Below are positions 1 through 64,000 of a stretch of 64,000 bases of DNA, in pieces. The position numbers and the translations under genes were made by a program. The notes beneath the pieces were generated by a model. It was given only the letters and a program-made list of their open reading frames with translations. It was not told the origin of the DNA and did not search any database. The DNA is from Thuidium tamariscinum (taxonomy: Eukaryota; Streptophyta; Bryopsida; Hypnales; Thuidiaceae): assembly GCA_947034885.2 (NCBI GenBank), contig OX344753.2:23204347-23268346 (forward strand), written 5' to 3'. The stretch's first letter is position 1; each line of letters opens with the position of its first letter.

Positions 1-979
1 AACATGACTGATTTCGGAAATGTATGTGCACTGTAGATGGCGCTTTTAGGAACGTGGCACTTTTGGGTGTACCTACCTTACAACCAAAAAGAATATAAAC
101 CCCAAACCTCTATCAACCCCTAGTGAAATGAGTTTTACCTTGATGGAGCCACGTTTTACCCCTCTGGAGCCACTTCGTGGGACCGATTTAACGTCTTGCA
201 GTGAGGGCAGTTATTCATTTCACTGCCACTCTTGGTTAGACATTTGAACGGTGGCAAGTATGCAGCCCTTAGAGAAGCTGGAAGTCTGGAAGGAGCAGAA
301 TCTCTTGCCTGGCGACCCGGCCGGAGAGCCTTGGTCGACGCCTTCACAGACAACTTGTGACTTGGGAGAATGATAAAAACTTACTGACAACTATGATAAC
401 CACATTGGCTTTACAAGCCAACTACATGCAGACCGCATAAGTTACTTAGGAATTAAAACCTGCATAACAATAGTGACTGTTCAGAAGCAATCGAAGTCAG
501 TCATGCACATTCGGACTGCACAGATCGACTTGTGGATTTTGGAGCCTACATGCACACGTAGTCATGGACATGTAGTCATGCACATTCGAACTGCACATTT
601 GAACTGCACATTCGAACTGCACAGACTTGTGGATAATAACGTACCCATATTAAAGTCTCAAGAGATCAAATCAGAATGTGAGCCACAACTGTATTTGGCG
701 GCTCAGATCTACAACGGACAGAACTTACATATCAACTTTTCACGACTAGGGCTATCCAATTAATGCGTCTCAAATCATTGAGAGATTAAACGATCAGGTT
801 CGATCAGTCACTATCAGTCTAACTATAAATAATTAAGCAAGGAAGAATTTCAACGTAAGATTCCAGGAGACTTACAGCGCATGGATCGATGATAAGGTAT
901 CAGGCGGTTTGAGGTTTCTTCGATCAGTGCCTCCTTGAACTGAATTGAATACCTCAACTAGGGAAAAACAAAACTGTTA
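1..979. other. gene-free left edge with a repeat fragment
   Basis: No convincing gene. Bases about 80-210 resemble one end of the TTAA-flanked MITE family seen complete at 9223-9470 and 55129-55379 (shared text: ataaaccccaaacc, then atgagttttacc). Bases 500-640 hold short degenerate repeats around the motif CATGCACATTCGAACTGCAC, which create a 96-codon open frame that does not look coding. Confidence 0.5.
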
Positions 980-1069
980 CTCCCTCTGACCCACTAAAAG
1001 CTTCCCAAATTCTTCTTACAAAGACTGTAAATCAGTCTAATTAGGAAGCTTTTAGTGGGACAGAGGGAG
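980..1069. mobile_element. Stowaway-like MITE, 90 bp
   Basis: The ends are CTCCCTCTGACCC and its near inverse GGGACAGAGGGAG, and the arms continue as a long inverted repeat (CACTAAAAGCTTCC / GGAAGCTTTTAGTG). TA lies directly outside both ends (978-979 and 1070-1071), the target duplication of Tc1/mariner-type elements. The CTCCCTC start is the known Stowaway terminus. Too short to encode anything. Confidence 0.88.
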
Positions 1070-1071
1070 TA

Positions 1072-2676
1072 CCATTTATGTACACTACAATGATAAATAT
1101 TCCCAATCCTATCAACCACATGTGCAAAGTCTCCCGATATGACGCAGACGTGAAAAACTTAGTGCACAGAGAAGTTTGAGAGCAACATTAATTTCACTGC
1201 GTTTACAGTGAAATTACAGAGAAACATTGTTGACTGATCGATCACTGGGAGAAAATTAAACTTGTCACTTTAATCTCACCGACGACAAGTGGTGGTGGTG
1301 GTGGTGGAAGTTTGGATTGTGCTCACTCCCGGTGCTCACTATTGTAAATTTCGTTCGATTGGCCGGTGTGATCGATCCCGGCGCCAAAAATTGCAACAAC
1401 ATGTACAGTATCTACACAAGCTTTAAACACTATCTGGGGCTTGCATAGATTGTCATTTTGGCCGCGCGTCATAAAAGATGCCGGCCGAAGTAGTGCAAAT
1501 CCTGCGAATTTAACAAAATTGATCGACATTCATTGCTTTGGTTCCCATCTTTCTAATTTCGGCACTTGTGCTGAAGAGGGACGCCAATTGATTCCACTAG
1601 TGACTGAAGGAGATGAATTCATGTTTCGCTCCAGGCAAATAAGATCGAATTTTTCTCCATAAACACAAGGAGATGAGTATCTGTACGTGGTTCCGGGATT
1701 GGCATGCAATTAGAAGTTCAGTTGTTCCTAAAGGCAAGACGTGGAGAGTTTAATTAAGCGAGGTTGGAAAATCATGGTGTACTGTGCTTCGTAGAATTGC
1801 AGCAATTGATGTGCAGCAAATGAAAACATGCTTGGGATCCTGCATGCCGTGCTTTAGCATCCACCTGGAAGAAATTAAGCCGTTGTTCGAAGCAAATGTC
1901 AACTTCATTAAATTGGAAGAACTCGACAAATTTGGCACTTCATAGTTCATATTGTTCGTCCTGAAACGTAAATGTAATTGTATGCGTGTAGGAACTCTGT
2001 TAAAATCTGGAGTTTTGTTCTCATGTTTTTTGGCACCCCGAATTTTCTCCAATTGAACGACATTAATGATTACAGCTTCATCTACGAGGAAAGGCGGAGT
2101 CACGGTTGGAGAAACTGCCATGAACACCCATGATTTCCTCTTCCATTTCATGTATGCAAAATGTTGGGTTACCTTAACTTAGTTAGGTGGGGTGTTAAGT
2201 TGTTATCCACAAGAAGAGCCAATTGAAAAGTGGAATGTTTACTAGAGACACCGATTAGACTTCTCAAGGAAAGGACATTGGAGAAAATTTTATGCTATAG
2301 GAGGGCTGTTTTCTTGCATGAGAATGTGTGGTAGTGGAAAATATTAATTTAAAGTGACTTACACAAATCTTGCTCTTATAAGTTAATTAAAGAAATATTT
2401 ATCAATATTATTCTTTAAACATTTTTTTATTTTGGTACTCTATTTGCATGTCTATTGAAATTCGAAATGGACCTTCATAGGGGCATTAAAAGATTTTTGA
2501 ACGCTCAAAGAGGCCCTTAGGAATTGATATGCAAAGCTATTTATTCAAGGTTAGAGATCATAGCCGAAGTACATAATATGTGCCACTACCTTGTATGAAT
2601 TTCATCAAGTACGTACCTATGAATTCGTCAAAATAAAGAATTCACTTATAGTACCAAGGACTTGAATAACAAAAAG
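1072..2676. other. no clear gene; one possible exon remnant
   Basis: A (GTG)n microsatellite lies at 1289-1307. A 63-codon stretch on the plus strand (1754-1945, no ATG, ending at TAG) has protein-like composition with an IHLEEIKPLFEANVNFIKLEE segment. I do not recognise it; it could be an exon or pseudogene remnant. The opposite-strand 133-codon frame over the same bases looks like its shadow. Confidence 0.3.
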
Positions 2677-2846
2677 TACCTAATGTCTTATTGTCCAATA
2701 AGATGCATTTCATTGTGCACACATCATGAGCATAAAGTACCCATGATCTTTTAAAAATAAATACCTAATGTCTTATTGTTCAATAAGATGCATTTCATTG
2801 TGCAAACATCATGAGCATAAAGTACCCATGATCTTTTAAAAATAAA
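2677..2846. repeat. 85-bp tandem duplication
   Basis: Two nearly identical copies (2677-2761 and 2762-2846) begin with TACCTAATGTCTTATTG and contain AAGATGCATTTCATTGTGC. A diverged third partial copy starts near 2962. Non-coding. Confidence 0.85.
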
Positions 2847-3075
2847 AAGATTCATTTATAGTACTAAAGACTCAAGAGCCATTAATATTTAGTTGCGCTA
2901 AAGTTGTCCTTTTCCATATAAAATAATCCCTCAATGTACTTAAGATTTAAATGACAAGAAGTACCTAGTGACCTATTGACCAATAAAATGCATGTACTTT
3001 TGTAAACATCATCATGTCAAAAATGGGTGGAAATAGGAAAAAAAATTGTACCTTCCTTGACAAGTACGCATTTAA

Positions 3076-4531
3076 GGGTCATTGCAAGAAACACCATTCA
3101 TTTTCCATAGCATTTTGGAAATGGACACTTTTTTCCTTTGGGAGGACTATTTAATTAAAAAACTCATTTTTTAAAAAATACAAAAAATATGTTCAATATA
3201 CACACCTTAAAGAAGAAGGTACCCTATGAAGGAAAAGCTTAGGAAAATTCTCTAAGTAGGAGAACTAGAAAAGTGGGAAATCTCATGAAAATGGGCATAT
3301 TTACATTTTGGGTGATTGCAAGAAACACTTGTCCTATTTTGTGTCACTACGTGTGCTGATCTGTTTTTTGGCCATAACTTTTGTGTTCTGTCTTTAATTG
3401 ATTCAAGATTTGTAGGGAAGGTACTCGTAACTATCATGATTCCTAATTTTTTCATAATTTTCAAAATAATTTATTATCCAAAAATAGACCCCAATTAGAT
3501 GTCACGTTTTGCAGTTTAGGGTTTTTTAGTACTATGGAGTACCTTTTTTTAATGATTTTAAGATGAAATTTGGATGAGATGGTCTTCTAATAGACTTATA
3601 GCTCTCTAGAGAAGGATTTTTAAAAATAGTTAATTTTATGTGGTGTAGAGGTCTATAAAGTGAGCTCCCTTCTGCTTGTATTTTGAAACATATAAAATAC
3701 TATTTTGGTGGGTTTTTTTGTGAATGACCATCTCCATAAAGTTGTTGCAAATGGACACTTTTTATTTTTTGAAAATATCTATTTTTATTATTTTTCCCTA
3801 ATTAAAACATGAAGGTATGTATTTTCTGGAGGTTTGGCACTTTTCAAGTTCTCCTACTTAGAGAATTTTTCTATCCATTTCCTTCGGTGAAAACCTTCAT
3901 CTTAGAGGTGTATACACTATTCATATATTTTTTTTAAATTTAAAATTAATTTTCTAATTTTAAAGTACTCCTAAAAAAATCAGCCAAATGCAACAAAATT
4001 GGCAGGTGTTTCTTGCAACCACCCTTTTAATTTGTAAAAAATAGGAAAAGTTTTTTTTTTCTAAATCTAACAACTGTACATTTGGGAATAGTTGATGGTA
4101 ATGACATTTCACCAAAAAAATAATCTCAACTCCATCATCAATGGTTAGAAATTGCATGCAATGGGAGTGCTATTTGAACGCATGTGGAGGACATAAAATA
4201 ATGTGTTTTTAGATTTTCTTTGGTAGGAATATGCTTTCCTACTATGCAAATGCACCATGAAAATTTCAGTTTTAAATCATTAAATTTGGGGACTCCTAAC
4301 ATAGTAAAAAATCCTAAACCTCAGTTTGTGACAAATTAATATAAATGAATTTTAAATATGAAATGTTTTTTTTTAATTTCTAAAAAATAAGAGATGTGAA
4401 AATCATCAAGTTAGAGAGTTCTAATAATTATTTAATGTTCTCAAATATTTTAAATCAAAAGTTAGAAAAGAAAATAATAACGTCACTCCAATTGTGACGG
4501 GAAATAGGACCAGTGTTTCTTGCAATCACCC
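3076..4531. mobile_element. outer MITE, split by a younger copy
   Basis: The left end GGGTCATTGCAAGAAACACC and the right end (inverse GGGTGATTGCAAGAAACACT) form terminal inverted repeats. TTAA flanks both sides (3072-3075 and 4532-4535), a 4-bp target duplication. A related element sits inside at 3310-4024, so this one inserted first. AT-rich, no coding potential. Confidence 0.75.
3310..4024 (+). mobile_element. inner MITE, 715 bp, nested
   Basis: Terminal repeats GGGTGATTGCAAGAAACACT and its inverse (GTGTTTCTTGCAACCACCC). TTTT flanks both ends (3306-3309, 4025-4028). Nearly the same sequence recurs in inverted orientation at 5187-5898, so this is a real repeat unit. Small open frames inside are translations of the repeat. 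Confidence 0.8.
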
Positions 4532-5186
4532 TTAAATCCAATTAAAGTCCTCAATTAATACCATTCTAGAGGCCTCTTTGAGGGTTCAAAAATCTTCTTA
4601 CGTAGTTGCAACATTTGTCCTTTTTTTAGTCTTCTTGACCTTCTAAAGACATGTAGATTTTGTTCGTAACTTTTGCATCATTTGTCTATTTTGGAGTGAA
4701 ATTTGGAATGAAAGTACATGCAATAATTTCATACATTGAATTATTATTTGAATTTCTCAAAATTATTTCATTATTCTAAACATGCCCCCAATTGGGTGTC
4801 TACCTTGGTAATTGAGGAGGGAAGTAGGTCCTATTTTTGACCCAATAATGCAAATTTGAAGCAACAAATCGAAGACCTTCGAGGTCTATTAACATCACAA
4901 GGACCAATGATGGTGAGTTTTTATGAAAATAGCAACATGTCGGTTGTGCATGTGGGGTTAAGGAGACCTTCTTTTATACAAAGTTTACAAAGAGGGAAGA
5001 GAATTTCTATAGGAATTCTTTGGTACAATGCTAATGTACTCTTCACTAGTAAAATGAATAAAAAAACAAATTTGAACTTTTTTGAATTATTAAAATTGAA
5101 TAAGTCCATTGATTCCTTTTTTTCTATTTTCTTGCTTCCAATGGCTTCAATTTTTTAGTACTTTGCAATATAGTCTATCAATATTA

Positions 5187-5898
5187 GGGTGAATGCAAGA
5201 AACACTTGTACTATTTGTTGCGTTTGGCTGATTTTTTCGGGAGCACTTTAAAATTAGAAAAATAGTTTTTTTAAAATTAAAAAAATATGACTAATGTAAA
5301 GACCTTTAAGATGAAGAAAATTCCGAAGGAAATTTGTTAAGAAAATCTCTAAGTAGGAGAACTTGAAAAGTGCCAAACCCCAAGAAAATACATACTTTGA
5401 TGTTTTAATTAGTAAAAAATAGAAAATAAAAATTTTAATAAAAATTGTCCGTTTGCAAAAACTTTATAGAGATGGTTATTAATCAAAAAAATCACCAAAA
5501 TCATTTTTTACATGTTTCCAAAAAAATATAGGAGGCTCATTTTGTGGATTTGTACACCATGTAAATATAAATTTTTTTGAAATCCCTGTAGGTGAAAGCT
5601 ACAAGTCTACTAGAAGACCATTAAATCCAAATTTGATCTCAAAATCATTAAAAAAGAGGTACTCAATAGTACTAAAAACCTCCAAAATGGCATTTGTGAC
5701 ATTCAATCACTAGTACTATTTAAATAGTAAATCATTTTTGAAAATTATAAAAAGACTACATAAGGTGTATGATAGTCACTAGTACCTTCCTTAGAAATTT
5801 TGAGTCAATTCAAGTTAAAATGCAAAAGTTATGGCCAAAAAACAGATCAGCACATGCCATATGACACAAAATAGTACAAGTGTTTCTGGCATTCACCC
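5187..5898 (-). mobile_element. inverted copy of the 715-bp MITE
   Basis: Inverted copy of 3310-4024, similar along its length (for example the segment with AGTTATGGCCAAAAAACAGA). It starts GGGTGAATGCAAGAAACACT and ends ...GGCATTCACCC. ATTA flanks both sides (5183-5186 and 5899-5902). With the two copies to the left, this defines a family with AT-rich 4-bp target duplications. Confidence 0.82.
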
Positions 5899-6308
5899 AT
5901 TATACAATACTAAATTAATGATTTAGATTTTTACGTGTCCTAAATTAATGGATTAGATTTGTAAGAGTGTTGCTTACATATGGTATTGGTAGCACCAAAT
6001 AGTATTGCCAATCTTATGGCCAAAAACTATGTTTTTGAGAAAATGTTTATAATTTTCTTACCAATTTTCTTAAAATGTGAATTTCATTGGTAGGTATTTT
6101 TATGTTATTTCATTCTTATTCATTCATATGCATTGGATCAAGATGTAAAATTTTAGATTATGTAGAATTAAGTTTTCTAATTTATTGTTTAGGTATTTGA
6201 TAAACAATTCATTTTGTTTTTTCATTTCACAAAATGAATGGATCATCTTATATTGACTAAGGTAGAGGTTCAAGAAAAATTTGGGCATTAAAACCACCCA
6301 CCTCTCCC

Positions 6309-6608
6309 ATTAGGAGAGATTTGAGGGCTCTAGGAGCCCGCGAATTCCCATAGCCTGAAATCGTGTAATCTGCCACGAGAACACAGTTCTGTAGGAATCC
6401 TACATGGTCGAGCGACTGCCACATCATTAACTTCTTCTTTTTTGGAAAAAAAAAATTAATCTGGACTTTTTTCCATATTTTAGGAACCCCCAATTTTTTA
6501 TTTTTTATTTTTTTAGAAATGTTGGCCCGACAACAGCCAGCCATTCCCTAGACTAGTTTCAGGAACAGTCCTGAAACAGCCCTTTGGAGCCCTCAAATCC
6601 CTCCTAAT
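6309..6608. mobile_element. 300-bp MITE, family with GACGTGGCAGTCGCTCGACC core
   Basis: Imperfect terminal repeats ATTAGGAGAGATTTGAGGGC and GAGCCCTCAAATCCCTCCTAAT flank a core with a conserved GGTCGAGCGACTGCCAC block. The same block (inverted) is in the MITE at 61984-62327. The target duplication is not clear. Confidence 0.65.
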
Positions 6609-9218
6609 GAAATGTACACTATTAGTACATCATACTTTTCACCTTTACAAAAATGTACAAACAATTTACATTTGGGGAGGTGGGCGGTTTTAGAGCCAAA
6701 TCCATTTTGACTTCAAATATTCATAACTACTTCCACAAAGCTCCAAAAAATTTGAAACAACTTGGATTAGATGCCAATTCCACTTTGCTTTCAAGGAAAA
6801 TTTATTGAAAATATTTCAAGAAGTTTCAAGTCCCCAAAATTCAGTTTCAGCTGTTAGATGGGCGCTATATGGACCTCCTACCTTAGTTGGTGGTTTTCTT
6901 CACTCTTTGGAATCCAATACCAAAATTTGGGAGGAACAAAAAGTTACCTTCACAGTACCTCATTTTGTTGGATGCACCACAAGAGAAAGGGGTATTTTAA
7001 GTATAGTCAGATTAGAGATAAGATTTTAAGTATTGACCTTTTTAGGAGATTTTAAATAAGAAATACATGTCTTCCTAGTAAAATTACCCCTTTCTCTTGT
7101 AGTGATGTTGACAAAGAAAGATGGCCCATTGGACAACATGTTTCACAAAGACCCTTTCTTAGGTTAAATATAGAAAAAAATCAAACCATGATGCACTCTA
7201 GAGATTTGACTTTACCTATAGAGCTTGTATAAATGCTTGAGATCTTGCTTGGAACTTTGCAATAAATCTTGTTGCAATTGAAGGTTCCCTTGATAAAAGA
7301 CTTCCAAATTTTTAGTCCATATTTCATTTGTTTTATCAACCTCTAAATTACATGCTATCACAAATTGTCCTAATTCTTGTTCCAATGCATTTGATTCCTA
7401 ATTCTCGACACCCATCTTCACTTCTATCTATATCCAAATTCATTCTAAAATTTTAGTTGCTAATGAAAAAGTATAAATTTTGATACAAAAGTGGTCAACT
7501 AGTCCTTAATGGGTTAATATTTAACAAAGATACCTAATTTTGGCAACACTTGGGCCCTATTCCAATTAAGCATGCCCTTCATTTACGCCACTCAAAAATA
7601 TTATATTCTAGAATTACTTTTCTCCATTGGTCTTCGTGTGAATTCCAAAAAAATATTTTATACACATATTACTAGTACTACAACGTGACCAAAATTTGTT
7701 AAAAATATCCAATTACTCAATTAGCTATGGCAATTTTTTTAAGTGTTCAAGACATTTTGTGAGCCACTATATTGTATAGAACTTAATCTTTGAAGGACAT
7801 TTAAAGTTTTACAAGGGCTATCCAAACTTGAATTTCAAAATCTTTTCTTGAATTGGAATCAATTGGTTTGTTCAAATTACCAATCCAAGTGATGATCTTA
7901 TACCTTCTTGAAGGTGACAATCAACCTCAAAGTCACTACAATTTTAAAAATTTTGATCAAACTTTCCAATACAAAAACTACTATAAGTTCAAATTGTGAT
8001 TCAAAACCCATGACTTACATTAGTAGATGCATCTTCCAACGACAAAAATAACGATAAATAGATGTAGTTGGGTATCTAGTTTAAAAAAAAATTGAACCCT
8101 AAAAGAGTAAAAGGGCTATGAATTTAAGATTAGACCACATTAATTCCTGCCTACACCACATTGATTTTTGCAACATGTCATGTGCACCGCATGATTCTCA
8201 AGTATGTTGATTGTTGACTAAGTCAATTTGAGGGTCTACAAATGAATCTAGAAGTTTAATTTTCTTTTAATGATCCTACAATCAATCAACGACCTCCACC
8301 ATTGGTGGTCTACATCATCTCTATGTCATGTCTAAGTTACATTGTGTGCATATTGCAAGAAAGGGAAGTAGCCTAATAGAGGGCTTAATTTTCTTCTAAT
8401 AACTTAATTTTATAAAAGTTTTACTTAAGATTCTCTAAATGTTGTTTCAAAGGTTAATTACTTGGGAACTTCAATAGTATATGTAGTTGTATTTTCTCCA
8501 AGAAGAAAATTTTCTTGAAGAATGAGAGGTTGATGAGAGAAGGAAGGAACCAATGGAGAGCCGTTTGTGGGTAAAAAGTGGAGAATGCATTACTTGCAAA
8601 GCTAATTGCAAGAAATAGGGGCCCAATCAAAAAGATAGAGAGATCTTGCTTGGGAGCCCCTAAGTGTGATTGAAGACAATGGAGAGGTGAAATTTACATA
8701 TGGACTGCGAGATAAAAAACTCGTTAAGAATTTTTTTCCAAAACGGTCTATTTCTTCACCTTCTTCTAACTTCTAAAAGAGCATTAGGGGAGATTTGAGC
8801 CTTTGAATGATTGCAACTTCCCTAATATTGAGAACATTGTGGGACCAATGAGAACTCTGCTACATCAACAATTTGATGTGGTTGAGTGATTGTCTCGTAT
8901 AGTAATATTAATTAATTATTAAAAAAATTAAATGATTTAACAAAAAATCATTTTTTGTCTTTTTAATACATTAAAATTTTGAAATTTAAAAATTTAGACC
9001 AAGTTTCAAATAACAACTTTCAAAAGTCTCATGTAATTATTTTCAATGTTGCATTTTTGGAAACAATTTCAAGTAACAACCTTCAAAAGTTTCTTAAAGT
9101 GCAAAAACTCCTCCTATAAAAAAACATCTACATTCTTATTTCTGGGAGTGAATTGGAGCTCTGCAATTCACAAATAGCCAAGGTGAGAAAGCATCTCATA
9201 TCATAATGAAGGCAAACA
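6609..9218. other. AT-rich stretch without genes
   Basis: I see no credible gene, RNA gene or intact transposon. Bases 8783-8910 look like a decayed partial MITE of the 6309-6608 type (ATTAGGGGAGATTTGAGCC, then CTACATCAACAATTTGATGTGG, similar to text near 61080). Confidence 0.5.
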
Positions 9219-9222
9219 TTAA

Positions 9223-9470
9223 ATCCTACATTCAAAGGTGGGCCTAGTAGGGTAAAACTTGTTTTATTAGGGGTTGACAAGGGTTTAGGGTTTATTTTTG
9301 TGTTGGATTTTTTGGTTTGTTTTGACCCACCCACTCAATGTTAGTTGAGGTCTTTGATTAGGAATATGAATTCAGAGTTCAAAGAAATTAAAAATAAAAT
9401 AAAACAAAAACTTTCAGTGTTTTCCCCTAGGATAAATCCAACGTGCGGGGCCTACCTTCAAATGCAGGAT
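9223..9470 (-). mobile_element. TTAA-flanked MITE, 248 bp
   Basis: Terminal inverted repeats ATCCTACATTCAAAGGTGGG and ATCCTGCATTTGAAGGTAGG, with TTAA directly outside each end (9219-9222, 9471-9474). Related copies lie at 31656-31882 and 55129-55379, each also bounded by TTAA. The target site recalls piggyBac-type elements, but no transposase is present, so the superfamily is inferred only. Confidence 0.75.
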
Positions 9471-9809
9471 TTAACACTGCCCATAATGAAGAAGGTGTGA
9501 CTAGCCTTCATAAATGATCCTTTTCAAATTGTCTAGCCCACTCTGGGCCCTGGCTGTCCAATTGCACTGGAGAAAAGTAAACACATTTGTTTAAAAATAA
9601 GTAAACAAATAAATAAACGCATAGAGAATGCCAACTCGTGTCAGCTAGAGGTGACTTCCGTGGAATATGTGCAGGTGTCTGGGATCATCATCTCAAGTTT
9701 TCCAGTTAAAGCCTCCACAAAATAGTGAAATTAAGATGCCTGTCATTAATATCTCATCATTTTTAACATTAAAAAAATATTTTCTATTCCTATGTACTTA
9801 TTTTGGAAT

Positions 9810-9846
9810 CAACGTCGCTAGTACGTGAGCGGTGAGCGGGGAGCAG
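9810..9846 (+). repeat. left terminal inverted repeat of the 15.84-kb MULE
   Basis: Reads ...GCTAGTACGTGAGCGGTGAG and continues with further GAGCGGGGAGCA steps to about 9868. It matches the inverse of 25615-25651 without gaps. The direct repeat ATTTTGGAAT abuts it at 9800-9809. Confidence 0.85.
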
Positions 9847-9897
9847 CAAGTTGTGAGCGGGGAGCATTGATTTGGGATGAAAAAAAATAAAGTTGCA

Positions 9898-10020
9898 TGA
9901 AAATGGATGAAAGTGGATGGAAAAAATGGATGAAAGTAGATGAAAGTAGATGAAAAATAGATGAAAGTAGATGGAAAAAATGGATGAAGTTGGATGCAAA
10001 AATAGAAGACAATGGACGAA
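9898..10020 (+). repeat. subterminal TGGATGAAA repeat cluster
   Basis: About ten degenerate copies of (A)AAGTRGATGAAA / AAATGGATGAAA just inside the left end. A comparable AAAAGTGGATGA array sits at the same relative place in the second element (26309-26425). Clustered subterminal motifs are usual for transposase binding sites, but the function here is inferred. Open frames on the minus strand here are repeat translations. Confidence 0.75.
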
Positions 10021-10496
10021 AATAACAGATGAAAAAGGTAAAAATCAAAATATATACCATTCAAAATTGTAACTTCACTACTACAGTGCCTATGACCGTG
10101 GAAGTAAATTGTCTTAAAACCAAAGAAGTTGAGAGTTGAATTGAATTGCTTTTTGTGTCATATAATAAATCTCAAATAGACCCATTACCGTGGACATTTT
10201 TAGAATTGATGATTGTGTATTTTGTTTCAAAAAGAAATGAGAGAATTTGAATTATAAACTAAAAAATTAAAATCAAAACACAATGGTTAGAAGAGAATGA
10301 AGGTACAAATACATGATATCAATGATGGAATATAATAAACCATAATGCAAAATATAGGTATAAGGAAAACAAAAAAAATTATACAGTAATCTCAATGCTG
10401 AAAGTGAAATGGAAGTAGTGGCCCTTTTAGTCTCACTACATATACATTGATGAGTACAGAAGGTACAAAAGTTGATACTGTTTTGCAATAAAAAAT

Positions 10497-13400
10497 CTAA
10501 CTTAGAGCTAAATGATTTAATATCCCACTAAGAAGGATCTTCTTGACTTCATTGAAACTGAAACTTGGGGCATGAATGAAGGCATCTATTGCTGACTCAA
10601 GGTTGCAAATGATTGTAAAAACAAAATAGAGATGCTTACAATTTGCCCATTAGCCTCGCTTGCCTAATGACTTTGTAGCCATTTCTTTGAAGTATGGACA
10701 TGAACACTCTGGAAATGATGAAATAGTAAGCATATATTGTTCAATTTTTGGCTCCAATCCAGAGTCAAGGCAAACAATGCAACCAAATCCAGGGTGAGGA
10801 ACCATTGTTACCCGACGAATGCATGCCTTCAGTGTAATTGCAGATGCACAATTGTTCGCGTGTTTTACTGTTGGTGCCTTTGGATTCCGACGAATGGTTT
10901 TCCCTGACCGAATTTTTGGATGCTCATCTGGTATACATGGAACAGGATAAGCAGAGACCAAATCTAAACCTGCTTCTCCACCAAACAGTCTTCGGGGTGA
11001 AATAACTTGACGTTGTGGAAGCTGAAAGCCAGCAGTTTCAAATGCCAAAATCTCTTGCTTTGACAAATTGGTACCTATTTTGACAGGCCATATGGCAGGG
11101 ACATTAGGTCTTGACAACACCCATTTCCGACTTGTACCCTTCACACAACGTTCAATGTCGTCATTGCAAAAGAAAAATTGCATTTGTTCATTTCGATTTT
11201 TCTTATAATTGGTCATCATTCCTGTATACGTTGGTGCTGCTGTAGCAATATTGCTTTGGACAATCCTTGCTGTACACTTCTTCTTCGAAATAGCTTGGAG
11301 GGCAAAGCAAGCCTTTGCTGAGGATTTAAGAAGCCTTGCAATGTGCCACTGAAACTCATCACAGTTGCTCTCTTGAATTGCTGACACATGAGGAACTCTG
11401 TAAGCAAAACCTTCTCTTAAATTGCCCTCAGTTGTCATCGGATCCTCCATCTCAGTATCTGCAGTTGGAATAACATCTTCAATAATAGGATTCAAATTTT
11501 GAGTGCCTATAGAGGCTCTCTTCGACCTCATTTGAATGCGTGGATGAGAAAAATTCACTTTGTCCAGGCGGTGTGAATCATATTCACAGCCCAATGGCAT
11601 ATCTGGCTTGCGTTTTTGTGATCCAAACACTTCTTCACCTTCAAGACGAGGCTCCCTATTGAGAAATTCTTTCACTTCTGGAATGTTGGACATAGCTTCA
11701 GTGAGCACCTTTGGATTCCCCGATCGTTGCACTGATCATTGGGCAACTCGGAGTAACAATTCTTCCTTTCCAGGTCCTGTTCCAGCTTGATCGCCTTTAA
11801 GATATTGATAATACTTGACCATTTGCATAAAGGCTCTTACATAGTCGTCAACAGTGGCAATGTATAAATCGTTTCCTCGATTTCCAGATTGTTGAAGCCA
11901 CTTGTTATGGACAGTTTCGGCTAAATTGCAAGAAGGCATTTCCGCGAGCTCAGATTCACTCAGATTCTGAAATGACAATGAAATCAAAAATGAAAATTTT
12001 GTTAGAAAAAGATATAAATGTATTGTAAGTATAACATTATTACTATTAATATTGATAGTATAACTAGTAATCAAAATAAGAAGGAAATTATAATATGAAT
12101 CAAGAAAAGACAATAAACTTTTTATCATCAAGGACAAAGAAAACAGACCTCCTTTTTAGTTCATGTCATTTTTTTATCAAAAAACTAGGAAAGGAGGTTA
12201 AGCTGTGCCATTGTCGTTGATGAAGTGGCAAGACATGCTAAATTATGTCTACTTTCAGTGTTACAAAAATAAAATGATTGAAGATTCAAATCTCATGATC
12301 TTTGTTGATAAGGATTATTGGTCTCTAATTTAATATAATTTTTTTGATTAATAATGCAATAAATAATAACCCATACTGTCTTTGATGATCTATTTATAGT
12401 AATTATAAGAATTGTAGTGAAATCATGTATACTATACATACATTTTCAAATTGACATTGTCCAAATGATTAGTAATGGTTATAAAATTAAATTTTGAATT
12501 TTTTGCTATAAATAGATTTAAACAAATAGATATTTGAAATAGAATAGATGAAGAATAGATACTTACAAGTTGTTCAAATCCTCCCCATTGGTGGTAACGG
12601 AAATGCCAGAACGATAGCCAAAGTTCCAATCGATGAAGTCCTTCTGTCGTAGCACCAGATGATAACCACTAAGCTTTGATGGCAAGATATCGAGTTTCTG
12701 ATTCTTCAGAGGAAATAGCATTCTTGTATTGTTTGCATAGCAAATGATGCTGATCTTGTAAGTCTGATTGAATATCAGCTTTTGTATGCTTTTCCATTGA
12801 TTGAGTTCAATGGAAAAGACAAGTCCTTTCTTGGTTTTCCATTGGAACATGAATGTCACTTGATCCATAGATTGTCCTCACAGCATTCCAATTTGCTTGG
12901 GCACTATCAGCCATAAATCCCTTGAATTTAAGGTGAGATACACCATGTCTTGCAAGAACCGAATTCAAGTTTTTCCAAAATACAATTTGAGCAGCACAGT
13001 CTTCAGATTGCATATCACAGACAGCAATAGTCATAACACGACAATACATGGAGTCGTAGACATGACATGCCATGGTAGTCCAACCTTTAACACGTTTAAC
13101 ATGATCAAACATTAACCAAGCATCCTGAAGGTCACCGTCGGGTTGCATTCGCTTGACCAAGTCTACTCCACTACTGGGTCCAACTTCCGACATTTTGAAG
13201 ATAAAAACTTTATCCATATCCGATCCTTGACCTGTAAATTTATTCTCTTGAACAAATGCCCCAGAGCTTGTACCCCTCAATTTTGTAATGCTATCCATAA
13301 CTCCAAACCTCCTTAAGTATTTGAATGAAGTTACCTCATTTCGAATATTTGGAGAGCTGAAATATTTGCACTTGTCAAGAACTGGAAGAAGTTCATCAAT

Positions 13401-14828
13401 GTTGAGGGTCTTCACTGGAACTCCATCTGGACGTAGCAATAATTCTCCCACAAGTTCTTTTGTAGCCTCTAACACAATTGAAGAGTTTGTCGCAACTGGT
13501 GTTCTCTCCATTTGTTCACCAATAAGAATATGGGTTCGCTCCTTGATGTCTCTGAGTTCACCATCTTTGACAAGATGTTGATGAATGCCAAGATGTACAA
13601 ATGCACAAGAGGATTTCTGTTTTTCAAACACATAATATACCCTTGCAGAACATCGAGCAATACAGGATGGAGGTTGCTTGCATATTTTACAAACAAGTGT
13701 TGATCCTTGAGGATGTGCACTTCCTACTTCAAATAGTGATGGTGTGAACCCTTCCCATTCTAGTTCATTGACAGGCTTGGTTCGATGAATACGACTAAGA
13801 AACTCACAACCCGGATTGATGCACTGAAGATGTCCTACACATGAAGATGTACGGAATGATAATCCCATGATGTTTGTTATATTTGTTGTAATAGTTTTAG
13901 ACCAGACATGCCCATCATACCGCTTATCCATCCCACTCATTTGCTTAGCTTGAGATAGAGCAGTGGAGGTAGTAAATGGTGGAAACTCAAAAATGACATC
14001 TCCATTGAAAGTTGGAGGTAATACGCTCACTCTATGAATAGTAATAGTGTCATAATCAATTTTTTTCAAGACATTTCTACATCCCTTCAATGTACGCAAT
14101 TCTCTTAAACAATCAATGACAGATGTAATAGATTCGTTGCTACTAGAGGGATTGGCAAATAATGGCTCATAAGAACTCGACAAAGCACTAGAGCTGGGCA
14201 AAGTACTTGAGCTGGGTAAAGTACTTGAGCTGGGTAAAGTACTTGAACTGGGTAAAGTACTTGAGCTGGGTAAAGTACTCGAGCTGGGCAAAGTACTAGA
14301 ATTGGGCAAAATACTAGAGCTTGGCAATGTACTAGAACTGGGCAAAGTACTAGAACTTGGTAAAGTTGACTCATGACATCGAATCTTAGAGCTTTGCAGT
14401 TGCTTAGGAGAATTGTCATCAGAATCATCACTTAGAATGGTGACATCATTCAAACCAGGCTCTAATTTAACTCGTGTTGTTAAAGGTGTTTCACGAGAGG
14501 ACGTAGAGGACTGACGAGGTGTAAAAACACTCGTAGAAGTTACCATAATGGATTCACGCAATCCATACACCCTAAATTGACCAGGCTTCAAATGCCACAA
14601 TCTACCAGCACCATCTGAAACAGGGACTTGATCAATTGTGTGAGTAAGGTCTCCACTTTGATCATCGAACACCTCTTCATCAATATAAAGTGAGTCCTCG
14701 TTCAACTGAAACCTAAGACTTAATCGAAACGCAGAAACCATAGCAAATCCATCTTTGCCTATTAGAAACGTTATTGGAATCCCTTCACCATTTGCCCTTA
14801 TAATAGCCATCTCTGTAAAGTCTACCAT
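10497..14828 (-). pseudogene. Mutator-like transposase (pseudogene, element 1)
   Basis: Two exons: 14828-12567 and 11966-10497, joined in phase through a GT-AG intron (donor GTAAGT, acceptor TTTCAG), giving about 1,243 codons. Parts in order: an N-terminal region; a Ser/Pro-rich minisatellite tract; a Cys/His cluster ending in HLGIHQHL that may be a WRKY/GCM-like zinc finger; a MULE core with Asp in WLMFDHVKR, Asp in FMADSAQANWNAVR and the CxxH motif CLFH; and, in exon 2, a SWIM zinc finger (CSC...NCKH). It would cut and rejoin transposon ends in the nucleus. Four in-frame stops break it: 12807-12809 (TGA where element 2 has Trp), 12669-12671 (TAG for Trp), 11736-11738 (TGA for Arg) and 10650-10652 (TAA). 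No frameshift is needed, so decay is recent. The start ATG is the first in the frame and aligns with the element-2 homologue. Confidence 0.85.
14176..14366 (-). repeat. 18-bp minisatellite inside the transposase
   Basis: About eleven copies of an 18-bp unit (plus strand GAGCTGGGTAAAGTACTT) encode in-frame repeats of STLPSS. The period is a multiple of three, so copy changes keep the frame. Element 2 lacks the expansion, so it arose in this lineage. Confidence 0.9.
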
Positions 14829-16040
14829 TGCTTAAAGATTGAAGTCTCATGAAGATACCATTCTAATTTACGTCCATACTGCACTCAGAAGAAATGAATT
14901 GAAAAGAAAGAGATTGTGCTGAAAACAAATATGTAGTTAGCAATTATGATGATGAAGTAGTTTACAACGGCTTTAGCAATAGTTAGGAAATCGTTTGAAA
15001 ATTTCTCAATGATGAATTCTGACAAGAGTTCAAGAAGTGACATTAATCTTGATCCCTTAAAAGAACCTCATTAGAAAAGAGAAGCAAACTAAAAACACCT
15101 AATGGTGACATACTGACATAGTAGACAATAAAATATAGTACCAAATTTATTAATAATAGTATAAACTTGAATAAATTAATTAGATTAATAAAAATCTAAT
15201 TATGAAAATAAACATGTCTCATGTTAATTAATTTAATAATGATTATGAATTATGAATTAAAAAATAAATGAAATATAGTATATGTTAAGATGTTGGTTTG
15301 AAGTGGTCAACATAGTTAGATTAGTGATGATCCGATTTTGAAAATAAACATGTCTAACATTAATTAATTTAATAATAAATATGAATTATGAATTAAAAAA
15401 TAAATGAAATATAGTATATGTGAAGATTTTAGTTTGAAGTGGCCTACATTAGAAGTGGCCCACATTAGAAGTAGCCGTCATTTGTATGAAACATGAACAA
15501 AGAATCAAAGGAAATACAAACATTTAAGTAGTGGGAGCGCCAAATCCACCTGCAGGTTTACGTTATAGTAGAAGATTGATAGAGTATTTTTACAAGAAAT
15601 AACATTTAGAATAACAGATCCGTCAGATTTCAAAATTTGAATAAACTTCAGACTTGTACAATTGTCATTTACCGTTGCCAGAGAGTTTAAGTTTTTCTTG
15701 TTAGTACATCTTGCTTACCATCTTTATTAAAGTTGTAGGACATCATTGTAATACTTCTTTGGTCTTGAAAGCGTTTTGAGTTTGTGTTACAGTAGCTATG
15801 CATCCAGTAGGTGATTTTTACTCTTGTTGTGAAAGAAGATTGTAGATTTGTGAGAGATGAGAATAATGCACCTTTGTCAATTTTTGAAGGCTTTGAATAG
15901 CTAAAAACATTATTTAAATTAAACTCAATGTTTGTTAGAACTATGTCTACAGCTAGTAGGGTTGAATGATAGATAATTTGGAGGTGATAGAGACGGTATT
16001 ATTGTGATGCTTGTTTCGGAATGTATGTGTGGTAGATCAG
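14829..16040. other. divergent intergenic region of the MULE
   Basis: Lies between the leftward transposase start and the rightward genes, so it should hold promoters for both. I see no sharply defined TATA box. A 136-bp tandem duplication at about 15204-15475 (each unit starting GAAAATAAACATGTCT) is the only clear structure. Confidence 0.55.
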
Positions 16041-16415
16041 ATGCTTGAAGAAATCAAGATCCTTAAGTCTCAGGTTGCAAGTAGGTTGATAAAAAAAAAG
16101 AGAAAAAGACGCAAACTATATTACACAACTCCGAAGGCCAGATCAAGAGCTAAGATGAGAGGGGCCAAAATTTTAAGTAGAGGAAAGCATAGCTATGGTG
16201 AGACCTCTAAAGCACTTGATTTTGGTGACCAAGAAGTGGCCGACATAGTTGATGACGGTATTTCATGTCTTGATAAGATTATTGAAGAACCAGTATCTAT
16301 GGTTGAAAGAGATGAGGACAACATACATGGCGAAGAAGACGATCAGAGTAAGGACAAGAGCGAGGACGAGAGTGACGAAGATAGCGAAGAACCTGCCCAA
16401 AGTAGAGAAGATTTG
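16041..16415 (+). CDS. possible exon, basic-then-acidic protein
   Basis: An open reading frame of 125 codons from ATG 16041 to a good splice donor (TTG|GTAAGT). The N-terminal half is basic, with a nuclear-localisation-like KKKRKRRK; the C-terminal half is very acidic and serine-rich (SEDESDEDSEE). It ends in phase 0. It could therefore splice onto either 17134 (preceded by TTGCTGCAG) or 17985, which would make it the true first exon of the ParB-methyltransferase gene. Alternatively it is a separate small gene of the element. I do not recognise a family. Confidence 0.4.
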
Positions 16416-16976
16416 GTAAGTATATCATATTATTTGATCATTTGAAGTTGATGTTTTAAATAAGATGTAGTGAGAATTTGTTTAGAAGAACACTTGTTAA
16501 GTACTTATTTACTAGTTCATTACATAACAAAGCCAAAAGATGCTTGAAAGTATAGAAGAATAGATACCAAAATGATTAGGTTGTTTGTTGAATTAGTATG
16601 AATTTTTTTTTGGTAGAGCTGCATTTGACAGGGAAGACCTTCTCGTGTATTTTAAGAAGACAATTCCAACGGTATATGGCACATAAAAATTGGATGGTTA
16701 TTGAATGTTTTATGGCATAAAAACGATTTCAGCAGATTGGAACCTGGTCTGAAATCTTCAGAATCGGAAGATTTTTAGGCAAATCTTGCCCGCGGACTTT
16801 TTTGTGAATTTTGACGATTTTTGTAAAATCAGTAGTGAGTCTAAAAATTCTGAAAAAATTTGGAGTGAACTGTAAGGTTATAATCTACATATGAAAAAAA
16901 TTTCAAACCAAATTACTCAAAATTACATTTGCTATTCAAAATAAAGCGCTGACCTAAATCTACCAATTTTGTACTC

Positions 16977-17001
16977 TTTTTTTTTTTTTTTTTTTTTTTT
17001 T
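16977..17001 (+). repeat. poly(T) tract
   Basis: Run of more than 20 T upstream of the first well-supported exon of the ParB-methyltransferase gene. It may act as a T-rich promoter or splice element, or be the poly(A) scar of an antisense insertion. Confidence 0.7.
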
Positions 17002-17090
17002 CCCCTTCCCCGAGGCCAACATTGCAAACCAGTCCAATCGTGCGTCGAAGTTGCTGAGGGTTTGGCGCAGAGGAAGATCACTCGTTGACG

Positions 17091-17638
17091 AGGCATCTTC
17101 TTTGCTTACGATTTGTGGCGATTGTTGCTGCAGATGGAAGAGGGAGAATTTGCAGAGCGGTCGGCAGTGGCTTCGCGTGGACCGCAAGAAGACACTCAGC
17201 CAGACATTGAAGTTTGTTTTCTCCTCTAATTTTTTCTCTGTCATTTCTAGTTCGAAGTTTTGTGCATTTTCGGGGGGGGCAGCAATTGCGGGACGTGCAG
17301 TTTTGAGGAGTCCTCGTTGACGAGGATACCCAAAACGGCGGCTACCCTAATCAACATTGGTTTGTTTACAGCCCTTTTGGGAAATCTTCGTTGACAAAAA
17401 AACCTAAAATTATACATTCTTTGTTTAGATCGTTAGGTTGAATTACACACGACTATTTCGAGGAGTCCTCGTTGACGAGGACACTCAAAACAACTTCGAA
17501 TCTAATTGAAAAATGCTAAGATTGTTGGGCTGTTCTTAACAAAAAAATTTTGAAGGACAATATTTGCACATTCTTTGGATCAATGCCAATGTTTTGGTTT
17601 GAACTATACTCAACTCATATAGTCCTCGTTGACGAGGC
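17091..17638 (+). promoter_or_regulatory. array of CCTCGT-TG-ACGAGG palindromes
   Basis: The 16-mer TCCTCGTTGACGAGGA occurs at 17311-17326 and 17466-17481, with one terminal base changed at 17623-17638, and as a 12-bp core (CTCGTTGACGAG) at 17091-17102. A decayed version is at 17385. Seven-base arms flank a TG spacer. The last three are 155-157 bp apart inside a badly diverged tandem repeat, yet the palindromes are nearly unchanged. They span the 5' untranslated region and first intron of a gene encoding a ParB-like domain. A binding site for that protein or for the transposase is my inference. Confidence 0.6.
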
Positions 17639-20600
17639 TGTCCATAACTTGTATTACTTTAGGCTGAATTTTGAGAAGAGATGTCATTTCATGATTTCTT
17701 TGTAGCTTCTCTAGTTTTCTAATAGAATGAGTTTTTAGCTGATTTTAGCTGATTTTAGCCGTTTACTTCAATTCAAACGAAATTGGATATGCATTATGGA
17801 AATTTTTTAGAGCTTTGAGATTATTTAGGAATTCAGTTGTCAATGTTGTTGTATTTGTGTTGTCTTATTTGTATACTACGATGCTGTAAACAAGAATCAA
17901 GAATGAGTTCATTTTCCTTTCATCTTCATTTATAAATAATGGAGGACTTATGTCAAGTTTTCTTCAATGATTTCAACTAATCAGATGAATGAAGAAGAAG
18001 AAACTGAAATCACATATGTCGAGGAGGAAGAAGGTGAGAACAACAATGATGGTGAGAGAGTTGTTACAAGAGAAACGGGAAGAGTTGCACTTCCAATTGT
18101 TGAGGTAAATGAAATTTCTACATGTTCTCAACTTCATGTCCTTTCCATTACTTTGTGTATGTACAATTATTCAAAACAACAAGTTTTAAATGTAAATCAC
18201 TCTCTTCTCTAATGCCATTTTATCTATCATTTTTTTGAAGGTTGCATCTATTGATCTTGAAGATGATGAACCAAGATGTGAATGTCCAGCTGATGTAACA
18301 AGTGTATTGGAGAGTGAGCAACTCCACCGCAAACAGCTTAAAGTGGACACTACAGGACTCATCAATACATTGCGTATCCAACCAGTTTCTAGATCACGCC
18401 TTGAGATACCTCTTTGTCAAATGATTGTTATGGACGAGGTTCGACCGGTTGGTGAAATGGATGTTCAGAGATTGGAGAGTGAGTTTATGACTGGCTATCG
18501 AGATGGTGATCGGGTTCTATATATATCACCATACAACAATTTCGAAAAAACTATGGACGTGACTGAAGAAGAAATTGCAAGGTGGAGTCCTCATTGGCAA
18601 CATGTGAATGAGGAGTTTGAGAAAGAGTTGATGGCTGATGATGACCTTGCCCAATTGAGAGGCAAGATGTTTTATGTATGGGATGGAAATCATCGTGTCT
18701 CGGCATGGATGCGACACATCACCAACTATCATCCTACAGAACTTGATTGGCATTGGCGAGTTCATTGCATTATATTGGATCCAAGAGGTCAAGTGGCAAA
18801 CTTGCTAAATGCAATGAGTGATATTAACTGGTATGTTTCTTATTCTATTTAAATTTATTTGTGAAGAATCTAAATATGAATTCATTGCCATGAAATTTGA
18901 TTTCATTCTCATGCAAATGCATTGTATAATGTGTAGGTCTACTGAGCATGATCATGTGAAGAGTACAATTCCAGCTCGATTGCGGCGAATTCGAAATTTT
19001 GGAGTTTTACCTCTTGCTGATTTCAAGGACCTTATATCTCCTGAAGAGTACCAATACTGTGAGAAGGTGAAGGCAATGAGACCGAGTTGATTTTCTTTGA
19101 CAGTCAATGTCTTCATCTCCTTTTTGTATAAGGTGCAATCACATTTTCAATTTGTTTTTCTTGCAACATTTATATGTCATTTCTGTAATTTCTTTGACAT
19201 TCTTTTGATATTGTAATATCTTTGACAATCCTTTAGCATTGTAATTTCTGTGATTTTTTTGACATTGTAATTTCTGAAATTTCTTTTGACATTATAAGTT
19301 TCAGTTTGTGGTTTCTGAAATTTCTGTAGTTCCCTTGATAGTGTGATTTCTGAAATTTCTGTAGTTCCTTTGATAGTGTGATTTCTGAAATTTCTGTAGT
19401 TCCCTTGATAGTGTGATTTCTGAAATTTCTGTAGTTCCTTTGATAGTGTGATTTCTGAGATTTCTGTAGTTCCATTGATAGTGTGATTTCTGAATTTTTT
19501 GTAGTTCCCTTGATAGTGTGATTTCTGAATTTTTTGTAGTTCCCTTGATAGTGTGATTTCTGAATTTTTTGTAGTTCCCTTGATAGTGTGATTTCTGAAA
19601 TTTTTGTAGTTCTCTTGATAGTGTGGTTTCTGAAATTTTTGTAGTTCCCTTGATAGTGTGATTTTTGAAATTTTTGTAGTTCCCTTGACAATGTGATTCC
19701 TAAGATTTTTGTAGTTCCTTTGATAGTGTGATTTCTGAAATTTTTGTAGTTCCTTTGATAGTGTGATTCCTAAGATTTCTGTAGTTCCTTTGATAGTGTG
19801 ATTTCTGAAATTTTTGTAGTTTTCTTGACAATGTGATTTCTGAAATTGTTGTAGTTCCGTTGATAGTGTGATTTCTGAAATTTTTGTAGTTCCTTTGGCA
19901 TTGTAAGTTTTAGTTTATAGAAAGTCTATTCTATAATAAATTTTGAAGTCCTCTATTTATATGATTTCTTTGACATTGTGATTTCTGAAATCTTTTGTAA
20001 TTCTTGTGACATTGTAATTTCTGTAGTGGCTTTGACATTGTAATTTCTGAAATTTTTGTTATTCTATGAACATTGTCAATTCTATGATTTCTTTCACATT
20101 GTAATTCCTGAATTTCCTTTGACATAGTAATTTTTGTAATTTTCAATTGTAGCGGGAGATTGCATTGGCCGCCGATGAAGCAGCTCGAGAGTACACGATG
20201 CGGACACCACTCCAAGAGAGGACTGCTCCAGGCATTTGGGAAGCAATGAAAAATGCCTCAGACAAGTTTGTCAAAGCTGTTCATGCCAAAGACTTTGACA
20301 AATACCTAGCGGTGGCAAATCCAAAGAACGGAAATGATTTTCTCAAAGAGGTATGAGTTCATTTGTATTCCATTTAAACTTGTAATCTCTGAATTTATCT
20401 ATACATTGCATCATTTCAATCTAATATAAATGTTTTTATGTGCTCAGATTGATAGACACTTCAGTGAATATCCAAATCTTGAAATGACGATTGAAAAACT
20501 TCAAAAAATTGCCACCGCTAACATTGAAGCAAAACACAAGGCACGGTGGTTAAGGTGGTGGAATGCATCCTTGACGGTTCGACAATCTTATCGCTTTCCA

Positions 20601-23600
20601 GGATCCAAGGATAAAGACCTCTTTTGGGATTCTTGGATCAATAAAGCATCTTTTTGGGCTGAGGTATTGTATTGTGACCGCAAATCATTTCTTTCTTGCA
20701 CTTATTATGATTTCATTTTATTGTATTTTTAACATTCTTCATTTCATTTTAATAGATGGAGGAGGCGGTTGTTAAGATGGTTACAAACATTTGCAAAGAT
20801 GAAAACATTGTCGTAGATTGGACCATACAAGGTGTTCGAAAGCCCTCTGATTATATGGAGAGTTGGCGCATTTTGCTTTGGGACAAAGCATTTATCTCGT
20901 TCTTTGGAAACAAAGATCAGAAACTCTATACAAAGAAGTCTGTATTTAAAGAGTTCCCTGGAGCTGAGAGTGCAGTGAGACGTATTGTATACAGGTACTA
21001 TCATGCTATTGCACTTATCTACTTGCTTTAATATTTATTATGTAGTTTCTATTGTTTCTTATTTTTGGTTCCTATTTGTTACCTTTACTTCTAAAAGTTG
21101 ATGAAAATGCTTTGTTTGTTCTTATTGTTTTCATTCATGAATTACTTGCCAATCATGACATTTGTCTCCTTGACTTCAGGTACTTCATGCGGGTTCTACT
21201 TCCCAAAAATGCAATTTCAGCAGAAGCTGTACCACCCTTTTTCCTTTCTTGGTTGCAAAAAGACTCTGATCTTTGTATGTTTACATTTGAGCAATTGAAG
21301 AAGTTCAAAGCTACACATTTGGAAGCGGGAGGGTGGTACCTTGATTGTCATCGGAATTACACCCCTAACTCAGAGGTTGCAGAGAGGACAGCTTTTGATG
21401 GTGGACAACTTGCTATTCTTGACCCTGACGATGCAGAAGAAGTCAATCAACCACAAGAGAAGGCACCAAAGAAAAAGCGGCTCACAAAGAAGGAGAAGGA
21501 AGAGATGGAGAGGGTGGCCAAAGAGAAGGCGAAGAAAGAGAAGGCAGAGAAAGAAGAAGCCGAAAGACAGAAGTCTCAAGCAAATGAGCTTGTAGCCGCG
21601 CCTTCACAGAGTCATGAGACTACCCCCATGTCAGACCAAGGCCATGATGATGGCCTTACACCTGCTGCTCCAGATTCTTCTTTATCGAATGTTGTTCATG
21701 CCACTGGTAATCGAATTCGAAAGAAGAAACGATTCATGTTCCCTTCAGCCAGCTCTTCAATGATAGAGCCTAAAGACTCTCTTCATGTCTTTGTAGAGTG
21801 CACTTCTCTCATCACTGTCTTGAATAGTTTACAAGAGTCCACTGGCCCTAATCCTCGATGGATAAGGTTGCATGACACTATAGCTAAGGTATTGTATTCT
21901 CAACTTAATTCCAACATTTCATCTTTTATGGCATTGCTTTGAAGGTTTTAATTCTAACTTTACATGTATGAAATGTGCAGATTAGTGCTACTCGCAATCG
22001 TACTGTCACATCCGACTTTTGCAAAGAATACAAGCATACAGGACTTGATTTGATCATTGCAGACATTCCAGAGAATCTACCTGTTCCAGGTCTTTCAACT
22101 TCAATTCCAGAGTGGAACGCGCGCAAAGAAAATTATGTTGAGACTTTCTTTGAGATGGCTGATATATATTTGCATGATGATGGTGCCCTCCTACTCATAC
22201 ATTGTGATGACCGAAGATTGCTAAAAGAAGTTGATGAGTTGGCCGACCAGTATGACATGAAGTTGGCCAAAGATTGGTGGGGAATCAATGAGCTACATCT
22301 TGCATCTGCACGGGATCCATCATTAACGGTAAATGAAAAAGTTTATGTGACTTCTTTGACATTGTGATTTCTGAAATTTTCTGTAATTCCCTTGACATTG
22401 AAATTCATGTGATTTCTGAAATTTTTGTAATTCCCTTGACATTGTAATTTCTATTATTTCTTTGACATTGTGATTTCTAAAATTTCCTTTGACATTGTAC
22501 ATTTTAGTTTGTAGGAATTTATAGAAAGTCTACTCTATCCTTAACTTTGAAGTCCTTCATTTTGGTGATTTCTTTGACATTGTGATTTCTGAAATTTTTG
22601 TAATTTCCTTAACATTGTAATATCTGCAATTTCCTTGACATTGTAATTTCTGAAATTTTCTTTGACATTGTAAGTTTTAATTTGTGAGTAGTTTGTAGGA
22701 AGTTGTAGAAAGTCTATCCAAAAATAAACTTTGAAGTCCTTCGTTTTGGTGATTTATTTGACATTGTGATTTGTGAAATTTTTGTAATTTCCTTAACATT
22801 GTAATATCTGCAATTTCCTTGACATTGTAGTTTCTGAAATTTTCTTTGACATTGTAAGTTTTAGTTTGTGAGTAGTTTGTAGGAAGTTGTAGAAAGTCTA
22901 TCCAAAAATAAACTTTAAAGTCCTTCGTTTTGGTGATTTATTTGACATTGTGATTTGTGAAATTTTTGTAATTTCCTTAACATTGTAATATCTGCAATTT
23001 CCTTGACATTGTAGTTTCTGAAATTTTCTTTGACATTGTAAGTTTTAATTTGTGAGTAGTTTGTAGGAAGTTGTAGAAAGTCTATCCAAAAATAAACTTT
23101 AAAGTCCTTCGTTTTGGTGATTTATTTGACATTGTGATTTGTGAAATTTTTGTAATTTCCTTAACATTGTAATATCTGCAATTTCCTTGACATTGTAGTT
23201 TCTGAAATTTTCTTTGACATTGTAAGTTTTAGTTTGTGAGTAGTTTGTAGGAAGTTGTAGAAAGTCTATCCTAAAATAGACTTTGAAGTCCTTTGTTTTG
23301 ATGATTTATTTGACATTGTGATTTGTGAAATTTTTGTAATTTCCTTAACATTGTAATAACTGCAATTTCCTTGACATTGTAATTTCTGAAATTTTCTTTG
23401 ACATTGTAAGTTTTAGTTTGTGAGTAGTTTGTAGAAAGTTATAGAAAGTCTATCCTAAAATAGACTTACAAAGTCCTTTGTTTTAATGATTTATTTGACA
23501 TTGTGATTTCTGAAATTTTTGTAGTTCCCTTGACATAGTGATTTCTGAAATTTCTGTAGCTCTCTTGATATTGTAATTTCTGAGATACAGTTCTTTCTAA

Positions 23601-24404
23601 TATTCAACTTTTCAATGTTTGCAGTCTGTTCGATTTTGGATTCAATTGTTTATTCGGCGGGAGATTCCTTCACGGTTTTTATTCCAAGAAAACCGTGATT
23701 CTTCTTATGATGGTGAGCCTTTAGAGAAAAATGATGCTCTCTTCAATCTTACGGATATTGAAAGCCTTTCTATGAATGAGAAAATTCCATGGAGAGGTCC
23801 ACGTGAGAAGAACTTACCCTTTATGCGAGATCTCATCCTACAATTTTGCAAGCCTGGAGATATTGTCCTTGATTGCAAAGCTGCAACAGGTATTTTTTTT
23901 CTTCTACAATTTTAAGTTCTATTCATCATTCTTTGGAGCTGATTTTTCATAATTTATTCATATATTTTTTGTTTTCCAATAGGTTCATCCATCAAGGCTT
24001 GTTTGGAGACTGGACGGCACATCTTAGCATTAGAAGATGATCCTCTCATTTTCAAGGCTATAATTGCCCCGTTTGCCCCTGTTGCAGCCTCTATTTCTAC
24101 AACCAAGGATAGAGCCACTACCCCACTGCTTGATCAGCCACCTACAAAGAAGCCAAAGAGGAATCGATTCATCTCTTGTGCGTAAGTTGTGATTCATTTG
24201 TTAAGTCACCATTTTTCATTTTATAAGAATATTTGAATTACATTGTATTTTACTAATCTTTTTTTCTTGTCTTGCAGAGACACCGTAGTAGAGCAAGTAC
24301 AAGATGCAAATGAGCAGAGTCCGCCTTTCAATTTCATTCTCTCGGTTTATGCAGAGAGGATTGCTCAAGCATATGTTGATGCTCCATCTCCAATAGTGAA
24401 TTGA
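17134..24404 (+). CDS. ParB-like / DNA methyltransferase-like fusion protein
   Basis: Twelve exons with GT-AG introns and consistent phase: 17134-17211, 17985-18104, 18241-18830, 18937-19066, 20153-20350, 20448-20663, 20756-20994, 21180-21888, 21981-22328, 23625-23889, 23983-24181, 24278-24404. They give 1,072 aa with no stop or frameshift. An acidic N-terminus leads to a ParB/sulfiredoxin-fold domain (about 120-245; VWDGNHRVSAWM, with DGNHR at 214-218). A helical middle and a Lys/Glu-rich segment (615-655) follow. Then comes a permuted, beta-class methyltransferase-like domain: motif IV region DLIIADIPENLP (DIPE at 788-791), motif I region PGDIVLDCKAATGSS (953-967), ending in a basic KKPKR near 1019. 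Canonical DPPY and DPFxGSGT are altered, so activity is doubtful. Prokaryotic proteins of this make-up modify adenine or cytosine in DNA; here I infer a nuclear DNA-binding or modification role. It lies divergent to a MULE transposase within one element. The start could also be 16041. Confidence 0.82.
19335..19905 (+). repeat. 34-bp minisatellite in intron 4 of the methyltransferase gene
   Basis: About 17 tandem copies of a 34-35-bp unit, typically TTGATAGTGTGATTTCTGAA followed by ATTTYTGTAGTTCC, within intron 19067-20152. Flanking bases to 20140 hold looser copies with TTGACATTGTAATTTCTG. A 152-codon open frame on the minus strand is only a translation of this repeat. Confidence 0.92.
22340..23590 (+). 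repeat. 184-bp satellite-like array in intron 9
   Basis: Intron 22329-23624 is almost entirely tandem repeat. A higher-order unit recurs every 184 bp: the CCTTCRTTTTGGTG landmark falls near 22555, 22738, 22922, 23106, 23290 and 23474. Each unit is built from 34-bp-like subunits (TTGACATTGTAATTTCTGAA) related to the intron-4 minisatellite, plus a unique segment with GTAGGAAGTTGTAGAAAGTC. Confidence 0.92.
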
Positions 24405-24989
24405 CAAAAGCTTCGATATGATCCAAAGGTAAAGGAGTTCTTGGATATAGAGGCAGATCAAAGAGAGGAATTTGAGATTGAAGGTTCAACCTCTAGTGAC
24501 TGTAGCTCTAGTGGTGGTCTTTGAGTGGTTTTCATTTTTCAGTGTATTTCACTATTGTGGCTCTAAATTGCCCTCCAGTTTTATGGCATTTGCTTTATCA
24601 TATATATATTATACAGGCATTTGATTGTGTGTTCTAAATGTTGAATGCTATATCCAAGTGACCCACATATTTAAACTTATTGTATCTTCTTATCTTGGTG
24701 AGTATTCAATTTCTCATTGTGTGAATTTAAACAACAAAAGATTTGTTTCTAAATGATTCACAATTGCTTATAACTTTAATGGTTGCAATATTATGCCATA
24801 ACTATATATGTCTTTTTTTGAGTGGTATTGTAGTATTATAGTTTTTCATTCAATTTCTTTAAGCTACTTGGTCTTTCCATTATAAGTATTAGATGTTTTT
24901 TTGCTCCGTAGGAGACTATTTCAGGGTTCTTCCCTAAAACTGTTCACTGTGCAATGAACCAGCGACTGCTGGTCTGAATTTTTTGAAGG

Positions 24990-25021
<32 letters not shown>

Positions 25022-25159
25022 GAAAGTTATGAAACAAAAAACTGATTTTTTTAAATTAATAATTAATTAAAAATATAGTAAAATCTAGCATGATAATCTC
25101 TCAACAATGTTAGCCTTCTAAATGCCCCCAAAAACATCTAATGTCTTAAATGACAAAAA
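24405..25159. other. 3' flank of the methyltransferase gene, partial MITE and poly(A)
   Basis: Bases 24405-24890 are the likely 3' untranslated and flanking region. Near 24905-25090 is a partial copy of the MITE at 61984-62327 (shared GGTCTGAATTTTT and a TTTCAGGG block), containing an A-run of about 30 bases at 24990-25018. No gene. Confidence 0.5.
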
Positions 25160-25555
25160 TCCATGGTCATAGATTTCCTTCTATTTTTATTAAAACTAGA
25201 AACCATCATTTTATTAGGTATCCAAATTTCCTTAACAATCCACGGCTTTACATGCCCGTTTTAATACAAATTAAATTTTTATGAAAATTATACGGTAATA
25301 GGGTCTCTTAAATTTCATAAATTAAACTTTAATAAATCATTTTTGGTTCTCTTATCTCTATTCTTTGCTCTTGTAGAGAACTTTAAATGTTTGAAATTAC
25401 ATGATCATAATGCTTATATCATATAGCTATAGATCTAAGCTTCCAAAATTCCATGGCTTTAGATTAGAATTGGATTGAAAAAAATTCAAATTTAATATTT
25501 TTGGAACAAACTAATTACACGGTTTTAGGTACCCTTTTCCACGGTAATAGGATTA
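25160..25555 (+). repeat. subterminal TCCACGGTAATAGG motifs
   Basis: Six degenerate copies near 25160, 25239, 25290, 25450, 25517 and 25539. The inverse occurs in the left arm near 10094 (GACCGTGGAAG) and 10188 (TTACCGTGGAC). Their placement next to the terminal repeats suggests transposase-binding sites; that is inference. Confidence 0.55.
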
Positions 25556-25614
25556 GGTAGGTCTTTTTTCCTAAAATCCCTGCTCCATGCTCACTTTTTC
25601 CTGCTCCTTGCTCC

Positions 25615-25651
25615 CTGCTCGCCGCTCCCTGCTCACATACTAGCATTCCTC
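25615..25651 (-). repeat. right terminal inverted repeat of the 15.84-kb MULE
   Basis: Read on the minus strand it begins GAGGAATGCTAGTATGTGAG. GCTCCCTGCTC-type steps continue inward to about 25580. The direct repeat ATTTTGGAAT follows at 25652-25661. The first seven bases closely match the left end of the second element at 26188. Confidence 0.85.
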
Positions 25652-25783
25652 ATTTTGGAATTAGGTGTTGTTGTAATTGGAGACTCTTAAATGTCTATAG
25701 ATACAAATGGAAGTATCTCTAGAAATGATTTGTTGACATTATGATAGGCTAATTATCTTTCTAGTGAATTCAAGAATAAGAGA

Positions 25784-25984
25784 TCATACGTATACGGGCG
25801 GACCATGATGGACGATGCTACGTTGCTCAAGAGTAGAATTGACTTCATGAGCGATCAAAGCATCCACAACATCTGAATAAATTCTTTTCATCCAATCCAA
25901 TCTTGTAGGATCACTAAGAGTGTTCATTGCAATCCAAGCACCATAAGGGCGCAAGGGTCTAGTCAGGGTAGGGAAGTAATGCAA
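25784..25984 (-). CDS. coding-like fragment, unknown
   Basis: Open frame of 66 codons between the two MULEs, with protein-like composition (for example PYGAWIAMNTLSDPTRLDWM). It may be one exon of a host gene, with a possible donor near GTATACG, or an older element's remnant. I do not recognise it. Only about 0.5 kb of non-MULE sequence remains here, so any larger gene has been interrupted. Confidence 0.3.
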   Translation of the reverse strand: MHYFPTLTRPLRPYGAWIAMNTLSDPTRLDWMKRIYSDVVDALIAHEVNSTLEQRSIVHHGPPVYV

Positions 25985-26048
25985 AATTAGGATTTTTTCA
26001 AATTTAGGGTTTCTTTGACTGATTCAGTTAATCGGCAACTCAAGCAAA

Positions 26049-26187
26049 ATGGAGTGCCAATCATACGCGGAGACACTGAAGGTGAGGTTGGAGCATGTGC
26101 CTACATCGCCAAAGCCTACGCCGATAAACATCAAGGAAAATGTGGCGAGGAAGGAAGACAACATCAAATTGGAGTTGGTTGTGGAAG
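26049..26187 (+). pseudogene. coding-like fragment cut by the second MULE
   Basis: ATG at 26049 opens a frame (MECQSYAETLKVRLEHVPTS...) of about 46 codons that runs into the terminal repeat of the second element at 26188. The composition is protein-like up to the junction and repeat-like after it, so the insertion probably truncated a gene. The family is unknown. Confidence 0.3.
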
Positions 26188-26308
26188 GGGGAATGCTACA
26201 AAGGGAGCGGGGAGCGATGAGCAGTCAACGGGGACGAAGAATAATGAAAGAGAACTTGAAAAAATAGTTAGAATTTGTAAGAAAATTGCGAAGAAGAAGA
26301 AGAAAAAG

Positions 26309-26425
26309 TGGATGAATTTTTTAAGAAGTTAGATGAAATGACACAAAAGTGGATGACAAAAGTGGATGATAAAAGTGGATGATAAAAGTGGATGACAAAA
26401 GTGGATGACAAAAGTGGATGATTGA
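26309..26425 (+). repeat. subterminal AAAAGTGGATGA array
   Basis: Six or more near-identical units of AAAAGTGGATGAY in tandem, just inside the left end of the second element. It corresponds in position and motif to 9898-10020 in the first element. Confidence 0.85.
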
Positions 26426-26874
26426 ATGTACAATTCAGTGAATAGTGTGGATGAATATATTGCTGAAGACATCAAAAAATTGGGTGAAAGTTGAATGGCA
26501 AAGAGATTAAAGAGCAAGATGAAATGAGCAATTGGGTTCATAAGCAAACAACTCTTAAATTGAATTCATTGTCAATATGAAACCTTGTTTATATTTATTC
26601 TTTCTTTATGATTTCAAGTAGCAAAGCTAAGCACTACAATTTAATTATTTCAAGTATTTTAGGGTTTAGTTCAAGAAAAGACAAAAAGGTAAGGTTTAGG
26701 GTACATGTCATACCTTTTATATTACCAAACTGAAATGTTTTTTCGGAGTACAATGTATACATGTGTTGCACATGTATCCAAAGGACTTCTCCAAGTTTAG
26801 GGTCGAAAAATCTTTATTGAAGTCGAAACTGAACAACAACCTAATTTCACTTCAATTTCAGAACCCTACTTTCC

Positions 26875-29800
26875 TCACAAATAATTGAGGGTGCCACTCA
26901 AGAATATTTCCTTCACTTCATTGAAGCTTAGAGTGGCACAATGCAAGAAGACATCTACTGTAGGCTGTAGGTTGCAAATAACAGTGAAAACAAAATACAA
27001 GTGCTTACAATTCACCCATGTTCCACGTTTACCCAAGCACCTGAGCTTCATTTCCTTGAAATTTGGACAAGTGCAATCTGGAAATGACGAAATTGTCAAC
27101 AAGTACTTCTCTGCCTTTGGCTCCATACCAGACGCCAATGAAACAATGCACCCAAACCCTAGATGAGGAACTATGGTCACTTTATCAATTCGCACAATCA
27201 ATGTCAAAGCAGAAACACAATTGTTTTGGTGCTTTACTATAGGAAACTTCAAGTTTCGACGTACTACCTTCCCAGCACGAGCATTCGGGTGTTCATTCGC
27301 TGAAGAAGGAATAGGGTATGCTCGCAATATTTCTACACTCGTTGTTCCACCAAACAATCTCCGTGGTGAAATGAGTTGACGTTGTGGAAGTTGAAAACCC
27401 GCATTTTCAAGGGCTAAAATCTTAGACGTGGAAAGCTTCGTTCCCATTTTCACGGGCCAAACATCAGGAATTGTTGGTGGGATTGAAACCCATTTCCTTT
27501 GCATCCCCTTTACACATCGCTCAATGTTGTCATTGCAGGAAAAAAAACTGCATTTTATCACTAGTATTCTTCTTGTAATTCACCATCATACCTGTGTATG
27601 TTGGAGCTGCAGTGGCGACATTATTTTGAATTATCTGAGCAATGCAATAATGCATTTCTTCTTTGTAATAGCTTGGAGGGCAAAACATACTTTTGCTGAT
27701 GTTTTTGGTAAACAAGCTATGTACCATTTTGACTCATCACAAGCAGTCTCCTGAATTCTGGACACATGACTCGGACCAGCGGTAGTCCTTGCTCCCAAGT
27801 CGTCTTCGATTTCTATATGGTCTTCATCTTCGTCCTTCATTGTAAGCGGCACACCTTCTAATATTGAATTCAAAGAGTGGGCAATTGAATTGGCTCTCCT
27901 AGATCTAGTTTGAATATGCGGATGTGAGAAGTTCACCTTGTCAGGTCTATATGAATCGTGTTCGCAGCCTAGAGCCATGTCAGCTTTTCTTTTTTGCAAT
28001 CCAAAGACCTCTTCACCTTCAAGATGGGGCTCTCAATTGATGAATTCTTCTACATCTTAAATGTTGGAAATGGCTTTAGTTAGCGGTTTTGGATTCCTAG
28101 TTCGCTCCGTCGATCGTTGTGCAACTCTAAGCAACAACTCTTCCTTTCCCGGTCCCGTTCCGCCTTGGTTCCCCTTGAGGTATTGGTAATATCTTACCAT
28201 TTGAATAAAATCTCTAACAAAGTCGTCCACCGTAGCAACATACAGATCCCTGCCTCTATTTCCAGATTATTGTAGCCATTTATTGTGTACAATCTCAGCT
28301 AAATTGCAGGAAGGCATTTCTGCCCGCTCGTTTAATGAAAGATCTTGCAATGTCCAAAAACACATTGAGACACCAAATAAAAGAATCCGTCAAAGCGTTT
28401 CAAAAACATGTCAATGAGTTTTGACAGTAGCCCTCTAAAGCATAGGGTCATTTGACTTCTAGATAGAACCCATCCTAGGTAGGTGCAAACGCGGGAAGGG
28501 CTCGCTGGTGGACTATAAGGAATTGCATTTCAAAAACAAATTTCAATGCGTCTACCGGTAGCACAGAGTGCGATTGTCTGCATTCCCTCTCACCCTGGAG
28601 GGGGCTCTCAGTCCCGAGAGAGTGCGATCAGGGTAGAAGGTATGTAGAACATTTCGCAAATCCGAGGAAATAAAAATTCACTGCTTGGTAAGCAAAGTGG
28701 AAGATTACAAAAATGTCTCAAATGGCAATTTGTGATAAAGAGGGAAAGGAAACGATAACATATCAATTGTTGATATCCACCCCATTGCTTGTAGCGGAAA
28801 TGCCAAAAGGCCAGCCATAGCTTTAGCCGCCGTAGTCCAGGTTTTGACGTGGCACCTGATGACAGCCACCATGCTTTGATGGCAAGATATCGGGTTTTAG
28901 ACTCCTCAGGAGAAGTAACACTCTTATATTGCTTGCATAGTATTTGGTGTTGATCTTGTAGGTCGCCACGAATGTCGGCTTTCGTATGCTTCTCCATGGA
29001 TTGAGTCCAATGGAAGAGACAAGTCAACTCCTTGTCTTTCATTGGTTCTGAGCTCTCTCCTGATCCGTAGACGATTCTAACTGCATTCCAATTTGCTTGA
29101 GTATTGTCCGCCATGAAGCCCTTGAACTGCAAATCATAAACACCGTTCTTGTGAAGAACAAAATTTAAATTCCTCCAAAATAAAACTTGAGCCGCACAGT
29201 CTTCTGATTGCATATCACAGCACGCAACGGTCATTACATGGCAATAGGCGGAGTCATAGACATGGCAAGCTATGGTGGTCCAGCCTACAACACGCTTCAC
29301 ATGGTCGAACATGATCCAAGCGTCTTTGAGGTCATTGCCTAATTGCATACGCTTTACCAAGTCCACCCCACTACCCGGACCTAACTCAAACATCTTGAAT
29401 ACAAAAACCTTGCCCACATTAGTTCCCTGACTGGGAAACTTGCTCTCCTAATTCCTGAACGAATGCCCAAGTGCTAGCACCTCTTAATTTTGTTATCCTA
29501 TTGATGACTCTAAATCTCCTGAGATATTTGAATGATGCTACCTCATTCCGGATACTGGGAGAGCTCGAATATTTGCACTTATCTAGTAGGGGAATAAGTT
29601 TAGCGAACTCGAGCGTCTTTGCCTGTTCGCCTTCTGACTGCAGAAGCAGGCCGCCAAGTAGATCCTTTGTAGCCTCCAAAACAATAGATGAATGCGTGGC
29701 GGAGGGAGTTTGCTCCAGTTGCTTTGAAATTAGCAATCAAGTTTTCTCTTGCATGTTGCGCAGTTCACCATCTTTCACTAGGTGTTCGTGCTTGCCAAGA

Positions 29801-30871
29801 TGAACAAACGCTTGGGACATCTTATCTCCACCAAAGACGTAATACACTCGAACATTGCAGCGCGCAATACAACTAGAAGGTTCCTTGCAGACCTTGCAGA
29901 CAAGTGTCAACCCGGCTAGATGTTTTTCCCCAATTGCAAGAGGAGAAGGTGACACGCCTTCCCATTCCATCTCATTCACGCTTTGCAATCGGTAAACACG
30001 GCCAAGGAATTTGCAGCTACCGTTTGTGCAACGAAGATGACCAACGCAGACTGATGTTTGAAACAACAAGCTCATGCGGTTCACAATATTTGTTGTAGTG
30101 GCTTTAGTCCACACATGTCTGTCATGTCGCATATCCATTCCATACATTTGCTTCAATTGGGATGAACCCTCCAAGGTCTCCACAGAAGGCAATTCAAAAA
30201 TAACATCACCATTGAAATTGGACGGCAAAACCGGAAGCCTAAGAATGATGATTAGATTATAATCAATTCTAGATAGTACGTTCCTACAGCCTTTCAAGAA
30301 ACTCAAACCTCTCAAATTATCAATCATAGAAGCAGCGTACCCAATCCCTTGGAGGGAATCTCCCATCACCAATGTTGGCAAAATTTTCTCAGTTGGAAGG
30401 GTAGACACAGAAGAACTGAAGAAGGGATTGGTACTGTAGATGGCAGGGTAGGTGACTTGCCTTCCAAATCGGAGCTCAAAACAGTGAGTTCAATGGACCC
30501 CGATTCTTGCTTCAGGCGCAGCAAAGGAGGTGTTTGGAAGGAGGAGGAGGAAGACCTATTCAAAGAGGAAGCATTTTTGGACCCGCACTCTACAGAATCG
30601 TTTACCCCATAAGCTCTATACCTTTCAGGTTTCAAGGGCCAACAAATATTCTCCCTAAGGAGGACGGAAGGTGCCCTATGCTATGAGTAAGAATACCAGA
30701 GTCTTCAGCCACAAACTCCTCATCCACATGAATTAAGTCTGGTCTAAATTTAAACCTCAGACCTAGTCTAGTTACGGACACAAAAGCTAAACCATCTTCC
30801 CCGACAGGAAAATACACCGGCATGCCATCATCTACTGGCCTCACGACCACCATATCGGAGAAGTCGTCCAT
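26875..30871 (-). pseudogene. Mutator-like transposase (pseudogene, element 2)
   Basis: Homologous along its length to the transposase at 10497-14828. It shows the same start region (MDDFSDMVVV), Cys/His cluster ending HLGKHEHL, MULE core (WIMFDHVKR; FMADNTQANWNAVR; CLFH) and SWIM finger (CTC...NCKH). It keeps Trp and Arg at three sites where element 1 has stops, which helps to locate those stops. It has its own damage: several in-frame stops, frameshifts near 29420 and 30630, and both splice sites lost (donor GT changed to GA near 28767; acceptor AG missing near 28345). It is older or more decayed than element 1. The last codon before the stop is at 26878. Confidence 0.82.
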
Positions 30872-31655
30872 GGCATAATTTGCGGCGGTCAACCCAAGCA
30901 ATTGATCGTCTAATCCAATCCAATCGGTAGTTAAACAAGTCAAAATTCAATCTAAAAGCTTTGAAACAAAGTGCGTGAACTGACGACTATAACACGTCAA
31001 GAAGAACCAAAGAGAAAGAACTTTGACAAATCAAAAAAACCTATATAACGACAAGCTTGTTAGGAACAGACAATTCGAACAATTTGAATGTTTCCAACTA
31101 ACCAAGCTTACAACGAGGTTTATCATAAAACAAACTGCCGCAGCCAAGTAGGCAAAGGACAGAAGCCATTTATGAGTCTCTTTCATCAAGACTAATGAAT
31201 AAACAAAAAACCGCCAGGAAGTGTGAATAAGTACCATCTAAGCATCTGGAACATTCGATATACAGATCTGACAAAAGAATTAAATCAGGATAATACTAAT
31301 CATTACCTGCCAGAGAAAGCGGTCATAACAAAATCAAAATCGGAACATCCCCGTAAGCATGCAATACCTTATCCCATTCAACTACAGTACCCAATATCCA
31401 GAAGAAAAAACAAATGAATAATGTACAACCATGAAATAGTATGAGGGAATAATTTTACAAATTAGGAGTCAAAAGTAATACCAAGACTTAATTTAAACCC
31501 GATCCCACTATTTAAAAAGAATGAAAACCATTACATGTAAAAAGCATCAACTTTTATAAGCACCAGAAAATCAAACTGTTAGAACTAAAAAGTGCAAACT
31601 AGTCCTATTAAGTACCAACCCAACCATAGTTCGTCATCTCCAACTAGGACGTTAA
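30872..31655. other. no gene seen
   Basis: Upstream of the element-2 transposase. AT-rich, no recognisable gene, repeat end or RNA. Confidence 0.5.
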
Positions 31656-31882
31656 ATCATAGAAGGGAAGCGGGCCCAGTGAGGTAAATCTTGTCTTTCA
31701 AGGGATTCACATGGTTTGAGGGTAATATTTGTATAATGATAACTCGTATGTTGAGGGTCCCTCTAGCAAATTCAGGGTCAGTCTTTGATTCTGATTCTCA
31801 ACTCAAAACTTGATAAAAAAACAATTTCAAAAAAAATACCAACGTTTTCCTTGAGGGTATCCATGGTACTCCGGAGTATTAT
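31656..31882 (+). mobile_element. TTAA-flanked MITE, 227 bp (diverged copy)
   Basis: TTAA at 31652-31655 and 31883-31886. The interior shares blocks with 9223-9470 and 55129-55379 (AACGTTTTCCTTGAGGG; TCAGTCTTTGATTCTGATTC). It is more diverged than the other two. The LTR at 31898 inserted just beside it. Confidence 0.55.
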
Positions 31883-31897
31883 TTAACTCGCCCCATC

Positions 31898-34800
31898 TGT
31901 GAGCGCTCCTAACTCCACCCTCGAGCTAATAGTTTTTCACACGGGTCCTATGTCTAATTGAGTTTTCTTTCTAATTGGGTATGAAAAGAAAGTCTTCCAA
32001 GCAATGAACTCTTTTAGTCACGTCTTTTAAGTGTTTCTAATCTAATTTCGTGGTTATAATTCTATCTTTTTTAGTCTAAAATTCAACCACGCGATCCTAC
32101 TCTATTCTATTCTATAGTTTTGCCTAATCTAATTCCAAGCATTTGGTAAAAAGAAACTTAACAGTAAAATAATGAGAATGAAAATCAAATGTGAGCGGTT
32201 TACCTCCTCTGCGTAAATCTCCATGGTCCCGTCGTCAAACATCATCATGTGTAAATATTCCCCTACGACCTCGCCATCAAAATCATCCCGGCTCTCCATC
32301 TAATCCATAATAATTCTCACGTTGTTGGTCAATTACCTCTATCCTGCTTAAAGAGAAACTAAATGTTATGTAGCGCTAATTTAATTGCATAATTCCTTTA
32401 ATTCCTAAATCCCCGGTAATTAGGAAATACTGCAATTTAATTATTCTACCTAGTTTGTTAAGGTTCTATTCTAAAGAAATCAAGGGAAATCTAATGGTTC
32501 ACTATTTGTTGTTTTTAGTTTTTATTTTAGTTCTAAATTGATATTATAAAATTCCAATTGAATTAAATTAATTTGGATGGAAAATTCCCTTCAAATCTTT
32601 TCAAATCCAATTAATTCTTGAACTTATTTTAATTCTAAAGAAATTGGTTGTCAATTTGTTTGTTTCCTTTTTGGCTTATTAGAATATTTTAATCAAAAAA
32701 CTATCATCAAATCTTTTCAAATCTAATTAATTTTAAATTTGCGTTAGTTTATAAGGAAATTAGTTGTCAATTTGTTTGTTTCCTTTTTGGCTTATTAGGC
32801 CTAATAAAACAAAACCAACAAAATCCAAACCTTCTAAGAATCTAATTAATGACTAACTACCAAAGAACAAAGAACATTCCTAAAGAACAAGAATCAACTC
32901 AATAGTAAGATTCCTAAGAAATTAGTTTTTAAAGCAAACAAAGGTCAAAGCAAGGGAATAAGAACCAAATTCAATAGTGATTATTCTCCTACAATTAGTT
33001 TTTTAATGGATCTTGAGGTTCCGGTGCCTTAATCTCCTAATCCTCCCTTTTCTCTTTCATTCTTGTTTTTGTCATGAGTTGCAAAGTTGAGAGAGAGAGA
33101 GTTCGCTATGGCGGCGGAATGTTGCGGAGAATTTAGTAACCAAGTTTTTGAAATCCCAAAGGTTAGATTTTTAGTGAAGATAAAAAATTGTGGGGTTGTG
33201 GCTTCCACTGCCAACCCAAAGATTTTCAAGAAAATCAAATTTTTGTGATGTCAAAATGGGACTTGGTAGCCCTGGACTCACCGAGTCTGGCTCCGCTGGA
33301 CCTCTGGCTCAGTCGCTGGACCTCTGCTCAGTCACTGGACCTCCGCGCCCCGGCGCCACGTGTCCCGGCGTGAGTGGCCCTGGCTGGGGGGCTCTGCCGC
33401 ACCAAGGCTGCCGCACGAGGGGTTGGGTGTCGCACCAGGGGACTGGGTGTTATCTAATAACTTTTTGGTATTCTAATACTAATAACCTTACTTTGAAGGT
33501 TGACTAATTATTGAGTAATGAGAGGTGAGATATAATTGGATGAACTAACGTCCCCCAAACTTCAATTACATCCAAAGTTTGACCCTTTTTTCCTTTGAGT
33601 TTGAGGGATCCTTTTGATGTATTATAATATGAAGACCAGTTGGGTTTTGTTGGTTCCAAGTTCAAAACTTCGCCGTTTAATCCACTTTCTTGCCAATGGG
33701 TTTGGCTATAATCCGTTCCTCTAGTATTTTAGGAATTTTAATCGCAAAAGGAGGTACACATGACAGTGTTTAAACCGAACTTTCACTTTAAATTCTTAAA
33801 ATTTCTTAGTATTTTGGGATTTTGCAACCAAAGGAGGTACACATGGCAGTGTTTAAACCGAACTTTGGCGCTCAATGCTCAAAATTTCCGTGAATGAGTG
33901 GCAAAGGAAGTGTTGAGGCTTTACCTCCAGAGGATATGTGAGAAAGGAATGAAAAATGAAGGGGCCTAAGCCTTCAAATCTTGAAAAACTAAACACAAAA
34001 CAAGACTTGGCCAAAATCTTTGGTCCAAGTAGTGCCCCGACCACGTCGGTAGCACAGAAGAATAACAAAGTGTCGGTGCGAGAAATAAGGGTATTGGCAA
34101 CCTCGAGGGGGGCCCTTATATACCCGTGGCTGGGCCCCTCTCGGTAATTGCCAGTGAAAACACTTTGTTACTTCCTACCCTAAACTACCCTAATGTAATT
34201 CCAAAATATTAGTTGTTTAATGGTGGAAATTTCTAAAAACATCCCCATTTGGCAAACGAAATCTTGGCCAAATCAAATCCAAGATCTTAACCCAAAATAT
34301 TTTGGAACTAACCCTAATTTACGTAGATATTTTGCAAATTAACCAAAAGTCATTTTGAAAATTGTCTTTCTTTAGCCCAAAGATGGCTTTTTAAGCAAGA
34401 AAGAGATCTTGACCAAATCCAATCTTTGATTTTCCAAGAGATATTTCCAAAATCACTTCTAATTAACCGCAATTAACGATTAAAAAGTCAAACTAAAAGC
34501 TGACCCTCTCTATCTTTTAGGGAACAACTCGAAACGGAAAACCGTCTGCGCCATTGTCTTCAGAAGACCCCAATTAGCCTAAGGGACCCCTTACCCCTCA
34601 CTCCTAGGCCATTTGCGCTTCCAAATTGGAATTACGGTAACTCCAATTAAAAGTCAAAAATCTAACTTCTAGGATTTGAGCATTTCGATGAATCTGTCAG
34701 GCTAGGGTTGTTAGGAATGTCCGTGAGAGTAAGGAATGACTCCTTATTTGCGACAATCGGACATCATTCGCTCCTGATACGCCGGTCAACCCGCCGCCAA

Positions 34801-35685
34801 CTTATAACTTCTAGTGAAATTCGATGTCGATGCCGGTTTTGGTAGTTGGGAATGTCGGAATGTCTTCAAACTTGACCGGGCGCTTATTAAGCACACAAAA
34901 ACCTATCCTAATTTTTAGTGAGATTTTACCGCATCATACGTAATTTCTATGAATTTACGAACATTTCTATGTGCGATTGACTTCCCATGGAGTCAATGTG
35001 GAATTTCGGAAAAATCCGAAATAAATTGGGTAACATCTAGGGCACTCCTAGATTCTTGGTGTAAGTCCCACGCAACCTTGCACCTTTCTAATTTTAGTAA
35101 TTTGGAATTACTTTGCCCAATTGGACAATTTAATTCCCGATGCCCGGGAATCTTGGACAATTGTTTGATTCTTGTTCGCTCCTGGCATACTCCTACTCTT
35201 GGAACACCTCTCTGTAGTCTTCAATCTCCAACCCTCCATCTTTTATCTCGTGAAGTTCGAATCCTCCAAACCCATTGTGGTGGTTTTACTTTTAAATTCA
35301 GTTTGTTGCAAAATTGAACTTAAGCCCGGGTAACTCTTCTAGGCTCGTAGTAGACTCTTTTAGCTTAGTCAGTATGTCATGTGCATCCTTAAAAGGTTGA
35401 CTTTGCACAGACAAGTACTAGGACTGACTAACTCTCAATTCCTTATTTCTTTCGGAATTACTAACTTTTCACACAAACTTGCTTTGGAGACTTAGAATGA
35501 TTCAAATTCCTAGGATTAGGAATTTTCCACCTTCTAAGTTGGTTTTCCACCATTTTGGCATAGACTGACACCAAAACTCCCTCAACACTCTTTTTATGTC
35601 TTTTTCTTGAATATTTTGGCTAATTTTCGCTATTTAATCGCGAAAAATGGACACAGAGTCCTGAGTGCCATTTCGAGGGCTCACA
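31898..35685 (-). mobile_element. solo LTR A1, 3.79 kb
   Basis: On the minus strand it begins TGTGAGCCCTC and ends GCGCTCACA, giving TGTGAG...CTCACA ends. The 5-bp repeat CCATC lies on both sides (31893-31897, 35686-35690), so this is a complete solo LTR. A minus-strand TATA box (TATATAAG, 34115-34122) lies about 1.56 kb inside, marking the end of a long U3. Downstream are duplicated blocks (GTACACATGRCAGTGTTTAA, near 33756 and 33837) and a GC-rich cassette (33260-33430) unlike those in the other copies. No coding potential. Confidence 0.88.
34115..34122 (-). promoter_or_regulatory. TATA box of LTR A1
   Basis: TATATAAG on the minus strand, followed by GGCCCCCCTCGAGGTTGCC. It is at the same place in all three LTR copies, about 1.56-1.63 kb from the LTR start. 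Confidence 0.7.
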
Positions 35686-35690
35686 CCATC

Positions 35691-36134
35691 TCTGAAGACC
35701 TAACGTGAGGATCTGGGTGGATTGCCCCCTCGCTCGGTCTTACCATGTGTTATTGGAGGTGAAATCAATACAAAATGCCCCCTACTTAGGGCCGTAATCA
35801 CCCCTACTCTCTTCAACCCCTAGCTAATTTGGGGTCTCGAATATCAAATATGAATTCAAAATTTGAAAAAACAAAATATCGAGAAGAATAAAAAAATTAC
35901 AGCATTCTGCTCGAGTGGATGAGTGAGGGGGTCAGCACTCCTTGCCCTGACCTGAGTAAACCCTTTCGGGCCCCCGTGCCAACCTTCACGAATCCGGATG
36001 CCAAACCTAAGCCACCGAAACCTTGATCAACCCTGGAGGCGACCTAAAGTTGGAACTCAACAGTGGAATGGTGAACTCACAGTCCGAGAGAGCCACACGG
36101 TCCATGCTCTATCTCTTTATCATTCGGATTGTGC
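35691..36134. other. spacer between two solo LTRs
   Basis: Short sequence left between independent LTR insertions. It contains text resembling the TTAA MITE family (TTCAACCCCTAGCTAATTT) but no gene. Confidence 0.5.
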
Positions 36135-36139
36135 GTCAC

Positions 36140-39100
36140 TGTGAGTGCTTCTAACTCCACCCTTGAACTAGAAGTTTATCACATGGGTCCTGTGTTTAAT
36201 TGAGTTTTCTCTCTAATTGGGTGTTCAAAGAGAGCCTTCCAAGCAATGAACTCTTTTAGTCACGTCGTTTAAGTGTTTTTAGTCTAATTTGAGTCTACAA
36301 CTTTAGCTATCTTATTCTATCCTATCCTAATTTAACAGTTAAAATTTTATCTATCTCTAATTTCAAACATTCGGTAAAAAAAAACTTAGCAATAAAACAA
36401 TGAGAATAAAAAATCAAATGGGATCAATTTACCTCTTCCACGTAGATCTCCATAGTCCCGTCGTCGAACATCATCATATGAAGGTATTCTCCCACGACCT
36501 CACCATTGAAATCATCATGGTTCTCCATCTAATCCATGATAATTTTCACGTCGTTGGTGAATGAAATTGATCCTAAGAAAAACTAATGGTGATGTAGTTC
36601 TAAATTAATTGCGTATTTTTCCTTCTATTCCTAATTTCCCGGTAATTGAAAAATACCACGAATCAATCTAGTCTACTTAATGGGTTAATTCCCTCGTCAA
36701 TGAACCTATTCTAAAAATTCAATGGAAAAGTTTGGTTGAATTATTAATTTTTGTTATAGTTAGTTTTCTTTTTGTTTTAGTTAATATTCTAATTTCAAAT
36801 ATTAGGAAAGAATCTAAAATTCAAACTAAATCTTTCAAATCCAATTAATTTTTAAATCCCTTTAAATTCCTAAGAAATTAGTTGGCAATTTGTCTTTTTG
36901 TCTTTTGGCTTATTAGGTGAAATTAATTATTTGTATAAAAAATTATCATCAAATCTTTTCAAATCTAATTAATTTTTGAATTCCCATTAATTTTGAAGGA
37001 AATTGGTTGTCAATTTGTTGTTTTGTTTTGGCTTATTAGGCCTAATAAAACAAAACTAACAAAATCCGAACCTTTCGAGAATCTAATTAATGACTAACTA
37101 CCAAAGAACAAAGAACATTCCTAAAGAACGAGAACCAAATCTATTGGAAGATTCCTTGGATATTAGTTTTAAAATCCCAAAGGTCAAAGATCCTAATTCA
37201 ATAGTAATGTTCCTTTAAATATTAATTTTTCAATGGTTAGTGTCGACTTGTGTAAGAATCCTCTTCTCCTTAATTCCTCTACTCCTTCATTCCTTTCTCA
37301 TTCTTGTTTTCCACGTTGTTTTGCAACTAAATGAAGAGAGACATTGGCTATGGCGTGAGAAATGTAGGAGATGTTTCGAATTTTCAAGTGTTAGATTTTT
37401 GATGGAAATTTAAGGTTGTCCGTTGGAATTCCAACCTTAGCTCCTTCAGAAATCTAATTTTTGATACTTCAATTTTAAAGGGAAATTTTAGCCACGAACA
37501 CTCACTTGTGAATGTGAGTTCTTTTAAAAAGAAACTCCAAGTCCTGGCTTCACCGCAGTCTGGTCGAAGGTCTGGCTCTCCCAACCGGCTCGAAGGCTGG
37601 CTCCCGCAGCCACGTGGTGGGGCGCAGTTGGTCGGCACCCCCGCCCGGTTGCCCTGGTCTGCCCCGGTCGCCCGCCCTTGGTCCGCCGGTCTGTCTGCCT
37701 TGTCTGCCTCGCTCTGGTCCGATTGGCTGGCCGTTGGTCTCTGGCCTCTGGTCTCTGGATTTTGGATTTTTGGATTTCTAAACTTCTAATTTTTGGAATA
37801 AAATCTATACTAACTAAAATGGCTATTACTAATGCCACCAACCTTTGCAATTGGTGCTAAGTACTAATAATTGGGCCCTTGCCAACCATATGCAATTTCC
37901 AATTGAAGGGGTAGATGAGGTCTCACATGCTCAAACATAAAAGAAATAGTATGTGATGTTTGAGCTTGAAGGCTTTAAACCGTTCTTTCTCCCCTTTTTA
38001 ACCTTGAGGTGGATTAAAAACAAGTGACCTTCCCCTTATGCCTTAAGTGGGGATGTTTAATTTTCCAATGTGTGAGTGACTATGTTCAAAGCTTTGCCAT
38101 TCAAGTGTTTTTTAATAGTATTTTAAGAATTCTATTCGCAAAAGGAGGTACACAAGACAGTGTTTGAACCGAACTTTCACTTTAAATTCTTAAAATATCT
38201 TAGTATTTCAAGATTTTGCAACCAAAGGAGGTACACATGACAGTGTTTAAACCGAACTTTGGCGTTCAATGCTTGAAATTTCCGCAAGTCGTTGGTCTGC
38301 CAAAAAGTGGAGTCAACCTTTGATGCAAAAGTGTGAATTCAAGAACTAATTGAAAGGGCCTTAAGCCTTCAAATTTAAAAGAACAATACAACTTAGCCAA
38401 GATTCTTGGTCCAAGCAGTGCCCCGACCACGCCGGTGGCACAAATAAAAGGAGAAGAACGAAGTGTCGGTGCGAGAAATAAGGGTACTGGCAACCTCGAG
38501 GGGGGCCCTTATATACCCATGGCCAGGCCCCTTTTAATAATTGCCAGTGAAAACACTTTGTTATTTTTCATCCTAAACTACCCTAATGTAATTCCAAAAT
38601 AATACTTGTTTAATGGTGGAAATTTCTAAGAACATCCCCATTTGGCTAATGAAATCTTGGCCAAATCAAATCCAAGATCTTAACCTAAGATATTTTGAAA
38701 TCAACACTAATTTACGTAGATATTTTGCAAATTAACCAAAAGTCATTTTGAAATTGTCTTTCTTTAGCCCAAAGATGGCTTTTCACGCAAAAAAGAGATC
38801 TTGACCAAATCCAATCTTTGATTTTCCAAGAGATATTTCCAAAATCACTCTTAATTAACCGCAATTAACGATTAAAAAGTCAAATTAAGAGCTGACCCTC
38901 TCTATCTTTTAGGGAACAACTCAAAATGGAAAACCGTTTGCGCCATTGTCTTCAGAAGACCCCAATTAGCCTAAGGGACCCCTTATCCCTCACTCCTAGG
39001 CCGTTTGCGCCATTGTCTTCAGAAGACCCCAATTAGCCTAAGGGACCCCTTATCCCTCACTCCTAGGCCATTTGCGCACCCAAATTGGAATTACGGTAAC

Positions 39101-40149
39101 TCCAATTAAAAGTTTAAAGTCTAATTTTTAGGATTTGCGCATTTTGATGAATTTGTCAGGCCAGGGTTGTTAGGAATGTCTGTGAGAGCAAGGAATGACT
39201 CCTTAATTGCGACAATCGGACATCATTCACTCTTGATACACCGATTAGCTCGCCACCAAATTGTAAATTCTATTGAAATTCGATGTCGATGCTGGTTTTG
39301 GTAGTTGGGAATGTCGGAATGTCTTCAAACTTGACTAGGCGTTTATGAAGCACACAAAAACCTATCCTAATTTTAGTGAGATTTTACCGCATCATACGTA
39401 ATTTCTAGGAATTTACAAACATTTCTATTTGTGGTTGACTTTCTATGGAGTCAACGTGGAATTTCGGAAAAATCCAAAATAATTTGGGTATCATCTAGGG
39501 CACTCCTAGATTCTTAGCGTAAATTCCACGCAACCTTGCACTAGTCTATTTTTAGTAATTTGAAATTAGTTTGCCCAATTGGACAATTTAATTCCTGATA
39601 CCCGGGAATCTTAGACAATTGTTTAATTCTTGTTTGCTCGTGGCATGCTCCTACCCTTGGAACACCTTTCTGTAGTCTTCAATTTTCAATCCTCCATCTT
39701 TCATTTTGTAAAACTCCAATTCTCCAAGTCATTTGTAATTGTTTTACTTTAAAATTCAATTTATCCCAAAATCGAATTTAGGCCTCGGTAAATCTTTTAG
39801 GCTCGTAGTAGACTCTTTTGGCTTAGTCAGTATGTCATGTGCATTCTTAAAAGGTTGATTTTGCACAGACACACACTAGGACTGACTAACTCTCATTTTC
39901 TTATTTCTCTCGGAACTATTAAATCTTCACACAAACTTACTTCTGAGACTTAGAATGATATAAATTCCTAGAATTAGGAATTTTCCACCTTCTAAATTGA
40001 TTTTCCACCATTTTGGTATAGACTGGCACTAAAACTCCTTTAACACTCTTTTTAGTTTTTATGTCTTTATCTTGTATATTTTAGTTAGATTTCGCTATTT
40101 AATCGCAAAAATGAACCCAGAGTCCTGAGTGCCATCTCGAGGGCTCACA
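36140..40149 (-). mobile_element. solo LTR A2, 4.01 kb
   Basis: Same family and orientation as A1, with TGTGAG...CTCACA ends. GTCAC lies on both sides (36135-36139 and 40150-40154), a different target duplication from A1, so A1 and A2 are independent insertions and not two ends of one retrotransposon. TATA box (minus) at 38508-38515. It has a private 67-bp tandem duplication (38934-39000, 39001-39067) and its own GC-rich cassette (37540-37740). Confidence 0.88.
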
Positions 40150-40154
40150 GTCAC

Positions 40155-40923
40155 GCATTGGTGTTCTCCAAGGGATTGAGAATGGAGCGGAAGCTGAGGT
40201 TGCGGCGAGCTCCGAGTGACAATGCGGGGAAATCCAAGGACGGCAGCCGTCAAAGAAAACAAAGAAGGTCTGCCTCTTCCATTCCTCTCCTTGTTTGTGT
40301 GAGGATGCTTGGTGTCCAATGTATGAGTTCCATTGAGCTAGGATGCATACACATCCCCTTAGGAACAAGAGGCTCCATTCACGGGTCGGGGCATGCGCAA
40401 GTGTGGCTGCATTTCGAAATCATTTCGATCCAAGTGTGTGTCGATGCCATGGAGGGAAGCTCTGCCCACCCACTTTTTTTTTATTGTGTTTGGATGCAAG
40501 TGCGCAATGTGCGAGTTTGATTGAGCTTGGATGCATAGACTGCTCCCCTCCCTCAGGGGTCTCAGCACCGAAAGGGGTCCCTTCGGGATCGGAGGCATGC
40601 ACCAATATGATAGTGATTCTCATTCATATCGACACACACTTGTATTGATGTCGCAGTTGTTGTGGCTGGGGTGGTGGGCTCGCCCAACCACCTCCATTTT
40701 TTCTTTATTATTTTTTAGGGTGTCTGGATACGAGTGCGCAATGTGCGAGTTTGATTGAGCTTGGATGCATAGACTTCCCCCCTCCCTCAAAGGTCTCGGC
40801 ACCGAGAGGGCCCCTTATGGGGTCGGGGGCATGCGCTAGTATGATAGTGATTCACATTCATATCGACACAAGTGTGTGTCAATGCTGCGGTGGTTGTAGC
40901 TGGGGTGGTGGACTCGGCCCAAT
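40155..40923 (+). repeat. tandem array of about 190-234-bp units
   Basis: Three diverged units begin near 40313, 40501 and 40735, sharing GCGCAATGTGCGAGTTTGAT, TTGAGCTTGGATGCATAGAC and ATGATAGTGATTC. It sits between LTRs A2 and A3. The open frames across it do not agree between units, so it is unlikely to be coding. Confidence 0.75.
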
Positions 40924-43900
40924 TGTGAGCCCTCAAGATGGCACTTAGAGCTATGGGTCCATTTTTCGCGAATAAATTGCGAAATTTAGCCAAAAATATG
41001 AGAAAAAAACATAAAAGAGTGTTTGAATAGACTTGATAGTAATCTCTATCAAGATGATATAAGACTATCTTAGAATGTGGAAAATTCCTAATTCTAGGAG
41101 TTTCTATCATTCTAAGTCTTAGAAGCAAGTTTGAGTGAAGATTTAGTAATTTTGAGAGAAATGAGGGAATGAGAGTTAGTCAGTACTAGTGTCTGTCTAT
41201 GCCAAATCAACCTTTTAAGGACGTACATGGCATATTGACTAAGCCAAAAGAGTCTATTATGAGCGTGGAAGGTTTACCAAGACCTAAATTTGATTTTAGA
41301 ATAAATTGAATTTAGAAGTAAAACAACTACGTGTGACTTGGAGAATTGGAGTTTCACAAGATGCAAGATGGAAGAATTGGAGATTGAAGACTACAAAAAG
41401 GTGTTCCCAGGGTAGAAGCATGCTAGAAGCGAACAAGAATCAAACAATTATCCAAAATTCCCGGATATCGGGAATTAAATTGTCCAATTGGGCAAACTAA
41501 TTTCAAATTACTAAAAATAGACTAATGCAAGGTTGCGTGGAACCTACGCTAAGAATCTAGGAGTGCCCTAGATGTTACTCAATTTATTTCGGATTTTTTT
41601 GAAATTCCACGTTGACTCCATGGGAAGTTAACCGCACATAGAAATGTTTGTAAATTCTTAGAAATTACGTATGATGCAGTAAAATCTCACTAAAAATTAG
41701 GATAGGTTTTTGTGTGCTTAATAAATTCCCCGTCAAGTTTGAAGACATTCCAACATTCCCAACTACCAGAACCAACATCGACATCAAATTTCAATGGAAT
41801 TTACAAATTGGGGGCAAGTTGACCGGCGTATCAGGAGCAAATGATGTCCGATTGACACAAATGAGGAGACATTCCTTGCTCTCACAGACATTCCTAACAA
41901 CCCTGGCCTGACAAATTCATCAAAATGCGCAAATCCTAAAAGTTAGACTTTAAACTTTTAATTGGAGTTATCGTAATTCCAATTTGGGTGCACAAACGGC
42001 CTAGGAGTGAGGGATAAGAGGTCCCTCAGGCTAATTGGGGTCTTTTGAAGACAATGGCGCAAACGGTTTTCCATTTCAAGTTGTTCCCTAAAAGATAGAG
42101 AGGGTCAGCTCTTAATTTGACTTTTTAATCGTTAATTGCGGTTAATTAAGAGTGATTTTGGAAATATCTCTTGGAAAATCAAAGATTGGATTTGGTCAAG
42201 ATCTCTTTTTTGCGTGAAAAGCCATCTTTGGGCTAAAGAAAGACAATTTCAAAATGACTTTTGGTTAATTTGCAAAATATCTACGTAAATTAGTGTTGAT
42301 TTCAAAATATCTTAGGTTAAGATCTTGGATTTGATTTGGCCAAGATTTCATTAGCCAAATGGGGATGTTCTTAGAAATTTCCACCATTAAACAAGTATTA
42401 TTTTGGAATTACATTAGGGTAGTTTAGGATGAAAAATAACAAAGTGTTTTCACTGGCAATTATTAAAAGGGGCCTGGCTATGGGTATATAAGGGCCCCCC
42501 TCAAGGTTGCTAGTACCCTTTTTTTTCCGTACACCGACACTTTGTTCTTCCTTTTAGTTCGTGCTACCGGCATAGTCGGAGCACCATTTGGACCAAAGAT
42601 CTTGGCCAAGTCTTGTTTGCATTTTTTTTATTTAACTTTGAAGGCTTAAGGCCCCTTCAAATCGTTCTCTTGTCTTCACTTTGCATAAGAAACTTGATTT
42701 CAAACTTTGTTCGATCATTATTTGGGGAAACTTTGAGATTCTAAGGCCAAAGTTCAGTTAAACACTATCATGTATACCTCCTTTGGTTTTTAAAGCTTGA
42801 AGTACTAAGTTGGTGGAAATTTCAATCATCTAGCACCAAAGTTCGGTTAAACACTGTCATGTGTACCTCCTTTGGTTGTAAAATATTGAAATATTAGGAC
42901 ATTGTAAGAATTTAAAGTGAAAGTTAGGTTTAACATTGTCATGTATACCGCCTTTTGCGTATGAAATCCTTGCAATACTAATTGGCACGACCGTCATGGC
43001 AAAGCTTCGAACTTATAAACAAAAATTCAAGGCACGAAATTGAAGGGCTAAAGCTCATACCAAATTGCTACAAGAGACTAGTTACAATTATTCCAAGAAG
43101 AATTTATATACCACACCTTGTTAACTTTGGCCCATAATTATCAAAATATTTCAAATTTTGGGTGAAAAGTGTGACAAGGCCATAACCAAAAAATATTTAA
43201 ATCAAACTGGCCTGGCCAGAGGCGGACCAGTTCGGTAGAGAGGCGGACCAGTTTGGGAGAGGCGGACCAGTGGAGGCAGACCAGCCTAGGGGGCGGACGG
43301 GACCCCAGCCAACCGGATCCCGCCACGTGGCTGGTAACCGGCCCAACAGGCAGGTTGAATGATTGGCCAACAAGCTAGACGGGTACTTGGAACTCAAAAT
43401 TCACATACAAAGTAAAAACTTTGAAACTCAAAAATTAGATTTTTCACAAAATCTCGGGTTGGCAGTTGGAGCCACACCCATCATCTTTTATTTTAATTAA
43501 AAAATCTAAACCTTGAAGTTTCAACAACTCTCACAAAAATTATCAAAACTCAAAACTCTATAGCCATCGTCTCTCTCATAGAAAATTGCAACGACAACAA
43601 TTGAAGTAAGAAACAAGACTTGAGAGAAGATTAAGGCACGGGGATTACAAGCCGAGAGGTATTAGCATTAAAAAACTAATATTCAAGGAATATCACTATT
43701 GAATAAGGTTCTTATTCTTTGGCTTTGACTTTTGGAGATTAAAGAATTATTTTCGAGAGAATCCTACTATTGAAATTATTCTTGTTCTTTAGGAATGTTC
43801 TACATTCTTTGGTAGTTAGTTATTAATTAGATTCTTAGCCGGTTTGGATTTTGTTAGTTTTGTATATTGGACCTAATAAGCCAAAAGGGAAAACAACAAA

Positions 43901-44816
43901 TTGACAACAAATTTCTTAAGAATTAAGGGAATTTTTAAAATTATTAGATTTGAAAAGATTTGAAGATAATTTTTTATTCAAAATAATTAATTCACCTAAT
44001 AAGCCAAAAGGAAAAAGGAAAAATTGCCAACTAATTTCTTTAGGATTTGAAAAGGATTTAAAAATTAATTGGATTTGAAAAGATTTAGTTAGAATTTTAG
44101 ATTCTTTCCTAATATTCAAAATTAGGATATTAAACTAAAAGAAAAAGAAAACCAACAATAACGAAAATTAATAATTCAACTAAACTTTTCCATTGATTTT
44201 TTAGAATAGATTCATTTACAAGGGAATTAATCAAGTAGGTAGACTAGATTAATTTGTGGTATTCTTCAATTATCGGAAAATTAGGAATAAAAGGAAAATA
44301 CGCAAATAATTTAGAACTATATCACCATTAGTTTTTGCTTTTAACCAGGATAGATTTAATTGATCACCAACTTGAGAATTATTATGGATTAGATGAAGAG
44401 CCGTGATGATTTCAATGGCGAGATCGTGGGAGACTATCTTCATATGATGATGTTTGACGACGAAATTATGGAGATTTATGCGGAAGAGGTAAACCGATCC
44501 CATTTGATTTTTATTCTCATTGTTTTACTATTAAGTTTCTTTTTACCTAATGCTTGGATTTAGAATTAGACAAATTTGCATTTATAGAATAGGATAGGAT
44601 AGATTAGTGAATTTTCAAAATAGAATTAGGAATCTACCATCAAGGTTTGAACCAACAACGAACCCCGGTAGCAAAAGTAGTACTAAGAAGACGTAGTAAA
44701 AAGAGTTCATTGCTTGGAAGGCACTCTTTAAACATCCAATTAAAGAAAGTTTCAAATTAGACATAGAACCCGTGTGATAGATTTTCAGCTCAAGGGTGGA
44801 GTTAGAAGCGCTCACA
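40924..44816 (+). mobile_element. LTR A3, 3.89 kb, opposite orientation
   Basis: Begins TGTGAGCCCTC and ends GCGCTCACA. TATATAAG at 42485-42492, 1.56 kb inside as in A1. Flanks CCAAT (left) and GACGT (right) differ, so there is no target duplication; it may be a recombinant LTR or the surviving end of a larger element. The GTGTTTAACCGAACTTT-type block (here inverted) occurs at least three times (42755-42960). GC-rich cassette at 43205-43350, rich in GGCGGACCAG. Confidence 0.8.
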
Positions 44817-45499
44817 GACGTTAGGTTAGACGATAGAGATCACGGTAGGAGAATATATTAGGCTGAGATTAGCCACGGAATTAGAAGGGGCAACTGGTCC
44901 TAGTTCTCCAACATGCAAACTTAGACCAATGATGGTCCAAATTAGCTGCCGATAAGGGGCAGTAGCCCGGGCTATTACCTTACTATTGTGGTAACTCTGT
45001 TGCCACCTGTAAAACCTAAGAAAATTAGAAAACAAAAGATCCATTGCTTGGAAGGTACAATGGACCTACGCTTAATCATCCGTTAGAATAGAAACTTTAC
45101 CAACCCCTAGAATTTCGGTGTGATTGTTTACTTACCAAGAATGGGTAAATAAACACCCATAGAGCCCGTACTGCCTAACTTCACAAGAAGGGACTACATC
45201 AAATCCAGGACGCAATGGATCAAGGTCAACTAATTACAACCTAGGATGCCATCACCAAATTTGGATTGTAGAAGAACAAGGCAGGCGCATGGCAGAGTGC
45301 TATTGCAGCAATCTAGGAGAAGTAGAACAGCCTACTAACCACCAACCTCCCAGACGCAACAGAAGGCAATTGGGTTGGCTAGTATAAAAGGGACGGTAGC
45401 CCCACACCTCAGATTGTACTACTAATCACAAATGGATAGAGATCCCCAATTAGTGGTCATCCACAGCCATAGCCAGATGGTTGGAAAAAGCTGAGATTC

Positions 45500-46690
45500 T
45501 TAGTCCTCCCTTTAGCCCAGATCTTGCTTCCGAGCCTTGTAACATCGAACAATTATTGGGCGGCACTGGGACTAGGATCCTTCCATAGGGTCAAGGTAAC
45601 TCAAATCTCTAGAAAACCAAAAAAGATAACAATCTTGCTCTTTTACGGCAAGATTGATAAATTTGAATGGGACCCAGCTAAGTATGAATGGAATGTAAAT
45701 GATCAAAAAGTCCCGTTCATGGAATACACTGCCAACCTACGTTGTAGATTACTCAAGCGCCTACATATAGTCCCCAACCCAGTAGAGCGCAAATAGAGCG
45801 ATGCCCTCCCTCCAAACTTCAGATTGCTCTAGAAAACGGTATGGCCCAAGGAAAGTATCCAAAAAGAAGTAAGACTCATGTGGCTTATTTGGCAAAAAGC
45901 AGTGGTAGTTAAGCAGTGGAGAGGATGAATTGACGCTAGCATCGACATCACATGCCCTATATACATGCAAGAAGGGCCAACAAGACAGCATTCCATTGTT
46001 TTTGGAAATGTCTGGCTACGTAGAGAGCGTGGCAATGGGCAATCCATCTCTTGAATGCACTTATTGTTGGGAAGGAGGCAAGAGGTCCGTGGAGACCCCT
46101 ATCATGGTGCCAAATCATTTTTTCAATCAACATTCCTCGGAAGTTTAATCCGGGCAAACGAATTTTGCTCAAACTACAATCTACAATCATGTGGGTGCTA
46201 TGGACCTAGAGAAACGACCGCATCTTCAACAATCAGGTTTGGACGTGTGAAGCGCTACAGCAACGCATCTGGCAACGCATAATTGATTATGGGAGGCTCA
46301 AGTGGGCCGAAATGAGCAAGAGGAAGAAACAATCCGTAGAAGCTTAGAGCATGTTGTTAGAAAATTTCATTAGTCGTAGGTGTAAACAAGGGCTCTTTGC
46401 CACTATGCACGAAGGTCAACCGCACTGGAAGCCTATTGGCCCAAGTGAGAACTTCGTTTTCCAGCCCCCTTAGTGTGACACCTTGGACGGCCACGGAGGC
46501 TTCGCCTCCCCTACCAACCACTGAAGGCCTTCGACCTTCTTCTGTGTTGCGCAATCGAGTTAGCCTCCGCTCTTCCTGTATTGGTCTGTGTCAATCAATC
46601 TATATCTGTCTGGTCTTTGCCAAGCCACTTGTGGCTAGTGCCTTGTATTTTCCCCCTTGCAATTGACTCCGTTCTTTTGTGTAAAAAAAA
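45500..46690 (+). mobile_element. LINE (non-LTR retrotransposon) 3' fragment
   Basis: Broken frames on the plus strand resemble the C-terminus of plant LINE ORF2 with its zf-RVT zinc-binding region: KQWRG...DASIDITCPIYMQ (about 45920-45970), then RNDRIFNN and LQQRIWQRIIDYG when frames near 46200-46290 are followed. A 3' untranslated-like segment and a short A-run (46682-46690) follow, with no gene beyond. The upstream extent is unclear; 44817-45500 may be part of it. Several stops and frameshifts make it non-functional. Confidence 0.6.
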
Positions 46691-48485
46691 ATGATTTGTT
46701 GACTTTGATGACTTGGAGAGTAACTTTCTTAGGGTAAGGCAATTTGATTGTTAAAGAACCCTAATTTCACTATGTTGTATATGCCTTCCATCTTCTTCTT
46801 TTCTGAAAAAACAAGCATGTTCACAAAATACACTACAAGGGGGGTTCTGTCATAAAAAGAGCTTAATTATACACTTTTTGAAGAGCTTGTTGCCAACACC
46901 TATCAAACCTACAACCATGCCATTCATTTGGATACCTCACCACTATTACCTAGTAGTTTAGGGATATGCATCTTCAACCACTACTATGACTTTTATCTTT
47001 CACCCCGTTCTCCTTGGTGATGGCACTACATTTTTGAAAATGTAGCTAAATTTAGATGACATGCTCGCATAATAAAGATACAAAGAAATTTGGACTACAA
47101 TATTATCAATACTTTGAATTAAAAATATCAAAAATTACATTTGAATTTGCAAGGTTCCAATATATCTTATGGAATATACATACTATGCTTTTGTTCCAAA
47201 TAGTACTAGTTCCTTTTGAATTTTTCCATTTGTTCCAAATTACTTGTCCTCTTGACATTAACTAATGATTTGATGGATGAGCAATTTAGGTTATAATTTA
47301 ATTTTGTAGATACCCCCTTGTTGAAAATTGACTTTTTAATAGCAATTTGAAGTTGATTGGTTGAGAGACCATAAGATATTGAGCTTTTTTATCAAATATT
47401 ATATTGAATTCCAAGTCATTCTAATGTAAATTTGAACATATAGAGAAGACAACATAGTCACTAAAAAAATCTTGTTTCTCTAAGAAGATTGTCCTTGTTT
47501 ATCATTGACAATTTGTATGTATTATAGCCTCGTATTTTCCAATCTTTCCTCATCACAATTAATAGCCATATTCACTTGTTTTGCATTCAAGAGTATACAT
47601 TACATAGTCATTATATAATTAATTAATTGCAATATGCAATAAAAATCATTAACGCATCCTTTATAATTTCATTATTACAAAAAAAGACTTCTATTGTGGA
47701 TTAAAGAGGGAAATATTCAATTCTTTCTTATGCAACTTTTACTTTTGAATGAACTCATGATCAATGTCCACTCTCAATATCTTTTATTCTACACCCCTAA
47801 TGTTTGAATTGATAAAAATTTGAATCCATAGACATTGAAGTAGTTTAAGAATACAAGTTGTTTCTACTTATATTATTAAGAAATATATTCAAGTAGCTAG
47901 AAGGATTCAAAAGGAAAAACGCAACATGATAACTAGAATTGGACTGAAAGCACGTACATTTTTACTTCCAAATAAATTTCATCTTAAAAAATGCAAATCA
48001 TTGATAGTAGTGTTGTCCACAAAGCAAATATTCAATGTATTCCAAAAAAAATCAAATGGTGAGTTTACATAATGATCCTATTCTTTCAATGTCTTCTCCT
48101 AATGGCCTCCTTTATTGACAATTTACCAAGCCTCTCTTTGCCATACATATTCATATTAGAAGTGGTTAAATTTAATCATAGTTGACAATTGAAGCTTACA
48201 CTTTAGAATCAATAAGGAATCTTTGAAAAGCCCTGTTAATCACATCACAACATCTACTCCGCACTCGCTGGTGGTGCAATTGTATATACTTATTTAATGT
48301 CATTGGCCCAACAAAACTTGGTCAACTTCGTCAGTTGCCATGCTCAATCCACTCACTCCAGCAGACCAGCAGACCTAATTTTAATTTTTAATATTTATTA
48401 TTATTTATTATTTTGACAAAAACCAGACCTAATTTTGGAGCACAGATTCCTTGAGCTCCCAACCTGGTCACATAACTTAATGTGA
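46691..48485. other. AT-rich stretch without genes
   Basis: No gene, RNA or intact transposon recognised. Short frames have AT-rich, low-complexity translations. Confidence 0.5.
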
Positions 48486-49482
48486 TAGACTCATTTGAGC
48501 ATCCTCAATGCATCCAGTATAAAGGCACTACAACAACAAGTTTTGCACAGCTTGACAAAACTCTGGCCCAATGCACTGGGCACCTCTCACATTACTTTCA
48601 AGGCCACATCATTTCTTGAACTCCCACTCGGCAAAAATTAGCCATTTGTTGTACCCTCCAAACTCCTCTGCATTTCTCTGACAACATCAAGAATAGTGAT
48701 GATTCCAAATCCTCCTCACTTCACGTACCTTTGCATTCTATTTGTTGTCGCCACGTTAGCAACAAGGAATTGTAGCTGAGCATTTGGGGTTCTAGGTAGG
48801 TTTCTTTTTTCATTTTTTATGAAGTGCCAAAGTAGCAATAATTCATTTTATTGTAGAGCTCCAAATCTCAACATTCATCCATGTATTGGATAGAAAATAT
48901 CATATTAGCACATAATACATAGCTATCATTCTATTTTCATCCATTATTTGGTGATTTCATCCACTATTTTAAAAAATTTGAAGTTTATTGGCAATTTCAT
49001 TCAAAATTTTACTATTTTAGGTACCGTTGTGGTATTGAGGTGCCTGCGACAGCAAGAAAGTCAAAAGAAAAAGGGAATGCGATCTTGTTTGTTGTAGTGG
49101 CATTTTGAAGTGCGGAGGATTGAGGATGCTCTTAGATTGATAGACAGCTACAAGATTGGAGTTAATTTTTTGGGGTTTTTTTTCATTTATTTTAAATAGT
49201 GCCAATAGCAATAATCACTAGAAGAATGAAGCTATGAAACATGGAAATGAATGAAACTTGCAATGTATGGACGAAATTTCATTTATTGATCCAAATCAAT
49301 GTACATTCATCCAAAATAGAGTGATATCATCTCCAAATTTTGTAGCAAACTAAGGATTTCATCCACTGAAAAGCAAGAATCTTTTGCAAATATTCCCTAT
49401 TAAAAATTTCATTGCTTTCCTTTCAGAGAAAAATCGTTCAAATAAAAACTGTGGTTGGAGTGGAGATGCTCCAATGAGTCTA
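48486..49482. mobile_element. 1-kb MITE-like inverted-repeat element
   Basis: Ends TAGACTCATTTGAGCATCC and (inverse) TAGACTCATTGGAGCATCTC. TA may be the target duplication if the repeats are taken to start at GACTC. A second internal inverse of the left arm lies at about 49095-49145 (GAGGATGCTC; GTTGTAGTGGCATTTT versus AAGGCACTACAACAACAAG). GAGCATCTCC-type ends are common in plant MITEs. Non-coding. Confidence 0.55.
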
Positions 49483-51033
49483 AACTCTAAAATCAGTACA
49501 CTAAAATTGGTAAATAGTGTTGGTTGATAATTAGTGTTGTTCCCTATTTTTTACCCTCAACACTATTTACCAACTTATGTCTAAATAGTATTAGAGCACT
49601 TAACTCTTGCCATCAAAATCTGGTTCTTTCCTAGTGTATCACAGATTTTGTCCTTCATTGGCCTCCCCCGATTTTACCTTTCCCTAGCCTAAGACAGTTT
49701 TACCCTTCCCTGAATTAGGGCAGATTTTACCCTTTCCTGGACTAAGGCAATTTGGCCTTGTCGTAGCACAGAAAAGCACAATTCCTTCTCTAAGGCGTTA
49801 GAATGCACTAATTTAGCCTTAAAGTGACTCGTGTATCGTTCCCAAAGGATTTGGTCGAAAGTTGACGAAAGACCGGAATACGTTAGTGGTTACCACAACA
49901 AAACCCAAGCAAAAGAATGATCCGGTCCTAGTCTAAAGGGGTTCCTAGAATTTACCTTGGACCTGATATGAGATCAATCCTTCAACTTCAGAGAATTACT
50001 TCTTTACTTATATCATCATATTTATCATCTTCTTACTTACTTTTACTGAATATGGGACCGGAGACCGGATACTAAGAGTTGGTCTAGTCCCTAAATAGAT
50101 AACCGAGTGTAGGTTTAACCTCTGTAACAAGAGGGGTCTGCTGGTTTAGGCGTTTAGGAAGGAAGCTTACTCCTACCCTTCAAGTTTTAAAGTGTCAGAA
50201 GCTCCACTGTAAGGAAAATTGAACTAATACTAAAAACAGACTGGAATACTTCACAGCTAGACCGGGACTACTCCGGCCTAGCAGGTCACGCAAGCACTCC
50301 TGCCTAGTCCTAACAAATACTACAACGACAAATTACCCAGTTAGTCTAAGTCCTGGCAGAACAAGGGCGGTAGCTTGTGCATGAGAGCTGAATTTCCTCA
50401 CTAGTCCTTCTTTCTTCTAAAGAGACCGGATCACCATTCAGTTGGCATTTGGTCGGACGCTCCTGATCTCAAATCCAGACTCTACAAGTGTCTATCTCCG
50501 TCGATTACTCCCTAGACCTGTTTCGGAAAACACTATGGGATCTTACACAAATTCCCTATCAAAACCGAATTCACTTTAAGTCTAGAGACCAGATAAACTG
50601 AACATCCGGGCACACACTCATCCACACAAGGCTGCAATCCTAATCGTCACAATAAGACTTTGACAGGGTCCCATGCACACAGTCCACTTCAGAGTGAATC
50701 AAAAAGGCTCTAACTTGTATTTGCAACACAAAAACTTGTGAAAGTAAGATAACATAATGCGCGCCCGGATTCAATTACAAACCGGGTTTAAATACTAAAC
50801 TACGAGTAAACCTAAAAGTGCAAATGGAATCAACACCAACCTCAGAGAATGCCATGTGACATTCCTCTACAACTTGGGTGGGTTGACTTCCACAAAACTC
50901 CCAAAATACCAACAAAATAGGATCTCAGATCCTACAAATCTGGATCCGGTCTAGGTTCAAAACTCCTACTCTAAATATAACCTGCTTTGGCTAAAGGTTA
51001 ACCGCCTTTCTATCTACCTAGTATCAATGCTCC

Positions 51034-53139
51034 CTACTTCCTCGGCCGCTTGATAGGCGAGGCACCCTTTCGGACTGGCTGCTTCTTCCCGACCGGAGAC
51101 CGGTACATCTTGACTGGTCTGGGCTTTGGCTTGGTCTTACTCCGCACCTTGGCCCTACTCTTCTTGGTCTCCGCCAGTGCTTGGTTTGCATCCGAGTACT
51201 GGTTCGACTCATCACCGGAGTCGGTCTCTTCCTTTGAGTCCTCATCCTCCTCGTCTGACTCATCGTCCTCCTCTTCTACCCGAGCCTTCCGCTTCACCGT
51301 GGGTGTCTCCGTGACCTTCCTCTTGAATCCGGTGATTGGCGGATGATGAACTGCCTTGGTCTACGGGGTCTGCTCCCCCACTCTTTCAACAATCCGGACT
51401 GGTCCCTTGCTTGGCGACCCGGATCTAGATCCGGTCTTTAATATAGGGCGGACCTGAACCGTTGTCTTCGCTACCTCTCCGGTCTTCGACTGCACGATGA
51501 CTGTGGGTAACGATTTGCTTGGGGACTCGCCGATCAAGTCGACGAACTTGGTCTTCTCCCTTGGGGACGACGTTCCTCTGGCAACTTCCCGTAACACACT
51601 CGGCTCCGGTTCTGGTCCCTTGGTCTTCTCGGGCTCGGAAACCCTAGGTTCTTCACTCCGCGTCTGTTGAACGGGCTCCTCCGTCACGGCTTCAGACCTC
51701 TTCTCTTCTTCCTTCGCAGGCTCGGTCATGCCGGCCTCCTCTGTGACTACGACTGGTGGTGGCTGTGTCTTCGGTTGCTCCACCTCCATCTTTTGCTCTT
51801 CCGGTCTTGAAACCGGGACAGAGCTAGCCTAGACCTCCGTGACCACTGCTCGCCACTTCTCCAGCACTGCCTCCATCTTCTTGTTGTAAGCCACCAGCAC
51901 CGTAAGCAGTTGGGGGCCTACCATCTTGCCTGCCTCCAACACCTTCTTGTCGAACAACATGGCCTTGTTGACAACTTCGCCCGGATGGGTAATGAACTCC
52001 CGGATTTCTCCGAGAGTGTTCCGGGCTTGAGTGGAGAGTCGCTTCTCCTCGTCCAACTCCTCTTGCTTCTGATGAAGCTCCTTCTTTAGGGCTGAGACTT
52101 GGCTGGTTAGCCGGGTTACTTCTTCCTTGTCCCGACTCTCATGTGCCTCCCGAATCAACTCTCCCAATACCTCCATGACTTTGGAAGGTGGAACAGTGCC
52201 CAGGGCTCTGCACACTCCCTGCAACAACCTCCTCTCCTCCAAGTGGTGCCTTCTAAAATCATCCAGGTCCTGAATGACCTTCATTAAAGGATCCTGTCTC
52301 CAGACCGGATCCGCTCCTTGGGTCCCTCCTGCAACCACGGGGATTTCCAACGGCAGACTATCTCCCCCTACCTCTAGCTCTTCTTTTCTCACTTGTGGGT
52401 CCCCTTGTTGCTCATCCTGACCTTCTTCCTCTGAGACCTCATCATCTTGGTCTTTATCGGCCTCAGGGTCCTCAATCTCATACTCTATCATGGTTGCTCC
52501 TACCTCGTAAGCCTCTCTCTCTTTCTCCCTCAAGAGATCTAGGGAGTGGTACAAGTGAAACAAGAATGGTGAAATGGGGGAGGGTTTAGACTTCCCAATC
52601 CCATTCACCATTTTGACCATCTGGTCTTGTATGACTAATCCCCAATCTATCTTCCGGTCTCCCGATAGCGCACTAAAAATGGTGTTGGCTTCGGTGGCCG
52701 TGATTCTACTTGGCCTATCCGGGTTCAGGATTGCCATCATGAACTGGAGTAGCCTCTTGTGTCTCTCCGAGATGCATTCCGACACTGTGAAGCCATCCTT
52801 CGGGTTGGTGGGTCTCCGGAACTCACCCAAGTGGAACTTGTCCGTCCGGGTGGCCGTCGCGTCTCCGCCTTGCTCGAACGCATACACCTTGCACCACATT
52901 GCCGCGTTCCACTCCTTTGGCCGTGCCCGGACCGTCCCCTTCCATTCATTGGTCTGGCCGTCCAACAACTCCTCCACCATCTCCTCGTCCTTCAGATTCC
53001 ACGGACGAGCCATAAACCCCTCGCAGCCCATCTGCCTGAGGTCTTCCTCCAACTCCAGCTTATCTTATGCATTCGTAGGCACGATCGGATTGACATTCCG
53101 AAATGCTAGAATCAGTCCTTCCTGTACCTCACTTGCCAT
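51034..53139 (-). pseudogene. 701-codon gene with three in-frame stops
   Basis: One frame runs from ATG 53139 (MASEVQEGLI...) to TAG at 51034-51036 without frameshift. Stops interrupt it near 53065 (TAA), at 51829-51831 (TAG) and at 51361-51363 (TAG). Each is one C-to-T change from Gln (CAA or CAG). N-terminal half: globular, with KEWNAAMWCKVYAFEQGGD, KDGFTVSECISERHKRLLQF and SPFLFHLYHSLDLL, a pattern I recall from a repetitive family in Marchantia predicted proteins. Middle: acidic, then coiled coil (LTSQVSALKKELHQKQEELD). C-terminus: low-complexity, with acidic and basic stretches (KKSRAKVRSKTKPKPR). Function unknown. A TATA-like GTATAAGA lies about 230 bp upstream. It is GC-richer than its surroundings. 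Confidence 0.7.
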
Positions 53140-54039
53140 CTCTCACTCTTCGCTTGCGCTAACTAGGTGCGGTCCAACTTGATTGAACTCTCCGCGCTCA
53201 ATAATCTCTCAACAAATCCCGTACTACTCACTCGAGTCTGCGCCAGACCGGATTGACAGACCACCTATCTCTCTTCTCTCTCAGTAGACCGGACACGCTC
53301 TCTCTTTCTACCAGAAAACCCTTTCTCGATTTGTATGCAAGAAAGTGGCAGGACCTGGCCCTGCTCCCTGGTCTTATACTTTTCCCCCAGCATTAATTAC
53401 TGACCGTTAGGTTTAAACTAGTCTGGTCACGTGGGAGAGTTCCCGACGATCCCTAGGCTCGGTAGCCACTCATTGCCTATCTGGTCTCGGTTGCTAGGTT
53501 GGCTGGATCCGGATTTCTTACTCCGTCCCTTAACATAGTTTTCTGTTTCCGGTCTGCAGTTTTCCGGTTTCCGGTCTTAGCCCTAATTGTATGTCAAACT
53601 ATGAAAAAAAAAATGGGGATTGAATAGATCCCTTTTTTCTGTATTTTGTTTAAGAACCTACTCAGTACTCAGGTGAATTCTAGGTTGCCACAGGCCTCCT
53701 TCCTCTTCCCTTCTTTGCCTTGAAAACAATTTGGAGAGCTTGGTGAGAATTTGGGAGAGTTCCATGTCTTCATGGGGATGAGGGAACTCCAAGAGCTCCA
53801 AGCCTTCTTGAAGATGGGAGAGCTCCAGGCTTTGGAGAAGATTGTGAGCTCTCAAAGGGGGGGGGTATATACTCCGCCATTTCTCGCCTTGATTTCAAAC
53901 TCTCCCGGTTCCCTCCTCTTCCATTCGAACTTCCAATGCCTCTATCTTCTTTTTGAGGTATGAAATTTAACATTGGATGACACCATTGGATTTGTCTTTC
54001 TCTCCTCTATTTCCTCTAAAATATTGTTTTTTTTATCAC

Positions 54040-54190
54040 CGCTTTTTTCCCAGTCATTGAAGCATTTTTTTACTATCATTCCATCATTTTTAAGAGACAT
54101 TCCATCATTTTTCATAGTCGTTCTAACATTTTTTTCAAATCATTCTCGCATTTTTTACGAACATTCTAGCATTTTTTTACAACATTCTAC
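54040..54190 (+). repeat. degenerate tandem CATTCNNNCATTTTT repeats
   Basis: Five or so units of 25-30 bases built on CATTCCATCATTTTT / CATTCTAGCATTTTT. Low complexity, non-coding. Confidence 0.6.
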
Positions 54191-55128
54191 CTGCCTTTGG
54201 TGGCACCAATCCTATGGAAATTTTACAAGCAACATCACTCATTGCCAAAGCCAATTGGGCGAAAGGAGTACCATTCTCCAAAAGTCAAACCAAGTCTCAG
54301 CAAAAAAAATTTACTGTACAACTGAAATAGTGTTAGATTGAGTAAATAATGATCTAACACTAACCTTGCTAATCACAATTAGTGTTAGCTTGGCTAATTA
54401 GTGTTGCCAACACTATTTACCAATTTTAGTGTAGCTAAGGAACTCTCCTAGCCTGCCTAAGCATCTGCTACCTAGCGTTGAATTCATGGCTGTTGAAATT
54501 TGGACACTAGTGACACTATGACAGCTTTTACCGGCATTAGGAAAATTATGAACCCAAAGAGTGCCCCTTAAAATGAAATCTCAAGACCCCGATTAATTGC
54601 TTTAATTGTACTTCAATATTTATTGACCAAGACAATTCCCCTATTTCCGCTCAAGATGAATGCTAACAATCATGATGGCTTGGAACATGAAACTCTACTC
54701 CCATTGGCCGAGAGTGGCTCTACTTCATCATGAAAGTGACTTGTGGTACCATGCTAGCTTGTATTTAATTGAAGAGCCTATGCATTGTGTACAACAAGAG
54801 AAGTTTGAAGCATGATTAAATATTTTATAACTTGTGAAGTACGCATTGTATCTTTTTCCCAATATTTTTTTTGGATTGACACGTCCTAGCAAATATGTAC
54901 ATCACACAAGATATTGATGTTTCAAGTCAAGTTGAAGGACAAGACTATAGGGCAATCTAGGCCACTTGAATTAGGCTTGCACTACCAAAACTCGGGGACA
55001 TTCCTTGGGTTCATAATTTTCCTAATGTTTACCCATCATCGAACCTCCCACACTACAATAATCTGCGAAGATTCGAATCTCGGTGATGTGTCGCACTTCC
55101 ATTGGCTTCCAACAACACGCAACATTAA

Positions 55129-55379
55129 ATCATACCATCAAATTAAAGGTGGGCCCTGGAGGCTGGATTTATCCCAAGGAAAACGTTGGAATTTTTTATT
55201 TTTCACATTTTTTTACTTTTTTCAAAATCAGAATTCAGAATCAGAGTCAAAGACCCCAAATTAACTCTTGGGACACTAAACATACCAAAAAACCCAACGC
55301 AACTATAAACCCCAAACCCTTGTCAACTCCTAGTAAAATGAGATTTACCCTGCCGTCAGTCCACCTTCTATGGTATGAT
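55129..55379 (+). mobile_element. TTAA-flanked MITE, 251 bp
   Basis: TTAA at 55125-55128 and 55380-55383; ends ATCATACCATCAAATTAAAGG and its imperfect inverse. The interior matches 9223-9470 (ACCCCAAACCCTTGTCAACTCC). The best-preserved copy in the plus orientation. Confidence 0.75.
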
Positions 55380-55383
55380 TTAA

Positions 55384-56696
55384 CGTTCTGCTCCAGCAAC
55401 GAAGTTCTACACCATAGCTATCGACCGATGCATTCACCAATCCGACGTGTTCCAACCTACCCGGTTGACAGGTCATCTCAGACAGGGCTTCATTGGTTCG
55501 ATGTTCTTGCTAGAGGGGCAGCTGTTCGTTAACGGAAACTCATAATTAGCCCCTTCGTCAACAGAATGATGGTAAATTCCGTCTTCGTTAACGAAGAAAA
55601 CCATCGCTCATCGCGAGTGTTGCAGCGTGCGTTTACAGTACCTCGGACAACTCCAAGTGGGAGTGCTTAGTTGAATGGGGTCAGGTAGGGTATTTGTAAC
55701 CGGACTCAAACAAATTGGACATGCAAATAAGTTGAATAATACAAGCTTAGACTCAACAGTGTTACTGACAAACACACAAATCCCTTCAACTGATTGAGCA
55801 TCGGCCGGTGCACAAGTACCAGATTGATCGATCGATATAGCAGCTTTAATTACTTCAATCCGGCTTTGACGAATTCTTTGTAAGTACGTTCAAGATTCAA
55901 GTTTACCTCTGAGAGACCTTAATCAAGTCTGATGTCGACCAACTTAAATTGCAGAAGCTTGCTTGAAATTAAATTGAACCGTTCTGGTACGGTAACTTAC
56001 TACTAATTATATAAAGACGGCAAGGATGAGCAGCTTTGTAACTTGTAACTGAATCGTTTTGGTAACCGTTTTAAATACTTCTTATCAACATCTTTGTTCA
56101 AAGTACGTCTATATCCAACTGTGTATTATAAATGGAATTTAGCAAAGAACATCAAAACAAGAATTATACTACGACTGATTTGGAGCCAAAGGCTGTTATT
56201 CACCGAAGGTCCATGATCAATCGTGAGACCGCATGGTGGACAACCTCGAGGCTAGCAGGCGAAACCCTCCAGCCAAGCAGATGAACTCTCAGGAATCGGG
56301 AAGATGGTAGGTAGGTAGGCGGGTAAGTAGAGGTTATGTCCAATAACACCCTCTCGGAGGTTATGTAGTCCGTAAACTTCTTCATCGAACGGAATTGAAC
56401 TTGCCTGCAAACTATTGATCGGATTACTGCAGTACGTGAACTCAAACCACGTCATTCGTCAACCCTCGAACCACGTTGCAAGTTGGCTCCATTTAGTTGT
56501 CTCCGATAGAAAACTGAATTCGAAGTAAAAAAAACACATTTGATTTTCTCTTCTCCAGCAGCTAGTCCGGCGGCCCGGCCCTGGCTCTCGAGATCGAAGC
56601 TATTTGAGGCAGTGAGAGTCGCCAAGTGCGTTCTGTTGCTCAATTTCCATCCTCCGGGGAGTGCTGGCGCGTGTGGTGGCAAGCATTCCTTCCGCG
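55384..56696. other. upstream region of the glycosyltransferase
   Basis: No gene. Near 55523-55596 three related near-palindromes (TTCGTTAACGGAA, TTCGTCAACAGAA, CTTCGTTAACGAAG) occur about 30 bp apart. The rest, including a TACGTC/ATCGATCGAT-rich patch near 55820, has no assigned role. Confidence 0.45.
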
Positions 56697-58607
56697 ATGG
56701 GGTGGACGAAGGAGGAGGTCGAGTACACGGCAGTTAAGGTTGACGACAGCAGCAACAACGTCAGAATTCATCCCCGAAGACGCCTTTCGGGACAGCACTA
56801 CCGAAAACTTAAGCATTACGCTCTCCACAGTGTCGTGACACTGTTAGCGCTCGCCATGCAGATCAACTACGTGACGTAAAAATTCTTCCTCTATTCCTTG
56901 TACCCCAAGGAGTTACTGCGAAATTCATGGCTAATCGTTCTCCTGTTCTGTGAATGCGTGTACCTCTTCACGGCCGTGTTAAGTGCGCCCGACCATGTGT
57001 TGCCGCCCAGTTGTCGTCCCGACCTGGGCTACCTCGACACCTCCCAGAAGAACATCCCCACAGTGGATATTTTCATTCCTTGTTGCAAGGAGCCCACGGA
57101 AGTCCCCGTGGAGTCTGTCAAGGCCGCGCTCGCGATGGACTACCCCTCTGATCTGGTGAAGGTTTTCGTCCTGGACGACGGCGGCGACGACGAGCTTCGC
57201 GAGTGGTGCGATGGCATGAGCGCAAGGACCCCCAGACTAGTGTACATTCGCCGGAGGCAGTTGAAAGGGGTGCCCTACAACTTCAAGTGCGGCAACATGA
57301 ACAATGGGCTCACATATTCCAACTCGGAGTACGTCGTCATGATGGACGCCGACATGATTCTCCACCCGTCGTACTTGCGTCGCCTCTTGCCGCACATTAT
57401 GAACTCCACCGACGTAACGTTCGTCCAGGTGCCCCAAGCGTTTTACAACCTCCCCATCGGCGACCCCTTGAACGATTCCTGCATCATGGGCTACCACAAG
57501 ATTCTCCCAAATAGAGACAGCTTGGGCACGGCTTCTTGTGTTGGCACGGGGACGCTCTTCCGGCGTAAGCATTTGGATGAGATCGGCGGGTTCCAGCCGC
57601 AATCCATCTCCGAGGACACCTTGACGGCGTACACGATCTTCAACCGCGGCTACGAGTCCGTGTACGTAGATGAGAAGCTGCAAATCGGACTCACGCCATG
57701 GACTTTCGAGGGGTACGTGAAGCAGAGAACGCGCTGGGGAAAGGGCGCCATCCAGCAATGGTGTGCGACTTGGAGAATATGTTTGGGCCCAGAAAGCCAG
57801 CTCAACATCCTCCAAAAGCTTTACTACATCAATCACACGTCCTTCTACTTCGTCTCTTTCGTGAACGCATTGCTGATGGGGACCTTACTGACCGCTCTCG
57901 CCTTCAACTGGCAAATCTCGATTGGAACGGATCGTGAAAATGTCAAACTCATACAAAACCTCACGCTCTTCCTTGTTTCGCGTCGACTCTCCTGGAACGT
58001 GGTCTGGCTCCATGTCCCCCAGGGCGTCATGATGCGCAACCGCGAGGAGTCCCATTTCTGGTGGATGACGCCCTATTTCATGGAAATGTGCGTGGAATCC
58101 TTGCGTAACTTCAAATCCACGTTCGAATTCGTTTCCTCCAGCAACATTGACCGAAACGCAGCGGCGGCGGCGAAGCAATCGGACCCCTTCCAGAAATGGG
58201 TCACGAAGTACGCGCAGGTGAAGTGGCACCTCGCGTTCATAATCGTCGCCATGACCGTCGTCTGTGCCCGCGTCGCCCACGCGTTCGTCACGCGCGACTG
58301 CGACGAAATGCTTCTCACTGTCGGCTTGTCCATCTTTCTGGTTTCAATCGCAGCGCACATGGTCGTTCCAGTCGCGTTCCTGGCATTCTCACCAAACTAC
58401 AAGCCTGCGGATCGGAAGTCGCTCATTAGGTTTAATGCCGAAGGGGTGCCGCAGTTCACGCAGGCCGATGGCATGCCGAAATGGTCCTGGGGTGTGGTGC
58501 CTTACGAGATGCTGTCGTGGATCACCTTGATCTTCTGGACTGCAGTCATGGTGTTCGTCTTCAAGAACCCCTCCGGCGAGGTTTTGCATTCATGGTGCAG
58601 AGTTTGA
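56697..58607 (+). pseudogene. processive family-2 glycosyltransferase, one internal stop
   Basis: Intronless frame of 636 codons broken only by TAA at 56877-56879 (codon 61). The uninterrupted part begins at about codon 65. Signatures of cellulose-synthase-type GT2 enzymes are all present: VLDDGGDDE (Asp pair near 160), MDAD (217-219), SED (305-307) and QRTRWGKGA (343-347). A predicted membrane segment lies before the catalytic domain (near 77-97) and about four after it. Such enzymes polymerise a sugar from a nucleotide donor and export the glucan across the plasma membrane. The layout looks fungal or bacterial rather than plant CESA, since no plant-specific insert or RING domain is seen. 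Its GC-rich codons contrast with AT-rich flanks, so horizontal origin is plausible. The stop may be a recent loss or a sequencing error. The product sugar cannot be told. Confidence 0.8.
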
Positions 58608-59252
58608 ATTCATTCAATCCTTGCCACTCCATGAATGCAAACCTTGAATCTTTCTGCTTGACACTCCTTCGTCTGGTACTCCATCCGATCAACCCAAGAT
58701 TATTTCATCTCTGCCCGGTAAATTACTTAATTGGATCCAGAAGATTGCACTTTGTACAAAATTGTTCGTAATTTGCGGCCGATTCTTCGTTGCAACAGAT
58801 TGCGGTTGTATGTACTCGATCACCCTGTCGACATTCACGAGAGGAAGACGGTGAGTGGCACTCCATCACATGTCGATTGTTCCCCTGGTCAGCCGCGCCA
58901 TACCATATTGCAATTTCCCGTAATAAAACCGGGTTTTCGTCAACTGAAGCAGGCTCTAGCTGTGCCTGAAGCACTGCCGCTTGCTTGAAGAGAAAGGTCC
59001 TAGCCAGTTGAACTCCGTTGCGGACACGTCGTTTTAGTTAGTGGAGTTTCTGTGAATGCAAAGCCTCCTCTCCTTTGGTCCAAAGACAATAAAATTGTTT
59101 GAGTTGGGCTTGCATAGCAATAAAGATCCTATTTGAGGCTGAATTTTGCTTCATTCTTGATTGAGTTCATCACTCTTTGATAGCATGGATGACCCAGGTA
59201 GGATGGGTTGTCTTCAAGCATATTATCACTATGATAATAGGAAAAACAGGTC
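58608..59252. other. 3' flank of the glycosyltransferase
   Basis: No further gene seen. Short open frames near 58720-58990 on both strands have no recognisable features. Confidence 0.45.
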
Positions 59253-59575
59253 TCCATTTTCAATCAAGGAGAGGCAATTTCATGCTATGCTTAGGCAAAC
59301 TTAAACTTAGGAGTTGTGATGAAATTTTGTATGTGAAAAATATATGAGCTCAAAAAGAGGTTTGAGTTTTCAGTCATAGGGAGGCAATTTTGTGCTATGC
59401 TTAGGCAAACTTAAAGTTAGGAGCTGTGATGAAATTTTGTATGTGAAAAATATATGAGCTCAAAAAGAGGTTTGAGTTTTTAGTCATAGGGAGGCAATTT
59501 TGTGCTATGCTTAGGCAAATTTAAACTTAGGAGTTGTGTTTAAATTTTTTAATGTGAAAAATATATGAGCTCGAA
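59253..59575 (+). repeat. 110-bp tandem repeat, three copies
   Basis: Landmark GAGGCAATTT recurs at 59271, 59381 and 59491. Units share TATGCTTAGGCAAA and GTGAAAAATATATGAGCTC. Copies 1 and 2 are closest; copy 3 is diverged at its end. Confidence 0.9.
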
Positions 59576-61489
59576 AAGTTCAATTGATAGATTTTTCAAG
59601 TGTGTCTTGGTTTCAATGTCTTAGAGTTGAACATTTTTGCAATAAGTGTCTATTAGTTATCTAAATTCATAAAGGGATAATTTACTCAAAAGCATAGTAT
59701 TTGCTATCCTTGCCTTCAATGTATTTATTGATGATATCTTAAGATTGCTTTAATTTTTCCTTTGAGGAAAATAGGTCATTTCATTCTTGAAATTTTTATG
59801 TACATCAAAAGTGCACTTAACCCCTAAATGCCCAAGGCCTATTTTGAGCTTCTTGGAATTTGCTCTAAGTTGAACAAAATGCCAACATTTTGATAAGTTG
59901 TATCAATTTTTTTAAATTGTAACCATACAAATTCATTTTAGATATGTTAGTGATTGCATAAGAAAAGAAAACACAACAATATCACTTATAAAGTGAAAGA
60001 TTATAATGTTTAACTATAAGGGTTTTAAAATTGCAAAAGTAATGTAAAGTGTTTTTGTTCTCTTTTTGTAAGTCAAATTTGAAAAGTTGGTGACCAAAAA
60101 AATATGAGATTGAAGGGCCTAACATGCATAACTCCAATCAATTTATGGCTTCTCAAAATCAACTCTACAATTTTTACACATGAATTTTGAATGTGATTTT
60201 TTCTCCAAGATCTAGTGTATTTGAGGCTCATTTTCAAGAGCTCTTAACACTACGAAAAGTCAAATTGTAATGAGTATTCTTGCACAAAATTTTGAATAGA
60301 AAAATCACCATCATTCATTTTTTAGATTGGATTTTTGACACTGAAACTAGACTTCTAAAAGAACTTTCCAAAAATATAAACTACTAAAAATAGCAAATTG
60401 ATTAGATTTTATTACCAACATTAAAATCTAATTATATGAATTTTCTTAATATATGTGACATAGGTCAAGCTATCAAACTTTTAGAGCTTTTAATTAAAAT
60501 TTGAACTTTTTTACTAGATATTAGACATAGCTAATGAATTTCTATTTTTATTAGAAGGAACTTCCTTTATGAATTTTTTAATATTAAGAATAGATGTTTG
60601 AATTCTTCATATATATTGTGAAGTTATTTTTAGATAAAAATACAACCCAAAATTACCTGCATCTCATTTTCTTTAATTTGGTTTTCACCTAATTTTTTAG
60701 TCCTCTTAATTTGATACAATTCTTACTAAAGTCACTTTCTAAGCCATTTTAATTATAATATCCCTTGTATGCAATGCAATTTTTTATATTTCCAAGCCCT
60801 TTGAATAAACCTTGTTTTTAAAAAAATTGCGTAGTAGCTTCTTTTAGCGTAATGGGTAGCAAAAAACATATTCTAAAAAAACAATAATTATTTTTGTTTG
60901 ATTGGATAGATTGATGTTTACATAAAACCTTTGAATCATTCAATTTCAACTTATGAGATGAAAGCTATGAGAAATGTTAGTTTGCAAGCAATGAATGAAG
61001 AAAGAACACATTAAAAGATTTTTAAGGCCACGAGGTTTTGGTAAGGTTTTTAGACTATGGGAACCCTAGGAACTTTGCTACATAAGTAATTTGATGTGGT
61101 CAAGAGACTCCCACATCTAATAATAATAATAAATTTTTTTTTCATTTTAAAAAAAAATGGTTTTAATGGTTTTAATGGATTTTTTTTGGTATTTGTTATT
61201 TTGGCCAACAATGGTTGGTTCATAGCATTGGACTTGAAATAGTCTCATAATGCCTTCAAATCTCCCTTTATGTATGAAGTTATTTGTTAATTTTATTTAT
61301 TTTTAAATTAAAATAATACTCAAATAATAAAACATATTATATATGTAATACTATTGCAATTTTCATTATTAGTTCATGTAGACCATGAACTTTTTTTGAT
61401 ACATTCTCTCACTTTTTTCTAGCAATTTGTTAAGTGCAATAGTACTAAAATGATTGAAATTAAAGCTATAATTTTGTAGATCTATGAAA
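59576..61489. other. AT-rich stretch without genes
   Basis: No credible gene. Bases about 61025-61270 resemble a decayed MITE related to text near 8840 (GCTACATAAGTAATTTGATGTGGT). Confidence 0.45.
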
Positions 61490-61590
61490 TTAAAGAATTG
61501 CAAATTGGACAAACTCCTTCACATTGCAACCATTGTTGAATGCACTCAAAGTGATATACATGTTTGCAAGGCAACTTGCACAATGTCTTT

Positions 61591-61866
61591 CCTTCTTCAA
61601 ATTCACTTTGACACACAACACACTTATCTTGACTAAATTTGTTGTCTTGGAGATTAGACCGGCTATATGCAAATTGAAGAAGTTTAGTAATGGAGTGAAG
61701 ATTGAGGTGTTCTCAATTCCCATCCTTTCCTTCTTCAAATTCACTTTGACACACAACACACTCATCTTGACTAAATTTGTTGTCTTGGAGATTAGACCGG
61801 CTATATGCAAATTGTGGAAGTTTGGTAATGGAGTGAAGATTGAGGGAGTTGGCTCTCAATTCCCAT
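61591..61866 (-). repeat. 138-bp tandem duplication within the RING gene
   Basis: Both units contain CCTTCTTCAAATTCACTTTG and TTGTTGTCTTGGAGATTAG and are nearly identical. Each encodes the segment from ITKL..FAYSRSNLQDNKFSQD to CVVCQSEFEEGK. High similarity shows a recent event. Confidence 0.92.
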
Positions 61867-61983
61867 CCTTTCTTCAAATGCAAGTACATGCATTGCTTCT
61901 TCATTGAATATTGGCGCTTCTTCAAATGCCAACACTTCTTCAAATTTGAGCACATCCTCATACAATTCTTCCAAAGTGAGTGA

Positions 61984-62327
61984 CATAAGAGGATTTTTGG
62001 GCCCCCAGAAGACCGTTTCAGGGGTGTTCCCCGAAATTGTTCCCACTGCTACAGACCAGCCCCCTGCTGGTCTGAATTTTTGAATTTTGAAAAAAAAAAA
62101 TTAAAAATTTTTTTTTCAAAAAACTTCAGAATGTATTAAAGAGAAAAAAAAATAATTCAAAAAAATAATTTTAAAATATTTAATATTTAATTAAAATTAA
62201 TAAAAAATTATTATTTTCTGACGTGGCAATCGCTCGACCACATTAGCATCGTGTTCCTAGAGTTCTCAATGCGTTCCCAACGTTTGGGAACTCGCAGTCT
62301 TGTACAGCAGCTGAAAATCCTCTTATG
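61984..62327. mobile_element. MITE inserted in the RING pseudogene, 344 bp
   Basis: Ends CATAAGAGGATTTT and AAAATCCTCTTATG form a perfect 14-bp inverted repeat. The core has GGTCTGAATTTTTGAATTTT and GACGTGGCAATCGCTCGACC, shared with 6309-6608 and in part with 24905-25090. It separates two parts of the RING frame. Confidence 0.75.
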
Positions 62328-63436
62328 ATCTTCGGAAAAATTGTAGAAATCATTTTCATGAGCATATCCATAATTTACTTGATATTGAGAGTGAAGAGCA
62401 TGACTTTGAAAGTAATGATTTATGCGAGCTCCAAAGTCTATAATCTCTTGCATACTAAACTGTTGAATAGGTTCATTATCAAATTCCACTCCATTGTCAC
62501 TACCATGAGTATTGTTGGTAGTATTACAATCATCAATGTTGTCGGTATTGTTGGCATTGTCATTAGTGTCAATATTGTCACCAATATCATCATTTGTATT
62601 GCTATTAGAGCCATCACTTGCAACATAGTTATTGCATCGGCACATTCATCATCACCACTTCTACAACCATGTTCTATTTTCATCTTCAACAAGATATTTC
62701 CTTATTCCTTGTAAGGTAGAGCAAATGCCAAATTATCTAATTCAATTTGATTTATTGATGTTGTTGTTGCATTTGGATCTCGTACTATATCCTCAATATT
62801 TGTTGCACTATATTGGGCACCATTATCACCACCTTCAAATTGTTGCACTCCATTCTTCTCCCTAGTGTTGGCGATCATTTCAATTTTATTCTTTTCATTG
62901 TCACAAGTATTCCTTGATTTTTTTGTCATTGTTGATATTCATCATTGATTGCTACTAATGTTCATCTAAATAATTTTTTTGTTTTAAGACAATGATATCA
63001 AAATGGGTCAAACCACACTCAAAGGTAGCAAAGGCATTACTTTACCAGGACATGACTAGAGTCCTTTTTTTAAATTTCAAAGCTTTAAATTACTTTAATG
63101 TTGTCATTCTAAAAAGAAAGTAATAGGTGGATAGTATTGCAATGGATTATTTGATGATTTTGAAAAAATATTCATGAAAAAAATTCTTAAATAGATGTAA
63201 ATCAGGCTAAATTTTGGAATTTCTTTACAATATAGCACTTAAAAAGGATTTTTTATCAAAAAAATTTATTCTTATCAAGTATACAATTGTAAAAAAGGAT
63301 TTTATGAAAATTATTCTTAAACTAAAAATAGTATAATTTTTTAATCAATTAATTGATTATTGACAAAGTGTTAATTTATTCTAAGAACAAAATTAAACAT
63401 TTAATTTCAAAAAAAATTACACAGAGACCTAGATGT

Positions 63437-63441
<5 letters not shown>

Positions 63442-63484
<43 letters not shown>
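63442..63484. repeat. (TA)n microsatellite
   Basis: About 21 TA units in an AT-rich, gene-free region (62930-63780). Confidence 0.95.
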
Positions 63485-63485
<1 letters not shown>

Positions 63486-63780
63486 TTTTTGTTTTGACAC
63501 AATCATCATTTGGATTATTTTATGTATTGAAAAAAAAGTTCAAAAATTCTTACTTTTGAATATTACAAAAAATAAAAATATAATCAATTTGTGTCAAAAA
63601 TGTCCTTTTCTACTCTATCATATGAATATATACATATATGATTTTTTTGGATTCAATCACATTATTATTCATTAGAAATTAGACTCCTTTTTATCCATTG
63701 AAAAAGCTAACGCATTGACAATCCAAATACAATTGGATTTTTAGTAAAGAATTTTTCTTTTTTTTATGAATAAAATACTA

Positions 63781-64000
63781 CTCCCTCCGTCTGACTATGA
63801 TCTTCTTGTTAGACAAAATGCTCTAAATTAAGCTTGAAAATAAAAAATTTCATAATTTTTTTTGAGTTGTCAGTAGAATTAGAAGCACTCCTATTGTTCT
63901 AAAATTTTGAGCTCCAAAGTTCTTTTCAAATTGTAGTTTTTGAGTACTCAAAAGTTGAATTTTTAGAACATTTTTATCCAGCACCGGTAGCCACACAATC
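63781..64000. mobile_element. Stowaway-like terminus, cut by the window end
   Basis: CTCCCTCCGTCTGACTATGA directly after TA is the typical Stowaway/mariner-type end. The other end is not in the window, so this may be a partial or longer element. Confidence 0.5.

Follow-up and report, generated by a model that had tools for sequence, protein, structure and literature searches.

The window (the whole 64-kb stretch of DNA analysed) carries at positions 9810-25651 a single DNA transposon insertion of 15,842 bp (15.8 kb), flanked by a 10-bp target duplication (Table 1). Two genes lie within the element: a transposase-like gene and, running divergently from it, a 12-exon gene in which a DGNHR-motif domain is combined with a beta-class amino-methyltransferase-like (MTase-like) domain. 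The 12-exon structure given in the preliminary description held (1072 codons, all 11 introns being GT-AG), with the first exon of the model being our choice and uncertain.

Table 1. Features of the transposon and its flanks (positions in the window)
Feature	Position	Strand	Remarks
Left target-site duplication ATTTTGGAAT	9800..9809	.	Sequence and genome-wide end comparison
Transposon, 15,842 bp	9810..25651	.	Alignments of other copies stop at exactly 9810 and exactly 25651
Left end: CAACGTC tip, then GCTAGTACGTGAGC, then GAGCGG subterminal repeats	9810..9866	+	
Transposase-like gene, coding sequence mainly in two exons (about 14829-12566 and 11970-10653)	10653..14829	-	Window copy broken by at least 4 in-frame stops
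18-bp repeat coding for Ser-rich stretch, N-terminal part of transposase	14181..14366	-	
ORFa, 125-codon basic/acidic open frame up to a GT donor	16041..16415	+	Third gene or alternative first exon
12-exon gene model, MTase-like C-terminal domain, 1072 codons	17134..24404	+	All 11 introns GT-AG
Exons 1-6 of the MTase-like gene	17134-17211, 17985-18104, 18241-18830, 18937-19066, 20153-20350, 20448-20663	+	
Exons 7-12 of the MTase-like gene	20756-20994, 21180-21888, 21981-22328, 23625-23889, 23983-24181, 24278-24404	+	
Exon 3, encoding the conserved N-terminal domain that bears the DGNHR motif	18241..18830	+	"ParB-like" by motif only
35-bp tandem array, 16.9 units, intron 4	19307..19897	.	
Exon 9, motif IV position LIIADIPENLPV	21981..22328	+	DIPE in place of the DPPY of active enzymes
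184-bp tandem array, 5.7 units, intron 9	22505..23554	.	TTTGACATTGTRATTTCTGAAATTT common to intron 4
Exons 10-11, motif I GDIVLDCKAATGSS and motif II	23625..24181	+	
Right end: GAGC-rich repeats, GCTAGTATGTGAGC, GAGGAAT tip	25577..25651	-	
Right target-site duplication ATTTTGGAAT	25652..25661	.	Sequence and genome-wide end comparison

Terminal inverted repeats, one of the marks of Mutator-like elements (MULEs), are present, though imperfect: the outermost 7 nt are unlike (CAACGTC and GAGGAAT), and inside these tips lies GCTAGTAYGTGAGC, matching at 13/14 nt, followed by GAGC-rich subterminal repeats. When the two 100-nt ends were aligned locally, the score was 31, while the maximum of 500 shuffles was 23.5. 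By itself the 10-mer ATTTTGGAAT is weak evidence of insertion because it is over-represented genome-wide (4715+4669 matches versus 1171+1194 for the reversed control), and its frequency is the one point in favour of two unrelated genes merely lying between a chance 10-bp repeat. The insertion is nevertheless settled, since the same genes are enclosed elsewhere by the same two ends with differing 10-bp duplications, and since the flanks of the element, when joined, match 37 related sites, empty of the element, straight over the junction. Together with the copies described below, these observations rule out a chance pairing, whose probability we regard as practically nil. The flanking DNA is indeed part of a common dispersed repeat, which leaves the insertion unaffected.

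The search for further loci of the MTase-like gene scored 43 of 2312 candidates. All of the 30 scored gene loci (the window's own included) sit between the same two ends in identical order and orientation, giving a copy number of at least 30 in the genome for the element with this gene, and at 29/30 a transposase match lies on the strand opposite to it. The target duplications of these 30 copies comprised 23 perfect 10-bp repeats, two matching at 9/10, two at 8/10, one of 12 bp, one of 9 bp and one copy with none; among mismatched end pairings, used as control, 0/930 reached 9/10. Thus the transposase gene and the MTase-like gene are one mobile unit, and the preliminary description was right both in this and in reading positions 9810-25651 as one insertion; the further copies that it proposed to look for, with both genes, matching ends and new target duplications, were found in the same genome.

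The ends were also traced: 41 right-end matches were obtained, 40 of them used (one was the second piece of the same place), and 46 left-end matches, of which 35 were used after 11 short partial matches were dropped. Ten right and five left ends had no scored gene match. The interior was read at six right ends, and MTase exons adjoin 5/6 of the older right ends (82-91% identity) so read; the C5:20.22 copy was read at its two ends only. One copy, 12 kb long and with no MTase match scored in it, is flanked by a perfect 10-bp duplication. None of the 30 scored loci lies outside the transposon ends and no parent copy was found among them, so that domestication, raised in the preliminary description, is without support here; a domesticated single-copy gene is ruled out by the 30 dispersed loci.

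The transposase-like gene of the window was judged against other copies, where open frames run longer, and conserved acidic residues, such as the DDE triad of an RNase H-like fold would call for, were seen across three sequences. A second, sister family was represented by one element, with a transposase about 52% identical and a homologous MTase-like gene, bounded by ends of its own and by a 10-bp duplication. The ORFa frame was found in 5/6 copies (shorter in one of those), and frames resembling it by eye occur in the second family (L113:1318-1731 and L114:7285-7728). The Pfam MULE transposase domain (PF10551) had 33 matches elsewhere in the genome, but none in the transposase of the window, its relatives or the second family. 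A SWIM zinc finger was matched weakly in transposase relatives: E 0.96 in the C1 copy, 0.034 in the window's second element and 0.013 in the second family, all below the Pfam cut-off. The element resembles the MULE superfamily in its 10-bp duplication (8-11 bp in MULEs, according to the parts of PMC6446971 available), its terminal inverted repeats and its extra ORF, extra ORFs being tabulated for several groups in the same source, and the weak SWIM-like motif of its relatives may be a further likeness; it differs in lacking a PF10551 match and in its short inverted ends with unmatched outer 7 nt. "MULE-like" is the best reading, in which the likeness to Mutator, asserted in the preliminary description, stands on duplication length and weakly on the SWIM motif, while the Pfam domain does not bear it out.

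The second gene had been described as a ParB-methyltransferase fusion. DGxxR-type motifs belong to the ParB/Srx domain, and DGNHR is invariant in three aligned sequences from two families. The ParB assignment goes no further than this motif: no ParB/Srx profile matched the window gene or the sister-family exons in Pfam, NCBIfam gave none, and the PHROG ParB-like match was weak in the window gene (E 0.12) and absent in the sister family. The DGNHR domain found no PDB relatives, nothing informative among phage and viral-contig sequences, and no significant match among DNA-binding families.

The MTase-like part is better supported. Pfam N6_N4_Mtase (PF01555) matched the gene product at E 9.8e-7 (29.4 bits, cut-off 26.7), and phage MTase families (PHROG) matched the MTase part with a best E of 2.2e-8. 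A search of phage records with this part returned 836 records, all below 60% identity, the best E among the matches listed being 7e-5; in NCBIfam a single MTase model matched, at E 0.00057 and well short of that model's cut-off. Weak sequence matches were a Helicobacter DpnA-like enzyme (5hfj, E 0.018), CcrM (0.33) and RsrI (0.85). Exon by exon, PF01555 had no match in the genome at E 0.001, as expected when a gene is split over exons, and sister-family exons taken singly gave no N6_N4_Mtase match in a Pfam scan.

Several lines of evidence suggest that the product is probably non-catalytic: i) in the HMMER alignment DIPE falls on DPPY and DCKAATG on DPFMGSG; ii) the catalytic [DNS]PP[YFW] was found at 0/28 loci read, with DIPE at 23/28 and DYQE in the second family (motif IV being known from these two families only); iii) the SAM-binding FxGxG of motif I is lost, with KAATG in the window, KAAT in six and KATT in one of the 7 of 28 loci that reached the motif (its last residue is encoded in the next exon), and with motif I reading DCxAxTG in three families (TASTG in both others, DCTASTG in the third); iv) both families read have replacements at four positions, namely the second Pro and the aromatic position in motif IV and the Phe and the first of the two Gly in motif I; v) an APPA change for SPPY abolishes the activity of the related rotifer enzyme N4CMT, as stated in the parts of PMC8885841 consulted. 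The same domain could instead be catalytically active as an amino-methyltransferase in spite of its unusual motif IV, and would then modify the element's DNA with 6mA or 4mC, for example as a means of escaping silencing or of marking the ends. The significant PF01555 match, the first Asp of motif IV, mostly retained in the window's family and present in DYQE, and the acidic residues after the next strand in both families (ALEDD in the window, ALEED in the second) are in keeping with such activity, but points ii) to v) make it improbable. The methyltransferase likeness in the preliminary description stands as a significant match, probably without catalytic activity, and its suggestion that the gene might mark the element's own DNA loses likelihood with the replacement of the catalytic motif.

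The MTase-like genes of the two families share 29-46% identity by exon, and the match blocks between them are interrupted close to the same exon boundaries; in-frame stops are present in the single gene of the second family that was read. Across the transposase class of 50-55% identity, 23/48 genes had a divergent DGNHR-domain exon 5.2-10.1 kb on the 5' side (chance about 0.3% each), while the remaining 25/48 had no DGNHR-domain match nearby, with 150 of 627 candidates scored. Probing with the second family's exon found none near the transposases of the 63-70% class (0/17); likewise no such exon was found in L111 and L112, or beside the window's second element, which are of this class too. We infer from these comparisons that the MTase-like gene has long been an accessory gene of the transposon. 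Recent capture is ruled out by the MTase exons at older ends and by the homologous gene of the diverged second family, so the gene is a component of at least two diverged families and not, as first proposed, the captured cargo of one element. The gene is not needed in cis by every member, given the 12-kb copy and the 63-70% class.

Among young copies (28 loci), omega corrected for context was 1.06 for single changes and 0.95 for shared changes; their coding changes thus look neutral, and selection on the gene is deduced solely from conservation between families. This absence of a selection signal, and the tendency of MULEs to pick up host gene fragments reported in PMC6446971 (seen in part), would suit a gene carried as passive cargo, whether taken from the host or gained by horizontal transfer. 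Such a cargo is very unlikely in view of the 30/30 scored loci inside the element and of a homologue in a diverged family whose match blocks break near the same exon boundaries.

The reading that we prefer, and to which we give an even chance, is that the old accessory gene encodes a product that binds element DNA through its MTase-like fold, not methylating it, and so aids multiplication. The fold would serve DNA (perhaps SAM) binding instead of methylation; the product would bind the DNA of its own element, the intron tandem arrays being candidate sites by analogy; and it would counter host silencing, perhaps in the manner of VANC, or assist the transposase, whereby the element multiplies. 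The motif shared by the two arrays had 27 matches in the window, all within introns 4 and 9 (0 expected), and the sister family has an array different in sequence and position; the arrays could also be ordinary minisatellites. A bolder proposal, which we consider rather doubtful, is an unrecorded lineage of DNA transposons in which a bacterial-type MTase was long ago turned into a non-catalytic, sequence-specific reader of the element's own intronic arrays, an independent counterpart of VANC, with array and reader co-evolving in each family.

The gene might instead serve transposition itself, for example in end binding or complex assembly, without a silencing role. Its divergence from the transposase in both families fits this, a layout also known from other two-gene transposons, and its sites could be the subterminal repeats, rich in GAGC, that both families have at each end; however, the 63-70% class apparently lacks the gene, which is then not always needed, and we consider such a factor somewhat unlikely.

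Searches of the open-access literature found nothing joining ParB with Mutator-like elements or on Mutator-like gene capture in bryophytes, and only unrelated papers on transposon, DNA methyltransferase, ParB and moss together; in the main text of the Mutator survey PMC6446971 the word methyltransferase occurs 0 times. Transposons encoding methyltransferase domains are described in the available parts of PMC5890265 (C5 cytosine methyltransferases in retrotransposons of dinoflagellates and the charophyte Klebsormidium, and Dam-like domains in DIRS elements), but those are retrotransposons, unlike the DNA transposon with a beta-class amino-MTase-like domain found here. Rotifer N4CMT, with its active SPPY motif, and the Marchantia 4mC methyltransferases are likewise bacterial-type amino-MTases in eukaryotes, presented as host genes in what was seen of PMC8885841, whereas the present gene is transposon-borne and reads DIPE or DYQE. 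The Helicobacter enzyme 5hfj, CcrM and RsrI share with it the order of motif IV before motif I and a weak sequence match, and differ from it in its replaced catalytic residues, long extra domains and 12 exons.

Transposons with anti-silencing machinery are clear examples of hosts and elements engaged in a molecular arms race, VANDAL with its VANC being the case in point; in a system of this type the gene product removes methylation from its own family. The extra gene here is large and old, occurs in diverged families that together number many tens of copies, and carries an MTase-like domain with altered catalytic motifs; were its product to bind the element's own repeats, it would provide a second, independent test of transposon self-reading and escape from silencing. 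Many copies are young with exact duplications, and the question is therefore directly testable. VANDAL elements of Arabidopsis are, as far as the consulted portions of PMC10398659 and PMC13317346 go, MULE-type with an extra gene, VANC, and noncoding tandem repeats, and tandem repeats in noncoding regions are the targets of VANC (PMC10398659, in part). The present element is alike in type, extra gene and noncoding repeats, a likeness of architecture and repeats alone, and unlike in its MTase-like domain, none being mentioned for VANC in those portions. By this analogy, we infer that VANC would be the nearest functional counterpart of the MTase-like gene.

The product of the methyltransferase (MTase)-like gene, searched against the genome (363 Mb in 19 contigs; the window is G000:C5:23204347-23268346), gave 105 matches at no fewer than 30 loci including the window's own, a lower bound because 43 of 2312 candidates were scored; one locus was recognised through its DGNHR exon (exon 3) only. 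Searches with ~350 bases of each element end (right: 41 matches, 40 places used, one match being the second piece of one place; left: 46 matches, 35 used after excluding 11 short partial ones) showed each of the 30 loci to be flanked by one left and one right end, in constant order and orientation, with spans of 15.1-19.9 kb in 29 and of 42.8 kb, by its ends alone, in one. A further copy, on C1, shares 9810-17748 and 23798-25651 with the window at 97-99% identity, its alignment starting precisely at the first base of the element and stopping precisely at the last. With all ends of the 30 copies read, target duplications were perfect over 10 bp in 23, 9/10 in two, 8/10 in two, perfect over 12 bp in one, perfect over 9 bp in one and absent in one, while none of 930 wrong left-right pairings reached 9/10 (highest, 8; a 31st copy with a perfect duplication and no scored gene match was included). 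Moreover, a transposase match lay on the strand opposite the MTase gene in 29 copies, with none scored in the other. Thus the preliminary description was correct in placing both genes in one mobile unit, with further copies carrying both between matching ends and new duplications, and the contrary case, MTase-gene homologues never near element ends, was contradicted by all 30 scored loci. One 12-kb member (G000:C5:20221708-20233703) keeps the two ends, is flanked by a perfect 10-bp duplication and has no scored MTase-gene match; it may be a deletion derivative mobilised in trans.

Related empty sites exist for the window insertion. Its joined flanks gave 40 scored matches among 251 candidates, 37 of which crossed the junction in a single alignment (two others were the flanks themselves and one covered a single side); the target (9680-9809 and 25662-25799) is part of a dispersed repeat that has 37 or more related copies, 71-80% identical. 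Since these 37 run uninterrupted through the junction, 9810-25651 withstood, as a single insertion, the empty-site test named with the original proposal. The flanking ATTTTGGAAT is abundant genome-wide (~4 times the count of its reversed control), so the 10-bp repeat by itself would not decide. At several listed places it forms inverted pairs spaced 101 bp (e.g., C1:132739 and C1:132840), which suggests a small dispersed inverted-repeat element. The duplication and the inverted ends that it was said to abut are present, but the inversion is imperfect: the outer 7 nt differ (CAACGTC versus GAGGAAT), the next 14 nt agree at 13, and GAGC-rich repeats follow (end-versus-end alignment score 31; maximum of 500 shuffles 23.5).

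Features of the window and of the related L113 element
Feature	Position	Strand	Details
Target duplications	9800-9809; 25652-25661		ATTTTGGAAT
Transposase-like gene	about 14829-10653	-	at least 4 in-frame stops in window copy
ORFa	16041-16415	+	basic/acidic frame between transposase and MTase gene
MTase gene model	17134-24404	+	12 exons; open over 1072 codons; every intron GT-AG
Second, older related element	26205-30489	-	GAGCGGGGAGC repeat at 26205, 0.5 kb right of first element
Open frame, GC-rich DNA	51832-53064	-	411 codons; no Pfam match at E 0.01
Open frame	56880-58604	+	575 codons; glycosyltransferase family 2 / cellulose synthase-like
L113 element			~16.7 kb; ends CAACGACGCTAGCGTGCGAGC and CAGGGTTGCTAGCGTGTGAGC; duplication GAAGAGGGAA; sole element of its family with ends read

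The transposase region has long open frames in some of five other copies and breaks in others. It gave no match to the Pfam MULE (Mutator-like element) domain, versus 33 matches elsewhere in the genome, and SWIM matches fell under the cut-off; because of this we call the element MULE-like and not a MULE, the "Mutator-like" label being favoured by the 10-bp duplications and inverted ends but not by the transposase domain. The window's second element has transposase open stretches (26878-30489) 63-69% identical to the first, with no MTase-like gene beside it in the rest of the window.

The 12-exon structure proposed for the MTase gene was upheld; its terminal TGA, beyond which more open sequence follows, may be premature. 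ORFa is conserved: it is open in five of six copies examined (shorter in one of these), and the second family has frames resembling it. It may be an alternative first exon or a third gene. The spliced protein matched Pfam N6_N4_Mtase over the curated cut-off (E 9.8e-7); it also matched DNA methyltransferase families of phages, the best at E 2.2e-8. HMMER alignment to 5hfj, a Helicobacter DpnA-like MTase structure, paired DIVLDCKAATGSS with DIVLDPFMGSGTT and, in a stretch whose own score was not significant, LIIADIPENLPV with AIITDPPYNISV; therefore DIPE stands at the catalytic DPPY position and KxAxG at FxGxG. Counting the window's own, 28 loci were read; [DNS]PP[YFW] occurred in none of them and DIPE was exact in 23. 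The gene is thus methyltransferase-like by domain match, but altered at both positions, and the "ParB" identity of its N-terminal domain holds at the level of the DGNHR motif, with no significant ParB match in any library searched.

Young MTase-gene copies fit neutral decay. Across 28 copies compared in exons 5-9, single changes (185 non-synonymous, 71 synonymous, 22 stops) compared with context expectations of 183.6, 74.6 and 19.7, and shared changes (75, 33 and 5) with 74.7, 31.1 and 7.2, giving no signal of selection among these copies. C>T or G>A made up 317 of 391 changes in the MTase-gene exons, as would be expected of methylated, silenced DNA. In six transposase copies, single changes were neutral (omega 1.02) and shared changes gave omega 0.43, from 12 and 9 changes only. 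Because of the long open multi-exon frame and its conservation between families, we infer selection on the MTase gene before the burst.

The association of the two genes is old. Ten right ends had no scored MTase-gene match; of the six read inside (82-91% identity), MTase exons adjoined five, a single one being seen at L110. The 95 places scored in the transposase search comprise 30 with ≥90%, 17 with 63-70% and 48 with 50-55% identity; upstream DNA was read at L111 and L112 (63-70% class) and at L113 and L114 (50-55% class). L113 carries a diverged MTase gene, and none lay within 9 kb upstream at L111, L112 or L114. By tblastn the L113 gene is 33% identical to the window gene over exons 3-4 and 43, 36, 29, 44, 42, 32 and 46% where exons 5 to 11, in turn, could be matched; the matched stretches contain two in-frame stops, and the DGNHR exon is 40% identical by global alignment. 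Its motif IV is FDYQENLPVP (ENLPVP is common to the window gene) and its motif I GDIVVDCTASTGAS; in a third group motif I is DCTASTG. Used as a probe, the L113 DGNHR exon gave at least 150 matches (150 scored of 627 candidates) at 60-100% identity. By these matches, at least 23 of the 48 transposases of the 50-55% class have the exon 5.2-10.1 kb off on their 5' side, in divergent orientation (chance about 0.3% per transposase), and at least two more have it within 15 kb in another arrangement, versus 0/17 divergent and 1/17 otherwise arranged in the 63-70% class. Given this distribution across diverged families, the MTase gene was either present in a common ancestor or transferred between families, and the 63-70% class probably lost it. 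Contig C11, which at 17.5 Mb is ~5% of the 363-Mb genome, holds 49 of the 150 scored second-family exon matches and just one of the 30 first-family loci; it may be a sex chromosome or a transposon refuge.

Transposons carrying methyltransferases are already known (PMC5890265), as are MULE-type anti-silencing genes (PMC10398659, PMC13317346). ParB together with Mutator-like was not found in the openly accessible literature, and transposon, DNA methyltransferase, ParB and moss together gave only unrelated open work. Beyond the demonstrated transposon nature, gene content, old association and altered motifs, the MTase-like protein would bind DNA and would act in anti-silencing or transposition. 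Rotifer N4CMT is inactive once SPPY is changed to APPA (PMC8885841); by analogy, DIPE would therefore argue against ordinary methylation by the element's protein. Furthermore, the tandem arrays of introns 4 and 9 have one motif in common, with 27 matches (at most 3 mismatches) all confined to these introns within the 64-kb window (0 expected). In the L113 element, the stretch separating the exon 7 match from the exon 8 match holds a 21-bp array that is GC-rich and different. VANC, the anti-silencing proteins of Arabidopsis VANDAL elements, are described in PMC10398659 as binding rapidly changing tandem repeats in noncoding parts of those elements. Tandem repeats lie in the noncoding DNA of both systems, a likeness that is suggestive.
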